A DNA stretch of 46,374 nucleotides. It comes from a virus. The first letter of the stretch is position 1; each line of letters opens with the position of its first letter. Positions 1 to 46,374 of the stretch are shown here, piece after piece. The position numbers were made by a program, and so were the translations under genes. The notes beneath the pieces were generated by a model. That model had not been told where the DNA came from and made no database searches. It saw nothing but the letters and a program-made list of their open reading frames with translations. The stretch is from positions 1 to 46,374 of IMG/VR virus record IMGVR_UViG_3300047300_000601; one strand, 5' to 3'.

Positions 1-295
1 CGATATAATTAGTACCTTCTTTACGAAGGTCAACAATCATATGGGACACACGGTCAAGGTTGATACTTGGAGTATCTGGGTGACCAAGTTCACCGTAAGC
101 ACGATTGTTTTTAACCTGTTCTTTCATATAACGAGCAACTTCGTTGTCCATTACAGATTCAGGATACATACGTCCATTACGGTTTTGTAATTCGGATTGT
201 AGAAAGACGCCTTCAATGAAGTATTCTTTCTTACCACCCTTTTTGTCTTCAACGATAAAGTTCGTTGTGTCAAAAACTTCTTTGATTAGTTTCAT
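1..295 (-). CDS. 21: Prohead core protease, gp21-like (N-terminal part; runs off window start)
   Basis: In T4-like phages gp21 is the serine protease that digests the scaffold and trims capsid proteins inside the prohead before DNA packaging. I translated the minus strand from the ATG at 295-293. About 98 codons are open to the window edge. Visible are the family hallmarks RNGRMYP near residue 37 and GELGHPDTP near residue 70, whose His is the expected first catalytic residue. The catalytic Ser would lie beyond the edge. The start codon overlaps the stop of the preceding gene as TAATG. The position after portal and core genes matches T4 order (20-67-68-21). The fragment is too short to appear as a complete reading frame, but the motif match is clear. 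Confidence 0.88.
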   Translation of the reverse strand, partial: MKLIKEVFDTTNFIVEDKKGGKKEYFIEGVFLQSELQNRNGRMYPESVMDNEVARYMKEQVKNNRAYGELGHPDTPSINLDRVSHMIVDLRKEGTNYI

Positions 296-717
296 TACGC
301 ACCTACTTGAGATTGATCGTCATATACAGAGTAAGTAGCAGTCTCAACCTTAGTAGACCAACCTGCAACTTTACGCAGTACTAGGAAACCTGACACATCT
401 TTTGCGACGCCGTTTGTTACAACGATATCGAAAGTTGCGTCATTGTTAATTGGGATACCCCAAGAGTTAGCTTCCATATATGGAGCATTTTCTGGAGCGC
501 ACGCAATAACAATTTTGCTATTACGATTGATAGTAACCTTTGAACCAAGTTCACCCATAACGCTAAACTTAACGATTGTAACGTTTGGCGTATCAGCGTT
601 TCTAGCTTGAGTGGTTGCTGTTAAGTCAGCAATAGTAATAGTGCCAGACTCAGCAGCTGAAGATGTGAAATGAATCACAGTCTCTTGGTTAGTATTCTTA
701 ACAGTAGTGAACTGCAT
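295..717 (-). CDS. Small beta-rich hypothetical protein before gp21
   Basis: This 140-aa product has no signal peptide, membrane segment or catalytic motif that I can see. It is rich in alternating Thr/Val/Ile and looks all-beta, ending in SQVGA. It sits between the candidate gp68-like gene and the prohead protease, a slot empty in T4, so a head-associated or other virion role is possible. That is inferred only from context. Spacing is tight: three bases separate it from the upstream gene, and its stop overlaps the gp21 start. I do not recognise the family. Confidence 0.8.
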   Translation of the reverse strand: MQFTTVKNTNQETVIHFTSSAAESGTITIADLTATTQARNADTPNVTIVKFSVMGELGSKVTINRNSKIVIACAPENAPYMEANSWGIPINNDATFDIVVTNGVAKDVSGFLVLRKVAGWSTKVETATYSVYDDQSQVGA

Positions 718-720
718 TTG

Positions 721-1146
721 TTATTCCCCGATTTGCTTGAGTACAGATAAGAAGTTCTCTTTAGACTCTCTCATGTACTCAATTATTTCTGTTTGATTAT
801 GCAATAATTTATTTAGGTATTCTTGCGTAGCTTCATTGATCGCAATAACACTACCGTCATCTAATGTGTAGTTTAACTTACCTTCAACCAGAGTGTCTAG
901 TTTATTGATTTTGCGCAATTCACAGATAACTGGGTCTACTGAAAAAATGTTAGAGGAAGCCAACTCAATATATGTCTCGATAAGCGTATCAGTAACTTTT
1001 ACATCGTGATATTCTTTAATAATCTGTACAATCTTATTGTTTGGTATTTCTTCGTAAATTTCTTTCGTGACTTCCTCTACAAGAGAAGCGTTTAACTCCT
1101 CTTGCTCTTTAATCTTTAGAGTAGAAATGAATTGCTTAAAATACAT
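721..1146 (-). CDS. Hypothetical protein in the gp68 position (possible prohead core component)
   Basis: The product is 141 aa, largely helical and acidic in its N-terminal half (for example EEVTKEIYEEI) with charged amphipathic stretches. It has no motif I can name. The location directly after the small gp67-like gene and upstream of gp21 is where T4 carries gene 68, a prohead core protein of about the same length. The positional and size match suggests a gp68 counterpart, but I see no sequence signature that proves it. Its start overlaps the stop of the gp67-like gene (TAATG), consistent with coupled translation. Confidence 0.75.
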   Translation of the reverse strand: MYFKQFISTLKIKEQEELNASLVEEVTKEIYEEIPNNKIVQIIKEYHDVKVTDTLIETYIELASSNIFSVDPVICELRKINKLDTLVEGKLNYTLDDGSVIAINEATQEYLNKLLHNQTEIIEYMRESKENFLSVLKQIGE

Positions 1147-1328
1147 TATTCTTCGTTTGCAGTTTCTGTTTCTGGAGCTTGAGCGTTAAACATTGCATGA
1201 GCAACATTAACACGTAGGTCATCTAGTTTGCTTGCCACTTTTTCTGCCATGGCAGAGTTAAAAGCGTTTTCAATTTCAACAGCATTACCGTTAGAAATAG
1301 CGTTAATAAGTTCTAATGTTGTAGTCAT
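1146..1328 (-). CDS. 67: Prohead core protein, gp67-like
   Basis: This 60-aa protein starts LELINAISNGNAVEIENAFN and ends in a very acidic tail (ETETANEE). T4 gp67 (PIP precursor) is likewise a tiny acidic scaffold protein encoded immediately after the portal gene. It is needed for core assembly and is cut up by gp21. The gene begins 12 bases after the portal stop codon. A GAGGAT ribosome binding sequence lies just ahead of its ATG. Assignment rests on size, composition, the SxGNxxxxxxxFxxxM-type N-terminal pattern and location. Confidence 0.7.
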   Translation of the reverse strand: MTTTLELINAISNGNAVEIENAFNSAMAEKVASKLDDLRVNVAHAMFNAQAPETETANEE

Positions 1329-1340
1329 AATATCCTCTCA

Positions 1341-3074
1341 TTATTGTGGCCAAGTGCCAGCTTTCTGTTCACCTGTGGAAGTTTTCTTCCCTGCAGGTTT
1401 TTTAGTAGCTGATTTCTCTGCCTTGTCATTTTTAGTTTCAGTGCTAGCTTCTTGCGCAGCAGCTTGTTGTGGATTTGGTGCAGCTGGTTGAGCTGGTTGC
1501 ATACTTGCCTGAGCTTGCATTTGCTGCATCTGTTGTTGCTGTTGGAATTCCATAGTAGGTTGTTGTTGAGCCAACTGTTGTTCACCCTTATTCTGAGCAA
1601 ACGCGACGTTGTTTTCCAAGCTACCTTTGATTTGTTTATCCATAACTTCGATATCATCATCAGTCATACGCAATAGGTTGCGCTTAATCCATTCATCAGA
1701 ATAGAAACGACCAATAAATGGTTCGATTTGTTGCAACAAAGTAACACGTTGAGTTAATAGTTCAGCGTCCTTTAGTTCAGCGTAGTGGTTATCTTCCAAG
1801 AAGTCAAAGCGGATACCTTGACGAATATCATCCCATTCTCTGATGTTGATAATATTCTTAGCAACTAATTGAACCTTTAGAGATTCTAGGAATAGAACTG
1901 CGAATTTCTTGCGAAGTCTAACAATGAACTTGTTGAACTTAACTTCGTCGCGAGTAATTTCGTTTGAACGACCAATGCTGAAACCTTCAGATTGCTGCAT
2001 ACGAGATACAGGAACGTTCAAAGAGTGATAAAGTTTATTTTGGAAGTATTCGATGTCTTCAATAGCGCCGAGGTTTTGACCACCTGGGAGGGTAGAAATC
2101 TCTGTACCTTTACCACCTTCACGGCGAGGCATCCAGAAGTCTTCCATCATTGATAGGTGACGGCGATCGTCGCGAGTTTCACCTGTAGTTGCGTCATAAA
2201 CAATCTTGTTACGGAACTTGTTCATGATGTCGTTAACATACTGCTCAGCTTTTAGCTTCGGTAAGTTACCAACGTCAACATAGAAAATACGACGTTCTGG
2301 TGCACGTGAAATACGATAGATGACTAAAGAGTCTTCAATCATCTTTAATTGGTTAGTCGGCTTAATCGCTTTATGTAAGTGAGAAAGCGTCATACCTGTG
2401 TTCATATCAATTGCGCCAGATGGGCAATGTACAACTGAATCGACAGGAAGTTTTACACCTTGTGTAGATTGTTCAGACATACCTTTATCGTTGTAAAGGT
2501 AGAATTCGTCAATAGTTCTAACAATCTCAACACCTTGTGGTGTTTTTTCTTTTTTAATGTTCTTGATCTTGCGAATCTTGCGCGGATCAATGTAACGTAA
2601 TTCTTGAATACCTGATTTAACATTAGTGTCATCAAGTAATACTTGGTAATATAAACGACCATCAATATACCATTGACGGAAGATTTCATGACCTCTGTCA
2701 TTGAACTTTAGAAGTCGCATAACTTCTACAAATTCTTCTGAGATCTTGTTTTTAATTCCAGAAGAAACTTTTAAATCGTCTAGGATAATTTCCACTGGAC
2801 GTTTAGTTTCATCAGAGATAAGTGCTTCATTAACAATATCTTCAATAGCTGCATCACAATCACAGTATTGAGCAATCTCGCGATAACGACGAATAAGGTC
2901 GTTCTCGTTTTTTAGGGATGCGTCAAGATCGACGACCATACCATAGTAACCGCCAGCATTAACACTGGTATTTACTATGGTGGAGCCATCTTGATTTGAT
3001 GGAGGAACTACCGATGGAATCGGTAGAACCTGCTCATCTTTCGCACGTTTGATTTCAAAGCCAAACAGCTGCAT
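1341..3074 (-). CDS. 20: Portal vertex protein of the head, gp20
   Basis: Portal proteins form the dodecameric ring that nucleates the prohead and through which DNA enters and leaves. The product is 577 aa, slightly longer than T4 gp20 (about 520). Typical gp20 segments are visible: DAAIEDIVNEAL near residue 94, LRYIDPRKIRKIK near 168, APERRIFYVDVGNLP near 268, and DRRHLSMMEDFWMPRREGGKG near 313, followed by EISTLPGGQNLG. The extra length is a low-complexity C-terminal tail, roughly residues 490-577, rich in Gln, Ala and then Lys/Thr. It follows gp19 by 22 bases and has an AAGGAT ribosome binding sequence. Genes 18-19-20 keep T4 order. Confidence 0.97.
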   Translation of the reverse strand: MQLFGFEIKRAKDEQVLPIPSVVPPSNQDGSTIVNTSVNAGGYYGMVVDLDASLKNENDLIRRYREIAQYCDCDAAIEDIVNEALISDETKRPVEIILDDLKVSSGIKNKISEEFVEVMRLLKFNDRGHEIFRQWYIDGRLYYQVLLDDTNVKSGIQELRYIDPRKIRKIKNIKKEKTPQGVEIVRTIDEFYLYNDKGMSEQSTQGVKLPVDSVVHCPSGAIDMNTGMTLSHLHKAIKPTNQLKMIEDSLVIYRISRAPERRIFYVDVGNLPKLKAEQYVNDIMNKFRNKIVYDATTGETRDDRRHLSMMEDFWMPRREGGKGTEISTLPGGQNLGAIEDIEYFQNKLYHSLNVPVSRMQQSEGFSIGRSNEITRDEVKFNKFIVRLRKKFAVLFLESLKVQLVAKNIINIREWDDIRQGIRFDFLEDNHYAELKDAELLTQRVTLLQQIEPFIGRFYSDEWIKRNLLRMTDDDIEVMDKQIKGSLENNVAFAQNKGEQQLAQQQPTMEFQQQQQMQQMQAQASMQPAQPAAPNPQQAAAQEASTETKNDKAEKSATKKPAGKKTSTGEQKAGTWPQ

Positions 3075-3096
3075 TATAAATTATCCTTCTTTCAGT

Positions 3097-3684
3097 TTAA
3101 ACTGGGAAAGTACCAACTGGAGTATTGATACCAACGTTAACACCGAAGTTAGCACCAGCACCTTCGTTAGAAGTGAAGAAGTTGTATACGAATTCAACGT
3201 CAAACTGTTCGATCGCGTTTTGTTGTTCGTAGTCAAGTGTAATAGCGCCAATGTTAGTTGGGAACGCATCAGTGAACTTATAAGACTTAATAGTTGCACC
3301 GTTACGGTCTAACTGGTGAACAGACAAGTCAACTTGATAATCAGTAGGGTTAGTGCGACCGTTAGTTGTATTGTATTGTTGAATACCAGATTGCCATTGC
3401 TCAAGAGCATTACGGATGTTGAAAGTTGTATCGTTGTAAATAGATACAGTCCATGGTTGGAATGAACGTTCACCTGCGAAGTTCACTGGACGACCACGGT
3501 ACGGAATTGAAATAGTTTCAATAGTAGAAGCTGGTAGGGAAGCAGCACGGCATAAGAATTGTGCTCTTTGACCAGCAATAACGCCAAGAGTTACGAATGA
3601 TGGAAATGTCAATTCTACGCGGAATTGGTTCGGACGTGCACCACCACCGATCATCTGGGCTTTAAAGTCAGCAACGTTTGCCAT
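3097..3684 (-). CDS. 19: Tail tube protein, gp19
   Basis: Gp19 polymerises as stacked hexamers to form the inner tail tube. The 195-aa product is near the T4 size (163) and carries family features: the MIGGGARPNQFRVELTFP N-terminus, CRAASLPASTIETISIPYRGR near residue 45, and ERSFQPWTVSIYNDTTFNIRNALEQW near residue 72. A strong AAGGAG ribosome binding sequence precedes the ATG. The gene is preceded by a stem-loop and an AATAAATA box, so it may have its own late transcript. That would fit the need for many copies of this protein. Confidence 0.95.
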   Translation of the reverse strand: MANVADFKAQMIGGGARPNQFRVELTFPSFVTLGVIAGQRAQFLCRAASLPASTIETISIPYRGRPVNFAGERSFQPWTVSIYNDTTFNIRNALEQWQSGIQQYNTTNGRTNPTDYQVDLSVHQLDRNGATIKSYKFTDAFPTNIGAITLDYEQQNAIEQFDVEFVYNFFTSNEGAGANFGVNVGINTPVGTFPV

Positions 3685-3706
3685 TTAAATCTCCTTGTTA
3701 TTACTT

Positions 3707-3714
3707 TATTTATT
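3707..3714 (-). promoter_or_regulatory. Candidate T4-type late promoter box (AATAAATA) before gp19
   Basis: Read on the minus strand, the octamer AATAAATA lies 22 bases ahead of the gp19 start codon. It lies immediately downstream of a stem-loop that follows gp18. T4 late promoters are TATAAATA, and NATAAATA is the form described for marine T4-like phages. The placement in one of the few longer gaps supports function. Sequence alone cannot prove use. Confidence 0.5.
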
Positions 3715-3721
3715 CGTTAGA

Positions 3722-3745
3722 AATGGAGAGGTTTCCCTCCCCATT
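3722..3745 (-). terminator. Stem-loop after gp18 (possible terminator)
   Basis: On the minus strand AATGGGGAGG pairs with CCTCTCCATT around a GAAA tetraloop. This gives ten pairs, one of them G-U. It starts only a few bases after the gp18 stop codon. The run following the stem is T-rich but short, so it could be a weak terminator, an RNA stability element or a processing barrier rather than a full intrinsic terminator. Confidence 0.6.
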
Positions 3746-3750
3746 CCAAA

Positions 3751-6666
3751 TTAGCCACCGATCTCGCTGAACGCAATAGAAGAACGAGCAGCCACGAAGT
3801 TAAGAGTAATGAAGTTGATAGAACGAGTTGGCTTAACGAAGATATCAGCAACGAATTCGTTACGGTCGATAACCTCACCACTGTTGTTAGACTCATCACA
3901 CTTAACTAGGAAGTCAGTAATACCACGACGACCCTGAACGTCACGTAGGAACGGCTCAATCAAGTTCTTGAATTGACCGCGAGTGAACGCATCGTTGAAC
4001 TCAAATAGTTGATACTTAGCAGCTGTCGCAATAGATTTCTCTAGAACGATAAACAAGCGACGAACGTTAATACGGTCGAAAGCACTTGGTTTAGCCAACA
4101 ATGTCTTATCACCGAACAATACAGTACCTTGACCTGGGAAAGTAACAACTGGGTTAATAGAGTTACGATACAAGTTGTCACGGTTAGTTTGGTTAGGGTT
4201 GCAAGACAAGCGAACAACGTTCTTGATTTGACCACGGTTTAGACCACCTGGAGACCACCATGGATCGTTAGTGTAATCAGTACGGGCACATAGACCAGCG
4301 ATATCACCGTTTAGTGGAACCCAACGATACACGTCGTTATAACGGTCATATTGGTACTTGAAGCCAGAATCTAGAACAGAATAAGAGTTGCTAGAAAGAG
4401 CATTACGGTAATCAATAATCTTGTTAACGTGAGAAGAAGTATCACCAATGATAACTTCACCAGTATCGTTATCTTCTGGAGAAATAAACACAACGGCATC
4501 TAGACGAGTTAGAGCAACATTGTCGATTACATAGTTAGTAACAACAGAAGAAGCCTTACCCATCATGATCAAGTTGATGTCATATAGAGTTGCGTTAGAG
4601 AACAACTCGAATGCATCCATCTTTTGACCATCAGTAGAACCTGCGTCATCAATACCACCAGATAGAGATTGTGTTACAGGAGCAGTCATAGACTTGAACG
4701 CTGTACCAGCCATTACGCTACCCCAGTTAGTAGACGCATAACCACCAGTAACTTGGTCAGTGTGATCAGTCCACCACAACCATTCAGAACGACCATTGAT
4801 AACGTCTTTGTAGTAGTTGTTTGTACCGTCTGGTTTCTTGTTATCAGAAGCCTTAGAAACGAAAGCATACTTTTCTAGAACAGCATTTTCAACACCAGAG
4901 ATATAACCCTTTTCGTCGATAATGATGATGTGCATTTCGTCGTTAGAACCGCCGATAATTGCAGCACCTTCAGATGTTCCTGGAGAAGCGTCGAACTCGT
5001 CTTTGTAAGCCCAAGTTTGGTAAGTGTCGCGGTCAGCCATAGACACTTTTAGAGAGTTACCTAGTTTTCCTGGGTACTTAGCAGCCCATTCACCAGTAAC
5101 ACCACCACCATTGATGAAGTTTGCAGAATAGAATTGACCGTTTAGAATTGCAACACCTGCAGTTTCAATAACAGCAGTAGCAACAGCAGTAACACCATTC
5201 TCAGATGGGGCATCTTCAATAATGACAGCTGGTGCAGCAGAAAGGCCAGTACCACCAACAGTAATAACAACAGAAGTAACTGAAGAAGAGCCAACTGTTA
5301 CAGAACCTACAGTAGCACCAGAACCACCACCGCCAGTAATAGTTACTGTTGGGAATGCTTTGAAACCAGTACCTCCAGTAGAAATACTGATAGAAGCAAC
5401 AGAGCTAGTGCCAATCGCGGCAGAAGCAGAAGCGCCAGTACCAGTAGAATCTGTAATAAGAATTGTTGGAGTTGAAGTGTATCCAGAACCTGCAGTTGTA
5501 ATACTGATGCTCTTGATAACGTTGTAGTTTACAACAGAGTCAGCTACGCCACCAGAACCACCACCACCAGTAATAGTTACTGTTGGTTCAGAAGTATATC
5601 CAGTACCACCAGAAACGATAGAGATAGAAGTGATGTTATTACCATCAGTAGTTGCAACTGCAGTAGCACCAGAACCACCACCGCCAGTAATAGTTACTGT
5701 TGGAGTTGAAGTGTATCCAGAACCTGCGTTAATCAGAGTAATAGAAGATACTGGTCCAGCTAATACAGCTGCAGCAGAAGCACCAGAACCACCACCACCA
5801 GTAAATGATACTGATGGAGAAGTGTATCCAGAACCGCTAGTAGAAACTGTGATACCAGTAATACCAGATCCAGAAAGAATGGCTGCTGCAGTAGCACCAG
5901 TACCAGTGTCTCCTGGAGCAGGAACAACTGTAACAGTTGGTACGCTAGTGTATCCAGAACCACCAGAAGAAAGGTTAATACCAGTAATAGCGCCACCAGA
6001 AAGAACTGCGCGAGCAGTTGGTTGAATACCACCAGCTTCTTTAACATTCTTTGTAGTAGCAGTAGCAGTAGCACCTGTACCATTACCACCAGTAATTGTA
6101 ATTGATGGGGCAGTGTAACCAGCACCTGGTGCGATGATGTCAATAGACATAATAGCGCCATTTGTAATGTTTGCTTCTAGAACAGCACCAGAACCAGTTG
6201 GATCGCTAACTTCAATAACTGGAGAAGTTTGGTTATTGCTAACATAACCAGTACCACCACTGGTAACAGTAATTTCGCTTAACAACCCTTCAGTTAAAAC
6301 TGCAACTGCTGGAACTGCACCTAGAGAGTCATAACCAGTACCGCCATTTACGATAACCACTTCACTTAGAGCGCCAGTTGGAGTAACAACAGCGTTCTTC
6401 ATGTTAGTAGTTTGCTGGCGAACTAGCAATAGATTGTTAGAATAAGATAGGAAGTTGGCAGCAGTAAAGAAAGATTGGAAGTTGTTGTTGTTTGGAGTAC
6501 CGAAACGACGAACAAGTTCATCTTCTGAAGTAACGGTAATTGGTTCCAAAACAGGACCCCAGTCGAACTGACCTGCGAACGCACCAATGGATGTCGCAAC
6601 GGCTGGAACGATAGAAGTAAAGTCTTTTTCTACGACTGCAACGCCTGGAGATAATTGAAACGGCAT
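3751..6666 (-). CDS. 18: Tail sheath protein, gp18, with a large repeat insertion
   Basis: Gp18 forms the contractile sheath that drives the tube through the host envelope. The 971-aa product is well above T4 gp18 (659). Residues 1-97 hold the sheath N-terminus (LSPGVAVVEKDFTS, GAFAGQFDWGP, VRRFGTPN). Residues about 510-971 hold the conserved body, including VFISPEDN near 725 and the C-terminal FVADIFVKPTRSINFITLNF, which contributes the extended sheath contacts. In between, residues about 100-505 are ten copies of a 38-40 residue unit with the core GGTGYTSxPTVTITGGGG. Without it the protein would be about 570 aa. The insertion follows the N-terminal sheath segment and is probably surface-exposed. 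An AAGGAG ribosome binding sequence precedes the ATG. Confidence 0.96.
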   Translation of the reverse strand: MPFQLSPGVAVVEKDFTSIVPAVATSIGAFAGQFDWGPVLEPITVTSEDELVRRFGTPNNNNFQSFFTAANFLSYSNNLLLVRQQTTNMKNAVVTPTGALSEVVIVNGGTGYDSLGAVPAVAVLTEGLLSEITVTSGGTGYVSNNQTSPVIEVSDPTGSGAVLEANITNGAIMSIDIIAPGAGYTAPSITITGGNGTGATATATTKNVKEAGGIQPTARAVLSGGAITGINLSSGGSGYTSVPTVTVVPAPGDTGTGATAAAILSGSGITGITVSTSGSGYTSPSVSFTGGGGSGASAAAVLAGPVSSITLINAGSGYTSTPTVTITGGGGSGATAVATTDGNNITSISIVSGGTGYTSEPTVTITGGGGSGGVADSVVNYNVIKSISITTAGSGYTSTPTILITDSTGTGASASAAIGTSSVASISISTGGTGFKAFPTVTITGGGGSGATVGSVTVGSSSVTSVVITVGGTGLSAAPAVIIEDAPSENGVTAVATAVIETAGVAILNGQFYSANFINGGGVTGEWAAKYPGKLGNSLKVSMADRDTYQTWAYKDEFDASPGTSEGAAIIGGSNDEMHIIIIDEKGYISGVENAVLEKYAFVSKASDNKKPDGTNNYYKDVINGRSEWLWWTDHTDQVTGGYASTNWGSVMAGTAFKSMTAPVTQSLSGGIDDAGSTDGQKMDAFELFSNATLYDINLIMMGKASSVVTNYVIDNVALTRLDAVVFISPEDNDTGEVIIGDTSSHVNKIIDYRNALSSNSYSVLDSGFKYQYDRYNDVYRWVPLNGDIAGLCARTDYTNDPWWSPGGLNRGQIKNVVRLSCNPNQTNRDNLYRNSINPVVTFPGQGTVLFGDKTLLAKPSAFDRINVRRLFIVLEKSIATAAKYQLFEFNDAFTRGQFKNLIEPFLRDVQGRRGITDFLVKCDESNNSGEVIDRNEFVADIFVKPTRSINFITLNFVAARSSIAFSEIGG
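5151..6369 (-). repeat. Tandem ~40-residue Gly-Tyr repeat array inside gp18
   Basis: Ten units are seen, with G-[TSA]-G-[YFL] landmarks at about residues 108, 137, 181, 235, 277, 315, 353, 392, 431 and 471, so the last six are spaced 38-40 residues apart. Each unit reads as a beta segment, the GxGYTSxPT turn, a second beta segment and a Gly-rich loop (GGGGSGATA). The DNA is also repetitive: 5310-5352 and 5661-5703 are identical over 43 bases. A second exact 30-base pair lies at 5464-5493 and 5698-5727. This indicates recent duplication or recombination among units. Confidence 0.9.
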
Positions 6667-6695
6667 TGTTGTTCTCCTTGTTTATAATGATTGCC

Positions 6696-6711
6696 TAGAC
6701 AAAACTGTCTA
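6696..6711 (-). other. Small stem-loop in the gp18 leader
   Basis: TAGACA and TGTCTA form a perfect six-pair stem with a four-base loop. It lies 29 bases upstream of the gp18 ATG and downstream of a CTAAATA box. It would be in the 5' leader of a gp18 transcript started at that box. There is no T run, so it looks more like an mRNA leader hairpin than a terminator. Confidence 0.4.
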
Positions 6712-6717
6712 CGAATT

Positions 6718-6724
6718 TATTTAG
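6718..6724 (-). promoter_or_regulatory. Candidate late promoter box (CTAAATA) before gp18
   Basis: The minus strand reads CTAAATAAAT in the 75-base gap between gp17 and gp18, about 50 bases before the gp18 start. It resembles the AT-rich late boxes of marine T4-like phages and precedes a highly expressed gene. The match is short in AT-rich DNA, so confidence is limited. Confidence 0.35.
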
Positions 6725-6741
6725 TTTTTACAAGTTTTCAC

Positions 6742-8319
6742 TTAGAAATTCAAAGGATCAGCTTCTGGATTACCGTCATCATAGAATCCAAATGGGGTTA
6801 AGTCTTCTTCGATAGCTTTCATCTGCTTTTCATACATAATCTTACGCATGTTAATGTTATTTAGTTCTTTGAAATAAGGTTGAGTTGTAAGCCAACCGAA
6901 TAGAACTAGAGGCATAACCAAGTCGTCGTGATAACCTTCGTCGGCTTCATAAGAACCACGTTTTTCAATAAATGTAGAGATCTCAGAAATTGTGTCCGGA
7001 TCGTTAATCAAAAGTTTATCTTCTTCAACGATAGCTTTAAAGTTATGACAACCGATACGCTTAACACGTTTGTCAGTATTAACACCTAACTGGGATTTCT
7101 GACCACCAAAACCTCCACCAACTGTCTGGACGCCATTTGCTCTAGAAACCATTAGGATATTCTCATATTCCAATTCTTGGTGCATAATCTGAGCCACTTG
7201 GTCTGATACGTTAGTTTCAATTAAAATAAAAGCGTTGTTGTATTCAGTGGCAACTTTAAAGATAACGCTTGGGAATAGTAGAGGTGTAATATCGTTTCGG
7301 CGATACTTAGCCACAATACGATATGGAGTCTCTGTAATATCAATCATTTGAATAGTTGAAGAGTCACCCTCAACACCCTGAGCAACGTCAATTACACCAC
7401 AATAAGTATGATTCTTTTGAGGTCTTGTAAATACATCTAGACCATCATTGCTGTAGATAGGTTGATCAACTGACATCTTAGCGATAGTATCAGCGCGGAT
7501 TAGCGTCAAACTAGAACCTAGGAAGTTACATAGAACCTCTTGGTTAAATTTGAGCTCACCCAACATACGCTTCTGTTCTTCAGCCCACTTCTCATCACGA
7601 CCTGGGATTTCCCAGTAAGGGATAAACAATGGAACAAATCCATTACGGTCGTTCTCTGCGTCATTCCAGAAACGCCAGAAGTGGTTGTAACCTAGTGGAG
7701 TTGAAGATAGTAGAATCTTAGTTGTTTGACCAGCAGAAATAGTTGGGTAAACCGCAGTGAAGAATTCTTCAGCTACGTTGTTTGGAATAATCGCAGCTTC
7801 GTCAACGTATAGCATGTTAACAGACTTACCACGAATACCAGACTTACCAGTGGCAGCGGTAAATACCTTTGAACCGTTTTCTAGTTCAATGTCACCCTTG
7901 TTCCACCCAGTAACACCTTGTTGCATCCACTTAGGTAGGTTCTCGTACATCGTTTGATAACGGTCAAGAACTTCACGGGCAGCTGCAGCTTTGTTGGCTA
8001 GAATAGCTACTTGTTTATTAGATTGAAATAATGTATACCAAAGAATGTACGCTGCGGAAGAAGTCGTCTTACCTTGCTGACGACCTTCCATAAGAATAAC
8101 ACGGCGGTTATTATGAATGATGTCGATCTTCTTCTTTTGACAATCATATAACTTGAATAGTTTTAAACCATAGTCAAGCGTAACGATATAACAATAATTC
8201 TCAATAAAATAGATCGGGTCTTGCGCACACTTAATATACTCCTGAACTTGGTCAGGAGTATAACTAATTTGGATACCAGCAGCTTTTAAGTTCGCGTTAC
8301 TATTATAAATCTCAGCCAT
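6742..8319 (-). CDS. 17: Terminase large subunit, gp17 (packaging ATPase and nuclease)
   Basis: Gp17 is the motor that pumps DNA through the portal and cuts the concatemer. The product is 525 aa (T4: 610). The ATPase domain shows Walker A GRQQGKTT at residues 79-86, Walker B LYVDEAA at 170-176 and the coupling motif LLSSTP at 204-208. The RNase H-like nuclease domain has candidate metal ligands D311 (GVIDVAQG), E368 (LIETN) and the D465-D466 pair (HDDLVMP). The gene starts three bases after gp15. No separate small-terminase (gp16) gene lies between gp15 and gp17, so the partner subunit is elsewhere or has diverged. Confidence 0.97.
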   Translation of the reverse strand: MAEIYNSNANLKAAGIQISYTPDQVQEYIKCAQDPIYFIENYCYIVTLDYGLKLFKLYDCQKKKIDIIHNNRRVILMEGRQQGKTTSSAAYILWYTLFQSNKQVAILANKAAAAREVLDRYQTMYENLPKWMQQGVTGWNKGDIELENGSKVFTAATGKSGIRGKSVNMLYVDEAAIIPNNVAEEFFTAVYPTISAGQTTKILLSSTPLGYNHFWRFWNDAENDRNGFVPLFIPYWEIPGRDEKWAEEQKRMLGELKFNQEVLCNFLGSSLTLIRADTIAKMSVDQPIYSNDGLDVFTRPQKNHTYCGVIDVAQGVEGDSSTIQMIDITETPYRIVAKYRRNDITPLLFPSVIFKVATEYNNAFILIETNVSDQVAQIMHQELEYENILMVSRANGVQTVGGGFGGQKSQLGVNTDKRVKRIGCHNFKAIVEEDKLLINDPDTISEISTFIEKRGSYEADEGYHDDLVMPLVLFGWLTTQPYFKELNNINMRKIMYEKQMKAIEEDLTPFGFYDDGNPEADPLNF

Positions 8320-8322
8320 ATT

Positions 8323-9081
8323 TTATAGTTCGTCAATCCAACTTTCGTTCGTAATTGTCTTTGTAGGAATATCACCCTCAACATGGTAGTGTGTAGTATG
8401 CACACCTTCTTCTAGAGGTTTCTCGGAAACGTTAATATCAGCTGTACCAATAACACCTTGATTAGTGACTGGACCAAACATTGATACTTTCATTTGAAAG
8501 TTGATAGTATGAATAACAAAACGGCGTTGTTGGAAAGTACCTTCAAATTCATCCGACACAATAACTGAGTTTAAAACTACTGGAACATCTAAACGAATAC
8601 CCATATCATCTACAGCATTGATTGTCATAGAATATTCTGGAGTAAACCATGGAAGAATCTGCTCAATAATTTGTAGAGCGTCTTCTTGAGTCTTGGTAAT
8701 AATATACACTGACATATCAATGTTGTATGGTACTGGTGTTCTAACCAGAGCAGTGTTTGTGTCTCCTGTCGCTGCAGCGTCATTTTTCATATATTGCATA
8801 CGATTCATTTTACGCAAAGAATCGTAAGTGTAAGCAATAATTTCAAAAGAGATTCTTGGTAGAGAAGTTAGCGTATGATTCTCCAATGTTGGGTCTTCAT
8901 CAATGCGAACTAACCATTTCTCTTTAGGTGCATATGATAGAGGTACGTGTAAACGTTGAATTGTTTCACCGTTAACTGGATCATTTACTTTTCTATCAAT
9001 AAAAATGTTACTGAATAGACGACCAAATCCAATAATACACTTTCTAGTGATACCGTGATAAAACACGCTATTGTTTAACAT
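8323..9081 (-). CDS. 15: Tail terminator / sheath stabiliser, gp15
   Basis: Gp15 caps the completed tail and joins it to the neck. The 252-aa product (T4: 272) has the family N-terminus with HGITRKCIIGFGRLFSNIFIDR and continues with RLHVPLSYAPKEKWLVRI, a stretch conserved in gp15 homologues. The C-terminal part contains FEGTFQQRRFVIHTINFQMK. Its start overlaps the gp14 stop as TAATG, and gp17 follows after three bases. Order 13-14-15-17 is that of T4 except for the missing gp16. Confidence 0.94.
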   Translation of the reverse strand: MLNNSVFYHGITRKCIIGFGRLFSNIFIDRKVNDPVNGETIQRLHVPLSYAPKEKWLVRIDEDPTLENHTLTSLPRISFEIIAYTYDSLRKMNRMQYMKNDAAATGDTNTALVRTPVPYNIDMSVYIITKTQEDALQIIEQILPWFTPEYSMTINAVDDMGIRLDVPVVLNSVIVSDEFEGTFQQRRFVIHTINFQMKVSMFGPVTNQGVIGTADINVSEKPLEEGVHTTHYHVEGDIPTKTITNESWIDEL

Positions 9082-9737
9082 TATACTTCTCCGAAAGGAT
9101 TATTTTCATTGAATATGGCATTCTCTGAAACAGCTTTATCTTTAAATGCTTGGTTGTCCGCAAAACCAGTAGCTTCTTCAACAGTATTCTGCGCAACATC
9201 GAACGTCTTAAGATCTTCAAATACGTCAATCTCAGGAATACCAGTATCAATTTTTTCGCTACTGTATTGGAACAACTCAATATCAAGTTTGTAAGTGTAT
9301 AACTTGCCTAGCTGATAGAAAGGTTCTTGGTGCTTAACAAACTTGATTTCAAATAAACCTTTAGTCAATGGGTAATAAATTAAATCACCTTCGTTTGGTC
9401 TATTTGAAAGATACGTTGTACCATGTGTTGCAATTAAGTCATTCCAACGTTTACGTGCGACTGTAAGAGTTGCAGATTGGTCCATTAGTAGACCAAACTT
9501 CTGAATCATGGCACCTTGCCCAGCTAGGCTTTCAATATTATCAAAGTACATCTCAATTGGATATGCATGTTCAAATTTAGATAAGCGGTCTTCTCCGAAA
9601 ATCTTATCAGTTGAAACTTGCGTTCTAGGGATGTACAAGAAGTCCTTACCGTAAATCTTTAAAGATTCGATAATAAGGTCTTCAAGAAGATCCTGTTCAC
9701 CAACAGTACCTTGAGTGAAATATGGATTGGTAGCCAT
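9081..9737 (-). CDS. 14: Neck protein, gp14
   Basis: Gp14 is a head-completion protein that binds gp13 under the portal and receives the tail. The product is 218 aa (T4: 256). Its N-terminus (MATNPYFTQG, EQDLLEDLIIESLKIYG, followed by YIPRT) is the characteristic gp14 opening. A central region with EMYFDNIESLAGQG and KFGLLMDQSATLTVARKRW also fits. It lies three bases after gp13 and overlaps gp15 by one base, so all three neck genes are probably translated from one message. Confidence 0.93.
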   Translation of the reverse strand: MATNPYFTQGTVGEQDLLEDLIIESLKIYGKDFLYIPRTQVSTDKIFGEDRLSKFEHAYPIEMYFDNIESLAGQGAMIQKFGLLMDQSATLTVARKRWNDLIATHGTTYLSNRPNEGDLIYYPLTKGLFEIKFVKHQEPFYQLGKLYTYKLDIELFQYSSEKIDTGIPEIDVFEDLKTFDVAQNTVEEATGFADNQAFKDKAVSENAIFNENNPFGEV

Positions 9738-9740
9738 TGA

Positions 9741-10706
9741 TTACCCCAAGAAAAAGTCTAGAGGCGCTGATTTAGTTCTTAGATCGTCTTCTAGTTCTTC
9801 AATCTCTTTAGTTGCTTCAACGTATAGTTTATCACCATCTAAAGTTACGCCACCTGGTAATTGTAGACCAGAGAACTTTTTAATGTTTATAGCCCATTGA
9901 CGTTTAAACAAAGCAGTAACATAATGCTTCAACCATGGTTCATTGAAAGTCTTTGTGAAAGTAGAAGGGTCAATTGCTCTATAACCTTGGATCAAGATAT
10001 AGTCGCCGACGATAACATCAGTCTGCCAATTTACATCAAGGTACAAACGGTTTTGCATACGGTTGAAACGATATAGCGGGTGACCGTTTAATTCTAAGTC
10101 TAGCATTGCTAGGTGAGACATAACTGTCTTATAGTAAACGATAGATGTAGAAGTTAAATCATACAAATCGTTTAGACGTAATTGATATTGCAAGTCAAAG
10201 ATGTTCTTAGAAGAAGACGCTTGACCGATGTTCAAGATTTTAGTTACACCATAAACGTAGTCTGGAGTTGTGATATATTTGTTATCAACTTCACCTAGAA
10301 CCATTGACGCAACTAGACCCAATACTGGACCAGACTGGTTGGCAGTATCCTTGACCTCGCTACCAACAACAGTCCAATCTCCTTGGACGTTTCTAACAGT
10401 CCAAACATTCGTAGTTGATTCTTTATTCCACTGACGGATAACCTCGCATGTACCACCCTGAGTATTGATAAGGTGTGTGCTTTGTGGAGGAATACCTGTT
10501 GAAGATGTAACAGTTAGAAGTGAAGCATTAATCATATGCTTCAGATACATTTGTTCCACGCCTTCATAGTGGTAAAGGTTCCAATATTCCAACGCCTCAT
10601 CCAGACGATCTTCTAACTGGGTATTTTCTACGTTGATCTCTAGTACTGGCGAACCTAAAGCTCGCAGTGCGTATTGTTTTAATTGTTCTCTAGAAGCGAC
10701 AGCCAT
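9741..10706 (-). CDS. 13: Neck protein, gp13
   Basis: Gp13 seals the filled head and forms the neck with gp14. The 321-aa product matches T4 gp13 in length (309). The N-terminal REQLKQYALRALGSPVLEIN and the QLEDRLDEALEYWNLYH stretch are typical of gp13 in marine T4-like phages. The C-terminus carries FKRQWAINIKKFSGLQLPGGV. An AAAGGT ribosome binding sequence precedes the ATG. A perfect TATAAATA box lies 28 bases upstream, inside the end of the halogenase gene, so the neck-terminase genes may be transcribed separately from the enzyme and fibre genes. Confidence 0.95.
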   Translation of the reverse strand: MAVASREQLKQYALRALGSPVLEINVENTQLEDRLDEALEYWNLYHYEGVEQMYLKHMINASLLTVTSSTGIPPQSTHLINTQGGTCEVIRQWNKESTTNVWTVRNVQGDWTVVGSEVKDTANQSGPVLGLVASMVLGEVDNKYITTPDYVYGVTKILNIGQASSSKNIFDLQYQLRLNDLYDLTSTSIVYYKTVMSHLAMLDLELNGHPLYRFNRMQNRLYLDVNWQTDVIVGDYILIQGYRAIDPSTFTKTFNEPWLKHYVTALFKRQWAINIKKFSGLQLPGGVTLDGDKLYVEATKEIEELEDDLRTKSAPLDFFLG

Positions 10707-10726
10707 TGATTTACCTTTATTGTAAA

Positions 10727-12343
10727 TTATTTACTATTTATATGGATAGTTCTTTCCAAGAATTTGTAATGCGTTTCCAAGGTATCAATGTGGTCTAAAA
10801 CTTCCTTCTTATGCTCTAGCCAAGTGTCATAAACTTCTTTATGAGAATCGTTAGTCTCATTATATTTTAAATTCTGATAATCAATCTTACCACTATCAAC
10901 GGGGTTATATCCCATACCAGCAGCGATGTAAATGATGCCACTCATGCTATAATTATCAAATACTCTTGATCTATGCAGTCTGCTAGCTAAGTCTTGATTT
11001 GAACCTAAAATTACAGATTCAAAATTATTCATAGATTCTGAGTAGTTGATGTTTTCTGTGACGTGCTTCCAATATGGAGTATCATCGCGCATACTTAAAG
11101 CATAGTGTTGAGAAATAAATTCTTTAAACCCTAGGATTTGTTCCAGGAATGCATAATTGAACATATCAATATCAAACTTAGTTACAGTTTGATTTCTCAT
11201 CTTTAATAGGCTAACAACTTTAGTAATACACTCGTGTGTTAACATTAAACCTGTAGATTCTAAAGGTTCGATAAACCCATTAGATAACCCAACACCAATA
11301 ACGTTCTTTTCCCAAGCACGTTTATGAACGCCATGTTTAATTTTAATATGACGAAACTCAGCTTTAGATGCTCGTTCAGCATCTGGGAATAACATTCTAT
11401 TTGAAGCTAAGTGTTTTCTAAATTGTTCTTCAGCTTCTTGCTCATTGGCGAATTTTGAACTATAAACATACCCTGTGCCAATACGATTCCATAATGGAAT
11501 ATTCCACACCCATCCAGCTTCGATAGCTGTACAGCTAGTGTAGTTTTCCATTTCTTTTTCCTTATCAATATAAGGAATTACAGTTGCTATGGCACGATCA
11601 TTTAACAACGTATCGTGAAACGATATAAACTCAACACCCATAGCTTGTTCGAGTAATAGTGATTTAAACCCCGTACAGTCGACGAATAGGTCTGCCTCTA
11701 AATTACCAGAGTTCTCGGTCATAATATGAGTAATATAACCATTTGAATCTTTAGAATAACCAGTAACGTTATCTAGGATGTGTGTCATACCATTTGGAAT
11801 ACATAAATGATCTCTTAAATATACACCAAATAAAGTAGCATCCATGTGGTATGCTGTATCGGTTCTAAAATCAAACCCTCTAATTTTACCATCATTATTT
11901 TTGGTGAGTTTATTCTTATCAGTCATCAAAATTGAATCGTGAAAAAACTCAGCAAAATTTGAGTTATCAATTTCTTTATTATGGACTTTATTTAAAAACC
12001 AATCCATAATAGCGCGAGGTTTATCTGTAAAATCAAATAACCCGAAAGGATAATGGAATTTGTGAGGTTCTTCTTTTGGGTTCTCTCTAAAGTCTATAAA
12101 CTTGATAGAAGTCTTGTATGTTCCGTTACAATGAGGCATCCAGTCTTCGTCTTTTAATCCAAGTAAATTCAGAAATTCGTTGATATGACCGATCGTGGAT
12201 TCACCAACGCCAATGATTGGTATATTTGGAGATTCAATTAAAGTTAACTCAATCTCTGGTAATTGTTTGCAAATTGCGGCTGCGGTCATCCATCCAGACG
12301 AGCCGCCCCCAACAATTACAACCTTCTTAACCTTCATGCTCAT
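10727..12343 (-). CDS. FAD-dependent tryptophan-halogenase family protein
   Basis: Members oxidise chloride, bromide or iodide with reduced FAD and O2 and use the hypohalous acid on an aromatic substrate. All hallmarks are present in 538 aa. The FAD-binding GGGSSGW lies at residues 12-18. GVGEST is at 45-50, and candidate catalytic Lys77 is in GTYK. The halogenase signature WVWNIP is at 278-283. GFIEPLESTG at 356-365 supplies the Glu next to the Lys. The family is known in marine cyanophages, including the characterised VirX1 from phage Syn10, so the native substrate could be broad. No flavin reductase is encoded here, so host FADH2 would be needed. It follows the U32-like gene with no effective gap and has an AAGGG ribosome binding site. 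The DNA looks more AT-rich than the neck and sheath genes. Confidence 0.93.
   Translation of the reverse strand: MSMKVKKVVIVGGGSSGWMTAAAICKQLPEIELTLIESPNIPIIGVGESTIGHINEFLNLLGLKDEDWMPHCNGTYKTSIKFIDFRENPKEEPHKFHYPFGLFDFTDKPRAIMDWFLNKVHNKEIDNSNFAEFFHDSILMTDKNKLTKNNDGKIRGFDFRTDTAYHMDATLFGVYLRDHLCIPNGMTHILDNVTGYSKDSNGYITHIMTENSGNLEADLFVDCTGFKSLLLEQAMGVEFISFHDTLLNDRAIATVIPYIDKEKEMENYTSCTAIEAGWVWNIPLWNRIGTGYVYSSKFANEQEAEEQFRKHLASNRMLFPDAERASKAEFRHIKIKHGVHKRAWEKNVIGVGLSNGFIEPLESTGLMLTHECITKVVSLLKMRNQTVTKFDIDMFNYAFLEQILGFKEFISQHYALSMRDDTPYWKHVTENINYSESMNNFESVILGSNQDLASRLHRSRVFDNYSMSGIIYIAAGMGYNPVDSGKIDYQNLKYNETNDSHKEVYDTWLEHKKEVLDHIDTLETHYKFLERTIHINSK
10735..10742 (-). promoter_or_regulatory. Consensus T4 late promoter box (TATAAATA) before gp13
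   Basis: The minus strand shows the exact T4 late consensus TATAAATA, 28 bases before the gp13 ATG. It lies within the last codons of the halogenase gene, coding part of HINSK. An initiation point about six bases downstream would leave a short leader with the gp13 ribosome binding site. This is the best promoter candidate in the window. Confidence 0.65.
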
Positions 12344-12344
12344 A

Positions 12345-13574
12345 TCAACCCTTTCTTATTTGGAGTGCAGAATCTATATCTCTAACCCCAAATGTTCGTT
12401 CGCACTCATGGCAATCCCAACATTGGTTTCGGCAAGAAGTTAACAGCTTCTCTAACCTTTTACCACCATCAGTAGACCAAATACCATTGTAACCTTTATA
12501 TGTTACTTTGTAATCATCTTTAACATTTCTAGTGTCAATCCATCCAGGAACCCAGTCATGGATCGGCGCTAAGTTATTTTCAACGATTGCCTCAAAATTA
12601 TCAGCATATACTGATTCATGAGCAAACTTAATTGTTTGTTTGAATCGCTCGCCATCTTTATAGAACCAAACAGCTTTCAAATATTTCGTATCTTCAGGTG
12701 ATGTTGCTGGTTTTGATAGACGCCCTGAATATTTAAAAATATCAACCAGATCTAAAAATTTATGAAACGTGACCCCATCGCTTGCAACTAAGTCAATACC
12801 TGCGCGTGGTAGCTTCGCAAACTCTGGTAGACCTCTCCAAGCATTACATGATAGATCCGCTGGTCCTTTGAAATAATCAGTACTAATTATTTCTCCAACA
12901 GAGTCGTGTTCTTTTTTAAACGGGCATCTATAAATGCATGACTCTGCTACCAAAAGCGATGTTAGTAATTTCTTCTTTGGATTTTGGCTGTTAAGATAGT
13001 TTTGCGCTTCTCTGATACGCTTCAACTCTTTGATATTTCTATTTAAACTGCGATCTAAAAGAATAGTGTTGTAACCTAGATACGCATAATCAATTAGTTG
13101 TTGCGCATCGGCTACGATTTGGTTTACTGTTGACTTCCAACGCATGTCAGGGCATCTGGCTTGTAGCTCACCAGTTCTTAAAATATGCTCAGATGACATT
13201 GTACACGATCTCAATCCGCGATCATAATAAGAGCCGATCCACTCTACGAATTGAGCTCTCACATTATGATCAAAAACTACTTCGTGTGGTACTTCTACTG
13301 TATTGAATGTTAAAGATATTTCAATACCAGTTTCTTCTTGTAGTTTAAACAAATAGTCAACTTGGGCATCAGAAGCCTCGACGCCCATTGGATTACCGCA
13401 TCGTTTTTCTTGACCATTATATGTGTAAGAAAAGTATTTGCCGAAATAGATATCGTGAATATTATTCAGATAGCTGGGATCAGCATTTTTCATAATATTG
13501 TAATAAAAATCTTCATGTTCACCATGGAACATATCGAAGTGTGCAATAGAAAAACGTTTTGTGTATTTACTCAT
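12345..13574 (-). CDS. U32-family-like (beta/alpha)-barrel protein with candidate Fe-S cysteines
   Basis: The 409-aa product resembles the U32 'peptidase' superfamily. Known members (UbiU/UbiV, RlhA, TrhP) are not proteases but O2-independent hydroxylation factors with [4Fe-4S] clusters. Barrel-like landmarks appear in order: EISLTFNTVEVP near 85, CTMSSEHILR at 124-133, YNTILLDRSLNRNIKELKRI near 168 and LVAESCIYRCPFKKEHD at 208-224. KYSGRL follows at 281-286, like the KIxGR motif of the family. Candidate cluster ligands are C213, C217 and C243, plus a C-terminal CRNQCWDCHEC (C381, C385, C388, C391). I see no radical-SAM CxxxCxxC near the N-terminus. It is directly upstream of the halogenase and almost certainly cotranscribed. 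Substrate is unknown, and the family call rests on motif order only. Confidence 0.7.
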   Translation of the reverse strand: MSKYTKRFSIAHFDMFHGEHEDFYYNIMKNADPSYLNNIHDIYFGKYFSYTYNGQEKRCGNPMGVEASDAQVDYLFKLQEETGIEISLTFNTVEVPHEVVFDHNVRAQFVEWIGSYYDRGLRSCTMSSEHILRTGELQARCPDMRWKSTVNQIVADAQQLIDYAYLGYNTILLDRSLNRNIKELKRIREAQNYLNSQNPKKKLLTSLLVAESCIYRCPFKKEHDSVGEIISTDYFKGPADLSCNAWRGLPEFAKLPRAGIDLVASDGVTFHKFLDLVDIFKYSGRLSKPATSPEDTKYLKAVWFYKDGERFKQTIKFAHESVYADNFEAIVENNLAPIHDWVPGWIDTRNVKDDYKVTYKGYNGIWSTDGGKRLEKLLTSCRNQCWDCHECERTFGVRDIDSALQIRKG

Positions 13575-13606
13575 AATATCTCACTTAAAAATAATTACTA
13601 GCAGAT

Positions 13607-14071
13607 TTAGACTGGAGGTAACTTGATTTCGTTATTTAAATTTAATGATTGTAGTGGATTAGCCATGGAGGAAGCCATCTGTTCTGCGTGTTTTTTATTC
13701 CATTCCATAACAGCTTCTGGGTTATCTTTAGGGATTGCATCTTTCACGCTTGCAATATGCGTTGCCCATGGTCCATCTGCTGAAATCGTTCCAGTTTGGG
13801 CTAACTCTTTAAACATCATATCCATTTGTTCACCAACAGACTTATATGCAATCTGTCTGGCTACTCTATAACCTTCTTCAGCAAAACCTGGAATCAGGAG
13901 TGGATTATGTGGAATAAATGTATTTGTAACTTCATCATATGTATGTGATGAAGTTGTATCTTCTGGACAAGGAATCCACTTAAAATCTGAAGTCGTTTCA
14001 AACTCGTTACCTTGTTCAACAACATCACATACTCTACCAATTTCAATTAAACTGATTAATGCGCTTTTCAT
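13607..14071 (-). CDS. Small fibre-associated hypothetical protein
   Basis: The product is 154 aa. The N-terminal half (KSALISLIEIGRVCDVVEQG, then TSDFKWIPCPED) resembles the short beta proteins that accompany fibre genes in marine myophages. A similar layout occurs in the protein at 17992-18363 (both describe a value, then a Pro-rich 'FIPH/FIPP' segment). The C-terminal half is helical (EVMEWNKKHAEQMASSMANP). A GGGAG ribosome binding site precedes the ATG, which overlaps the stop of the upstream fibre gene (ATGA). It may be a fibre-assembly factor or virion component. That is inference from context. Confidence 0.7.
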   Translation of the reverse strand: MKSALISLIEIGRVCDVVEQGNEFETTSDFKWIPCPEDTTSSHTYDEVTNTFIPHNPLLIPGFAEEGYRVARQIAYKSVGEQMDMMFKELAQTGTISADGPWATHIASVKDAIPKDNPEAVMEWNKKHAEQMASSMANPLQSLNLNNEIKLPPV

Positions 14072-15429
14072 CTATACTCCCAAATTATTACTGCACCTTG
14101 TTGGCCGACTGATCCAGCCCAGTTATCGTTAGTTCTTCCACCGCAGCCACCGTTTCCTGGTGCTCCAACGCCAACTCTAGACCCGCTGCTGTTTCTATTA
14201 AAACCAGAAGCCCCGCCAAAATAACCATCACCGCCTCTAGCAGTTGCAGCGTGTCCGTGGCTATTTGAGTGACCTGTGCCAGTGCCGCCAGATAAGTTGA
14301 CATCACCGCTTGAACCAGCTCCGCCATAACCTCCTGTGTGCCCAATATTTCTATTAGCCCCATAACCACCAGAAGCTGAAACATATGATCCGAATGACGA
14401 TGTTCCGCCATCTCCAGCTGCTGCATAATAACCCGTGTTGCTTCCACCGCCACCTACTGTGACTGTAACACTATTTATACCTTCGACACAAATCAATTTT
14501 TCCGCATAACCACCAGCACCACCAGATTCACAATATCCAGCGGCTCCACCGCCACCACCAACAACCTTAACTAAAATTGTTGTACAGTTAGTTGGTCTGT
14601 TCCAAGTAAATGTGCCAGAAGATGTGTAAGATGACATTGAGATTAACTCTCCATTATCTCTGTTTGATGTGTCGCCAGTACTAGCTTGTACTGTGCCATC
14701 ACCATACACAATTGCTTCTACCACAGAAGATGGGTTAATTAAATCTTGGTTCAACAAGTGTTGAACGGATGGTTCATTACCATCAACTAGCTCGATACGT
14801 GGGGCATAAAACTGTAATCTTGTGGTTGTATCTGTGCAGTAATAGTGATATGTTCTGTTCATACCAGTCGTAGCATTGCCACCCCATTTACAACCATTAG
14901 GGATATTACCTTGCAAATACATCACCTTCCCACCGTTTCTAGTCCAGATACCGTTGTCTTGGTGACCATTATTTGGCGTTGCTGTTGCTTCTGGTAAAAC
15001 GTGAGCAACTACCAAATACCACTGATTTATTGCAAAATACGCAGGGCTTCTATAATCAAAATATGGATTAGTATTAGAAGCACCATCATGTAAACCGTAA
15101 ACGTCGCCTGTACCGTTAGAATGCAAACCAAAATAGAAAGTGCCGCTAGAAGTGGATGATGTTCTTCTAACCCATACTGAATATCTATATGTTTTAGTTC
15201 TATCAATTGAAACGTTTGTACCTTCCCAACCACCATCTCCGCTACTGTCCCCAGATGGATAAGTACCCCAAACTAATACTGATTGACCATATGGTCCAGT
15301 ATCATAGACGCGTTGACTCTCGGTTACGAGTCCGTTTTGAGGGAATCCTGGGACTCCTCCATTTCCACTAATCCAAGTAGAAACATCCAACAAGTTTAGG
15401 TTATTAAGTCTTTTAATTTGTACTGTCAT
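14068..15429 (-). CDS. Tail fibre / adhesin with jelly-roll-like body and Gly-rich tip
   Basis: The 453-aa product has a beta-rich N-terminal half with KTYRYSVWVRRTSSTSSGTFYFGL near residues 85-105, reminiscent of carbohydrate-binding jelly rolls in adhesins. From about residue 275 it turns into a module that opens FTWNRPTNCTTILVKVVGGGGG. It continues with GYCESGGAGGYAEK, then long Gly-rich loops and a final VIIWEYR strand. This Gly-rich tip is shared with the next two upstream genes, so the three form a paralogous set. It is probably a receptor-binding or virion-surface protein. An exact TATAAATA lies inside the gene at 14472-14479, which I do not treat as a promoter. Confidence 0.8.
   Translation of the reverse strand: MTVQIKRLNNLNLLDVSTWISGNGGVPGFPQNGLVTESQRVYDTGPYGQSVLVWGTYPSGDSSGDGGWEGTNVSIDRTKTYRYSVWVRRTSSTSSGTFYFGLHSNGTGDVYGLHDGASNTNPYFDYRSPAYFAINQWYLVVAHVLPEATATPNNGHQDNGIWTRNGGKVMYLQGNIPNGCKWGGNATTGMNRTYHYYCTDTTTRLQFYAPRIELVDGNEPSVQHLLNQDLINPSSVVEAIVYGDGTVQASTGDTSNRDNGELISMSSYTSSGTFTWNRPTNCTTILVKVVGGGGGAAGYCESGGAGGYAEKLICVEGINSVTVTVGGGGSNTGYYAAAGDGGTSSFGSYVSASGGYGANRNIGHTGGYGGAGSSGDVNLSGGTGTGHSNSHGHAATARGGDGYFGGASGFNRNSSGSRVGVGAPGNGGCGGRTNDNWAGSVGQQGAVIIWEYR
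14497..14560 (-). repeat. Gly-rich tip repeat, copy 1 (pairs with 15876-15939)
   Basis: The 64 bases encoding the GGGGGAAGYCESGGAGGYAEK segment match 15876-15939 with only two differences. The flanking coding DNA has diverged much more. A third, more distant copy is at about 17278-17342. Confidence 0.85.
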
Positions 15430-15434
15430 AATAC

Positions 15435-16841
15435 TTACTTATAAGAATAAACAATAACAATTCCACTCTCACCATTAGAAGTGCCAGAACCACCGCCACC
15501 GCCATCATCGGTACGACCACCTGGTCCACCAGAACCTGGAGCGCCAGTATATAGTTTAGTAGAAGCGGTATCGCGTCTAACTGTTGAAGAACCGCCCCAG
15601 AATGAACCACCACCAGTACCTCCTGGATAATGTCCGTGGCTATTCGCATGTCCAGTTCCATCACCACCATATAGGTTAATTTGCCCACCAGAACCGACGC
15701 CACCTATGCCACCAGAATGACTGTAGTTTTGATTAGCTCCATATCCACCAGAAGCAGAAACGTAAGATCCAAATGATGAAGTTCCGCCATTTCCTGCTCC
15801 AGCATAATAGCCTGTGCTGGCGCCACCAGCACCAATAGTTACTGAAACCTGATATATTCCTGATACGTCTATTTCTTTTTCCGCATAACCACCAGCGCCA
15901 CCAGATTCACAATATCCAGCGGCTCCGCCGCCACCACCAGTTACTTTTACAACAACCTTTGTACAATCGGTTGGTCTGTTCCATACTCCAGATGACGTGT
16001 ATGTATTGATCTGTAATAATTCACCTTTTGTAGAAACTGCAGCTGTTGATTGTGAAGTTAAATCTTGATATGTAATCTTAGTATCAAAAGTTTGTGTTGC
16101 GCCGAAGAACCTTGGTGCAGTCGTATTATATACAGTCAAACATTCTGCATCTGTTAATTGTCTATTCCATGCACCAAACCACGCAATATCACCCCAAAAT
16201 TGGTTAGCGTTATTTACATCCGTACCAGTATCGTTACCATATGCACCAAGAGAGTTAAATCCACCCTTAAACGCTGAGTTTGAAGAAGCATTGGAACCAC
16301 GAGTTGTTCCTGGTGTATCATTATAACTTAGTCTTAGATATGGGGAAACTGAACTAAATCTGAAGATTAACATGTTCCAACCATTACTACCATAATTTGG
16401 TAAACTTTGTTGACTAAAGCCAGTATCGTTAAAACCACTACCGTTTTGATTATCATACATACCAATATTCCAACCACCGTTTTGAATAATGATATTATGA
16501 TCTGGACACCCATAACTAGAAATTCCTCTAGTTAATGTTCTCCATTCTGATGTTGAGTTTCTAACTCTAGTCCATACAATATATGTTGCGTTACCCTGTT
16601 CTTTACCAACCATACCAAGGATGCCTCCGGATGCTAATTTCGCGCATCCATATGAACCATTGAAATCCATATATTTTGGAGAAGTGGCATTATATGCTTT
16701 AGGGTTTACATAGAAATGATTATCCAGACCGCTTAAATCTGGCCATGTATCGGAACCAGTTGTATATGATGATGCGTCCAAAAGAAGGCATAGTGACTTT
16801 TTAGGGATTTGAGTATATTGTTGTCCAATAACAATTGCCAT
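15435..16841 (-). CDS. Tail fibre / adhesin with LamG-like domain and Gly-rich tip
   Basis: I take the start at 16841 (MAIVIGQQYTQIP), not the longer frame to 16904. An AAGG ribosome binding site lies six bases ahead, and the longer version would overlap the upstream gene by 55 bases with an implausible N-terminus. The product is 468 aa. Residues about 15-240 look like a LamG/concanavalin-type sandwich: it opens LCLLLDASSY, then DLSGLDNHFY, and closes with GDIAWFGAWNRQLTDAECLTVYN. The rest is the CESGG Gly-rich tip shared with its neighbours, ending IVIVYSYK. LamG-like domains commonly bind surface glycans, so a receptor-binding role is likely. The ligand cannot be read from the sequence. Confidence 0.82.
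   Translation of the reverse strand: MAIVIGQQYTQIPKKSLCLLLDASSYTTGSDTWPDLSGLDNHFYVNPKAYNATSPKYMDFNGSYGCAKLASGGILGMVGKEQGNATYIVWTRVRNSTSEWRTLTRGISSYGCPDHNIIIQNGGWNIGMYDNQNGSGFNDTGFSQQSLPNYGSNGWNMLIFRFSSVSPYLRLSYNDTPGTTRGSNASSNSAFKGGFNSLGAYGNDTGTDVNNANQFWGDIAWFGAWNRQLTDAECLTVYNTTAPRFFGATQTFDTKITYQDLTSQSTAAVSTKGELLQINTYTSSGVWNRPTDCTKVVVKVTGGGGGAAGYCESGGAGGYAEKEIDVSGIYQVSVTIGAGGASTGYYAGAGNGGTSSFGSYVSASGGYGANQNYSHSGGIGGVGSGGQINLYGGDGTGHANSHGHYPGGTGGGSFWGGSSTVRRDTASTKLYTGAPGSGGPGGRTDDGGGGGSGTSNGESGIVIVYSYK
15876..15939 (-). repeat. Gly-rich tip repeat, copy 2 (pairs with 14497-14560)
   Basis: This is the second copy of the 64-base segment encoding the CESGGAGGYAEK core, with two A/G differences from copy 1. 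Such high local identity between two adjacent fibre genes suggests recombination or gene conversion at the tip module. Confidence 0.85.
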
Positions 16842-16849
16842 GTTTAACC

Positions 16850-17518
16850 TTAAGAATATGAATACACAACTACGATCCCAGGCATACCTTGAGAACCTGC
16901 CCACCCACCGTTAGATGCTCCACCTGGTCCACCAGAACCTGGAGCGCCAGTACCAACAGCGCCATAGTTGGCATTATGTGAAACACCATATCCGCCACCC
17001 CAATATGTGGCTCCACCACGTCCGATAGCAGAACGGCTACCGCTAGAACCATGACCAGTACCAGTTCCACCTAATAGATTGATGTCACCACCAGAACCGA
17101 CGCCACCGTGGCCACCCGTGTGATTAACGTGTCTGTTAGCACCATAGCCTCCAGAAGCAGACAAGAAACCTCCAAATGAGGAAGTCCCTCCATCAGAACC
17201 AGCTGCATAATAAGCAACAGCACCACCACCACCACCGACAGTTACAGACACGGAGTTAACTGTTGATACATCAATAATTCTCTCAGCATAACCACCACCG
17301 CCACCAGATTCGCAGTGATATGCAGCACCACCTCCACCGCCAGTTACTTTAACTAATACTTTTTTACAGTTGGATGGTCTGTACCAAGTAGATGTACCTG
17401 CTGATGTATATGAGTCAATTCTTATCAGCTTACCAGAATCTGAAGAAATATCTTTCTTCGTAGTTTGTGTTGTGGAATCGTTAAATGCGATTCCAGAAGA
17501 TCCAAGAGTTGTTGGCAT
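16850..17518 (-). CDS. Short tail fibre / adhesin, Gly-rich tip
   Basis: The 222-aa product has a short N-terminal fibre motif (LGSSGIAFNDSTTQT) of the kind repeated in phage tail fibres. It then goes straight into the Gly-rich module with STWYRPSNCKKVLVKVTGGGGG and HCESGGGGGYAERIIDV, ending in IVVVYSYS. It is the minimal version of the tip found in the two downstream genes, lacking any LamG or jelly-roll body. It is two bases from the upstream S74-domain gene. It is likely a virion-surface protein. The function of the tip is unknown. Confidence 0.78.
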   Translation of the reverse strand: MPTTLGSSGIAFNDSTTQTTKKDISSDSGKLIRIDSYTSAGTSTWYRPSNCKKVLVKVTGGGGGAAYHCESGGGGGYAERIIDVSTVNSVSVTVGGGGGAVAYYAAGSDGGTSSFGGFLSASGGYGANRHVNHTGGHGGVGSGGDINLLGGTGTGHGSSGSRSAIGRGGATYWGGGYGVSHNANYGAVGTGAPGSGGPGGASNGGWAGSQGMPGIVVVYSYS

Positions 17519-17519
17519 A

Positions 17520-17990
17520 TTAAACTCCAGATTTAATAGAGTCTACCTCTTGTTTTAATTCTTTGATAGCCTCAATAATCAACGGGATCAGTAGCTCATA
17601 TTTTACTGTTAGATAATTTTCGCCGCTTAAACTATATTCAGAACCATCTTCACGCTGGCCAATATCAAACGGTGCAGGTCTTACTGCCTCTGGTTGTACT
17701 CTTTGTACTGCTTGAGCGCTCAAAGCTACTTGTTGTTCATTATTATTAAAACCTAAACTTTTAGCTGTTTCGTTTTCAACATATAGAAAACCGCAAAGTT
17801 CTTCCACTTTAGCTAGTGCGTTTTCAATACCACCCACTTTAGTTTTTAGACGCTCGTCTGAATAATATGCAGTGATTTGATTGCTTGCTCTGATTTCACC
17901 AACAGTACCTGATGGCGGGGTACCAACCCCCAAAGAAGAGAATTGAGATGTTTGTGGTAGTAATGTGCTTGGGACTTTTGTTAATGCCAT
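17520..17990 (-). CDS. Short protein made mostly of an S74-type intramolecular chaperone domain
   Basis: S74 domains trimerise fibre precursors and then cut themselves off with a Ser-Lys dyad. In this 156-aa protein the domain starts at YYSDERLKTKVGGIENAL (about residue 42), with the Ser and Lys five residues apart as expected. It ends with a helical ENYLTVKYELLIPLIIEAIKELKQEV. Only about 40 residues (VGTPPSGTVGEIRASNQITA) precede it, so hardly any fibre body is present. It could be a tiny fibre, or a chaperone for neighbouring fibre proteins that lack the domain. A longer S74 fibre is at 23618-24841. Confidence 0.8.
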   Translation of the reverse strand: MALTKVPSTLLPQTSQFSSLGVGTPPSGTVGEIRASNQITAYYSDERLKTKVGGIENALAKVEELCGFLYVENETAKSLGFNNNEQQVALSAQAVQRVQPEAVRPAPFDIGQREDGSEYSLSGENYLTVKYELLIPLIIEAIKELKQEVDSIKSGV

Positions 17991-17991
17991 T

Positions 17992-18363
17992 TTATTCCCC
18001 TACTTTAACCCAGTTTTTTTGTTCTTCATTCCAATTGCATCTGTATTCAGTTGGTTTTGCAATCGGTGCTTCCCAGTTACATGTCTTCTCGTCTAGAACC
18101 CATGACTCAAATGGTTTTGGTGGAATAAATGCTTGACGATCATGATCGTAAGTATAACCAACGCCAGCAAAATTCTTACGAAGAGCTTGAAGGTCTTTTC
18201 TGATTGAACCTGTCCCTGGATCTACATATTCATCCCCGAAAGAATTATATGATGTTTTCACCCAGATATTAGGGTCTCCAACAGCGCCACTGTTAATAAA
18301 ATCTAAGTCTGCTACAATAACTTGAGTAACAACACCATTTTCAACTTTAGCAAAATGTGCCAT
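17992..18363 (-). CDS. Small conserved fibre-cluster protein
   Basis: The 123-aa product begins MAHFAKVENGVVTQVIVADLD, an opening I associate with short virion or fibre-associated proteins of marine T4-like phages. It has a basic middle (TGSIRKDLQALRKNFAGVGY) and a Trp-rich C-terminus (ESWVLDEKTCNWEAP, CNWNEEQKNWVKVGE). No enzyme motif is visible. The start is preceded by AAGGATAAATAA, which supplies the ribosome binding site. It may be a fibre component or assembly factor. Function is not established here. Confidence 0.75.
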   Translation of the reverse strand: MAHFAKVENGVVTQVIVADLDFINSGAVGDPNIWVKTSYNSFGDEYVDPGTGSIRKDLQALRKNFAGVGYTYDHDRQAFIPPKPFESWVLDEKTCNWEAPIAKPTEYRCNWNEEQKNWVKVGE

Positions 18364-18373
18364 TTATTTATCC

Positions 18374-19780
18374 TTATAGGTATACTTTAACTAAAACGAT
18401 ACCTGAACCGCCAGAACCAGAAGCTGCTCCATGCCACGCGATTAAACCTTGGTCTTCAGAAGAACCACCACCGCCACCACCAGTATTTGGTAGACCGTTA
18501 ATTTTATAAATGTTCCACGCAGCACCAGTGGTGTATTCTTTAGCAGAAGTTCCATTTCCTCCACCACCTTGACCGCCAATACCTTGAGCTAATAATGCAG
18601 ATGTTGAATAACTTGCTCCACCTCCCCCACCAGCAAACCAGCCACCTTCACCAAACCAGTTACCGAAAACTGTTGAAAGGTTAATGCCTGCACCGCCGTT
18701 GCCTCCAATAGAGTTGTTTGCATTTGATTGTCCAGTTCCACCAACACCGCCAGCACCACCACCGCCAGCACCGCCAAAGTTACCGTTACCACCAGAACGA
18801 CCGCCAGCATTTCCTAGCGAAGTCCAACCAACATATGTTCCTTGGTTAGATGCCGCGCCGTTGTTGTTCGAGTCAGTTGAATTTCGAGCACCACCGCCAC
18901 CGCCAGAACCACCACTTGTAGGTGCTGCTTGGTTATCTGAACAACCACCACCGCCACCGCCGTTAGCTGTAACACCAAACGCTTGGCTATAATCACCGTT
19001 TGCGCCTGCTCCGCCGTTAGAGTTCCAACCTCTTGGCATACCTGGTCCACCAGCGCCAACAATAACTGTGTATGTGCCAGCAGTAATTGTATACCCTTGA
19101 CGGTAAACTACACCACCAGCACCACCACCACCTTTACCAGTATCTTGGTCGCCATATGATCCACCACCAGCACCACCGCCACCAACTACTAAAACGTCAG
19201 CAGTTACAGATGAATCTGTGTAGAAAGTACCTGAACTCAAGAATGCATGTAGTCTATATGATGGTGTTTCAACAATAACCCCACCTGAAGTATTTACTAG
19301 GCTTTTTACAACTTGCCATCCAGTACCATCATTGAACTCAACACACTTTCTTTCAACATTATGACGGAAATGAGCTAATGGGTTTCCAGATGGTCGTTGT
19401 GCTGTTGTACCAGATGGTAAAGCCATTGAGCCAGTGCCATTGCCTGTCCCTGTGTCATATTTTGACACAGTAACGTTTCCGTCAACTATCTTAGGAGTTG
19501 TGACAGATGAATCTGATGGGACATATGCAATACCTTGCATACCAATAGCAACACATTCAACAACTGAACCTGCAGGGGGAGCTTCAGAGAAAATAATTTG
19601 GTTAGTACCAATAGAATATGTTGTAGTGTGCTGTTTAACACCGTCAATCGTCACAATTAAAGAAGCTGGTGTCACTGGCGTTCTTGAAATAGCGAAAACA
19701 GTTTGAGAACCGTTACCAGCAAATTGATCTGCTGTATATTGGGAAAATTTTGGAGCGTTTTGACCTGTTAGTAGAGCCAT
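18374..19780 (-). CDS. Tail fibre with T7-gp17-like N-terminus and long Gly-rich tip
   Basis: The 468-aa product has the fibre-type N-terminal domain seen in many podo- and myophages (ADQFAGNGSQTVFAISR, followed by VTIDGVKQHTTTYSIGTNQIIFSEAP, residues about 18-75). A short linker with FRHNVERKCVEFNDGTGWQ follows. From about residue 195 it has a very Gly-rich tip that opens with VTADVLVVGGGGAGGG and ends SGIVLVKVYL. This tip lacks the CESGG motif of the genes at 14068-17518, so it is a related but different variety. It is probably receptor-binding. A GATAAATA box sits 25 bases ahead of the start. Confidence 0.82.
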   Translation of the reverse strand: MALLTGQNAPKFSQYTADQFAGNGSQTVFAISRTPVTPASLIVTIDGVKQHTTTYSIGTNQIIFSEAPPAGSVVECVAIGMQGIAYVPSDSSVTTPKIVDGNVTVSKYDTGTGNGTGSMALPSGTTAQRPSGNPLAHFRHNVERKCVEFNDGTGWQVVKSLVNTSGGVIVETPSYRLHAFLSSGTFYTDSSVTADVLVVGGGGAGGGSYGDQDTGKGGGGAGGVVYRQGYTITAGTYTVIVGAGGPGMPRGWNSNGGAGANGDYSQAFGVTANGGGGGGCSDNQAAPTSGGSGGGGGARNSTDSNNNGAASNQGTYVGWTSLGNAGGRSGGNGNFGGAGGGGAGGVGGTGQSNANNSIGGNGGAGINLSTVFGNWFGEGGWFAGGGGGASYSTSALLAQGIGGQGGGGNGTSAKEYTTGAAWNIYKINGLPNTGGGGGGSSEDQGLIAWHGAASGSGGSGIVLVKVYL

Positions 19781-19792
19781 TGTTTTTACCTA

Positions 19793-20170
19793 TTATTCTT
19801 TAGGGTATTTATCTTTGATAGCTTGAATCTCAGCTTTCCACGCATCTAAACCATCATGGAAAATTTTATCCAATTGATCTTGGATTGATGGATATTCTGA
19901 TTGTCTACCATATACCCAAACAACTGTAGATTGAGCTTCTTGAAGTCGCGCGCTAAATGCTTCCCATGTTATTGGTGATGGTAAAGATACCATATCTCTT
20001 CTAAAGAAAACTGTATCTGTAGGGAACCAAATAACACTATTGAAGGTTTCTTCATCAATAGTCGTTCCAACTTCAGCTTCTAAGAAAAACTTAACACCAT
20101 TTTCTTCAGCGATGTCATGTAGCAATCTAGTAATTGCTTTTGATTGTTTTGTTTCAAGAGTTACTGACAT
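19793..20170 (-). CDS. Fibre-assembly-like protein
   Basis: I place the start at 20170 (MSVTLETKQSKAITRL), because the frame from 20191 overlaps the upstream gene and has no better ribosome site, whereas GGAG precedes this ATG. The 125-aa product ends with QSEYPSIQDQLDKIFHDGLD and IQAIKDKYPKE. That C-terminus is widespread in small proteins encoded next to phage tail-fibre genes and often annotated as fibre assembly. The N-terminal half is unfamiliar (helical, then VIWFPTDTVFFRRD). It probably assists or joins an adjacent fibre. Confidence 0.75.
   Translation of the reverse strand: MSVTLETKQSKAITRLLHDIAEENGVKFFLEAEVGTTIDEETFNSVIWFPTDTVFFRRDMVSLPSPITWEAFSARLQEAQSTVVWVYGRQSEYPSIQDQLDKIFHDGLDAWKAEIQAIKDKYPKE
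19806..19813 (-). promoter_or_regulatory. Possible late promoter box (GATAAATA) before the fibre gene at 18374
   Basis: GATAAATA on the minus strand lies 25 bases ahead of the ATG at 19780, close to the box-to-start spacing before gp13 and gp19. It is also coding sequence for the Asp-Lys-Tyr near the end of the upstream gene, so it could be coincidence. Confidence 0.3.
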
Positions 20171-20171
20171 A

Positions 20172-20804
20172 TTAAGAGATCTCCATAACAATTAAACGAG
20201 TACCATAAACGTTTGAACTGCCAGGTGATCTGGACATAGTTGCAGCGTTCTGGGAAATGTTGTTTGCGTTCCAACGACAAGAGTCATTATGGCTAAAACC
20301 ATACAAGCGATAATAACGTGTTTGACCAGCAACTACTGGCATGTTTGCGCCTTCATGGCCAGTACCATCATCAATTTCCATCAAATCAGCGTGGAAGTAG
20401 TGATCAGCCGCGCCAGAAACATATGTATGATGAGAACCTTGGTGAGAATACCAGCGTTCAACGCCACCAATAGTACATGTAAGACCTAAACCGATACCCC
20501 AAGAAGTTGATGAGTTATCATCAGCGTGACCATAACCAAAGATTAAAAATCTACTACCGCTGACAGTTGGTGTAATGTTAATACCAACGTTCAAGTCATA
20601 TACTGTACCCGCAGAGAAACTCATCTGTGTGTTATAGTATGTGCGGATAGTTTGAAGTACACCACCAGTATAACCAATCTTAGATCTTATGATTGAAGAA
20701 TCTAATAACTTAACACCTGCTAGTGAGTTATCTTGAATGTTAGTTCCAGATAATAAACCAGTAGAACCAACAGACAATTTGGCAAGGTTTCTTGCGTTAC
20801 TCAT
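20172..20804 (-). CDS. Short tail fibre / tip protein
   Basis: The 210-aa product begins MSNARNLAKLSVGSTGLLSG, the N-terminal anchor typical of small fibre proteins in marine T4-like phages. The body is beta-rich, with FLIFGYGHADDNSSTSWGIG in the middle and several His residues (SHQGSHHTYVSGAADHYFH). The C-terminus VYGTRLIVMEIS resembles the closing strand of globular fibre tips. No catalytic motif is seen. It is one of the tandem fibre genes and five bases from the upstream gene. Confidence 0.78.
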   Translation of the reverse strand: MSNARNLAKLSVGSTGLLSGTNIQDNSLAGVKLLDSSIIRSKIGYTGGVLQTIRTYYNTQMSFSAGTVYDLNVGINITPTVSGSRFLIFGYGHADDNSSTSWGIGLGLTCTIGGVERWYSHQGSHHTYVSGAADHYFHADLMEIDDGTGHEGANMPVVAGQTRYYRLYGFSHNDSCRWNANNISQNAATMSRSPGSSNVYGTRLIVMEIS

Positions 20805-20808
20805 TTAA

Positions 20809-21093
20809 TTATCCTTGTTGTTTAGCTTCAAGTTCAGCAGCAAGTTCTTCTAAAGCTCTTTTGTTTCTATCAGCAGCAGTTTCGATAGAAGCTGCCATTA
20901 CAATATCTTCTTTGGAACCAGAAATTGGTTCACCAGCTTGTAATTTACGTTGCACTTCAAGCGCAACGATTTCTTCAATAGCAATACGGCAACGTTCTTT
21001 AATGGTATTTTCAATCCATTCTTTACCGTCTACTGCATAGATATGTAACGCTTTATCTTCTGCTTCTGTCAATTTAATTGTATATTTAATCAT
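20809..21093 (-). CDS. Small helical hypothetical protein
   Basis: The 94-aa product is almost entirely helical and charged. It starts MIKYTIKLTEAEDKALHIYAVDGKEWIENTI and ends ALEELAAELEAKQQG, with coiled-coil-like heptads near the end. Similar small proteins are often found among fibre genes of marine myophages. It may be a chaperone or regulator. I cannot name the family. Confidence 0.75.
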   Translation of the reverse strand: MIKYTIKLTEAEDKALHIYAVDGKEWIENTIKERCRIAIEEIVALEVQRKLQAGEPISGSKEDIVMAASIETAADRNKRALEELAAELEAKQQG

Positions 21094-21102
21094 TTTATTC
21101 CC

Positions 21103-22083
21103 TTATCCTAATAGGTATCCGTCAAACTGGCACCACGCTTGGCTACCATAATCCCAGTGTTGTGAAACTCCTGGTCTAACATCAACATAGTCATTAGCAT
21201 TTAAGTTTATTACAGCTGCTAATGAACAGTTCATCCAGTTACCAGTTGATGTTTGATATGCCCATGCTGTTGCAGCTACACCATTAACATAGAATGCCGC
21301 ATAAGCACCTGACCCAGAAGCTACCCCGTTGATATTACCAAATGACGTAAACATATAACGCCCAGCAACTGGTGCTGTAAATCTTCTGTTTGTTGTAGAA
21401 TAATAACCACCGATGTTAAAACGTGTAGCAGTAAATGGAGCTGGTGTTCCTGCTGCAGTTGTTTCATTTGTCATACTGTAAGCACTAAACGCTGGCTGGT
21501 TTGGAACGTTCCAACGACCACCAGAATCAATACTAGCTGTTTGAACCCATGTAGTACCATTCCATGTAAAGAATCTGTGTTGTCCAGAAACCCCTCGAGT
21601 GTCAGTAATATAATGAATATCACCACCATATGTTGGCATGGAACGACCCCATGCTCTGACACCAACACCTTGAGTACCAGAACCTACGTTTGCTTCTAGG
21701 GATGCTGATGCTGTATCAGAATATGAAGAAACTCCATAGTTTGGTGTTCTTAAGTATGATTGCATCGGAGTTTGTCCGTTTGCGACCATATAACGGCTAT
21801 CTGTTTCAGACTTAGTATAAGAACTAGCTGAAAGAAATTGATTATAAGATACTACTTGTACAGCATCACCAGCACTAGCCGCAGAAGAAAGGATGACAGT
21901 GCTACCGTTTGTAGCATAATAGTCATCACCCTCGACAATTTTAATACCGTTAACAAAAACGTCTAAATCGCCAACAGAGTAACCTTGTGTGATTGTGAAC
22001 GTAGTCTGTCCAGCAGTAGCTGTAAAGTTTGTTCTTTCTACGCTCTTATATGCGGCACTACCGCTGCCAGATAATAAACCCAT
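21103..22083 (-). CDS. Tail fibre with C1q-like C-terminal domain
   Basis: The 326-aa product has the common fibre N-terminal domain (NFTATAGQTTFTITQGYSVGD, then VFVNGIKIVEGDDYYATNG) at residues about 18-75. A linker carrying KSETDSRYMVANG follows. The last 110 residues look like a C1q/TNF-type jelly roll. They have RRFTAPVAGRYMFTSFGNI near residue 235, AAFYVNGVAATAWAY, and the closing WCQFDGYLLG. C1q-like heads are trimeric ligand-binding domains, so this is a plausible receptor-binding fibre. The start lies at the end of the preceding 105-aa gene with one base of overlap. Confidence 0.82.
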   Translation of the reverse strand: MGLLSGSGSAAYKSVERTNFTATAGQTTFTITQGYSVGDLDVFVNGIKIVEGDDYYATNGSTVILSSAASAGDAVQVVSYNQFLSASSYTKSETDSRYMVANGQTPMQSYLRTPNYGVSSYSDTASASLEANVGSGTQGVGVRAWGRSMPTYGGDIHYITDTRGVSGQHRFFTWNGTTWVQTASIDSGGRWNVPNQPAFSAYSMTNETTAAGTPAPFTATRFNIGGYYSTTNRRFTAPVAGRYMFTSFGNINGVASGSGAYAAFYVNGVAATAWAYQTSTGNWMNCSLAAVINLNANDYVDVRPGVSQHWDYGSQAWCQFDGYLLG

Positions 22084-22400
22084 TAGTTCACCTCTAGAAC
22101 TGATACAATAACATCAACTGCTGCTGAAGAAGTAACCTTTAGAATATCACCTGCTTGCATAACTAATTTTTGATCGCCACCATATAACACTAAAGCATCA
22201 GCTGTTGGGACAACTGCACTTTTAATTACATAGTAATCAGATGCGCTTCTAGTTAGAACAACGGAAACGCTTGCAGCGCCTGTTGATGTATTTGCGAGAG
22301 ACAACCCAATAAGAGTTGTTTGAGTGTTTGCAGCAGCAGTCAACACAGAAGTCTGTGTTGTTACGCTAGAAGCAAGATAAGATTTAAATGTATTAGCCAT
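22083..22400 (-). CDS. Small beta-rich structural protein of the fibre cluster
   Basis: The 105-aa product (VLTAAANTQTTLIGLSLANT near residue 20, DYYVIKSAVVPTADALVLYGG near 56, ending VIVSVLEVN) is all-beta and Thr/Ser/Ala-rich. It resembles small virion proteins encoded beside tail fibres in marine T4-like phages. An AATAAATA occurs only six bases before the ATG, so I read it as leader sequence and not as a promoter. Role uncertain; perhaps a decorating or fibre-joining protein. Confidence 0.75.
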   Translation of the reverse strand: MANTFKSYLASSVTTQTSVLTAAANTQTTLIGLSLANTSTGAASVSVVLTRSASDYYVIKSAVVPTADALVLYGGDQKLVMQAGDILKVTSSAAVDVIVSVLEVN

Positions 22401-22411
22401 AACTTTATTTA

Positions 22412-23614
22412 TTATCCTAGTGCGATAGCCATAGCAACACTTGCGCCACTAACACTGTCTAACGTTGTTTGTAAGTCAGTAATAGAACTAATGCTATGTT
22501 GGTTTGAAGAAAATCTATCTGATAGAGAATCGTGGGAAAGCGTATCAAACGAGTTTGATCTAGCATTTTGTTTACCGAGCAATTCTCTAGCTGCAACGAT
22601 ATTTACACGAGCCAAGTTTTGAGTATATGAAGTTCTTGTTTTTAAGATAACTTTATACATTGGAGCAATTTCTGGCATAGATAAACCATAAGATGTAAAA
22701 TCTTCAGTCTCTGCTTCGCCATATGATGCCCATGCATTTCTTCCCATAACAAGTTTAATTGGGAATCTTGTATCGTTAGTGGCAATCACCCAATAAACAA
22801 TATATGTGTCATCAGCCGCAGCGGTTGTTAAAGAACCAACACCAGCTGAGATAGAGTTATAATATGCTCTAGTTGTAGAAGGATACCATGGAAGGGAAGT
22901 GCTTGCTACTTGCGTATAAGTTGTATTGTTAAGATACAAAATTGGAAGAGAAGCTAGACCGTTAACGAAACTGATAATATTTTGTTCGTATTGGTTTGCT
23001 GGAATATCACTATGTACAATAGAGTGTTCTAAATCTTCATCAGCCAAAACAATTGGAGATGAAAGAGAGAAACCAATAGTGTTTGGATTATTGATAGTGA
23101 TAGAAATATCACCACCAGATTTCCAGATAGCACCGTTTGTTGTGTGTTGGTAATAATGCCAGTTTAAATCTCTAGAAGCGCCATGGCGTTCATCAGCGAA
23201 TATTGGGGCATATGTTGTAGTCGCATCCCAATAAATGTATGCAACTAATAGGTTATCTTTTAAATTTGGAACAGAACCTAAATCAACTAATCTGTTTTGA
23301 ACAAAATCCCAGTGAATCCAGTGACTGCCTGAAGAGTTCGCTAAAGTTACAGTTTGATTTCCGCTGATTACTACTGCTTTACCTTTATAATATACAGTAA
23401 AGTTTGCACCAGTTGGTGCTAGAGTTAATGTTCTAGTTGTATCATTGAAAGAAATTGTACTAGAAGTTCTATCAACAAAACCAGTGGCATCGGCAGATAC
23501 GATTAATGCGTTGTTTAAGTTGATAAAGTTCTGGTCAATTTCAGCGTTCGTTAACGGTGCACCTTTTACTGTTGCTTCTGCTGCTGCCGTAACACGTGTG
23601 GTAATTAAAGGCAT
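22412..23614 (-). CDS. Tail fibre protein
   Basis: The 400-aa product has the anchor motif GAPLTNAEIDQNFINLNNAL at residues about 18-38, which is shared in form with the next fibre (RPLTIEEVDSNFDSLN) and with the collar fibre at 41149. The middle is beta-rich with GSHWIHWDFVQNRLVDLG, and a segment at about residue 147 reads DLNWHYYQHTTNGAIWKSGG. Near residues 345-385 it turns helical (ILKTRTSYTQNLARVNIVAA and SLSDRFSSNQHSISSITDL), suggestive of a trimeric coiled region. Receptor unknown. Confidence 0.8.
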   Translation of the reverse strand: MPLITTRVTAAAEATVKGAPLTNAEIDQNFINLNNALIVSADATGFVDRTSSTISFNDTTRTLTLAPTGANFTVYYKGKAVVISGNQTVTLANSSGSHWIHWDFVQNRLVDLGSVPNLKDNLLVAYIYWDATTTYAPIFADERHGASRDLNWHYYQHTTNGAIWKSGGDISITINNPNTIGFSLSSPIVLADEDLEHSIVHSDIPANQYEQNIISFVNGLASLPILYLNNTTYTQVASTSLPWYPSTTRAYYNSISAGVGSLTTAAADDTYIVYWVIATNDTRFPIKLVMGRNAWASYGEAETEDFTSYGLSMPEIAPMYKVILKTRTSYTQNLARVNIVAARELLGKQNARSNSFDTLSHDSLSDRFSSNQHSISSITDLQTTLDSVSGASVAMAIALG

Positions 23615-23617
23615 CTA

Positions 23618-24841
23618 TTACTCCATCCCGATATGTTTCTTGATTGAACGAAGTTCTGCTCTTAGTTCTTTGATACCTTCGATGAACAATGGGGCAAAAC
23701 GATCATAATCAACTGTTAAATATTTATTATCAATGGCAGCAGGGTGTACGATTTCAGGCAGCACGCCTTTAGTTTTCTGCGCAGAAACACCAACTTCTCG
23801 GCGAACTTTATATCCAAGATCTTGGGCAGTTTGGTTAGCCTCGTAATAGAAACCTTCTAAATCTTCAATCTTATCTAGAGCGTTTTCAATCTTACCGAGT
23901 TTAGTCTTTAGATTATCATCAGAGTAATATGCAACAATGTTTCCAGTAGCATAAATACCACCAGCCTCAACAGCATTGGCGTGACCAAGGGCTAATTGTT
24001 GACCCCAGATAGTATTCCAGCGGTTTCCGCTTTGTCCCATATCACCAGTACCGTTCGTACCAACTTTAGTGATAGAAGAGAATGATGGGTTTAGGGTGAC
24101 GCCAATGTTAATATCACCTGCAACACCAGTAGCGTTTGTAAGGTCAATGGAGTTACCTGCAACAAATTTACGAACAACTGCTGAGTTAGTTGTAGTTCTG
24201 ATTAGGAAACCGTCGCCAGAAGTTGCTGACAAACCAGAAAGAGTAGCAGCATACGCTTGTACATCAGAACCGATAACTAGACCAAGGTTGGAACGTGCAC
24301 CCGCAGCCGTACCAGCACCAGTACCACCATCAGCAACAGCCAAGTCAGTAATACCAGTAATTGTACCGCCAGTGATATCAATAGCACCTTTACTTTGGAT
24401 AGCCATACTACCAAGACCTAAGTTAGATCTAGCAGCAGTCGCGTTAATAGCACCAGTACCACCGTGTTCTACTTGAACAACACCGTCAACGTTAGATGCG
24501 TTACCAGTTACAGTACCAACTAAGTTACCAGTAACGTTACCAAGAACTGCTCCAACGTGCACGCCATAGAATTGGTTGGCATAAAGGTTGGATAGAGAGT
24601 CGCGGATAGCAACAGTATTTGGTTGTGAAGAACGGCTTGGTAGATAACCTTGTAACTTCTTTGCATCAATAGTAGATGCGCTACCAGCAATTGGTTCAAG
24701 AAGGTTAAGGATGTTATCTGCAGTAAAGGCAGTAGTATCTAATTTCTGTGCGACTTCTTGGTTCAAAGAGTCAAAATTAGAATCAACCTCTTCAATCGTT
24801 AAAGGGCGTTCTTTATCTTGTCTTAAATGGATGATAGCCAT
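23618..24841 (-). CDS. Tail fibre with C-terminal S74 chaperone domain
   Basis: The 407-aa product begins with an anchor (HLRQDKERPLTIEEVDSNFDSLNQEV). It then carries repeated fibre motifs such as VEHGGTGAINATAARSNLGL and VADGGTGAGTAAGARSNLGL, the classic GGTGA-x-ARxNLGL unit. Residues about 305-407 are an S74 intramolecular chaperone: IVAYYSDDNLKTKLGKIENAL with the Ser-Lys dyad five residues apart, and a C-terminal helix FIEGIKELRAELRSIKKHI. The chaperone would fold the trimer and then be cleaved off. The start overlaps the stop of the 82-aa gene (TAATG). Confidence 0.88.
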   Translation of the reverse strand: MAIIHLRQDKERPLTIEEVDSNFDSLNQEVAQKLDTTAFTADNILNLLEPIAGSASTIDAKKLQGYLPSRSSQPNTVAIRDSLSNLYANQFYGVHVGAVLGNVTGNLVGTVTGNASNVDGVVQVEHGGTGAINATAARSNLGLGSMAIQSKGAIDITGGTITGITDLAVADGGTGAGTAAGARSNLGLVIGSDVQAYAATLSGLSATSGDGFLIRTTTNSAVVRKFVAGNSIDLTNATGVAGDINIGVTLNPSFSSITKVGTNGTGDMGQSGNRWNTIWGQQLALGHANAVEAGGIYATGNIVAYYSDDNLKTKLGKIENALDKIEDLEGFYYEANQTAQDLGYKVRREVGVSAQKTKGVLPEIVHPAAIDNKYLTVDYDRFAPLFIEGIKELRAELRSIKKHIGME

Positions 24842-25089
24842 TATTTGCCTTTTTCTAGTAGTGTTAGCAACATAACTTTGATGTCTTGCATGTCGCTCTT
24901 GATATTATTTATTTCAGTTTCTAACTTGGCAACAGAGTTAAACGTGTGTTTAACTTCTTCGTTTTTCTGAAGGGCGAAAAGCCTTTGAGCTTTATATGAC
25001 TCAAAGGACTTTTTATCCACATTCACGACACCGCCATTAGCGGTGTCTTTTCTCAACGAGGAATAACCCTCTACTTTTTCTAAACTCAT
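24841..25089 (-). CDS. Small coiled-coil protein next to the giant virion protein
   Basis: The 82-aa product has a charged N-terminus (SLRKDTANGGVVNVDKKSFES) and a predicted coiled coil near the end (VAKLETEINNIKSDMQDIKVMLLTLLEKGK). It lies one base after the 2452-aa gene and overlaps the fibre gene that follows. A role as a linker or assembly factor for fibres is possible. I recognise no enzyme or binding motif. Confidence 0.75.
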   Translation of the reverse strand: MSLEKVEGYSSLRKDTANGGVVNVDKKSFESYKAQRLFALQKNEEVKHTFNSVAKLETEINNIKSDMQDIKVMLLTLLEKGK

Positions 25090-25090
25090 A

Positions 25091-28000
25091 TTATGTCAAT
25101 GCCAATAGTCGTAGGTTTTTAATCTTCGGTACAGCCACTGGGTTAGTTGACTTAAATACAATCTTGATTTGTACGTTGTTGAAAGAAGGAATACCAGACT
25201 TAGTAATCTCGCGTTCAACAAAGTCAGAGCTAACATCTTTAGCGTCACTAACGTAACCAGTGTCCAACCAGCGAACCTTCTTCAAATCAACATCATTACC
25301 AGTCCAAGTTCTGTAATAGATCTTAACTTCAGTGCTATTTGGAATGTTAGCGTCGAAGATAACCTTAACAACTTCAGCTGGCTCAGTCAAAGAAAGAGTT
25401 CTAGTTATGTAGTTAGCACTGTTAGAAGCACCGTATGGAGCTGTATCGCCAACATATTTATCCAAGATAGAGATCTTGAAATCTGGGTCAGTGATCATGT
25501 CGATAGTAACTGAACCAACGAACGCGCGATCTAGAGTGATCATACATACGTCACCTTCAACGTTACCAGCGTAAACTGTTCTATCTTCAACAACTTGAAC
25601 GTCAGTCACAGTATATGTACCGTTGATACCAATTGCGACTCCAGCAATAGTTAGAACCTTACCAACGCTTGCAGAAGAAAGCAAGTTGTCAGCAGTATCA
25701 ATGCTAGTGCTAATTCTTCCTAGACCATTAGCGTCGTTAGCAAAAGACAAGCTAGGGTTAGTTTGAATATAGAACTCAGCATCAGTCAATGCTTGCGTAG
25801 AGTTAGAAGTCAATGTTAATGCGCCATCAGCTGACACAGAAGAGACAGTACCAATTAGGGTATTATCTGCTTTCTTGTACAACATGTTACCAGCGTATAC
25901 TTGAGTCTTAAACAAAGTAGTTGGTGTGATACCATCAACGTTTAGCGTACCAGTAATTGCAGTTGTAGAAGTACCAGCGCAGTTAATAGTACCAGTACCT
26001 TGAGTTTGACGATCGGCGCTTACAATATCACCTTGAGTGATTAGAACGCGAGTATCAATTTCAGGGATATTGATATCAGTAGATACAGTATTACCAATCA
26101 AGTTAGAGATAGCAAAAGCAGACAACTGTTGCATATCAACAACTGGAGAGATGTTAGGGTTAGTGGAAGACAACACTGCTTTAATTTGCAATGGAGCAAC
26201 CTTAACACCGTTCACTGTGTTATAGTTCTCATATGCTGGGATAGTCATACGAGTAGTGAAGTTAGTATCACTATTAGCAACCAATGGAACATAACTATCA
26301 GAGATAACACCACCTGCAGTCATAGTTTTTGCATAGTAATCAACCTTAGTATCTGTAAATACTAGGTCAGAAGTCTTCAGATATAGAGAATCTGCAAAGA
26401 AACCACGTGTGCAAGAAACAGTGATACCACCGTATTGACCAGTAGTGAAGTCGGCAGTAGTTCCAGATAACAAGTTGTTTCCGCTACCAGCTTCAGTAGT
26501 AACTAGCTCAATAATGAAGCTATCGTTATCCAAACCAGATGGAATACCATTAGCTGAATCACCAGCATAAACAGTATGAGTACCATTCAATAGAGTATCT
26601 GGGATACCTTTAGTTGCATCAACAGAACCGTAGAATCCTGGTGTAACACCACTGATAGTAACGCTTTGACCGACTTGTAGACCATGGTTCTTAGCCTTCA
26701 CGCGAATCTTGTTAGAATTCTTAGTGATAGTGAATGGATCAGTACCTAGACCAACGACTTCAGGTGGAACGTTTCTCAAATATAGAGTGGATTCAGAGTT
26801 AGTGTTAAACAACGCTGTACGCATCACAAACTTAATGTCTAGAAGAGTATGGATTTCCCACTCTTGTGCATTCTGAGAAGCGTATAGTGAACCAGTCAAT
26901 GGTTGACCAGCAATCTGGTTACCAGTCAGAATATCCTTCTGACCCATCTCAGAAACCCACAACTGAGCTCCTGGTTCATCTGTTGCAACAACGAATGCGT
27001 ATGTTTCGTTATCTTGTAGATAAATTGGAGAAGAGAAAGTAAACTGAGTTGGTAGAGAACTATCATCTGACACAACAATCTCTGATGGGGTTCTTACAAC
27101 TTGAGAGAATGGAATAGTCTTAGTTGCAGAAGGAACACCGTTATCAGTTGGGCGTAGTTCTAGAAGAACTGGACGGCGACCACGCTCAGAGAAGTATAGG
27201 TCAATAGAAGTGATAAATGCACCACCTGGATTGTTGACCACGAAAGTCTGAGCCAATGGATCAGTACTGTACTGATACAAGATTCTAGTGTTAGTAGTTG
27301 TACGACGAATTGGTGGAAGACCAAGGTCACGACTATCTTGATGAGCAGCAGATTGAATAAACTGTGCAGCACGAGTAGATACAACAGTACGTTCTTTGTC
27401 TAGAGAAATACCTTGAGCGTAATATACAGCAGAACCAACAGAGTCGAACTGCGCATCACTATCAGACATATTATCAGTTAGTTTGAATGTACGCTCACCA
27501 GTACGGAATGCTAGAGTATCAGTTTCTGGGATGAAGAATACACCAACAACAGAACCGTCAGCGTCAGTTGTATTGTATGCACCAACTTCTTTCAACACAA
27601 CACCAGTAGTTGCGCCATTGATTTCATTTACAACAAAACCGTTGTAGTTACCAGTAGAACCGATACTTACAGTACCAGTCAAAGTCTCACCAACACCGAA
27701 TCCGTTCTTGATGTTAACAACGTGAATATCTTGTTGGATTGGACCAACTGTATCGCTGCTGTGGATAGTACCACCATAAGCAACCACACCAGAAGCCTTC
27801 AAGCGATATAGTTTACCCTTTTGACCGTCTTGGTAAGATGCAGTAGAATACGCATCAAACGCTTCAATAGCAGAACCGTCAATGTTACCAAGAGTAATAG
27901 TACCACCGTTCATAGCAACGATCTTGAATACTCTCAAGTTTAGTTGCTTAGAGCTTGCTGCAGCGTTTGTAAGTTTATTGCTTACTGGGATTACAGTACC

Positions 28001-31000
28001 AGAATAATCTTGCCACTTAGAAACAGCAGCTTCGTTGTGGTAGTTTAGGTTGTAAAGAACAACGTGGTTACCAACGTACAAGTTGTTTGTATCAGAAACA
28101 ACCATGCTGAATGTTGTAGCAGAAGAAGTTAGGTTAGCAATAGAAACAATGTTTGTTGCAGTATGCAGAGAGTTGGAAATAACATCACCGAAACCAAACG
28201 CTGGTTCTACGCGACCACCAGTTTCGCCAACGATCTCGCGGTATTCAACGCCATCAACGCTGCGACGTGGATCATCAACAAGAATGTTGTTTTGTAGGTC
28301 TGCTAGCTCAAAAGACATCAATGAGTTAGAAACGCGAGTAACAGTGAATACATCAGCTGGCTTAACATAAGCAGAAACTGGTACTTTGTCGAAGAATGGA
28401 TAGAAGCGAGTAGTTGGCTTCAAGTTCTGAGCAACAAAAGTAATTGGGCGAGAACGCATGTATGGAATATAAGACATATCCACAACACGGTCACCGTAAT
28501 CTTGAGTGTTAACTGTAGAAGATGGTGTTACACTGTATGTTGTACCATTTCTATCTCTGTAACCAGATTCAGTGAATAGAGTTGTCTCGTAAGTAGTAGT
28601 CAAACGACCGCTAGTTGTAGAAGTCGAGAATGTACCTGCTGGAACAGAAGAAGTCCAGTGATCTTGCCACTCACCCCACTTAGTACCGATAATGTTCTCT
28701 ACGACATACTTGATAGCATCGTAGCCATTATCATCAGTGCGAGTTAAGTCTGGACGACGAGTTACAGACTTCCAGTTATCGCCTTCTGGGTACAAGTAAA
28801 CTTGACCTTTGAATGCGCCCATAGAGATAGAACGAACGTCCATGCTGCGAGTAGCATTATGGTTGAAGATATAATCTTGTTCGCTATATGGAAGAGTGAT
28901 CAGGTCGCCAGTTTTCTGGTAAGTCTTGTTACCACGGTCAGAACCAGCAGTTAGGTCTTCAACCAATTCAACTGCATTAGTGTAGTGCATTGGGCGAAGG
29001 ATCTTATTAGTTGTATCAATAGCGATACGGTAATCTTCGTGCTTGACGTTACCGATTCCGTGACCAGTAAATTGATCAACGATAAAACCGTTCTTGAAAC
29101 GATCTAGACCAGTAGTTTCATCAACGATAGAAAGTTGAGCAGTGTCCTTCTCTAGAAGAGATAGGGTTACATAATATTCTAGATTAGAAATACGACGCTC
29201 TAGACGACCAATATCGCGCATAGTATAGCGACGGTTATCTCGTTGAGAAACAGAAACATCCTTAGCACTCTTAGTATAAGGTGGAATGTTAACTGTTGCA
29301 AGAACCATACCTTCTTTTGGATCACCTGGTTCTCTTGGAGTTTCAGAAGGAACACCAGTAATGATATTGAACTTACCGAAAGAATCTAGGGCAATCTTAT
29401 CAATACGACCAACGTAGTTGGCTCGTGGGCAACCGAAGTCAGCACCAATAGCTGGCATCTCTGGGTTCCAACCGTTAGTTGTAGTTAGAACTGGACGGAA
29501 GTCAACAACGTCAGCTAGGCTGATCTCTTTTGTCTTACCGCTTACAGAGTCAGTTGTAAAGTAAGTTGGAATTTCTTCATAAGCAATACCACCAGTACCA
29601 ACAGTGTAAGAGTCTACAGAGAAGTAGTTACCACCGTTACCACCAGTTTTAGAATAAGTGAAGAACCAGTATTTAATACGAATTGGACCATTTGGAACAG
29701 GTTGTCCTGGCTTTAATGTCAACTTACCATATGTGTAATAAGAAGCACGTTGTCCGTTGTCCAAAGTGTAGCGGTCAGTGATGTCAATTGCCGTATTTTG
29801 GTTGAAAGTATATGTTCCATCATCTGGAGTCATTTCAACGCTTACAAGTTTAAAGATATCGCCGTGGTTTAGAGTAATGGTGTTAGCAGTAACTAACTTC
29901 TTATTCTCCATAACCATCACACCGTCAATCTTGTTCATAGTCTTAGTAGCTTCTTGAGCTGAACTTAGAACTTGTTGAACAGAAGCGATCAAGTAGTAAT
30001 CTTGACCAGGTGGAACGTTGTTAAACGTTACGGTCTTACGGTTTTCGTTATTATCGAAAGTGATGTAGGTTGAAGAAGTTGTATCAGAAGTCCACGCTAC
30101 TGGCAATCTAGAAGATGCATTAACTAGGATATAGTTCTCTTGATCTTCATCAGATAGGAATGTTTCGTTATCTGCGTTCAAATCCCAAGTAACAGTATTG
30201 TTAGTTGAAGAGTGTGTTGCGAATTTACGACGAACAACAATATTGCTATTCTTGAAGCTATCTGCGCCGTTTAGATAACCGCGAAGAGTTTTGATATTAG
30301 ACTGACCAACTGGGAACAATAGAGATTCATAAGTTGGTAAGTTTAGCTTGGCGCTGAATACTGTAATACGTGCGCCGCTTGTCGCAGTAACAAGACTGTT
30401 ACCAGACAACTTGATAGCAAAGTTACCAAGGTCAGTTCCGTTGTATGTGCCAGAGATTTGAGCAACAGTGCCAGCAAGCTGGTCGTTTAGATAAATGATA
30501 TCGCCAACTTTAACAGTTGAAGCGAACACAGTACCTTGACCATATACACGTGGGTCGCCAGTACCAGCAGTAGCAGTACCTGGGATAGCGAATGTTGATG
30601 GAGCAACGTTACAGCTAAAGTTGCCAGTAATGTTAACACCAGTGATAGATTTAACATCACGTTCGAATGACTTACCGTCAAACATTTGAACATCAAACAA
30701 ACCTAGTTTGTAAATAGATTTAGTGTTGACTACATCATGGTCAGATAGTTGAACTGCACGAACTCTTGCTACACCAACGATAGTTGATGTAGATGGGATA
30801 GCGCCAAGAGTGATAGTTGCTTTTGTAGTGTTAGCTAAACGAACTTCTGGTGGGATTGTGTTAGAATAACCAGAACCACCGTTAGTTACTGAAACAGAAG
30901 CAACAGAACCGTTAGTTACAGTAACAGAAATAACAGCACCAGAACCACCGTTAGAACCAGTACCAGTCTTAGGAACAATAGCTTCTGAATCTGCAGTCCA

Positions 31001-32449
31001 GCTACCAGAATATCCATAACCACCATCTACTAATGTAACTGCTGTAACAGCACCACCTGAAACAGTCGCAACAAATTGCGCTGGGCGAGGTTGTAGGGTG
31101 TTAGTTAGGTACACCTTCTCAAAATTGAGAATATCTGGAATCTTGTAAAGGTTGTTTACTTCAACGTAGCTACCGAAATTCAAACCAACTGTTTGCTTAT
31201 CAGTACGAAGAATATGATTTCCTTCAACTCCGTTAATTTCACGAGCTTTATTAAAGTCGATGAACTGAGCAGCAGAAGATTCAACTTCATAACCTTGAAT
31301 GTACGCTTTACCTGGATCTACAACAACGCAGAACTTATTAGTGTCACCATATGTTACGCCAGCAGTTGGTAAAACGCCGTCTGCCAATGGAGTATAAACA
31401 CCTTGGTTAGTACCGTCGTTCAAGTGCTCGCGAACAGACAGTTTGAACTTGTTAGTTTCATAGTTACCAGACTCATCATAAGTACGACGAGCCATAGACT
31501 TTTCTAGTTCAGCATAAGAGCTGCCAGTAATCTTCTGGTGTACGCGACCGTTAACGATACGAACCAATTCAATAAATTTGATTGTATCAGTACCAGTTAA
31601 AGGAAGTTTAACTAGAGAAAGGGAAACTTTATAACGGTGAGCGCCTGGAGCCGCGAAGTTATAAGAACCAGTCGCGTTATCTAGAATAGACTCATCGTCT
31701 TCTGGGGCAACAGTTTCTTCTGTTACTTTGAAACCAACACGGCAAGATGGAGTGTTATCGAAACGGGAAACGTATAGTTTCAAATCATCGTTACGAACGA
31801 AAGTACCATCTACATAATAGATACCTGCTCCAACATCAACACTGTAACCATAACCGATAACGTCAGAAGATGGGTTGTTAGTGTAAGTAGTTGGTGTTTC
31901 AGAAGCAGAACCAGTTAGCTTAATAACAGCAGAAATATCTGTTAGTTGGTCTTCCACTAAGCGGAAGTTTGTAGAAATCAAGTTGTCATCAGTGTATGCA
32001 ACAACGTTCTCGCCTGGTTGTAGACGGTTAGTAACAGTATCAGCTGCAGTACCTTCAATCTTACAGTATAGAGTCGGAACACCTAGTTGGTCTACAACTG
32101 CGGAACCACCAGAAGTGTCAAGAACGCGCATCTTAACACCAGAAGTTTCGCCAGTGATAATCTTATTCTTAAACGATTCAATATATGTTGTAACGTCAAC
32201 AGTACCAGTGAACTGTTCAAGTTTGATAAAGTGAACTTTGTTATCAACGTTCACTGAACCTGGGATTACTTGAGAACCATTCTTGAATACGTGATCGCCA
32301 AAGCGAGAGACTTGGTTTTGCAGAATGGTCTGCATCTGTGTAAGTTCACGAGCCTGTACCGCATAGCTTGGGCGGAACAGAACGCGATAAAAGTCTTTCT
32401 TTGCGTCGTAATCATCAAAGTACGGTTCTGTATTAAAATCAAGTGCCAT
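25091..32449 (-). CDS. Giant DUF4815-type virion structural protein (2452 aa)
   Basis: The N-terminus (FNTEPYFDDYDAKKDFYRVLF, SYAVQARELTQMQTILQNQV, FGDHVFKNGSQVIPGS) is the DUF4815-type opening found in large virion proteins of marine T4-like phages. The sequence remains beta-rich throughout, with no catalytic motif. A central segment has ISNLEYYVTLSLLEKDTAQL. A later region (TDPLAQTFVVNNPGGAFITS, RRPVLLELRPTDNGVPSATK) resembles phage structural jelly-roll domains. Near residues 465-535 lie two copies of the Gly-Tyr repeat seen in gp18 and gp8. By position after gp8 it occupies the T4 gp9/gp10/gp11 slot, so an outer-baseplate or fibre-attachment role is likely but not proved. The ribosome site is weak (GAGA). 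Confidence 0.85.
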   Translation of the reverse strand: MALDFNTEPYFDDYDAKKDFYRVLFRPSYAVQARELTQMQTILQNQVSRFGDHVFKNGSQVIPGSVNVDNKVHFIKLEQFTGTVDVTTYIESFKNKIITGETSGVKMRVLDTSGGSAVVDQLGVPTLYCKIEGTAADTVTNRLQPGENVVAYTDDNLISTNFRLVEDQLTDISAVIKLTGSASETPTTYTNNPSSDVIGYGYSVDVGAGIYYVDGTFVRNDDLKLYVSRFDNTPSCRVGFKVTEETVAPEDDESILDNATGSYNFAAPGAHRYKVSLSLVKLPLTGTDTIKFIELVRIVNGRVHQKITGSSYAELEKSMARRTYDESGNYETNKFKLSVREHLNDGTNQGVYTPLADGVLPTAGVTYGDTNKFCVVVDPGKAYIQGYEVESSAAQFIDFNKAREINGVEGNHILRTDKQTVGLNFGSYVEVNNLYKIPDILNFEKVYLTNTLQPRPAQFVATVSGGAVTAVTLVDGGYGYSGSWTADSEAIVPKTGTGSNGGSGAVISVTVTNGSVASVSVTNGGSGYSNTIPPEVRLANTTKATITLGAIPSTSTIVGVARVRAVQLSDHDVVNTKSIYKLGLFDVQMFDGKSFERDVKSITGVNITGNFSCNVAPSTFAIPGTATAGTGDPRVYGQGTVFASTVKVGDIIYLNDQLAGTVAQISGTYNGTDLGNFAIKLSGNSLVTATSGARITVFSAKLNLPTYESLLFPVGQSNIKTLRGYLNGADSFKNSNIVVRRKFATHSSTNNTVTWDLNADNETFLSDEDQENYILVNASSRLPVAWTSDTTSSTYITFDNNENRKTVTFNNVPPGQDYYLIASVQQVLSSAQEATKTMNKIDGVMVMENKKLVTANTITLNHGDIFKLVSVEMTPDDGTYTFNQNTAIDITDRYTLDNGQRASYYTYGKLTLKPGQPVPNGPIRIKYWFFTYSKTGGNGGNYFSVDSYTVGTGGIAYEEIPTYFTTDSVSGKTKEISLADVVDFRPVLTTTNGWNPEMPAIGADFGCPRANYVGRIDKIALDSFGKFNIITGVPSETPREPGDPKEGMVLATVNIPPYTKSAKDVSVSQRDNRRYTMRDIGRLERRISNLEYYVTLSLLEKDTAQLSIVDETTGLDRFKNGFIVDQFTGHGIGNVKHEDYRIAIDTTNKILRPMHYTNAVELVEDLTAGSDRGNKTYQKTGDLITLPYSEQDYIFNHNATRSMDVRSISMGAFKGQVYLYPEGDNWKSVTRRPDLTRTDDNGYDAIKYVVENIIGTKWGEWQDHWTSSVPAGTFSTSTTSGRLTTTYETTLFTESGYRDRNGTTYSVTPSSTVNTQDYGDRVVDMSYIPYMRSRPITFVAQNLKPTTRFYPFFDKVPVSAYVKPADVFTVTRVSNSLMSFELADLQNNILVDDPRRSVDGVEYREIVGETGGRVEPAFGFGDVISNSLHTATNIVSIANLTSSATTFSMVVSDTNNLYVGNHVVLYNLNYHNEAAVSKWQDYSGTVIPVSNKLTNAAASSKQLNLRVFKIVAMNGGTITLGNIDGSAIEAFDAYSTASYQDGQKGKLYRLKASGVVAYGGTIHSSDTVGPIQQDIHVVNIKNGFGVGETLTGTVSIGSTGNYNGFVVNEINGATTGVVLKEVGAYNTTDADGSVVGVFFIPETDTLAFRTGERTFKLTDNMSDSDAQFDSVGSAVYYAQGISLDKERTVVSTRAAQFIQSAAHQDSRDLGLPPIRRTTTNTRILYQYSTDPLAQTFVVNNPGGAFITSIDLYFSERGRRPVLLELRPTDNGVPSATKTIPFSQVVRTPSEIVVSDDSSLPTQFTFSSPIYLQDNETYAFVVATDEPGAQLWVSEMGQKDILTGNQIAGQPLTGSLYASQNAQEWEIHTLLDIKFVMRTALFNTNSESTLYLRNVPPEVVGLGTDPFTITKNSNKIRVKAKNHGLQVGQSVTISGVTPGFYGSVDATKGIPDTLLNGTHTVYAGDSANGIPSGLDNDSFIIELVTTEAGSGNNLLSGTTADFTTGQYGGITVSCTRGFFADSLYLKTSDLVFTDTKVDYYAKTMTAGGVISDSYVPLVANSDTNFTTRMTIPAYENYNTVNGVKVAPLQIKAVLSSTNPNISPVVDMQQLSAFAISNLIGNTVSTDINIPEIDTRVLITQGDIVSADRQTQGTGTINCAGTSTTAITGTLNVDGITPTTLFKTQVYAGNMLYKKADNTLIGTVSSVSADGALTLTSNSTQALTDAEFYIQTNPSLSFANDANGLGRISTSIDTADNLLSSASVGKVLTIAGVAIGINGTYTVTDVQVVEDRTVYAGNVEGDVCMITLDRAFVGSVTIDMITDPDFKISILDKYVGDTAPYGASNSANYITRTLSLTEPAEVVKVIFDANIPNSTEVKIYYRTWTGNDVDLKKVRWLDTGYVSDAKDVSSDFVEREITKSGIPSFNNVQIKIVFKSTNPVAVPKIKNLRLLALT

Positions 32450-32486
32450 TCTTTTTGTCTCTTTATAAGTTAAACAATAACTCTAT

Positions 32487-32493
32487 TATTTAG
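32487..32493 (-). promoter_or_regulatory. Possible late promoter box (CTAAATA) before the giant virion gene
   Basis: CTAAATA on the minus strand overlaps nothing but the gp8 stop-codon edge. It is 37 bases ahead of the start at 32449, in one of the few sizeable gaps. The gap has no hairpin. Confidence is limited by the AT-rich context. Confidence 0.3.
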
Positions 32494-35400
32494 TTAAAAT
32501 TGTACGATTGTTCTTAGCGTAATAGTTTCATCACCAGACGGTGTGAAGCCTTGTTTATTGTCAATGTATAGTAGCTGACCAGAGAATTTATCGAAGTTTG
32601 GCATACCAACTGAGATAGCTGTAAAGTTATCAGAGATGTTAGCAGTTCTAATGAATACATCGTTAGATTCTGGGATATCGCTGTCTAATGACTGTACCAA
32701 AGCGAATACTGAAGACATAGAAACAATACGGTAACGCTTTTTAGATTTAGTTGAACCAACATAGTTCAGCTTGGCAAAACCGTTAGTTTCAGTACCAGTA
32801 GTGGATGTTGGTGCAGAAGAACCAGAAACTCCACCTTCAGCAACAGCATAGATTCTATCGCTTGTCCAGATAAATTCACCAGTGTTTAGAACAAGCGAAG
32901 GTGCCCATTCAATATCTGGGTGAGAAATACGTTCAATATACAAATCTTCATCTTTAGAGAAGCGAAGAATATTGATAGGTGCCTGCACAATAAAGCAAGA
33001 AGAACCTAAAGAACCTTGATAACGCTCAAACCCGTCAAACACGCGAGGGTCTTTCAAGATACCAACTTGGCGATAATCGTTACCAACCACAACACCTTGG
33101 TTCAAATCGTTAGAAATATTTGTATAAAACATCAAGTTAGTTGCATACAATTCTTCAGGGGAACTCTTACCGTGACCGCCAAAAGGTGAAATAATTGCTC
33201 TTAAGTTAGCACCAGAACCGTTACCAATAACCTTAACGTTAGCGTATGTGTATCCTTCGCCACGGTTAGTGATTTGTACTTTAGTAATAGCTTGAGTAAT
33301 TGGATCAATAATTGCTTTCGCAGTAGCTCCAACTCCATCACCCTCAATAAGGATGTTAGCAACACCATATGAATAACCGCCAGATACAATAGCAATAGCA
33401 TCAACTGTGCCAGCTGGAGTTAAAATTTCGTTGTTAGCTTGCTGTGAAGAAATAGCGCCCAATGAAAGGTCAGCTGTTAACATAGCACCTTGACCGTCAC
33501 CTGTTACGTTGATGGTTGCTTTAGTGTAACCAACTCCTGGATCATCAATAACCAAATAGATAATCTGACCATTTTCAGTAATAGCAGAAATCTTAGCTTC
33601 TGACTTGGCAGTAAAGAAGTTGATTTCAGCACCGTGACCATTTTGATCAATGATATTAACTGCAGGAGTTACAGAATAACCAGCACCGTAACGCATAACA
33701 GCGTAACCAGTAGCAACAGAACCATCTCTACGAAGGCTGGCAACTGGTCCAATATGACGTAAACCAACGCCATAAGTAGCAGCAGAACCATCGCCACTCA
33801 AAAACTCTGGAGGAGTAGTGCTAGTGTATCCGCTTTCAAGAACCAAATATAGGTGCTTAACCCCACTGACTTCTCTGTAAACAGTTTCACCAGCAACAAG
33901 TTCTGTTGTAGCAACCCATGGTACTGAAGTGTATTGAGTTCCAGTATTCCAAGACGGAGAAACGTGACCAAAGAATCCACCTTCAACAACAGTGTAAAGG
34001 TTAGAGCCATTTGAGAATTGGTCGTTTGTGTAAACTTCTAATCCTTGTTCCCATGGAGTACCAAAAGTTACAGTCGGAGTTCCAAGGTAATCTTGACCAG
34101 AGTTAATAACTGTTGTTGAAATAACTTTATCAGCATAAAGTTTAGAACGAACAACAGCATAGTTACCTCCACCACCAGAGATAGTTACTGTTGGAGGTGT
34201 ATTATATCCAGAACCAGAAGAAATTAAAACAACTTCACGAACGCTACCGATTAGAGAAACATCATCAATAACACCAGTTTCAACAACCGCTGTGGCAGTT
34301 GCCCCGAAACCAGCATCTCCTGGGGCAGCGTCAATTGTAATTTCAGGGTTAGTGTAACCAGTACCACCGTTGACGATAACAACGTCCAGAATCGGAGAAC
34401 CTGATAGGATTGGTGTCATAACACAACCAGAACCAGAAGGATCTTCAATACGGATAGTTGGGACTTCAGTGTAACCAGAACCAGCTGAGATTACAACAAC
34501 TTCATCAATATCACCGTTAACTAGAACTGGTTGCAGGATAGCACCAGAACCACCACCACCGACAACAGTTAAGATCGGAGAAACGTAATTGTGATTTGAA
34601 TTAGAGTTATTGATACTTATTGAACTGATACCAGAATCACCGATTAGAGCAGTAATCTGAGCGCCTTGACCAGTTGGATCATTCACAGTAATAACTGGAG
34701 GTTGTGTATAAGCTGAACCAGTATTTGTAAGGTTCACCCCAACAATGTTCTTATCATTTCTAAGCGTGATAGTACCTTGCATTGTAGTGCCACGATACTT
34801 CATAGCAGTTGTACCGTTTAGAACAGTACCAAACTTATGGCTAGGTTGAACTGGGCCAAGAGAACCAGGAGTCATAACTTCATAGAAGTCTTCGTACTCG
34901 TTCTTAATAATCTGGCCAAGGTTAACCGCACCATTAGGGATAAATGGCGAGAATGAAGCAAATGGAGGAGCAAATTCAATTGTTGCACCATTTTGATAAC
35001 CAGTACCTTCAGAAACAACAGTTGCTCTAGTAATAAGAATCGGGTCAGACTCTCTGTATCCATCACCAGTTACAGAAACAATCGCGCTAGAATATCCTTG
35101 ACCACGGTTAGTAATATAAACGTTGTCAATTGTACCGTTAGAATAGAAGTGGTTGGTTAAAGCTGAAACCACTGGGATATATTCGTCAGTATAAAACTTG
35201 TTACGAAGGTTAATTGGAATGTTATACATGAACTTCCAAATGTAACCATCAGTAGTTTTGATTGGGTCTAACTGAGTGCCAGTAGGTTTAATCTTAGAAA
35301 GATTACCATTGTTGTTATCCAAGCACTTGTAAACGTTGTATTCGTCAGTAACAACATAGAATGCAGCTTGTTCAATCTTCTGGAAACCTGTTGAAGAGAT

Positions 35401-35931
35401 ACCGATCTTGACGCGAAGGTCAACACCAGTACCAGAAGAAGATACAACGTTAATAGTTGGAACTGAAGTATAACCAGATCCTGGGTTTGTTAATACAATA
35501 CCAGAGATAGAAGAACCTGTAATTTCAGATACGACGGCTGTTGCACCAGTACCACCACCGCCAACAATTTCTAACTGAATGTCTGAAATGTTGATATATC
35601 CAGAGCCACCAGAAATAATATCTACGCCGATAACTTCGTCAGAATAACGGTCATCGTACATATCATAAACTACATCTGATGCCCAATCTCTACGTTTAAT
35701 AACGAATGAGATATCTGATGGTTTGATTTCTTTAATCGTAATAATTTCGTTACGAACCGAGTGTTCGTAAGTTAAACTATCAATCGGCTTTGGTGGGTTG
35801 TTCTCGTCAACCCAGTTAAGGGTTTGCCCAAGAAAATAATAGTATGATGAAGATTTTGTAACAACGTCTCTATACACACCCTCAGCTAAGGATTTATATA
35901 GAATCGATTTTACTAGCTTTGTATCTGCCAT
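32494..35931 (-). CDS. 8: Baseplate wedge protein gp8 with expanded Gly-Tyr repeat region
   Basis: Gp8 is a dimer in each baseplate wedge. The 1145-aa product is over three times T4 gp8 (334). T4-like pieces are visible at both ends and near residue 190: FVIKRRDW at about 76-83 (T4: PRRDW), YNVYKCLD, then TTDGYIWKFMYNIP (T4: DGYVWEYLFEIP), YTDEYIPV, and a C-terminal ETITLRTIVQF (T4 ends EEINILFTF). Between and after these are about fourteen units with cores such as NPGSGYTSVPTI, SAGSGYTEVPTI and NRGEGYTYANVK. They span roughly residues 105-910, interrupted by non-repeat segments. It is a clear gp8 homologue enlarged by repeats. It precedes the giant virion gene by 44 bases. Confidence 0.88.
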   Translation of the reverse strand: MADTKLVKSILYKSLAEGVYRDVVTKSSSYYYFLGQTLNWVDENNPPKPIDSLTYEHSVRNEIITIKEIKPSDISFVIKRRDWASDVVYDMYDDRYSDEVIGVDIISGGSGYINISDIQLEIVGGGGTGATAVVSEITGSSISGIVLTNPGSGYTSVPTINVVSSSGTGVDLRVKIGISSTGFQKIEQAAFYVVTDEYNVYKCLDNNNGNLSKIKPTGTQLDPIKTTDGYIWKFMYNIPINLRNKFYTDEYIPVVSALTNHFYSNGTIDNVYITNRGQGYSSAIVSVTGDGYRESDPILITRATVVSEGTGYQNGATIEFAPPFASFSPFIPNGAVNLGQIIKNEYEDFYEVMTPGSLGPVQPSHKFGTVLNGTTAMKYRGTTMQGTITLRNDKNIVGVNLTNTGSAYTQPPVITVNDPTGQGAQITALIGDSGISSISINNSNSNHNYVSPILTVVGGGGSGAILQPVLVNGDIDEVVVISAGSGYTEVPTIRIEDPSGSGCVMTPILSGSPILDVVIVNGGTGYTNPEITIDAAPGDAGFGATATAVVETGVIDDVSLIGSVREVVLISSGSGYNTPPTVTISGGGGNYAVVRSKLYADKVISTTVINSGQDYLGTPTVTFGTPWEQGLEVYTNDQFSNGSNLYTVVEGGFFGHVSPSWNTGTQYTSVPWVATTELVAGETVYREVSGVKHLYLVLESGYTSTTPPEFLSGDGSAATYGVGLRHIGPVASLRRDGSVATGYAVMRYGAGYSVTPAVNIIDQNGHGAEINFFTAKSEAKISAITENGQIIYLVIDDPGVGYTKATINVTGDGQGAMLTADLSLGAISSQQANNEILTPAGTVDAIAIVSGGYSYGVANILIEGDGVGATAKAIIDPITQAITKVQITNRGEGYTYANVKVIGNGSGANLRAIISPFGGHGKSSPEELYATNLMFYTNISNDLNQGVVVGNDYRQVGILKDPRVFDGFERYQGSLGSSCFIVQAPINILRFSKDEDLYIERISHPDIEWAPSLVLNTGEFIWTSDRIYAVAEGGVSGSSAPTSTTGTETNGFAKLNYVGSTKSKKRYRIVSMSSVFALVQSLDSDIPESNDVFIRTANISDNFTAISVGMPNFDKFSGQLLYIDNKQGFTPSGDETITLRTIVQF
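33200..35631 (-). repeat. Interrupted Gly-Tyr repeat region inside gp8
   Basis: About fourteen units with a [SN]-x-G-[ST]-[GA]-Y-[TSN]-x-P-x-[IV] core lie between the gp8 landmark segments. They often carry a following GGGGSGA or DPSGSG loop. Units are more diverged than in gp18 and are not cleanly tandem. The same family is present in gp7 and the 2452-aa protein. Confidence 0.8.
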
Positions 35932-35981
35932 GTTTAATTCCGTCGATAGTTTAACTTAATATAATATAGAAAAACTAAAAA

Positions 35982-36446
35982 TTAACTTACTGTAACTTTC
36001 CAAGTGATAGCGATAGTATCACCAGCTTGCTTAGTAACAACTGGGAACACTGTACGGCAAAGCATAGTACCACCAGTAGAGGCATTGAAAATACCAGCTT
36101 CAGTAATAGCACCAGTACCAGTACCTGCTGGGAAAGTAGCAGTGTAAGTGATAGCGTTGGCTTCTTGCAAGTTACCAGACAATAGAACACGACCAGTTTG
36201 AGTACCTAGTGTAGTATCTTCTGCTAATGGAGAAGCAGTACCAGTACCGATACCCATATGAGTCATAGCAACTGGAACGTCAGCGTTAGTTGCAATCATT
36301 TTACCTGCGATGTAAACCTTACCAGTTGTAACAACTAGGTTAGGAACTTCGAACTGCTCAGTAATTTGACCTAGTTCGTTTGTTTTAGTAACAGTAACCC
36401 AACCCTTTGGGCTTACTTGGCTTCCTTGTTGAATTTGTTCAATCAT
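35982..36446 (-). CDS. Small tail/baseplate-associated structural protein
   Basis: The 154-aa product has a beta-sandwich-like pattern: GWVTVTKTNELGQITEQFEV, LVVTTGKVYIAGKM, MTHMGIGTGTASPLAEDTTL, ITYTATFPAGTGTGAITEAG, and CRTVFPVVTKQAGDTIAITW. This layout (initial-condition strand, 'MGIGTGT', 'EAGIFN', 'F-P-V-x-K-x-x-x-D-x-I-x-I-x-W') recurs in small phage virion proteins near baseplate genes. It is inserted between gp7 and gp8, which are adjacent in T4. Exact role unknown. Confidence 0.82.
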   Translation of the reverse strand: MIEQIQQGSQVSPKGWVTVTKTNELGQITEQFEVPNLVVTTGKVYIAGKMIATNADVPVAMTHMGIGTGTASPLAEDTTLGTQTGRVLLSGNLQEANAITYTATFPAGTGTGAITEAGIFNASTGGTMLCRTVFPVVTKQAGDTIAITWKVTVS

Positions 36447-36455
36447 AGTGTCTCC

Positions 36456-38591
36456 TTAAGATGAGAAAGTTGATGGACGTGTATTTGCGTACCATTCTGC
36501 TTGATATGAGCCTAAATCATAAGGCTCGAGAGTAACATACCCGCTTTCTGGATACATGCCAGACATTGGATCATTAATGGTATTTAGGGTAAAAGCAATA
36601 GCGTGCTGTTCACCAATTGGTTGGAAATCTGTTATTTTCTTAGTTGTTAACAGCTTAGTGTAATTCTCAACCAATTGAGTTGTATCGGCTGCAGTCTTAC
36701 CAAAATACTTACCGACTGTTTCAATCATGAATACAGTTTCAGCTTGGCCAGTGGCACCGATGCTCTTAGTAAAGACTTTGTTGAATACTTCAGTTGTAGA
36801 GTATGAATCATTTACAGCTTTAGTAAACAAGAACGTCTTAACGTCTGTGATGTTGTTACCATCATATTCAGTTTCAAGGTATTTGTATGCTTTGAAGTAT
36901 GTACCTCGAATAACGTTACCATTAGAGTCCAACTCATAATCGTCGGAAGCAATAATAGTATCGTAGATAGTAACACCAAGAGACTTGACAAGAGAAGTAA
37001 GACCAACTGCAAGAGCAATCTTGTTGTTGATGGAATACTCACCAAACATAGCCATACCAGACGGGTGAAGCATTGAACGAACAACAGAAGCATAAGACTG
37101 TAACTGTTCGTCAATCTTCAACACATAAGCGAAGGCTTGGAAATAGTATGAGTCTTGGATCATCATAGAATCATCCAAGAAGCCGTCGTTAGTCTTGTAA
37201 TATCCTGGGTACTTAGAAACTGCCTCTAGGCTTACGTTTAGAATCGCTGGGTTAGTACCTTGTGTATCTTGCGCATTAATGAAGAACTGACGAGCAATAG
37301 TACCAACGTATGTACCGTCAGAATAGGCGTGAGTCCAGTAATCTCCATAGTTGACATATCCTGATTCGGTAAAACCGTCAGTTTTGTCGTTCATTTTATA
37401 AGAATAGTCTGCGCCAATAATTGGTTTAACAGAAGCACCATTACCAAGAACATCTCCTGGAGCATTAGTGATCTGAGCATAAACTTCACCAGTATACCCT
37501 GAACCGAAATCGTCGATTATGATTTCAGTGATAGAACCATTTTCAATAACAGTATGTGCTAAAGCTCCAGTACCGTTGCCAGTAACCTCAACCAACGGAG
37601 CGATCTGGTAATTCATACCACCATTTAAGATTGTAAAATCTACGATCTTGCCGTTACTTGCAACAGTATATGTTAGGTCAGAAACTGTTGTAGTTCTTTT
37701 CTTTTTAGAAGTTACGGCAGATCCTGGAAGAACTGTAACCGCGAAGCTGGTATTATAGAAAAGACCGAACTTAATAGTGTCGATTGTTTTCAATCCGCCA
37801 TTTTCGTCTACAGTGGCAACCTTGAACCAGAACGGAGTACCTTCACCAGTGTTTAACTGGAAAACCATACCAGGTCTAAAGTTACGACCTGGTTCGTTAA
37901 TTTTAATCTTAGCGGTGTTAGGTAAGATGGTAGCTTGAAACTCTGAACCATACTTAACAGTGTTATTTGGCGAAATCTCACCATAGAAGTTTCTATCTAA
38001 GAATAATTCCCAAACACCAAGTGCCTCATTAACAACAACTGCGTTTTGAACGCTAGCAGTAACACCAGCAAAAGAATCAACACCAGAAACTACATTAGTG
38101 TTATAGATCTTCTTACCAGTTTGAATGTTAATATTCTTACCGACCAGATTCAGAGGATTACCTTGAGCAACCTGCACGAAAATAGAAACGTCTTGTGTCC
38201 AACGACCATCAGAAACTCGAAGCATCTGACGACCTGGATAATCAATGAAAACATCCTTACCGTATAACAAACGGAATAGAAGTTTGTATGATGCTTCAGA
38301 ACCTTTGGCTAGATACTGTTCCTTGATGTGCTTCAACAAGAAACGTTCAGTGTTGGTATCAGTACTTACAACTGGATAGTTGTGAGCTAGTTCAGCCTTG
38401 AAAAATTTAATGTAATCTTCAAGGGTCTCGTCAATGTCTCTGACTTGTTTAAGGTCAACACCCTGATTATCCAAAAATTCGTAATATGCCTCTACGAAAG
38501 AGACGAACGTTGGATATTCGGCTCTTACGAATTCAGGTAACTGTTGCGCTGCTAAGTTTTTCAGCGCAACTCTAGGGATAGTGTTAGCCAT
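36456..38591 (-). CDS. 7: Baseplate wedge protein gp7-like
   Basis: The 711-aa product aligns by eye with the C-terminal part of T4 gp7 (1032 aa). FVSFVEAYYEFLDNQG followed by a helical stretch and KGSEASYKLLFRLLYGKDVFI (residues about 29-115) match T4's FCEAYIQYLSDGYG and KGIEASYKFLFKVLYNEEV. The later SVVRSMLHPSGMAMFG near residue 505 matches T4's RADVIRFVHPVGFGF. The large N-terminal half of T4 gp7 is absent. Near residues 325-385 are two Gly-Tyr repeat units (NGGMNYQIAPLVEV, DFGSGYTGEVYAQI). It follows gp6 by one base and has a clean gp6-gp7-(x)-gp8 order. An AAGGAG-type site precedes the next gene. Confidence 0.85.
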   Translation of the reverse strand: MANTIPRVALKNLAAQQLPEFVRAEYPTFVSFVEAYYEFLDNQGVDLKQVRDIDETLEDYIKFFKAELAHNYPVVSTDTNTERFLLKHIKEQYLAKGSEASYKLLFRLLYGKDVFIDYPGRQMLRVSDGRWTQDVSIFVQVAQGNPLNLVGKNINIQTGKKIYNTNVVSGVDSFAGVTASVQNAVVVNEALGVWELFLDRNFYGEISPNNTVKYGSEFQATILPNTAKIKINEPGRNFRPGMVFQLNTGEGTPFWFKVATVDENGGLKTIDTIKFGLFYNTSFAVTVLPGSAVTSKKKRTTTVSDLTYTVASNGKIVDFTILNGGMNYQIAPLVEVTGNGTGALAHTVIENGSITEIIIDDFGSGYTGEVYAQITNAPGDVLGNGASVKPIIGADYSYKMNDKTDGFTESGYVNYGDYWTHAYSDGTYVGTIARQFFINAQDTQGTNPAILNVSLEAVSKYPGYYKTNDGFLDDSMMIQDSYYFQAFAYVLKIDEQLQSYASVVRSMLHPSGMAMFGEYSINNKIALAVGLTSLVKSLGVTIYDTIIASDDYELDSNGNVIRGTYFKAYKYLETEYDGNNITDVKTFLFTKAVNDSYSTTEVFNKVFTKSIGATGQAETVFMIETVGKYFGKTAADTTQLVENYTKLLTTKKITDFQPIGEQHAIAFTLNTINDPMSGMYPESGYVTLEPYDLGSYQAEWYANTRPSTFSS

Positions 38592-38592
38592 A

Positions 38593-40437
38593 TTACTTTA
38601 GGTTTCTGATAGAAGTGAAGACGTAGTTCTTACCAGCTTGGTTAGAACCAGCAGCAGTCATATCGTTAATTACGTTTACGTTCAGATAGTTACGAGCAAC
38701 CTGTACGATCTGGTTATACGCTGTAACAACGTCATAAGATTCTGGTTTAAGAATGAACTCGAAAGTCGCGTCAGCCATAGATGTAATAGTCAAGTTACGA
38801 ACGATTAGAGTACCGCTAGCATAATTAACTTCGCCGATCTTAGGGTTAACAATGTATTTGTTCTGTTGAGCGTCATAATAGAATAGACGCAAGTTGCCTT
38901 GACCATCATCGTCGATGTAGTGGATGTTAGCAGTGTTTGGAATATAGAAACCAGTAGAGATAACTGATTCAGCTGGGATTGTAGAGTTGAAGATCGGGTT
39001 GATCATGTTCAACTTGTATTCGGCTGAAAGGTTATAACGTGGTGTAAATTCACGACGAACTAGAATCTTAGTTGTGTTGTTTACAATAGCTTGGTCAACT
39101 TCGTCAACTAAACGAACCAATTGAGAGTAACGTAGAACACCATCAAACTTTCTAAGGTTCGTATCATCGTATGCATAGATAGCATCACGGATTAGAGTTT
39201 CTAGCTGAGCTGGAGTTTTATCAGAAACTTTAGCGTTGTAATACGCTGTAACGTCGATCTGAACGTTAAAGTATTCTGGGTCAATAAACTCAGGTGTAAT
39301 AGAAACAACAGATTTCGGAGCGATAATCTGGTTCTTGATATAATCCTTTTCTGTGTCAGTCAACTTGTTAGTATCAGTTGGCTTAACGCAGATGAAAGTC
39401 TTACCGTAAATTGGGGGATCGTTATCTTCACCACCCCAAACAACTACTGAAGAAGCTGCAGGGAAGTTCTTCATAATCAGAGTCTTGTAATCTTCAGTTG
39501 TAACTGCTCTGTTCTGAGCAGCGAACATACGTGGAGCATTATACTTAATAGCATCGACGTCTTCTGGAGAAGAACCACCAAGAGCAGCAGATTGGGCAAC
39601 AACAGTTAAACCAGAACCCAAAAGAGCAGTACCAGCATAAGAGAACTGGTTAGCACCGTTTGGTCCTTCTAGAGAAGAAACATAGTATTCAAAAGTTAGA
39701 TAGTTTCCGTCGATTGGTTTATAACCAACAACACCATCACCGAAATAGATTTCGTAAATACCATCATCAAGCTCTTTAATGAAGTATGCTTTTGAGTTGG
39801 AGTTCATATCAGTAACAGAACCTTCTGCTGCTGAAGAATAAACTACGAATGTATCAGAGTCAGCTGTTTCGCGAACTTTAACAATTAGAGTAGTCAAGTC
39901 AACGTTGGCGTTTGGGATAATGTACTTTTGACCAGGACGAATTGTATAGCTATATGTTAAAGGAATACCTTCAATCAATTCAACGTTGTTGAATGTATAA
40001 GTACCACCGACAGCAACAGTAGTAACGTCAGAAGTGTTATAGAACGTATAAGAAACGCCATCAATAGAAGTCAAGAATGGTTGATTAGCTGGAAGCGTAA
40101 TAACAGATTGATAGTATGTTGGAGCAGTAATTGTGGCGTTAACATAAGACTTCGCACACTTAGCTGAACTTGGAACATAACCTAACATCTTAGCGATAGA
40201 AACTACTGAAGCTCTCTTGCTGGCAGAGTCAAGGAACATCTCATTGACTGCTAAGTTAGTGTATAGGTTATTATAGTGAGTGTTGTATGCTAGTAGATCT
40301 AGTAGAACGTTGAAAGAAGAACCTTCAAAGTCATAGTCTTTAAATTGATCTTGAGCTGAAAGGAAAGCCTTTAGGTTATCCTTAATCTCATCAAAATCTA
40401 ATGCATTAACTTTAATACGTTTTGTTGATTGTGCCAT
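38593..40437 (-). CDS. 6: Baseplate wedge protein gp6
   Basis: Gp6 dimers form the core ring linking the wedges and undergo the main baseplate rearrangement. The 614-aa product is close to T4 gp6 (660). Diagnostic segments are FDEIKDNLKAFLSAQDQFKD near residue 14, SFNVLLDLLAYNTHYNNLYTNLAVNEMFLDSA near 42, and NRAVTTEDYKTLIMKNFPAA near 310. This is the gpJ-type fold seen across contractile systems. Its start overlaps the gp25 stop (TAATG), and gp7 follows after one base. Confidence 0.95.
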   Translation of the reverse strand: MAQSTKRIKVNALDFDEIKDNLKAFLSAQDQFKDYDFEGSSFNVLLDLLAYNTHYNNLYTNLAVNEMFLDSASKRASVVSIAKMLGYVPSSAKCAKSYVNATITAPTYYQSVITLPANQPFLTSIDGVSYTFYNTSDVTTVAVGGTYTFNNVELIEGIPLTYSYTIRPGQKYIIPNANVDLTTLIVKVRETADSDTFVVYSSAAEGSVTDMNSNSKAYFIKELDDGIYEIYFGDGVVGYKPIDGNYLTFEYYVSSLEGPNGANQFSYAGTALLGSGLTVVAQSAALGGSSPEDVDAIKYNAPRMFAAQNRAVTTEDYKTLIMKNFPAASSVVVWGGEDNDPPIYGKTFICVKPTDTNKLTDTEKDYIKNQIIAPKSVVSITPEFIDPEYFNVQIDVTAYYNAKVSDKTPAQLETLIRDAIYAYDDTNLRKFDGVLRYSQLVRLVDEVDQAIVNNTTKILVRREFTPRYNLSAEYKLNMINPIFNSTIPAESVISTGFYIPNTANIHYIDDDGQGNLRLFYYDAQQNKYIVNPKIGEVNYASGTLIVRNLTITSMADATFEFILKPESYDVVTAYNQIVQVARNYLNVNVINDMTAAGSNQAGKNYVFTSIRNLK

Positions 40438-40829
40438 TATCGTGTTCTCTCTAGAATAAAGTCAAGAGTTATTGGTCGTTCCGTGTTAACAATTTTAAAT
40501 ACCACGTTGATGTAAAGCGAGTTGTTCTCATCAGATGCAATAACGTTAACATCTATCAAATTCACTCTAGGTTCAAAGTTTGAAATAATGTCGATAATAG
40601 CTCGTTGAGCCATCTTCTCAGTAAGTGGTGTAATGTTCTCAAATAGTAATTCTCTTAACGGGCTACCGATCTCGCTATGGAATGGTTTCTCATAGTGACG
40701 GATTTGAAGTAAGTTCTTTACTGATTGCTTAATAGCGTTCTCGTCATATCGTTGAACTAAATCCCCCGTCACAGGGTGAGGGGTAAAGTTAAAATCTAGG
40801 TCTGAGAACGTTCTTGTATTTCTGCTCAT
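40437..40829 (-). CDS. 25: Baseplate wedge protein gp25
   Basis: Gp25 (GPW/gp25 family) attaches the wedge to the hub and primes sheath assembly. The 130-aa product matches T4 gp25 (132). The family hallmarks are visible: NLLQIRHYEKPFHSEIGSPL at about 39-58, LRELLFENITPL, and the EPR motif FEPRVNL at 85-91. An AATAAATA lies seven bases before the ATG, and no strong ribosome binding site is evident there. Confidence 0.96.
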   Translation of the reverse strand: MSRNTRTFSDLDFNFTPHPVTGDLVQRYDENAIKQSVKNLLQIRHYEKPFHSEIGSPLRELLFENITPLTEKMAQRAIIDIISNFEPRVNLIDVNVIASDENNSLYINVVFKIVNTERPITLDFILERTR

Positions 40830-40844
40830 AAGTATTATTTATTC

Positions 40845-41147
40845 TTATTCTATGAAACTATTATCAGATCCTTTAGCAATTACGTCTCCGTCTGCTAATT
40901 TATCCCCGATTCTTGCAAGGTAATATCCTTCAATCTTTGTCTTTTTAGATCCCTCGATCGGGTATCTCGCTACCTGTGGATGAACTGAACTACCTTTATT
41001 GTGAGGTAGAAACTGACACGCTGGGTCTACCACTCCTGGTTTTTGTCCATTAAATTTTGTCTTAGATACTGGAGATGTGACCATCTTAGTTGGAGGATAT
41101 CCATCATGGCCAGTTGTAGTATCTCCAATAACTGCGATTCCTGACAT
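40845..41147 (-). CDS. PAAR-type spike tip protein
   Basis: PAAR proteins cap the membrane-piercing spike (T4 gp5.4). The 100-aa product has IGDTTTGHDGYPP at residues about 7-19, VDPACQFLPHNKG near 40, VHPQVARYP near 55, and IEGYYLARIGDKLADGDVIAKGS at about 72-94. This is the PAAR layout, with spaced His and Cys that can bind a metal ion. It lies between the collar-domain fibre and gp25, close to the gp5-type spike it would cap. Confidence 0.85.
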   Translation of the reverse strand: MSGIAVIGDTTTGHDGYPPTKMVTSPVSKTKFNGQKPGVVDPACQFLPHNKGSSVHPQVARYPIEGSKKTKIEGYYLARIGDKLADGDVIAKGSDNSFIE

Positions 41148-41148
41148 A

Positions 41149-41856
41149 TTAGACCTTCATAATGAACGCCAAAGAATAGTATGGTGGCAAGTTCTTATTT
41201 GTGCCAGTAGTACCAGTACCAGCGATTGTAGTTGTTACGCTTGTTGATACAGAAACCGTGTGGGTGTGAGTATGGCTATGAGAAGCGTTAATCCAACTGT
41301 TCTCTGTGTTAGTGCTCGATGACAAATTATCAGAGAACGTGTTACTGTTATTTCCGCCATTAGAAAACACCCCATTACCAGAAAGACCAGAGTCAGAAGC
41401 ATACAACTGACCAGACCATGAATCAGTATCGTTTGTTGCTGATGCAGATGAAGTAGCGTAAGAAGTAGCAGTGTGAGTATGATCAACCGCAATGGCGTCT
41501 TTAGAACCACCAGTCTTAGTATCTGCGCCCGTCACGAAAGTTGTAGCTGAACCACCAGAATCTGACCTTGCGCCAATTACAAATCTATCTCTTAAATCAG
41601 GCGTATTGTTTGTACCATCACATAGTCTCCACCCAGAAGGGATAGTCGAGACTGACCCAGACCACATAACGATACAACCAATAGGAATGGCAGAGAAGTT
41701 AGCAATCTGAGTTGTCAGGGTAGCTTGACCAGCTTGTAGAGTTGTAATCTCAGTTTCATGAGTGTTGACTGTAACCTTGACAATATCAAAGTTATCATCC
41801 AAGTCGGATAGCTGGATGGCACCAGTTCTTTGTTTAAAAATATTTGGGATTTCCAT
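41149..41856 (-). CDS. Short tail fibre / collar-domain protein (gp12-like tip)
   Basis: The 235-aa product begins with the fibre-type anchor (AIQLSDLDDNFDIVKVTVNTH) and has a phage collar domain at about residues 55-95 (IPIGCIVMWSG, IPSGWRLCDGTNNTPDLRDRF). The C-terminal part contains paired His motifs (DHTHTA near 126, SHSHTHTHTV near 200) and ends KNLPPYYSLAFIMKV. T4 gp12 and related fibres use such HxH motifs to bind metal at the trimer axis. It is located among hub genes, away from the main fibre cluster, so it may be a baseplate-attached short fibre. Confidence 0.86.
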   Translation of the reverse strand: MEIPNIFKQRTGAIQLSDLDDNFDIVKVTVNTHETEITTLQAGQATLTTQIANFSAIPIGCIVMWSGSVSTIPSGWRLCDGTNNTPDLRDRFVIGARSDSGGSATTFVTGADTKTGGSKDAIAVDHTHTATSYATSSASATNDTDSWSGQLYASDSGLSGNGVFSNGGNNSNTFSDNLSSSTNTENSWINASHSHTHTHTVSVSTSVTTTIAGTGTTGTNKNLPPYYSLAFIMKV

Positions 41857-41857
41857 C

Positions 41858-42406
41858 TTATGCCCAGTTAATATCCAAGTTGGTTGTATTTCTCCACTTT
41901 ACAGTGGCTGCGTTAATACTATTTATCCATTGCTTATACATTGATGCGTCTGGAACAGCAGTTGAGTTAATGTATTGAAGCAATAACGTTCTATTTAAAT
42001 CCCAGTTATTATTCACAACCTTTGTGTAAACCTTACTTGTAATTAACGTTGTGTCTAGATACACGTTAGCCGTATAGGTGTAAGGTTTAGATGGAGTCGT
42101 ATCTGGTCGGTATTCGATAACCTGTTCTAGTTTATCTATGTTGATAAGTCTAAAGTTGTTAACCGTTATGAATTCATTCGGTACTGCTTTTGTCTTATAC
42201 TTGACAAACATATCAAACACGTTCGTGTAGTAACCAGTTATGTTGTTTCCGCTGATATAGATTGTTTCTGGGTTTGTCTCATTCGGTGTTACTACAACCT
42301 TGTAAGTATTTGATGGGAAGTCTGAATCAGTATAAGTTAGCGAATGTGAGAACGCTTGGTATTCATCTACATTCGCGAAAGTATCAATGTTCCAAACTCC
42401 AGCCAT
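41858..42406 (-). CDS. Hypothetical baseplate-region protein
   Basis: The 182-aa product begins MAGVWNIDTFANVDEYQAFS and has an N-terminal beta-rich part. A Trp/Asn-rich C-terminus has NNWDLNRTLLLQYINST and ends NTTNLDINWA. In T4 the gene after gp5 is gp53, but I see no gp53 hallmark (for example the RTYYIKGS region), so I do not assign it. The start overlaps the spike gene stop (TAATG) and it lies one base from the collar fibre. Its location favours a baseplate role. Confidence 0.78.
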   Translation of the reverse strand: MAGVWNIDTFANVDEYQAFSHSLTYTDSDFPSNTYKVVVTPNETNPETIYISGNNITGYYTNVFDMFVKYKTKAVPNEFITVNNFRLINIDKLEQVIEYRPDTTPSKPYTYTANVYLDTTLITSKVYTKVVNNNWDLNRTLLLQYINSTAVPDASMYKQWINSINAATVKWRNTTNLDINWA

Positions 42407-45400
42407 TAGATGCTACCTTTTGGAGGAATAGAGTTGATCAAGAAGAATCCTTGAGGAAGACCCTTAGCATTTCTCTTGTATACTTTATCGTTAACCATAG
42501 TGAATGCCATCTTACGGTTGTTATCCTTACGGTAAGAAATATGCATCCATACAGAATCTGGGTGGCGATATTCTAGAATCAATTGATCATATACAATCAA
42601 AGGCTCAATCTTCTGAATCATCTCAAAAGTCTTAGTGTACTTGTCAGGGATCTTAAGCACAATATCAACACAGTGACCTTTACAGTGATCTGATGTTGGA
42701 GATTCATTAGAAACAACACCTTTCAAACGATAGCCAGAAGAGATAGCCCATTGAGAATTATATCCTGAGCGACCTCCTGGTAGAATGTCAATGATTGGTT
42801 CTAAGATGTTGTGTGCAGATTCAGCCAAGTTACCTACAATTTCTTGTACAGTATACAAACGTTCTTGAGCGTCAGCGTTAGGCTTTAACATCTGTGGTGT
42901 TAGACGATGCTTACCGCCAACGCCACCAGAAATAACCATACCAAGAACAATGTTCTTAGATAGTCGATAATCATCGGTGAAGTCTTTAGTGTTCTGGATG
43001 TTATTTTTATCAACAGCAATTGGCTTATTAGATCCTCCAGTAGCGGCACTACCAGCCTCATCAGCAATAGCAACTGGAGCAACACCAACAACACCCTCAG
43101 TAGCAGCTTGTTTCTGAGCTTGCGCGCGACCTTCTGGAGTATCCCAATCATCAGGGGTTTCAACAACAGCCTTCTCTTCAAATTCTCTTGGAGGGGCAAT
43201 AGAATAACCAATAACTGAATTCAATGGGTGACCAGCTTCTGGTGGTGTTAAACCAACATCTTCAACTTCAACAGCAGAACCAGCACTTACACCAAAGTTA
43301 CCTTCAGAGTAATTCATGTTGAATGTTCCAGCTACATTGATATCAGCGTCACCTTCTGACTCGATGGCAACTGAAGCACCTTTCTGGGAAAGATCTCCAA
43401 GAGCTTGTGTCGAATATGCGCCTTGAGATTTAACAGCAATGTTTCCAGCATCAACTTTGAAACTACCAGCGACCTTCATTAGTAAGTCACCGCCAACGGC
43501 TAGGGTTGTATCATTAGCTGAGCCGATTTCTAACACGTTACCAACTGTCACAGTTGCATTTTGTTCAACCTTAACGTTAGCGTCAGAACGGGCATAAATG
43601 TTAGTATTACCATCAACTGTGATATTACATTCACCAGCAACGTGGATACAACCGTTCTGTTCCATCAGAATAAAATTATCACCAACAATGTAATTTACTT
43701 GCGTACCGTTTGTATCAATTTCGGTATATGTACCTGAACGGTGATATGTGTTGATACGTTCTTGTCCAGGAGTATCGTCAAACTCTTGAATATGACCAGA
43801 TTCAGTTTCGTATACTTTGTTGAATGGGTATTTAGCGCCGAATGGTGCTGGTGGTTGATCCCAAGTTGCGCCAGAAGAAGTTGGAATACCAATCTTTCTA
43901 GTGGCATCTTTTAGCTTAACTGCTGTGCCTTCAATAACACCGCGAGCCAAACGATTAACGTCTGATTCACCGATATAATCTTGTAGAGGGTATTTGTTGT
44001 TTGGATCACGGAAACCTAAACCAAACGAACCAGTCTCAATTGACTTCTTTGATGGACCAGGTTTAGTTTCAGCGTTATCTTCGACAACAGGAGCTGCAGC
44101 GCCAGCATCTTTAACTACACCACCGCCACCTTCTTTACCATAGAAATATTCATAGTAACGAAGTTTTCTAGCAGCGATATCTGGCGAGTTTACACCAACA
44201 GCTTTCTTAGCCGCATAGAAAAAGTCTGGGTGAGAGTTAGCATTAATTGCGCTCGGTACGCGATCTTTGATATACAACGCTGCGATAATAGCAGAAGCGT
44301 TAATATCCATATCAAGTTGATCTGGGAAATTTACAATATCAACAAGAAGACCTAGCTTCTGTGCCATGTCGTTATACTTCTTGTAATTAGAGTAACCTGT
44401 AAGTTGAATGAAACCGCGACCGTAATACTTACCACCATCTTCATCAGTCTTATGACCCATGAAACCTTTACCACGTTTTGTTGGTCCATAACACCATGAG
44501 AAGAATTCTTCTCTAGTAACGCCATTCTTTGTAGCATTAGCGTATTTGGCAACATCTTCATCAGTAGCAAACGAGAAGATTTGTTTTAGTCTGGCTGGAG
44601 AATAATTGAAAGATTCTTTCTGAGGAATCCATCCAGATTCACCACCAGCAATACCAAGTAAAGCACACTTTTGTTCTTTAGTAGTTAACCCAACTTTATC
44701 ACATGCAGCAATAAGTGCTTTAATACCTTCCGACGCTTTAGTCTGGGTATTCTTAAATTCTGGGAGTGGCGGTAGAGTTGGAATTTCAGTGTTAACTGCT
44801 GTTGTTTTAACTGGATCAGATTTTTGATCCAAGGTTGAACCAGTAACGTTAGTCTTTGACGCAACAACTGCTTGTACAGACGCTAGAGGTGGTTCAAAGT
44901 CAATTAAGTTTTCACTAAAATCTCGAACCGCTTTTGAGATTGTAATTTGAGTGCCACTATCAATGGAAACAATTACAGTTCCATATTCAATACCATAACC
45001 GCTAACGCGCATGTTAGCAACTAGCTTGGATGTCAGGTCGGTACGACCATAATCTGGGTCATACAATGTGATAATCTGGCCACTAACTGGACCAGGAATA
45101 GATCTCAAACGAACAACGTCTTTACCAGCAGTGTCGGTTTGTGCGATTGGACCAGAGTCATCAAAGTCAATAGGAACAGGGTTTGTGGCAATACCACCGA
45201 CAGCACCCATAATAAGACCTTGTTGCAAGGAATCATCTAGGTATGTGACAACAACTGATGTTCCTTCAACTGGACCAAGAGGGGTATGCCCGATACCATT
45301 CATAGCAGCAGAAGTAACTGGTTGCATTGAAGCGCACCATGGTAAGTCTGATGTTGGTAATAGGTTTTTGTCGTGCGTGTGTAAACCTACAACGCGGACT

Positions 45401-45462
45401 TGGCAGCGACCTAACTCTAATGGGTCGCTACGATTTTCAACGATACCGAAATAGATTTGCAT
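42406..45462 (-). CDS. 5: Baseplate spike gp5-like with GH19-type and M15-type cell-wall hydrolase modules
   Basis: Gp5 is the trimeric membrane-puncturing spike. The 1018-aa product (T4: 575) has an OB-fold N-terminus (residues about 1-95: YFGIVENRSDPLELGRCQVRV, then SVVVTYLDDSLQQGLIMGA). Instead of T4 lysozyme it carries a GH19 chitinase-like module at about 245-440, with E275 in AGGESGW and YYGRGFIQLTGYSNY at 346-360. HRSGTYTEI at 574-582 leads into a VxV/VxG beta-helix at about 590-735. The C-terminal part, about 835-985, resembles the M15 zinc peptidases: SDHCKGHCVDI at 924-934 gives H926 and D933, and WMHIS at 972-976 gives H974. A two-enzyme spike fits peptidoglycan breach during injection. 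Its start overlaps the hub gene stop. Confidence 0.9.
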   Translation of the reverse strand: MQIYFGIVENRSDPLELGRCQVRVVGLHTHDKNLLPTSDLPWCASMQPVTSAAMNGIGHTPLGPVEGTSVVVTYLDDSLQQGLIMGAVGGIATNPVPIDFDDSGPIAQTDTAGKDVVRLRSIPGPVSGQIITLYDPDYGRTDLTSKLVANMRVSGYGIEYGTVIVSIDSGTQITISKAVRDFSENLIDFEPPLASVQAVVASKTNVTGSTLDQKSDPVKTTAVNTEIPTLPPLPEFKNTQTKASEGIKALIAACDKVGLTTKEQKCALLGIAGGESGWIPQKESFNYSPARLKQIFSFATDEDVAKYANATKNGVTREEFFSWCYGPTKRGKGFMGHKTDEDGGKYYGRGFIQLTGYSNYKKYNDMAQKLGLLVDIVNFPDQLDMDINASAIIAALYIKDRVPSAINANSHPDFFYAAKKAVGVNSPDIAARKLRYYEYFYGKEGGGGVVKDAGAAAPVVEDNAETKPGPSKKSIETGSFGLGFRDPNNKYPLQDYIGESDVNRLARGVIEGTAVKLKDATRKIGIPTSSGATWDQPPAPFGAKYPFNKVYETESGHIQEFDDTPGQERINTYHRSGTYTEIDTNGTQVNYIVGDNFILMEQNGCIHVAGECNITVDGNTNIYARSDANVKVEQNATVTVGNVLEIGSANDTTLAVGGDLLMKVAGSFKVDAGNIAVKSQGAYSTQALGDLSQKGASVAIESEGDADINVAGTFNMNYSEGNFGVSAGSAVEVEDVGLTPPEAGHPLNSVIGYSIAPPREFEEKAVVETPDDWDTPEGRAQAQKQAATEGVVGVAPVAIADEAGSAATGGSNKPIAVDKNNIQNTKDFTDDYRLSKNIVLGMVISGGVGGKHRLTPQMLKPNADAQERLYTVQEIVGNLAESAHNILEPIIDILPGGRSGYNSQWAISSGYRLKGVVSNESPTSDHCKGHCVDIVLKIPDKYTKTFEMIQKIEPLIVYDQLILEYRHPDSVWMHISYRKDNNRKMAFTMVNDKVYKRNAKGLPQGFFLINSIPPKGSI

Positions 45463-46374
45463 TATCCAACTTTCTTCTTCATAGAATCTTTAATCAATTC
45501 AATATAACATGTGTGACCATCTACTGAGATTTGATGGTTAATTGCTGCCACCAAATATTTACCACTATTGACATTATCAATCATGTCTTCATGGCGGTCT
45601 TTCTTTTGCATAGGTTGTTTCTTATATAATGTCAACTCTGCAACTTGACCAACGGTATAATCACATCGACCAGGGACTGTAATATTTACCTTTTGCGCTT
45701 CAGCCATCTTAAGGAAAGAGATACGTTCTTGGAGCACGCGAGCGTTTGTTGTGTCACCAAAAGAAGTGAATGTTTCAAAAGCTCTTGGGAATAGAATCTG
45801 CTTCGCGTTACTTCTACCAATAGCCTTTTCTGAGAATAAAGGGTTCTCGTTTAAGTGGTGTTGTTTATCAAACTTCTTTTTAATATCAAAGTTCTTTACA
45901 GTGTAAGTCTTTTTAGTTGAATCATAAGAAATCAACTTAGAAGTATACATACCACCAGACAATCTATCCATATAATCATACGACTCGATGAAGTCAATCT
46001 CTCCGACGCGCTTATAATCTTCCAAAATATTCAGTGCATTACCACCCTTTGGAAAACTATCACGAGAATACTTATCCATGATAAATTGCTGATATGATTT
46101 AGTTTTATAGAGGCTCTCAAGTGATCTGAAATTAAAACCATCACGGTTCTCATAAAATAAGAATGATGGTGATTGATTTTCAGAGATAGAGTTATCTGAT
46201 AAGAAAGTCAAGTTTTGAACTGGAGTCCAATATGGAGAAACATACTTGATAGTGTTTCTAGTGTTTTCGATATTGAATTTCTTAGTGCTTTCTAGACCGT
46301 CAATTTTATCTTTAACAAATGAGCTAACAACGTCTGAGATTTTACCAGAGAAAACTTTACTGATTCTTTTGTTA
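45462..46374 (-). CDS. 27: Baseplate hub protein, gp27-like (5' end missing at window edge)
   Basis: The frame is open from the window end to the stop at 45462-45464. The ATG-like first codon at 46211 is TTG in the middle of an uninterrupted frame that continues VSPYWTPVQNLTFLSDN upstream, so the gene is cut by the edge. FLFYENRDGFNFRSLESLY and the C-terminal VPGRCDYTVGQVAELTLYKK, SGKYLVAAINHQISVDGHTCYIELIKDS fit hub proteins of the gp27/VgrG type: a beta-barrel edge followed by a strand and Asp. It sits immediately before the gp5-like spike, as hub proteins do. The exact family label rests on pattern, not on a full match. Confidence 0.72.
   Translation of the reverse strand, partial: NKRISKVFSGKISDVVSSFVKDKIDGLESTKKFNIENTRNTIKYVSPYWTPVQNLTFLSDNSISENQSPSFLFYENRDGFNFRSLESLYKTKSYQQFIMDKYSRDSFPKGGNALNILEDYKRVGEIDFIESYDYMDRLSGGMYTSKLISYDSTKKTYTVKNFDIKKKFDKQHHLNENPLFSEKAIGRSNAKQILFPRAFETFTSFGDTTNARVLQERISFLKMAEAQKVNITVPGRCDYTVGQVAELTLYKKQPMQKKDRHEDMIDNVNSGKYLVAAINHQISVDGHTCYIELIKDSMKKKVG

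Follow-up and report, generated by a model that had tools for sequence, protein, structure and literature searches.

Introduction

Phage halogenases have been annotated since the early cyanophage genomes, and one of them, VirX1, is of interest in biocatalysis. The literature that we found names no native substrate for these enzymes, whose genes it classes as metabolic or antibiotic. In the accessible text of publications that combine phage, halogenase and tail fiber, the original VirX1 description aside, no link between a halogenase and a fibre was found. The active site of VirX1 is unusually open and large and accepts bulky substrates, with a preference for iodide, and many free aromatics are halogenated by the enzyme in vitro (PMC8407142). 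Phage 2OG oxygenases, in turn, have been assigned to DNA repair, to nitrogen or to the modification of proteins (sources including PMC9964418).

In the U32 superfamily, UbiU and UbiV serve in hydroxylation steps and hold a 4Fe-4S cluster. A four-cysteine motif is typical of most U32 groups, and UbiU and UbiV themselves depart from the common U32 cysteine pattern (PMC6747719). For fibres, the best point of reference is cyanophage Pam3, whose Gly-rich fibre domain is composed of loops of two Gly-rich motifs each, with a distal apex as the proposed site of receptor binding; folding depends on a chaperone, gp25 (PMC9608196). Halogenated Tyr and His are known from sponge skeletons (PMC8659048).

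Results

Layout of the locus

The DNA analyzed here, a virus fragment from IMG/VR, is 46,374 bases long and is referred to as the window. A DNA-level search with 25 kb of it against phage records matched solely a vibriophage portal gene, so no close isolate is known. The genes of interest form a run on the minus strand, in the order Gly-rich fibres, phrog_1787 gene, U32-like gene (12345..13574, 409 aa), halogenase gene (10727..12343, 538 aa) and gp13-like neck gene (9741..10706, phrog_211). The last of these is the next gene downstream, and we treat it as a boundary and not as a constant part of the cassette. It is followed by gp14-like, sheath stabilizer gp15-like, terminase, sheath and portal genes, of which the latter three were assigned from their sequence and from relatives.

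Both enzyme ORFs are complete and lie one base apart (the TGA stop of the U32-like gene, a T, and then the ATG of the halogenase), as had been reported in a preliminary description of this DNA, which described two abutting genes on the same strand. That description also placed the pair between fibre genes and neck gp13. In the window this is the case, with phrog_1787, which that description leaves out, there as well, but the gp13 neighborhood of the cassette is found in some lineages only. The accompanying argument, that a late position in the operon suggests action near virion assembly, is weaker than it was made to appear, because late-promoter-like patterns showed no enrichment and the gp13 neighborhood is lineage-specific. 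The gene anatomy and the conservation of the unit are, in our view, near certain.

The halogenase

The product of 10727..12343 matches PF04820 across the whole protein (E 1e-108; 364.5 bits, with a cut-off of 21) and PHROG 2928 with an E-value of 2.5e-154. Its best PDB sequence is 6qgm, VirX1 of cyanophage Syn10 (E 5.5e-149, residues 3 to 534 aligned). The FAD-binding GxGxxG, the WxWxIP motif and the catalytic Lys and Glu are all present, and the landmarks occupy the positions that the preliminary description had given them (Lys77, WVWNIP at 278-283 and PLEST at 360-364, which contains Glu362). Furthermore, K77, W278 and E362 are unchanged across 136 distinct phage halogenases. Judged by sequence, the gene is thereby confirmed as a complete and intact one for a flavin-dependent halogenase of the VirX1/PrnA type. 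In isolated phages, the nearest relatives have 37-48% identity across most of the protein, and those in S-CREM1, syn9, S-WAM1, P-TIM40 and S-SZBM1 lie in a fibre - phrog_1787 - halogenase unit.

The U32-like protein

Pfam and NCBIfam searches with the product of 12345..13574 gave no match, and a PDB sequence search gave nothing. No Pfam family, including U32 (PF01136), was above its curated cut-off for the window protein, and PF01136 was above it in none of 25 relatives. The designation "U32-like" is thus not readable from a family search, and is supported instead by a fold search and by profile comparison. An AlphaFold2 model based on 25 sequences (pLDDT 84.8, pTM 0.86) is a barrel of alternating strands and helices, for which the best PDB fold match is 5D88, the U32 protein Mk0906 (E 6.9e-8; TM 0.68 by target length). 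This E-value is about 1000-fold better than that of the next match, IMP dehydrogenase (E 6.5e-5). From the model, a U32-like barrel fold is likely for 12345-13574, in agreement with the barrel and conserved cysteine sites initially proposed for it.

In hhalign comparisons, the family scored 95.9% against two bacterial proteins (L121 and L122) that pass the Pfam PF01136 cut-off, and 5.6%, which is weak and not significant, against classical U32 proteins encoded in the same genomes. The phage family and the two bacterial proteins have in common a CX3C..H motif and a C-terminal CX3-4CX2CX2C, and the U32 link of the window protein appears to run through this divergent U32 subgroup. Seven cysteines, comprising the C213/C217/C243 and the C-terminal CxxxCxxCxxC (381/385/388/391) that had been pointed out earlier, are invariant in the 25-sequence alignment, and both motifs are kept by 61 of 62 distinct relatives. 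Their spacing, CX3C-X25-C plus the C-terminal CX3CX2CX2C, differs from the published CX6CX15CX3/4C of most U32 groups, a four-cysteine motif that was not found in the window protein. The seven kept cysteines nevertheless favor Fe-S chemistry, with two Fe-S sites being possible. Chromosomal relatives with 50-51% identity occur in two bacterial MAGs, with no obvious halogenase nearby and no fibres.

Conservation of the pair in other phages

Relatives of the U32-like protein were clustered at 85% identity, and 35 clusters had enough flanking DNA for comparison. A halogenase gene is found within 3 kb in 25 of these, among them distant relatives (37-38% identity) in which the genes are rearranged, and the two genes are neighbors well beyond the window. 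With this and the predicted barrel, the cassette idea withstands both of the refuting conditions that the preliminary description had set for it. Gly-rich fibres are present in 28 clusters, phrog_1787 likewise in 28, and a 2OG oxygenase in 16. With the Gly-rich fibre genes and phrog_1787 as the constant partners, the earlier preference for a virion-linked target gains in weight.

The gap between the U32-like and halogenase genes in IMG/VR relatives is either -4 to +2 bases or about 560-600 bases. The long gap, seen in about half of the close relatives, corresponds to a 2OG-Fe(II) oxygenase-like gene, which lies between the pair in these relatives and is absent in the window. The intervening oxygenases give weak Pfam matches that score below the curated cut-off, and the HxD..H facial triad plus Arg (HxD..H..R) is present in all 26 distinct sequences. 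A 2OG-Fe(II) oxygenase, which the preliminary description does not mention, is often the third enzyme of the cassette. Many 2OG oxygenase and denV-like genes occupy the same slot in cyanophage loci.

The window's arrangement (phrog_1787 - U32-like - halogenase - neck genes) recurs at 38% identity in locus L112. In L110, L111 and L114 the order is rearranged to fibres - halogenase - phrog_1787 - U32-like, with the linkage kept, and eight small genes, several of them 2OG-oxygenase-like, are encoded on the opposite strand. The cassette moves as a unit, since it is common to backbones with far more divergent terminases: in L036, the U32-like protein and the halogenase are 72% and 63% identical to those of the window, respectively, and the terminase only about 41%. 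The pair is modular and not obligate, because each gene occurs without the other. The U32-like gene lacks a halogenase in clusters L060, L063, L064, L108, L109, L113 and L124 and in cyanophages P-SSM4, Syn19 and S-RIM2, and cyanophages also have the halogenase without the U32-like gene. One further locus, L107, has the pair without fibres, next to methyltransferase- and carbamoyltransferase-like genes.

Gly-rich fibres and phrog_1787

The first of the fibre genes in the minus-strand run is a further Gly-rich gene at 18374-19780. Fibre 3 (16850..17518) encodes 222 aa, and fibre 2 (15435..16904), whose true start may be internal to the ORF, has the same C-terminal domain and motif as fibre 1 (14068..15429). 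Fibre 1 is assigned to phrog_863 and PF21722, which is above its cut-off for this Gly-rich fibre, and carries the loop motif of the halogenase-linked fibres. The predicted structure of fibre 3 (pLDDT 89.9) has as its best fold match the Pam3 fibre (E 3.4e-9, 27% identity), followed by the tail tip of mycobacteriophage Bxb1, and the model suggests that the domain resembles the host-recognizing domain of the Pam3 fibre. By analogy with Pam3, His68, Tyr103, Asn128/His133 and His156 of fibre 3 would be located at loop apices, each between two Gly-rich motifs, and the stretch that holds their codons (17051..17317, minus strand) is our candidate modification region.

The phrog_1787 gene (13607..14071, minus strand, 154 aa) is the constant neighbor after the Gly-rich fibres. 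Compared by sequence with solved structures, its product has no relative, and gp25 was not matched. Its position and the comparison with Pam3 gp25 make it a probable fibre-assembly chaperone.

An independent direction was taken by a profile-guided scan of IMG/VR in which the fibre domain, and not the enzymes, was the query, and from which 80 loci were fetched. Most of these have one to three fibres, phrog_1787, one to three halogenases and 2OG oxygenases, in that order, and some have a U32-like gene in between. The fibre domains were reduced to representatives at 75% identity, of which 89 are linked to a halogenase, and 10 have room for one and are without it. Tyr at alignment column 92, His at 141 and His at 174 are all present in 85 of the 89 halogenase-linked representatives, and none of the 10 others has any of the three. 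In a tree, however, the 89 halogenase-linked domains form one clade (support 100/99), so the residue pattern amounts to one evolutionary event, a single change, and not to independent replication. Given this single origin, the strong statistics of the association (Fisher p 6e-11) were discarded as evidence. A single event kept across deep divergence is consistent with a functional link between the halogenase and the fibre residues, although host type or the binding of metal or receptor may instead account for the association.

The virion proteome of S-SZBM1 has some bearing here, as the Gly-rich fibre genes 48 and 49 of this phage adjoin its halogenase gene. Among the proteins listed in the accessible part of that report, fibres 48/49 and halogenase 46 are absent, and 51 and 53 are listed (PMC9146016). 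The absence decides nothing, because peptides that are Gly-rich or modified easily escape detection.

Discussion

One to three Gly-rich fibre genes, phrog_1787 and the enzymes are grouped in a unit that is conserved across divergent phages, with catalytic residues intact. Since the enzymes keep together in many related phages and accompany a single family of fibre tips, the cassette probably modifies the tip that contacts the host. We propose a tailoring cassette that would probably leave halogenated Tyr/His on the fibre tips, while the U32-like protein would carry out an oxidation; with target and chemistry both inferred, we hold the scales to be level on this proposal. The substrate would be the newly made fibre, perhaps while it is held by the phrog_1787 chaperone, and the enzymes would act during assembly. 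Using host FADH2, O2 and halide, the halogenase would place Br, I or Cl on Tyr/His side chains at the distal loops, in an electrophilic halogenation of either residue, and the U32-like protein, joined by the 2OG oxygenase where present, would oxidize or hydroxylate residues nearby. This might change how the receptor-binding tip adheres or how stable it is. The large, accessible active site of VirX1 suits a protein loop as substrate (PMC8407142), and the halogenated Tyr/His of sponge skeletons gives such a product a precedent in structural material (PMC8659048). The S-SZBM1 proteome gap, the single clade, the absence of a Pfam U32 match, the differing U32 cysteine spacing, the L107 pair without fibres and the separability of the enzymes all count against it, and modification of fibre tips overall could go either way. 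The broader statement, that phages halogenate and hydroxylate their own fibre tips by means of a halogenase/Fe-S U32-like/2OG oxygenase cassette and that this is the native function of cyanophage halogenases, is more tentative, at somewhat below an even chance.

In the literature, the halogenase is seen as acting on small molecules, for antibiotic protection or metabolite modification (PMC2984593, PMC9964418, PMC10452541). On that view, the gene at this locus would be auxiliary, with a metabolic or defensive role and with tryptophan, an indole or another host metabolite as its target, and the fibre region would simply take up cargo. The range of free aromatics halogenated by VirX1 (PMC8407142) and the neighbors of the fibreless L107 pair fit this; yet the halogenase is linked almost without exception to one fibre-domain clade, a link that outlasts rearrangement, and no recurring small-molecule pathway genes were noticed in the cassettes of the window's relatives. 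We therefore regard it as unlikely, if a serious contender. Somewhat less credence is given to the enzymes as hitch-hikers of a fibre-exchange hotspot, in which fibres, chaperone and enzymes co-move by recombination and the enzymes do not act on the fibres. The cassette does cross backbones whose terminase and neck genes differ greatly, and the crowded cyanophage slot with its 2OG oxygenase and denV-like genes agrees with this; but functionless cargo should decay or vary, whereas 136 halogenases and 26 intervening oxygenases show no change in their catalytic residues and the same set of genes recurs.

Two other readings concern mainly the U32-like protein. It might cleave the collagen-like Gly-rich fibre as a maturation peptidase while the halogenase acts separately, as suggested by the name of the U32 peptidase family and by the annotation of the closest PDB fold, Mk0906, as a U32 peptidase. 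The hydroxylation role of the 4Fe-4S proteins UbiU/UbiV, the four-cysteine motifs of most U32 groups (PMC6747719) and the seven cysteines kept in the phage proteins, which favor Fe-S chemistry, make this very improbable. A role in hydroxylating an RNA base, unrelated to the fibres, would follow the example of the U32 relatives RlhA and TrhP, which act on RNA (PMC6747719; TrhP also by its NCBIfam name), and would suit the chromosomal relatives in bacterial MAGs without fibres. Gly-rich fibre genes, however, adjoin 28 of the 35 phage clusters, and no RNA-modification genes were noticed beside the U32-like genes, so that we give this reading the smallest chance of all.

To return to fibre-tip tailoring, phage halogenases have a conserved link to one family of receptor-binding fibres, which opens their native role to testing in isolated cyanophages. 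If the proposal is true, a virion protein carries enzymatic halogenation, host recognition gains a chemical layer that is absent from the fibre sequence, and a U32-like family hitherto without a known function gains a protein-modifying role.

Comparison with known systems

The halogenase aligns over its full length with VirX1 (PDB 6QGM) and with the PrnA/RebH tryptophan halogenases (PF04820), with WxWxIP, Lys and Glu in common. The homolog in syn9 lies in the same order as in the window (fibre - phrog_1787 - halogenase), the difference being that the gene before it is a second halogenase in syn9 and the U32-like gene in the window. The U32-like protein resembles the peptidase U32 superfamily (UbiU/UbiV, RlhA, TrhP; 5D88) in its predicted barrel fold, and differs in having no Pfam or NCBIfam match. 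Its described counterpart in phages is PHROG 1458 (E 3.7e-24), a family of unknown function that contains cyanophage proteins such as P-SSM4_035 and has the same cysteine motifs. At 572-585 aa, the PHROG 1458 proteins are longer and have a C-terminal extension, and their identity to the window protein is about 25-31%; their genes are also close behind fibre-like genes, and in P-SSM4, Syn19 and S-RIM2 no halogenase adjoins them. With respect to Pam3 gp24/gp25, the fibre of Pam3 has a small partner protein (the chaperone gp25), and phrog_1787 may be such a partner here. The fibre tip of Pam3 is described as hypervariable (PMC9608196), whereas fibres of the window type keep Tyr/His at the loop apices.

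Relatives of the U32-like protein and other gene arrangements

The cyanophage relatives of the U32-like protein (L003:5818-7536, L004:5887-7608 and L005:5755-7512, numbered within each locus) have an additional C-terminal part compared with the window protein, and in P-SSM4 and Syn19 the next gene after the relative is annotated as denV. Chromosomal relatives, at 50-51% identity, come from two proteobacterial MAGs (L104:7983-9239 and L105:7989-9239), and are a possible cellular source. There is no obvious halogenase near either, and in one of the two MAGs a pyruvate:ferredoxin oxidoreductase-like gene adjoins the relative.

In one virus contig, which is without Gly-rich fibre genes, halogenase, methyltransferase-like, U32-like and carbamoyltransferase-like genes are consecutive (L107:7804-13890); with functions assigned by eye, this row may be a biosynthetic cluster. 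Two other loci carry approximately eight divergent 2OG-oxygenase-like genes in tandem (L110:11277-16060 and L111:11274-16071), convergent to the fibre, halogenase and U32-like unit.

Structural proteins

Three window structural proteins (3751-6666, 32494-35931 and 36456-38591) contain repeat units of the 'GGTGYTSxPTVTITGGGGSGA' type; one is sheath-like, and has a long insertion of such units. The baseplate-hub-like product of 42406-45462, read by eye, appears to have lysozyme/chitinase-like and C-terminal peptidase-like parts.

In cyanophage S-SZBM1, the Gly-rich fibres adjoining the halogenase (genes 48 and 49; L203:6752-8388) were not seen among the proteins listed for the published virion proteome, although the neighbouring gene products 51 and 53 are reported as detected.
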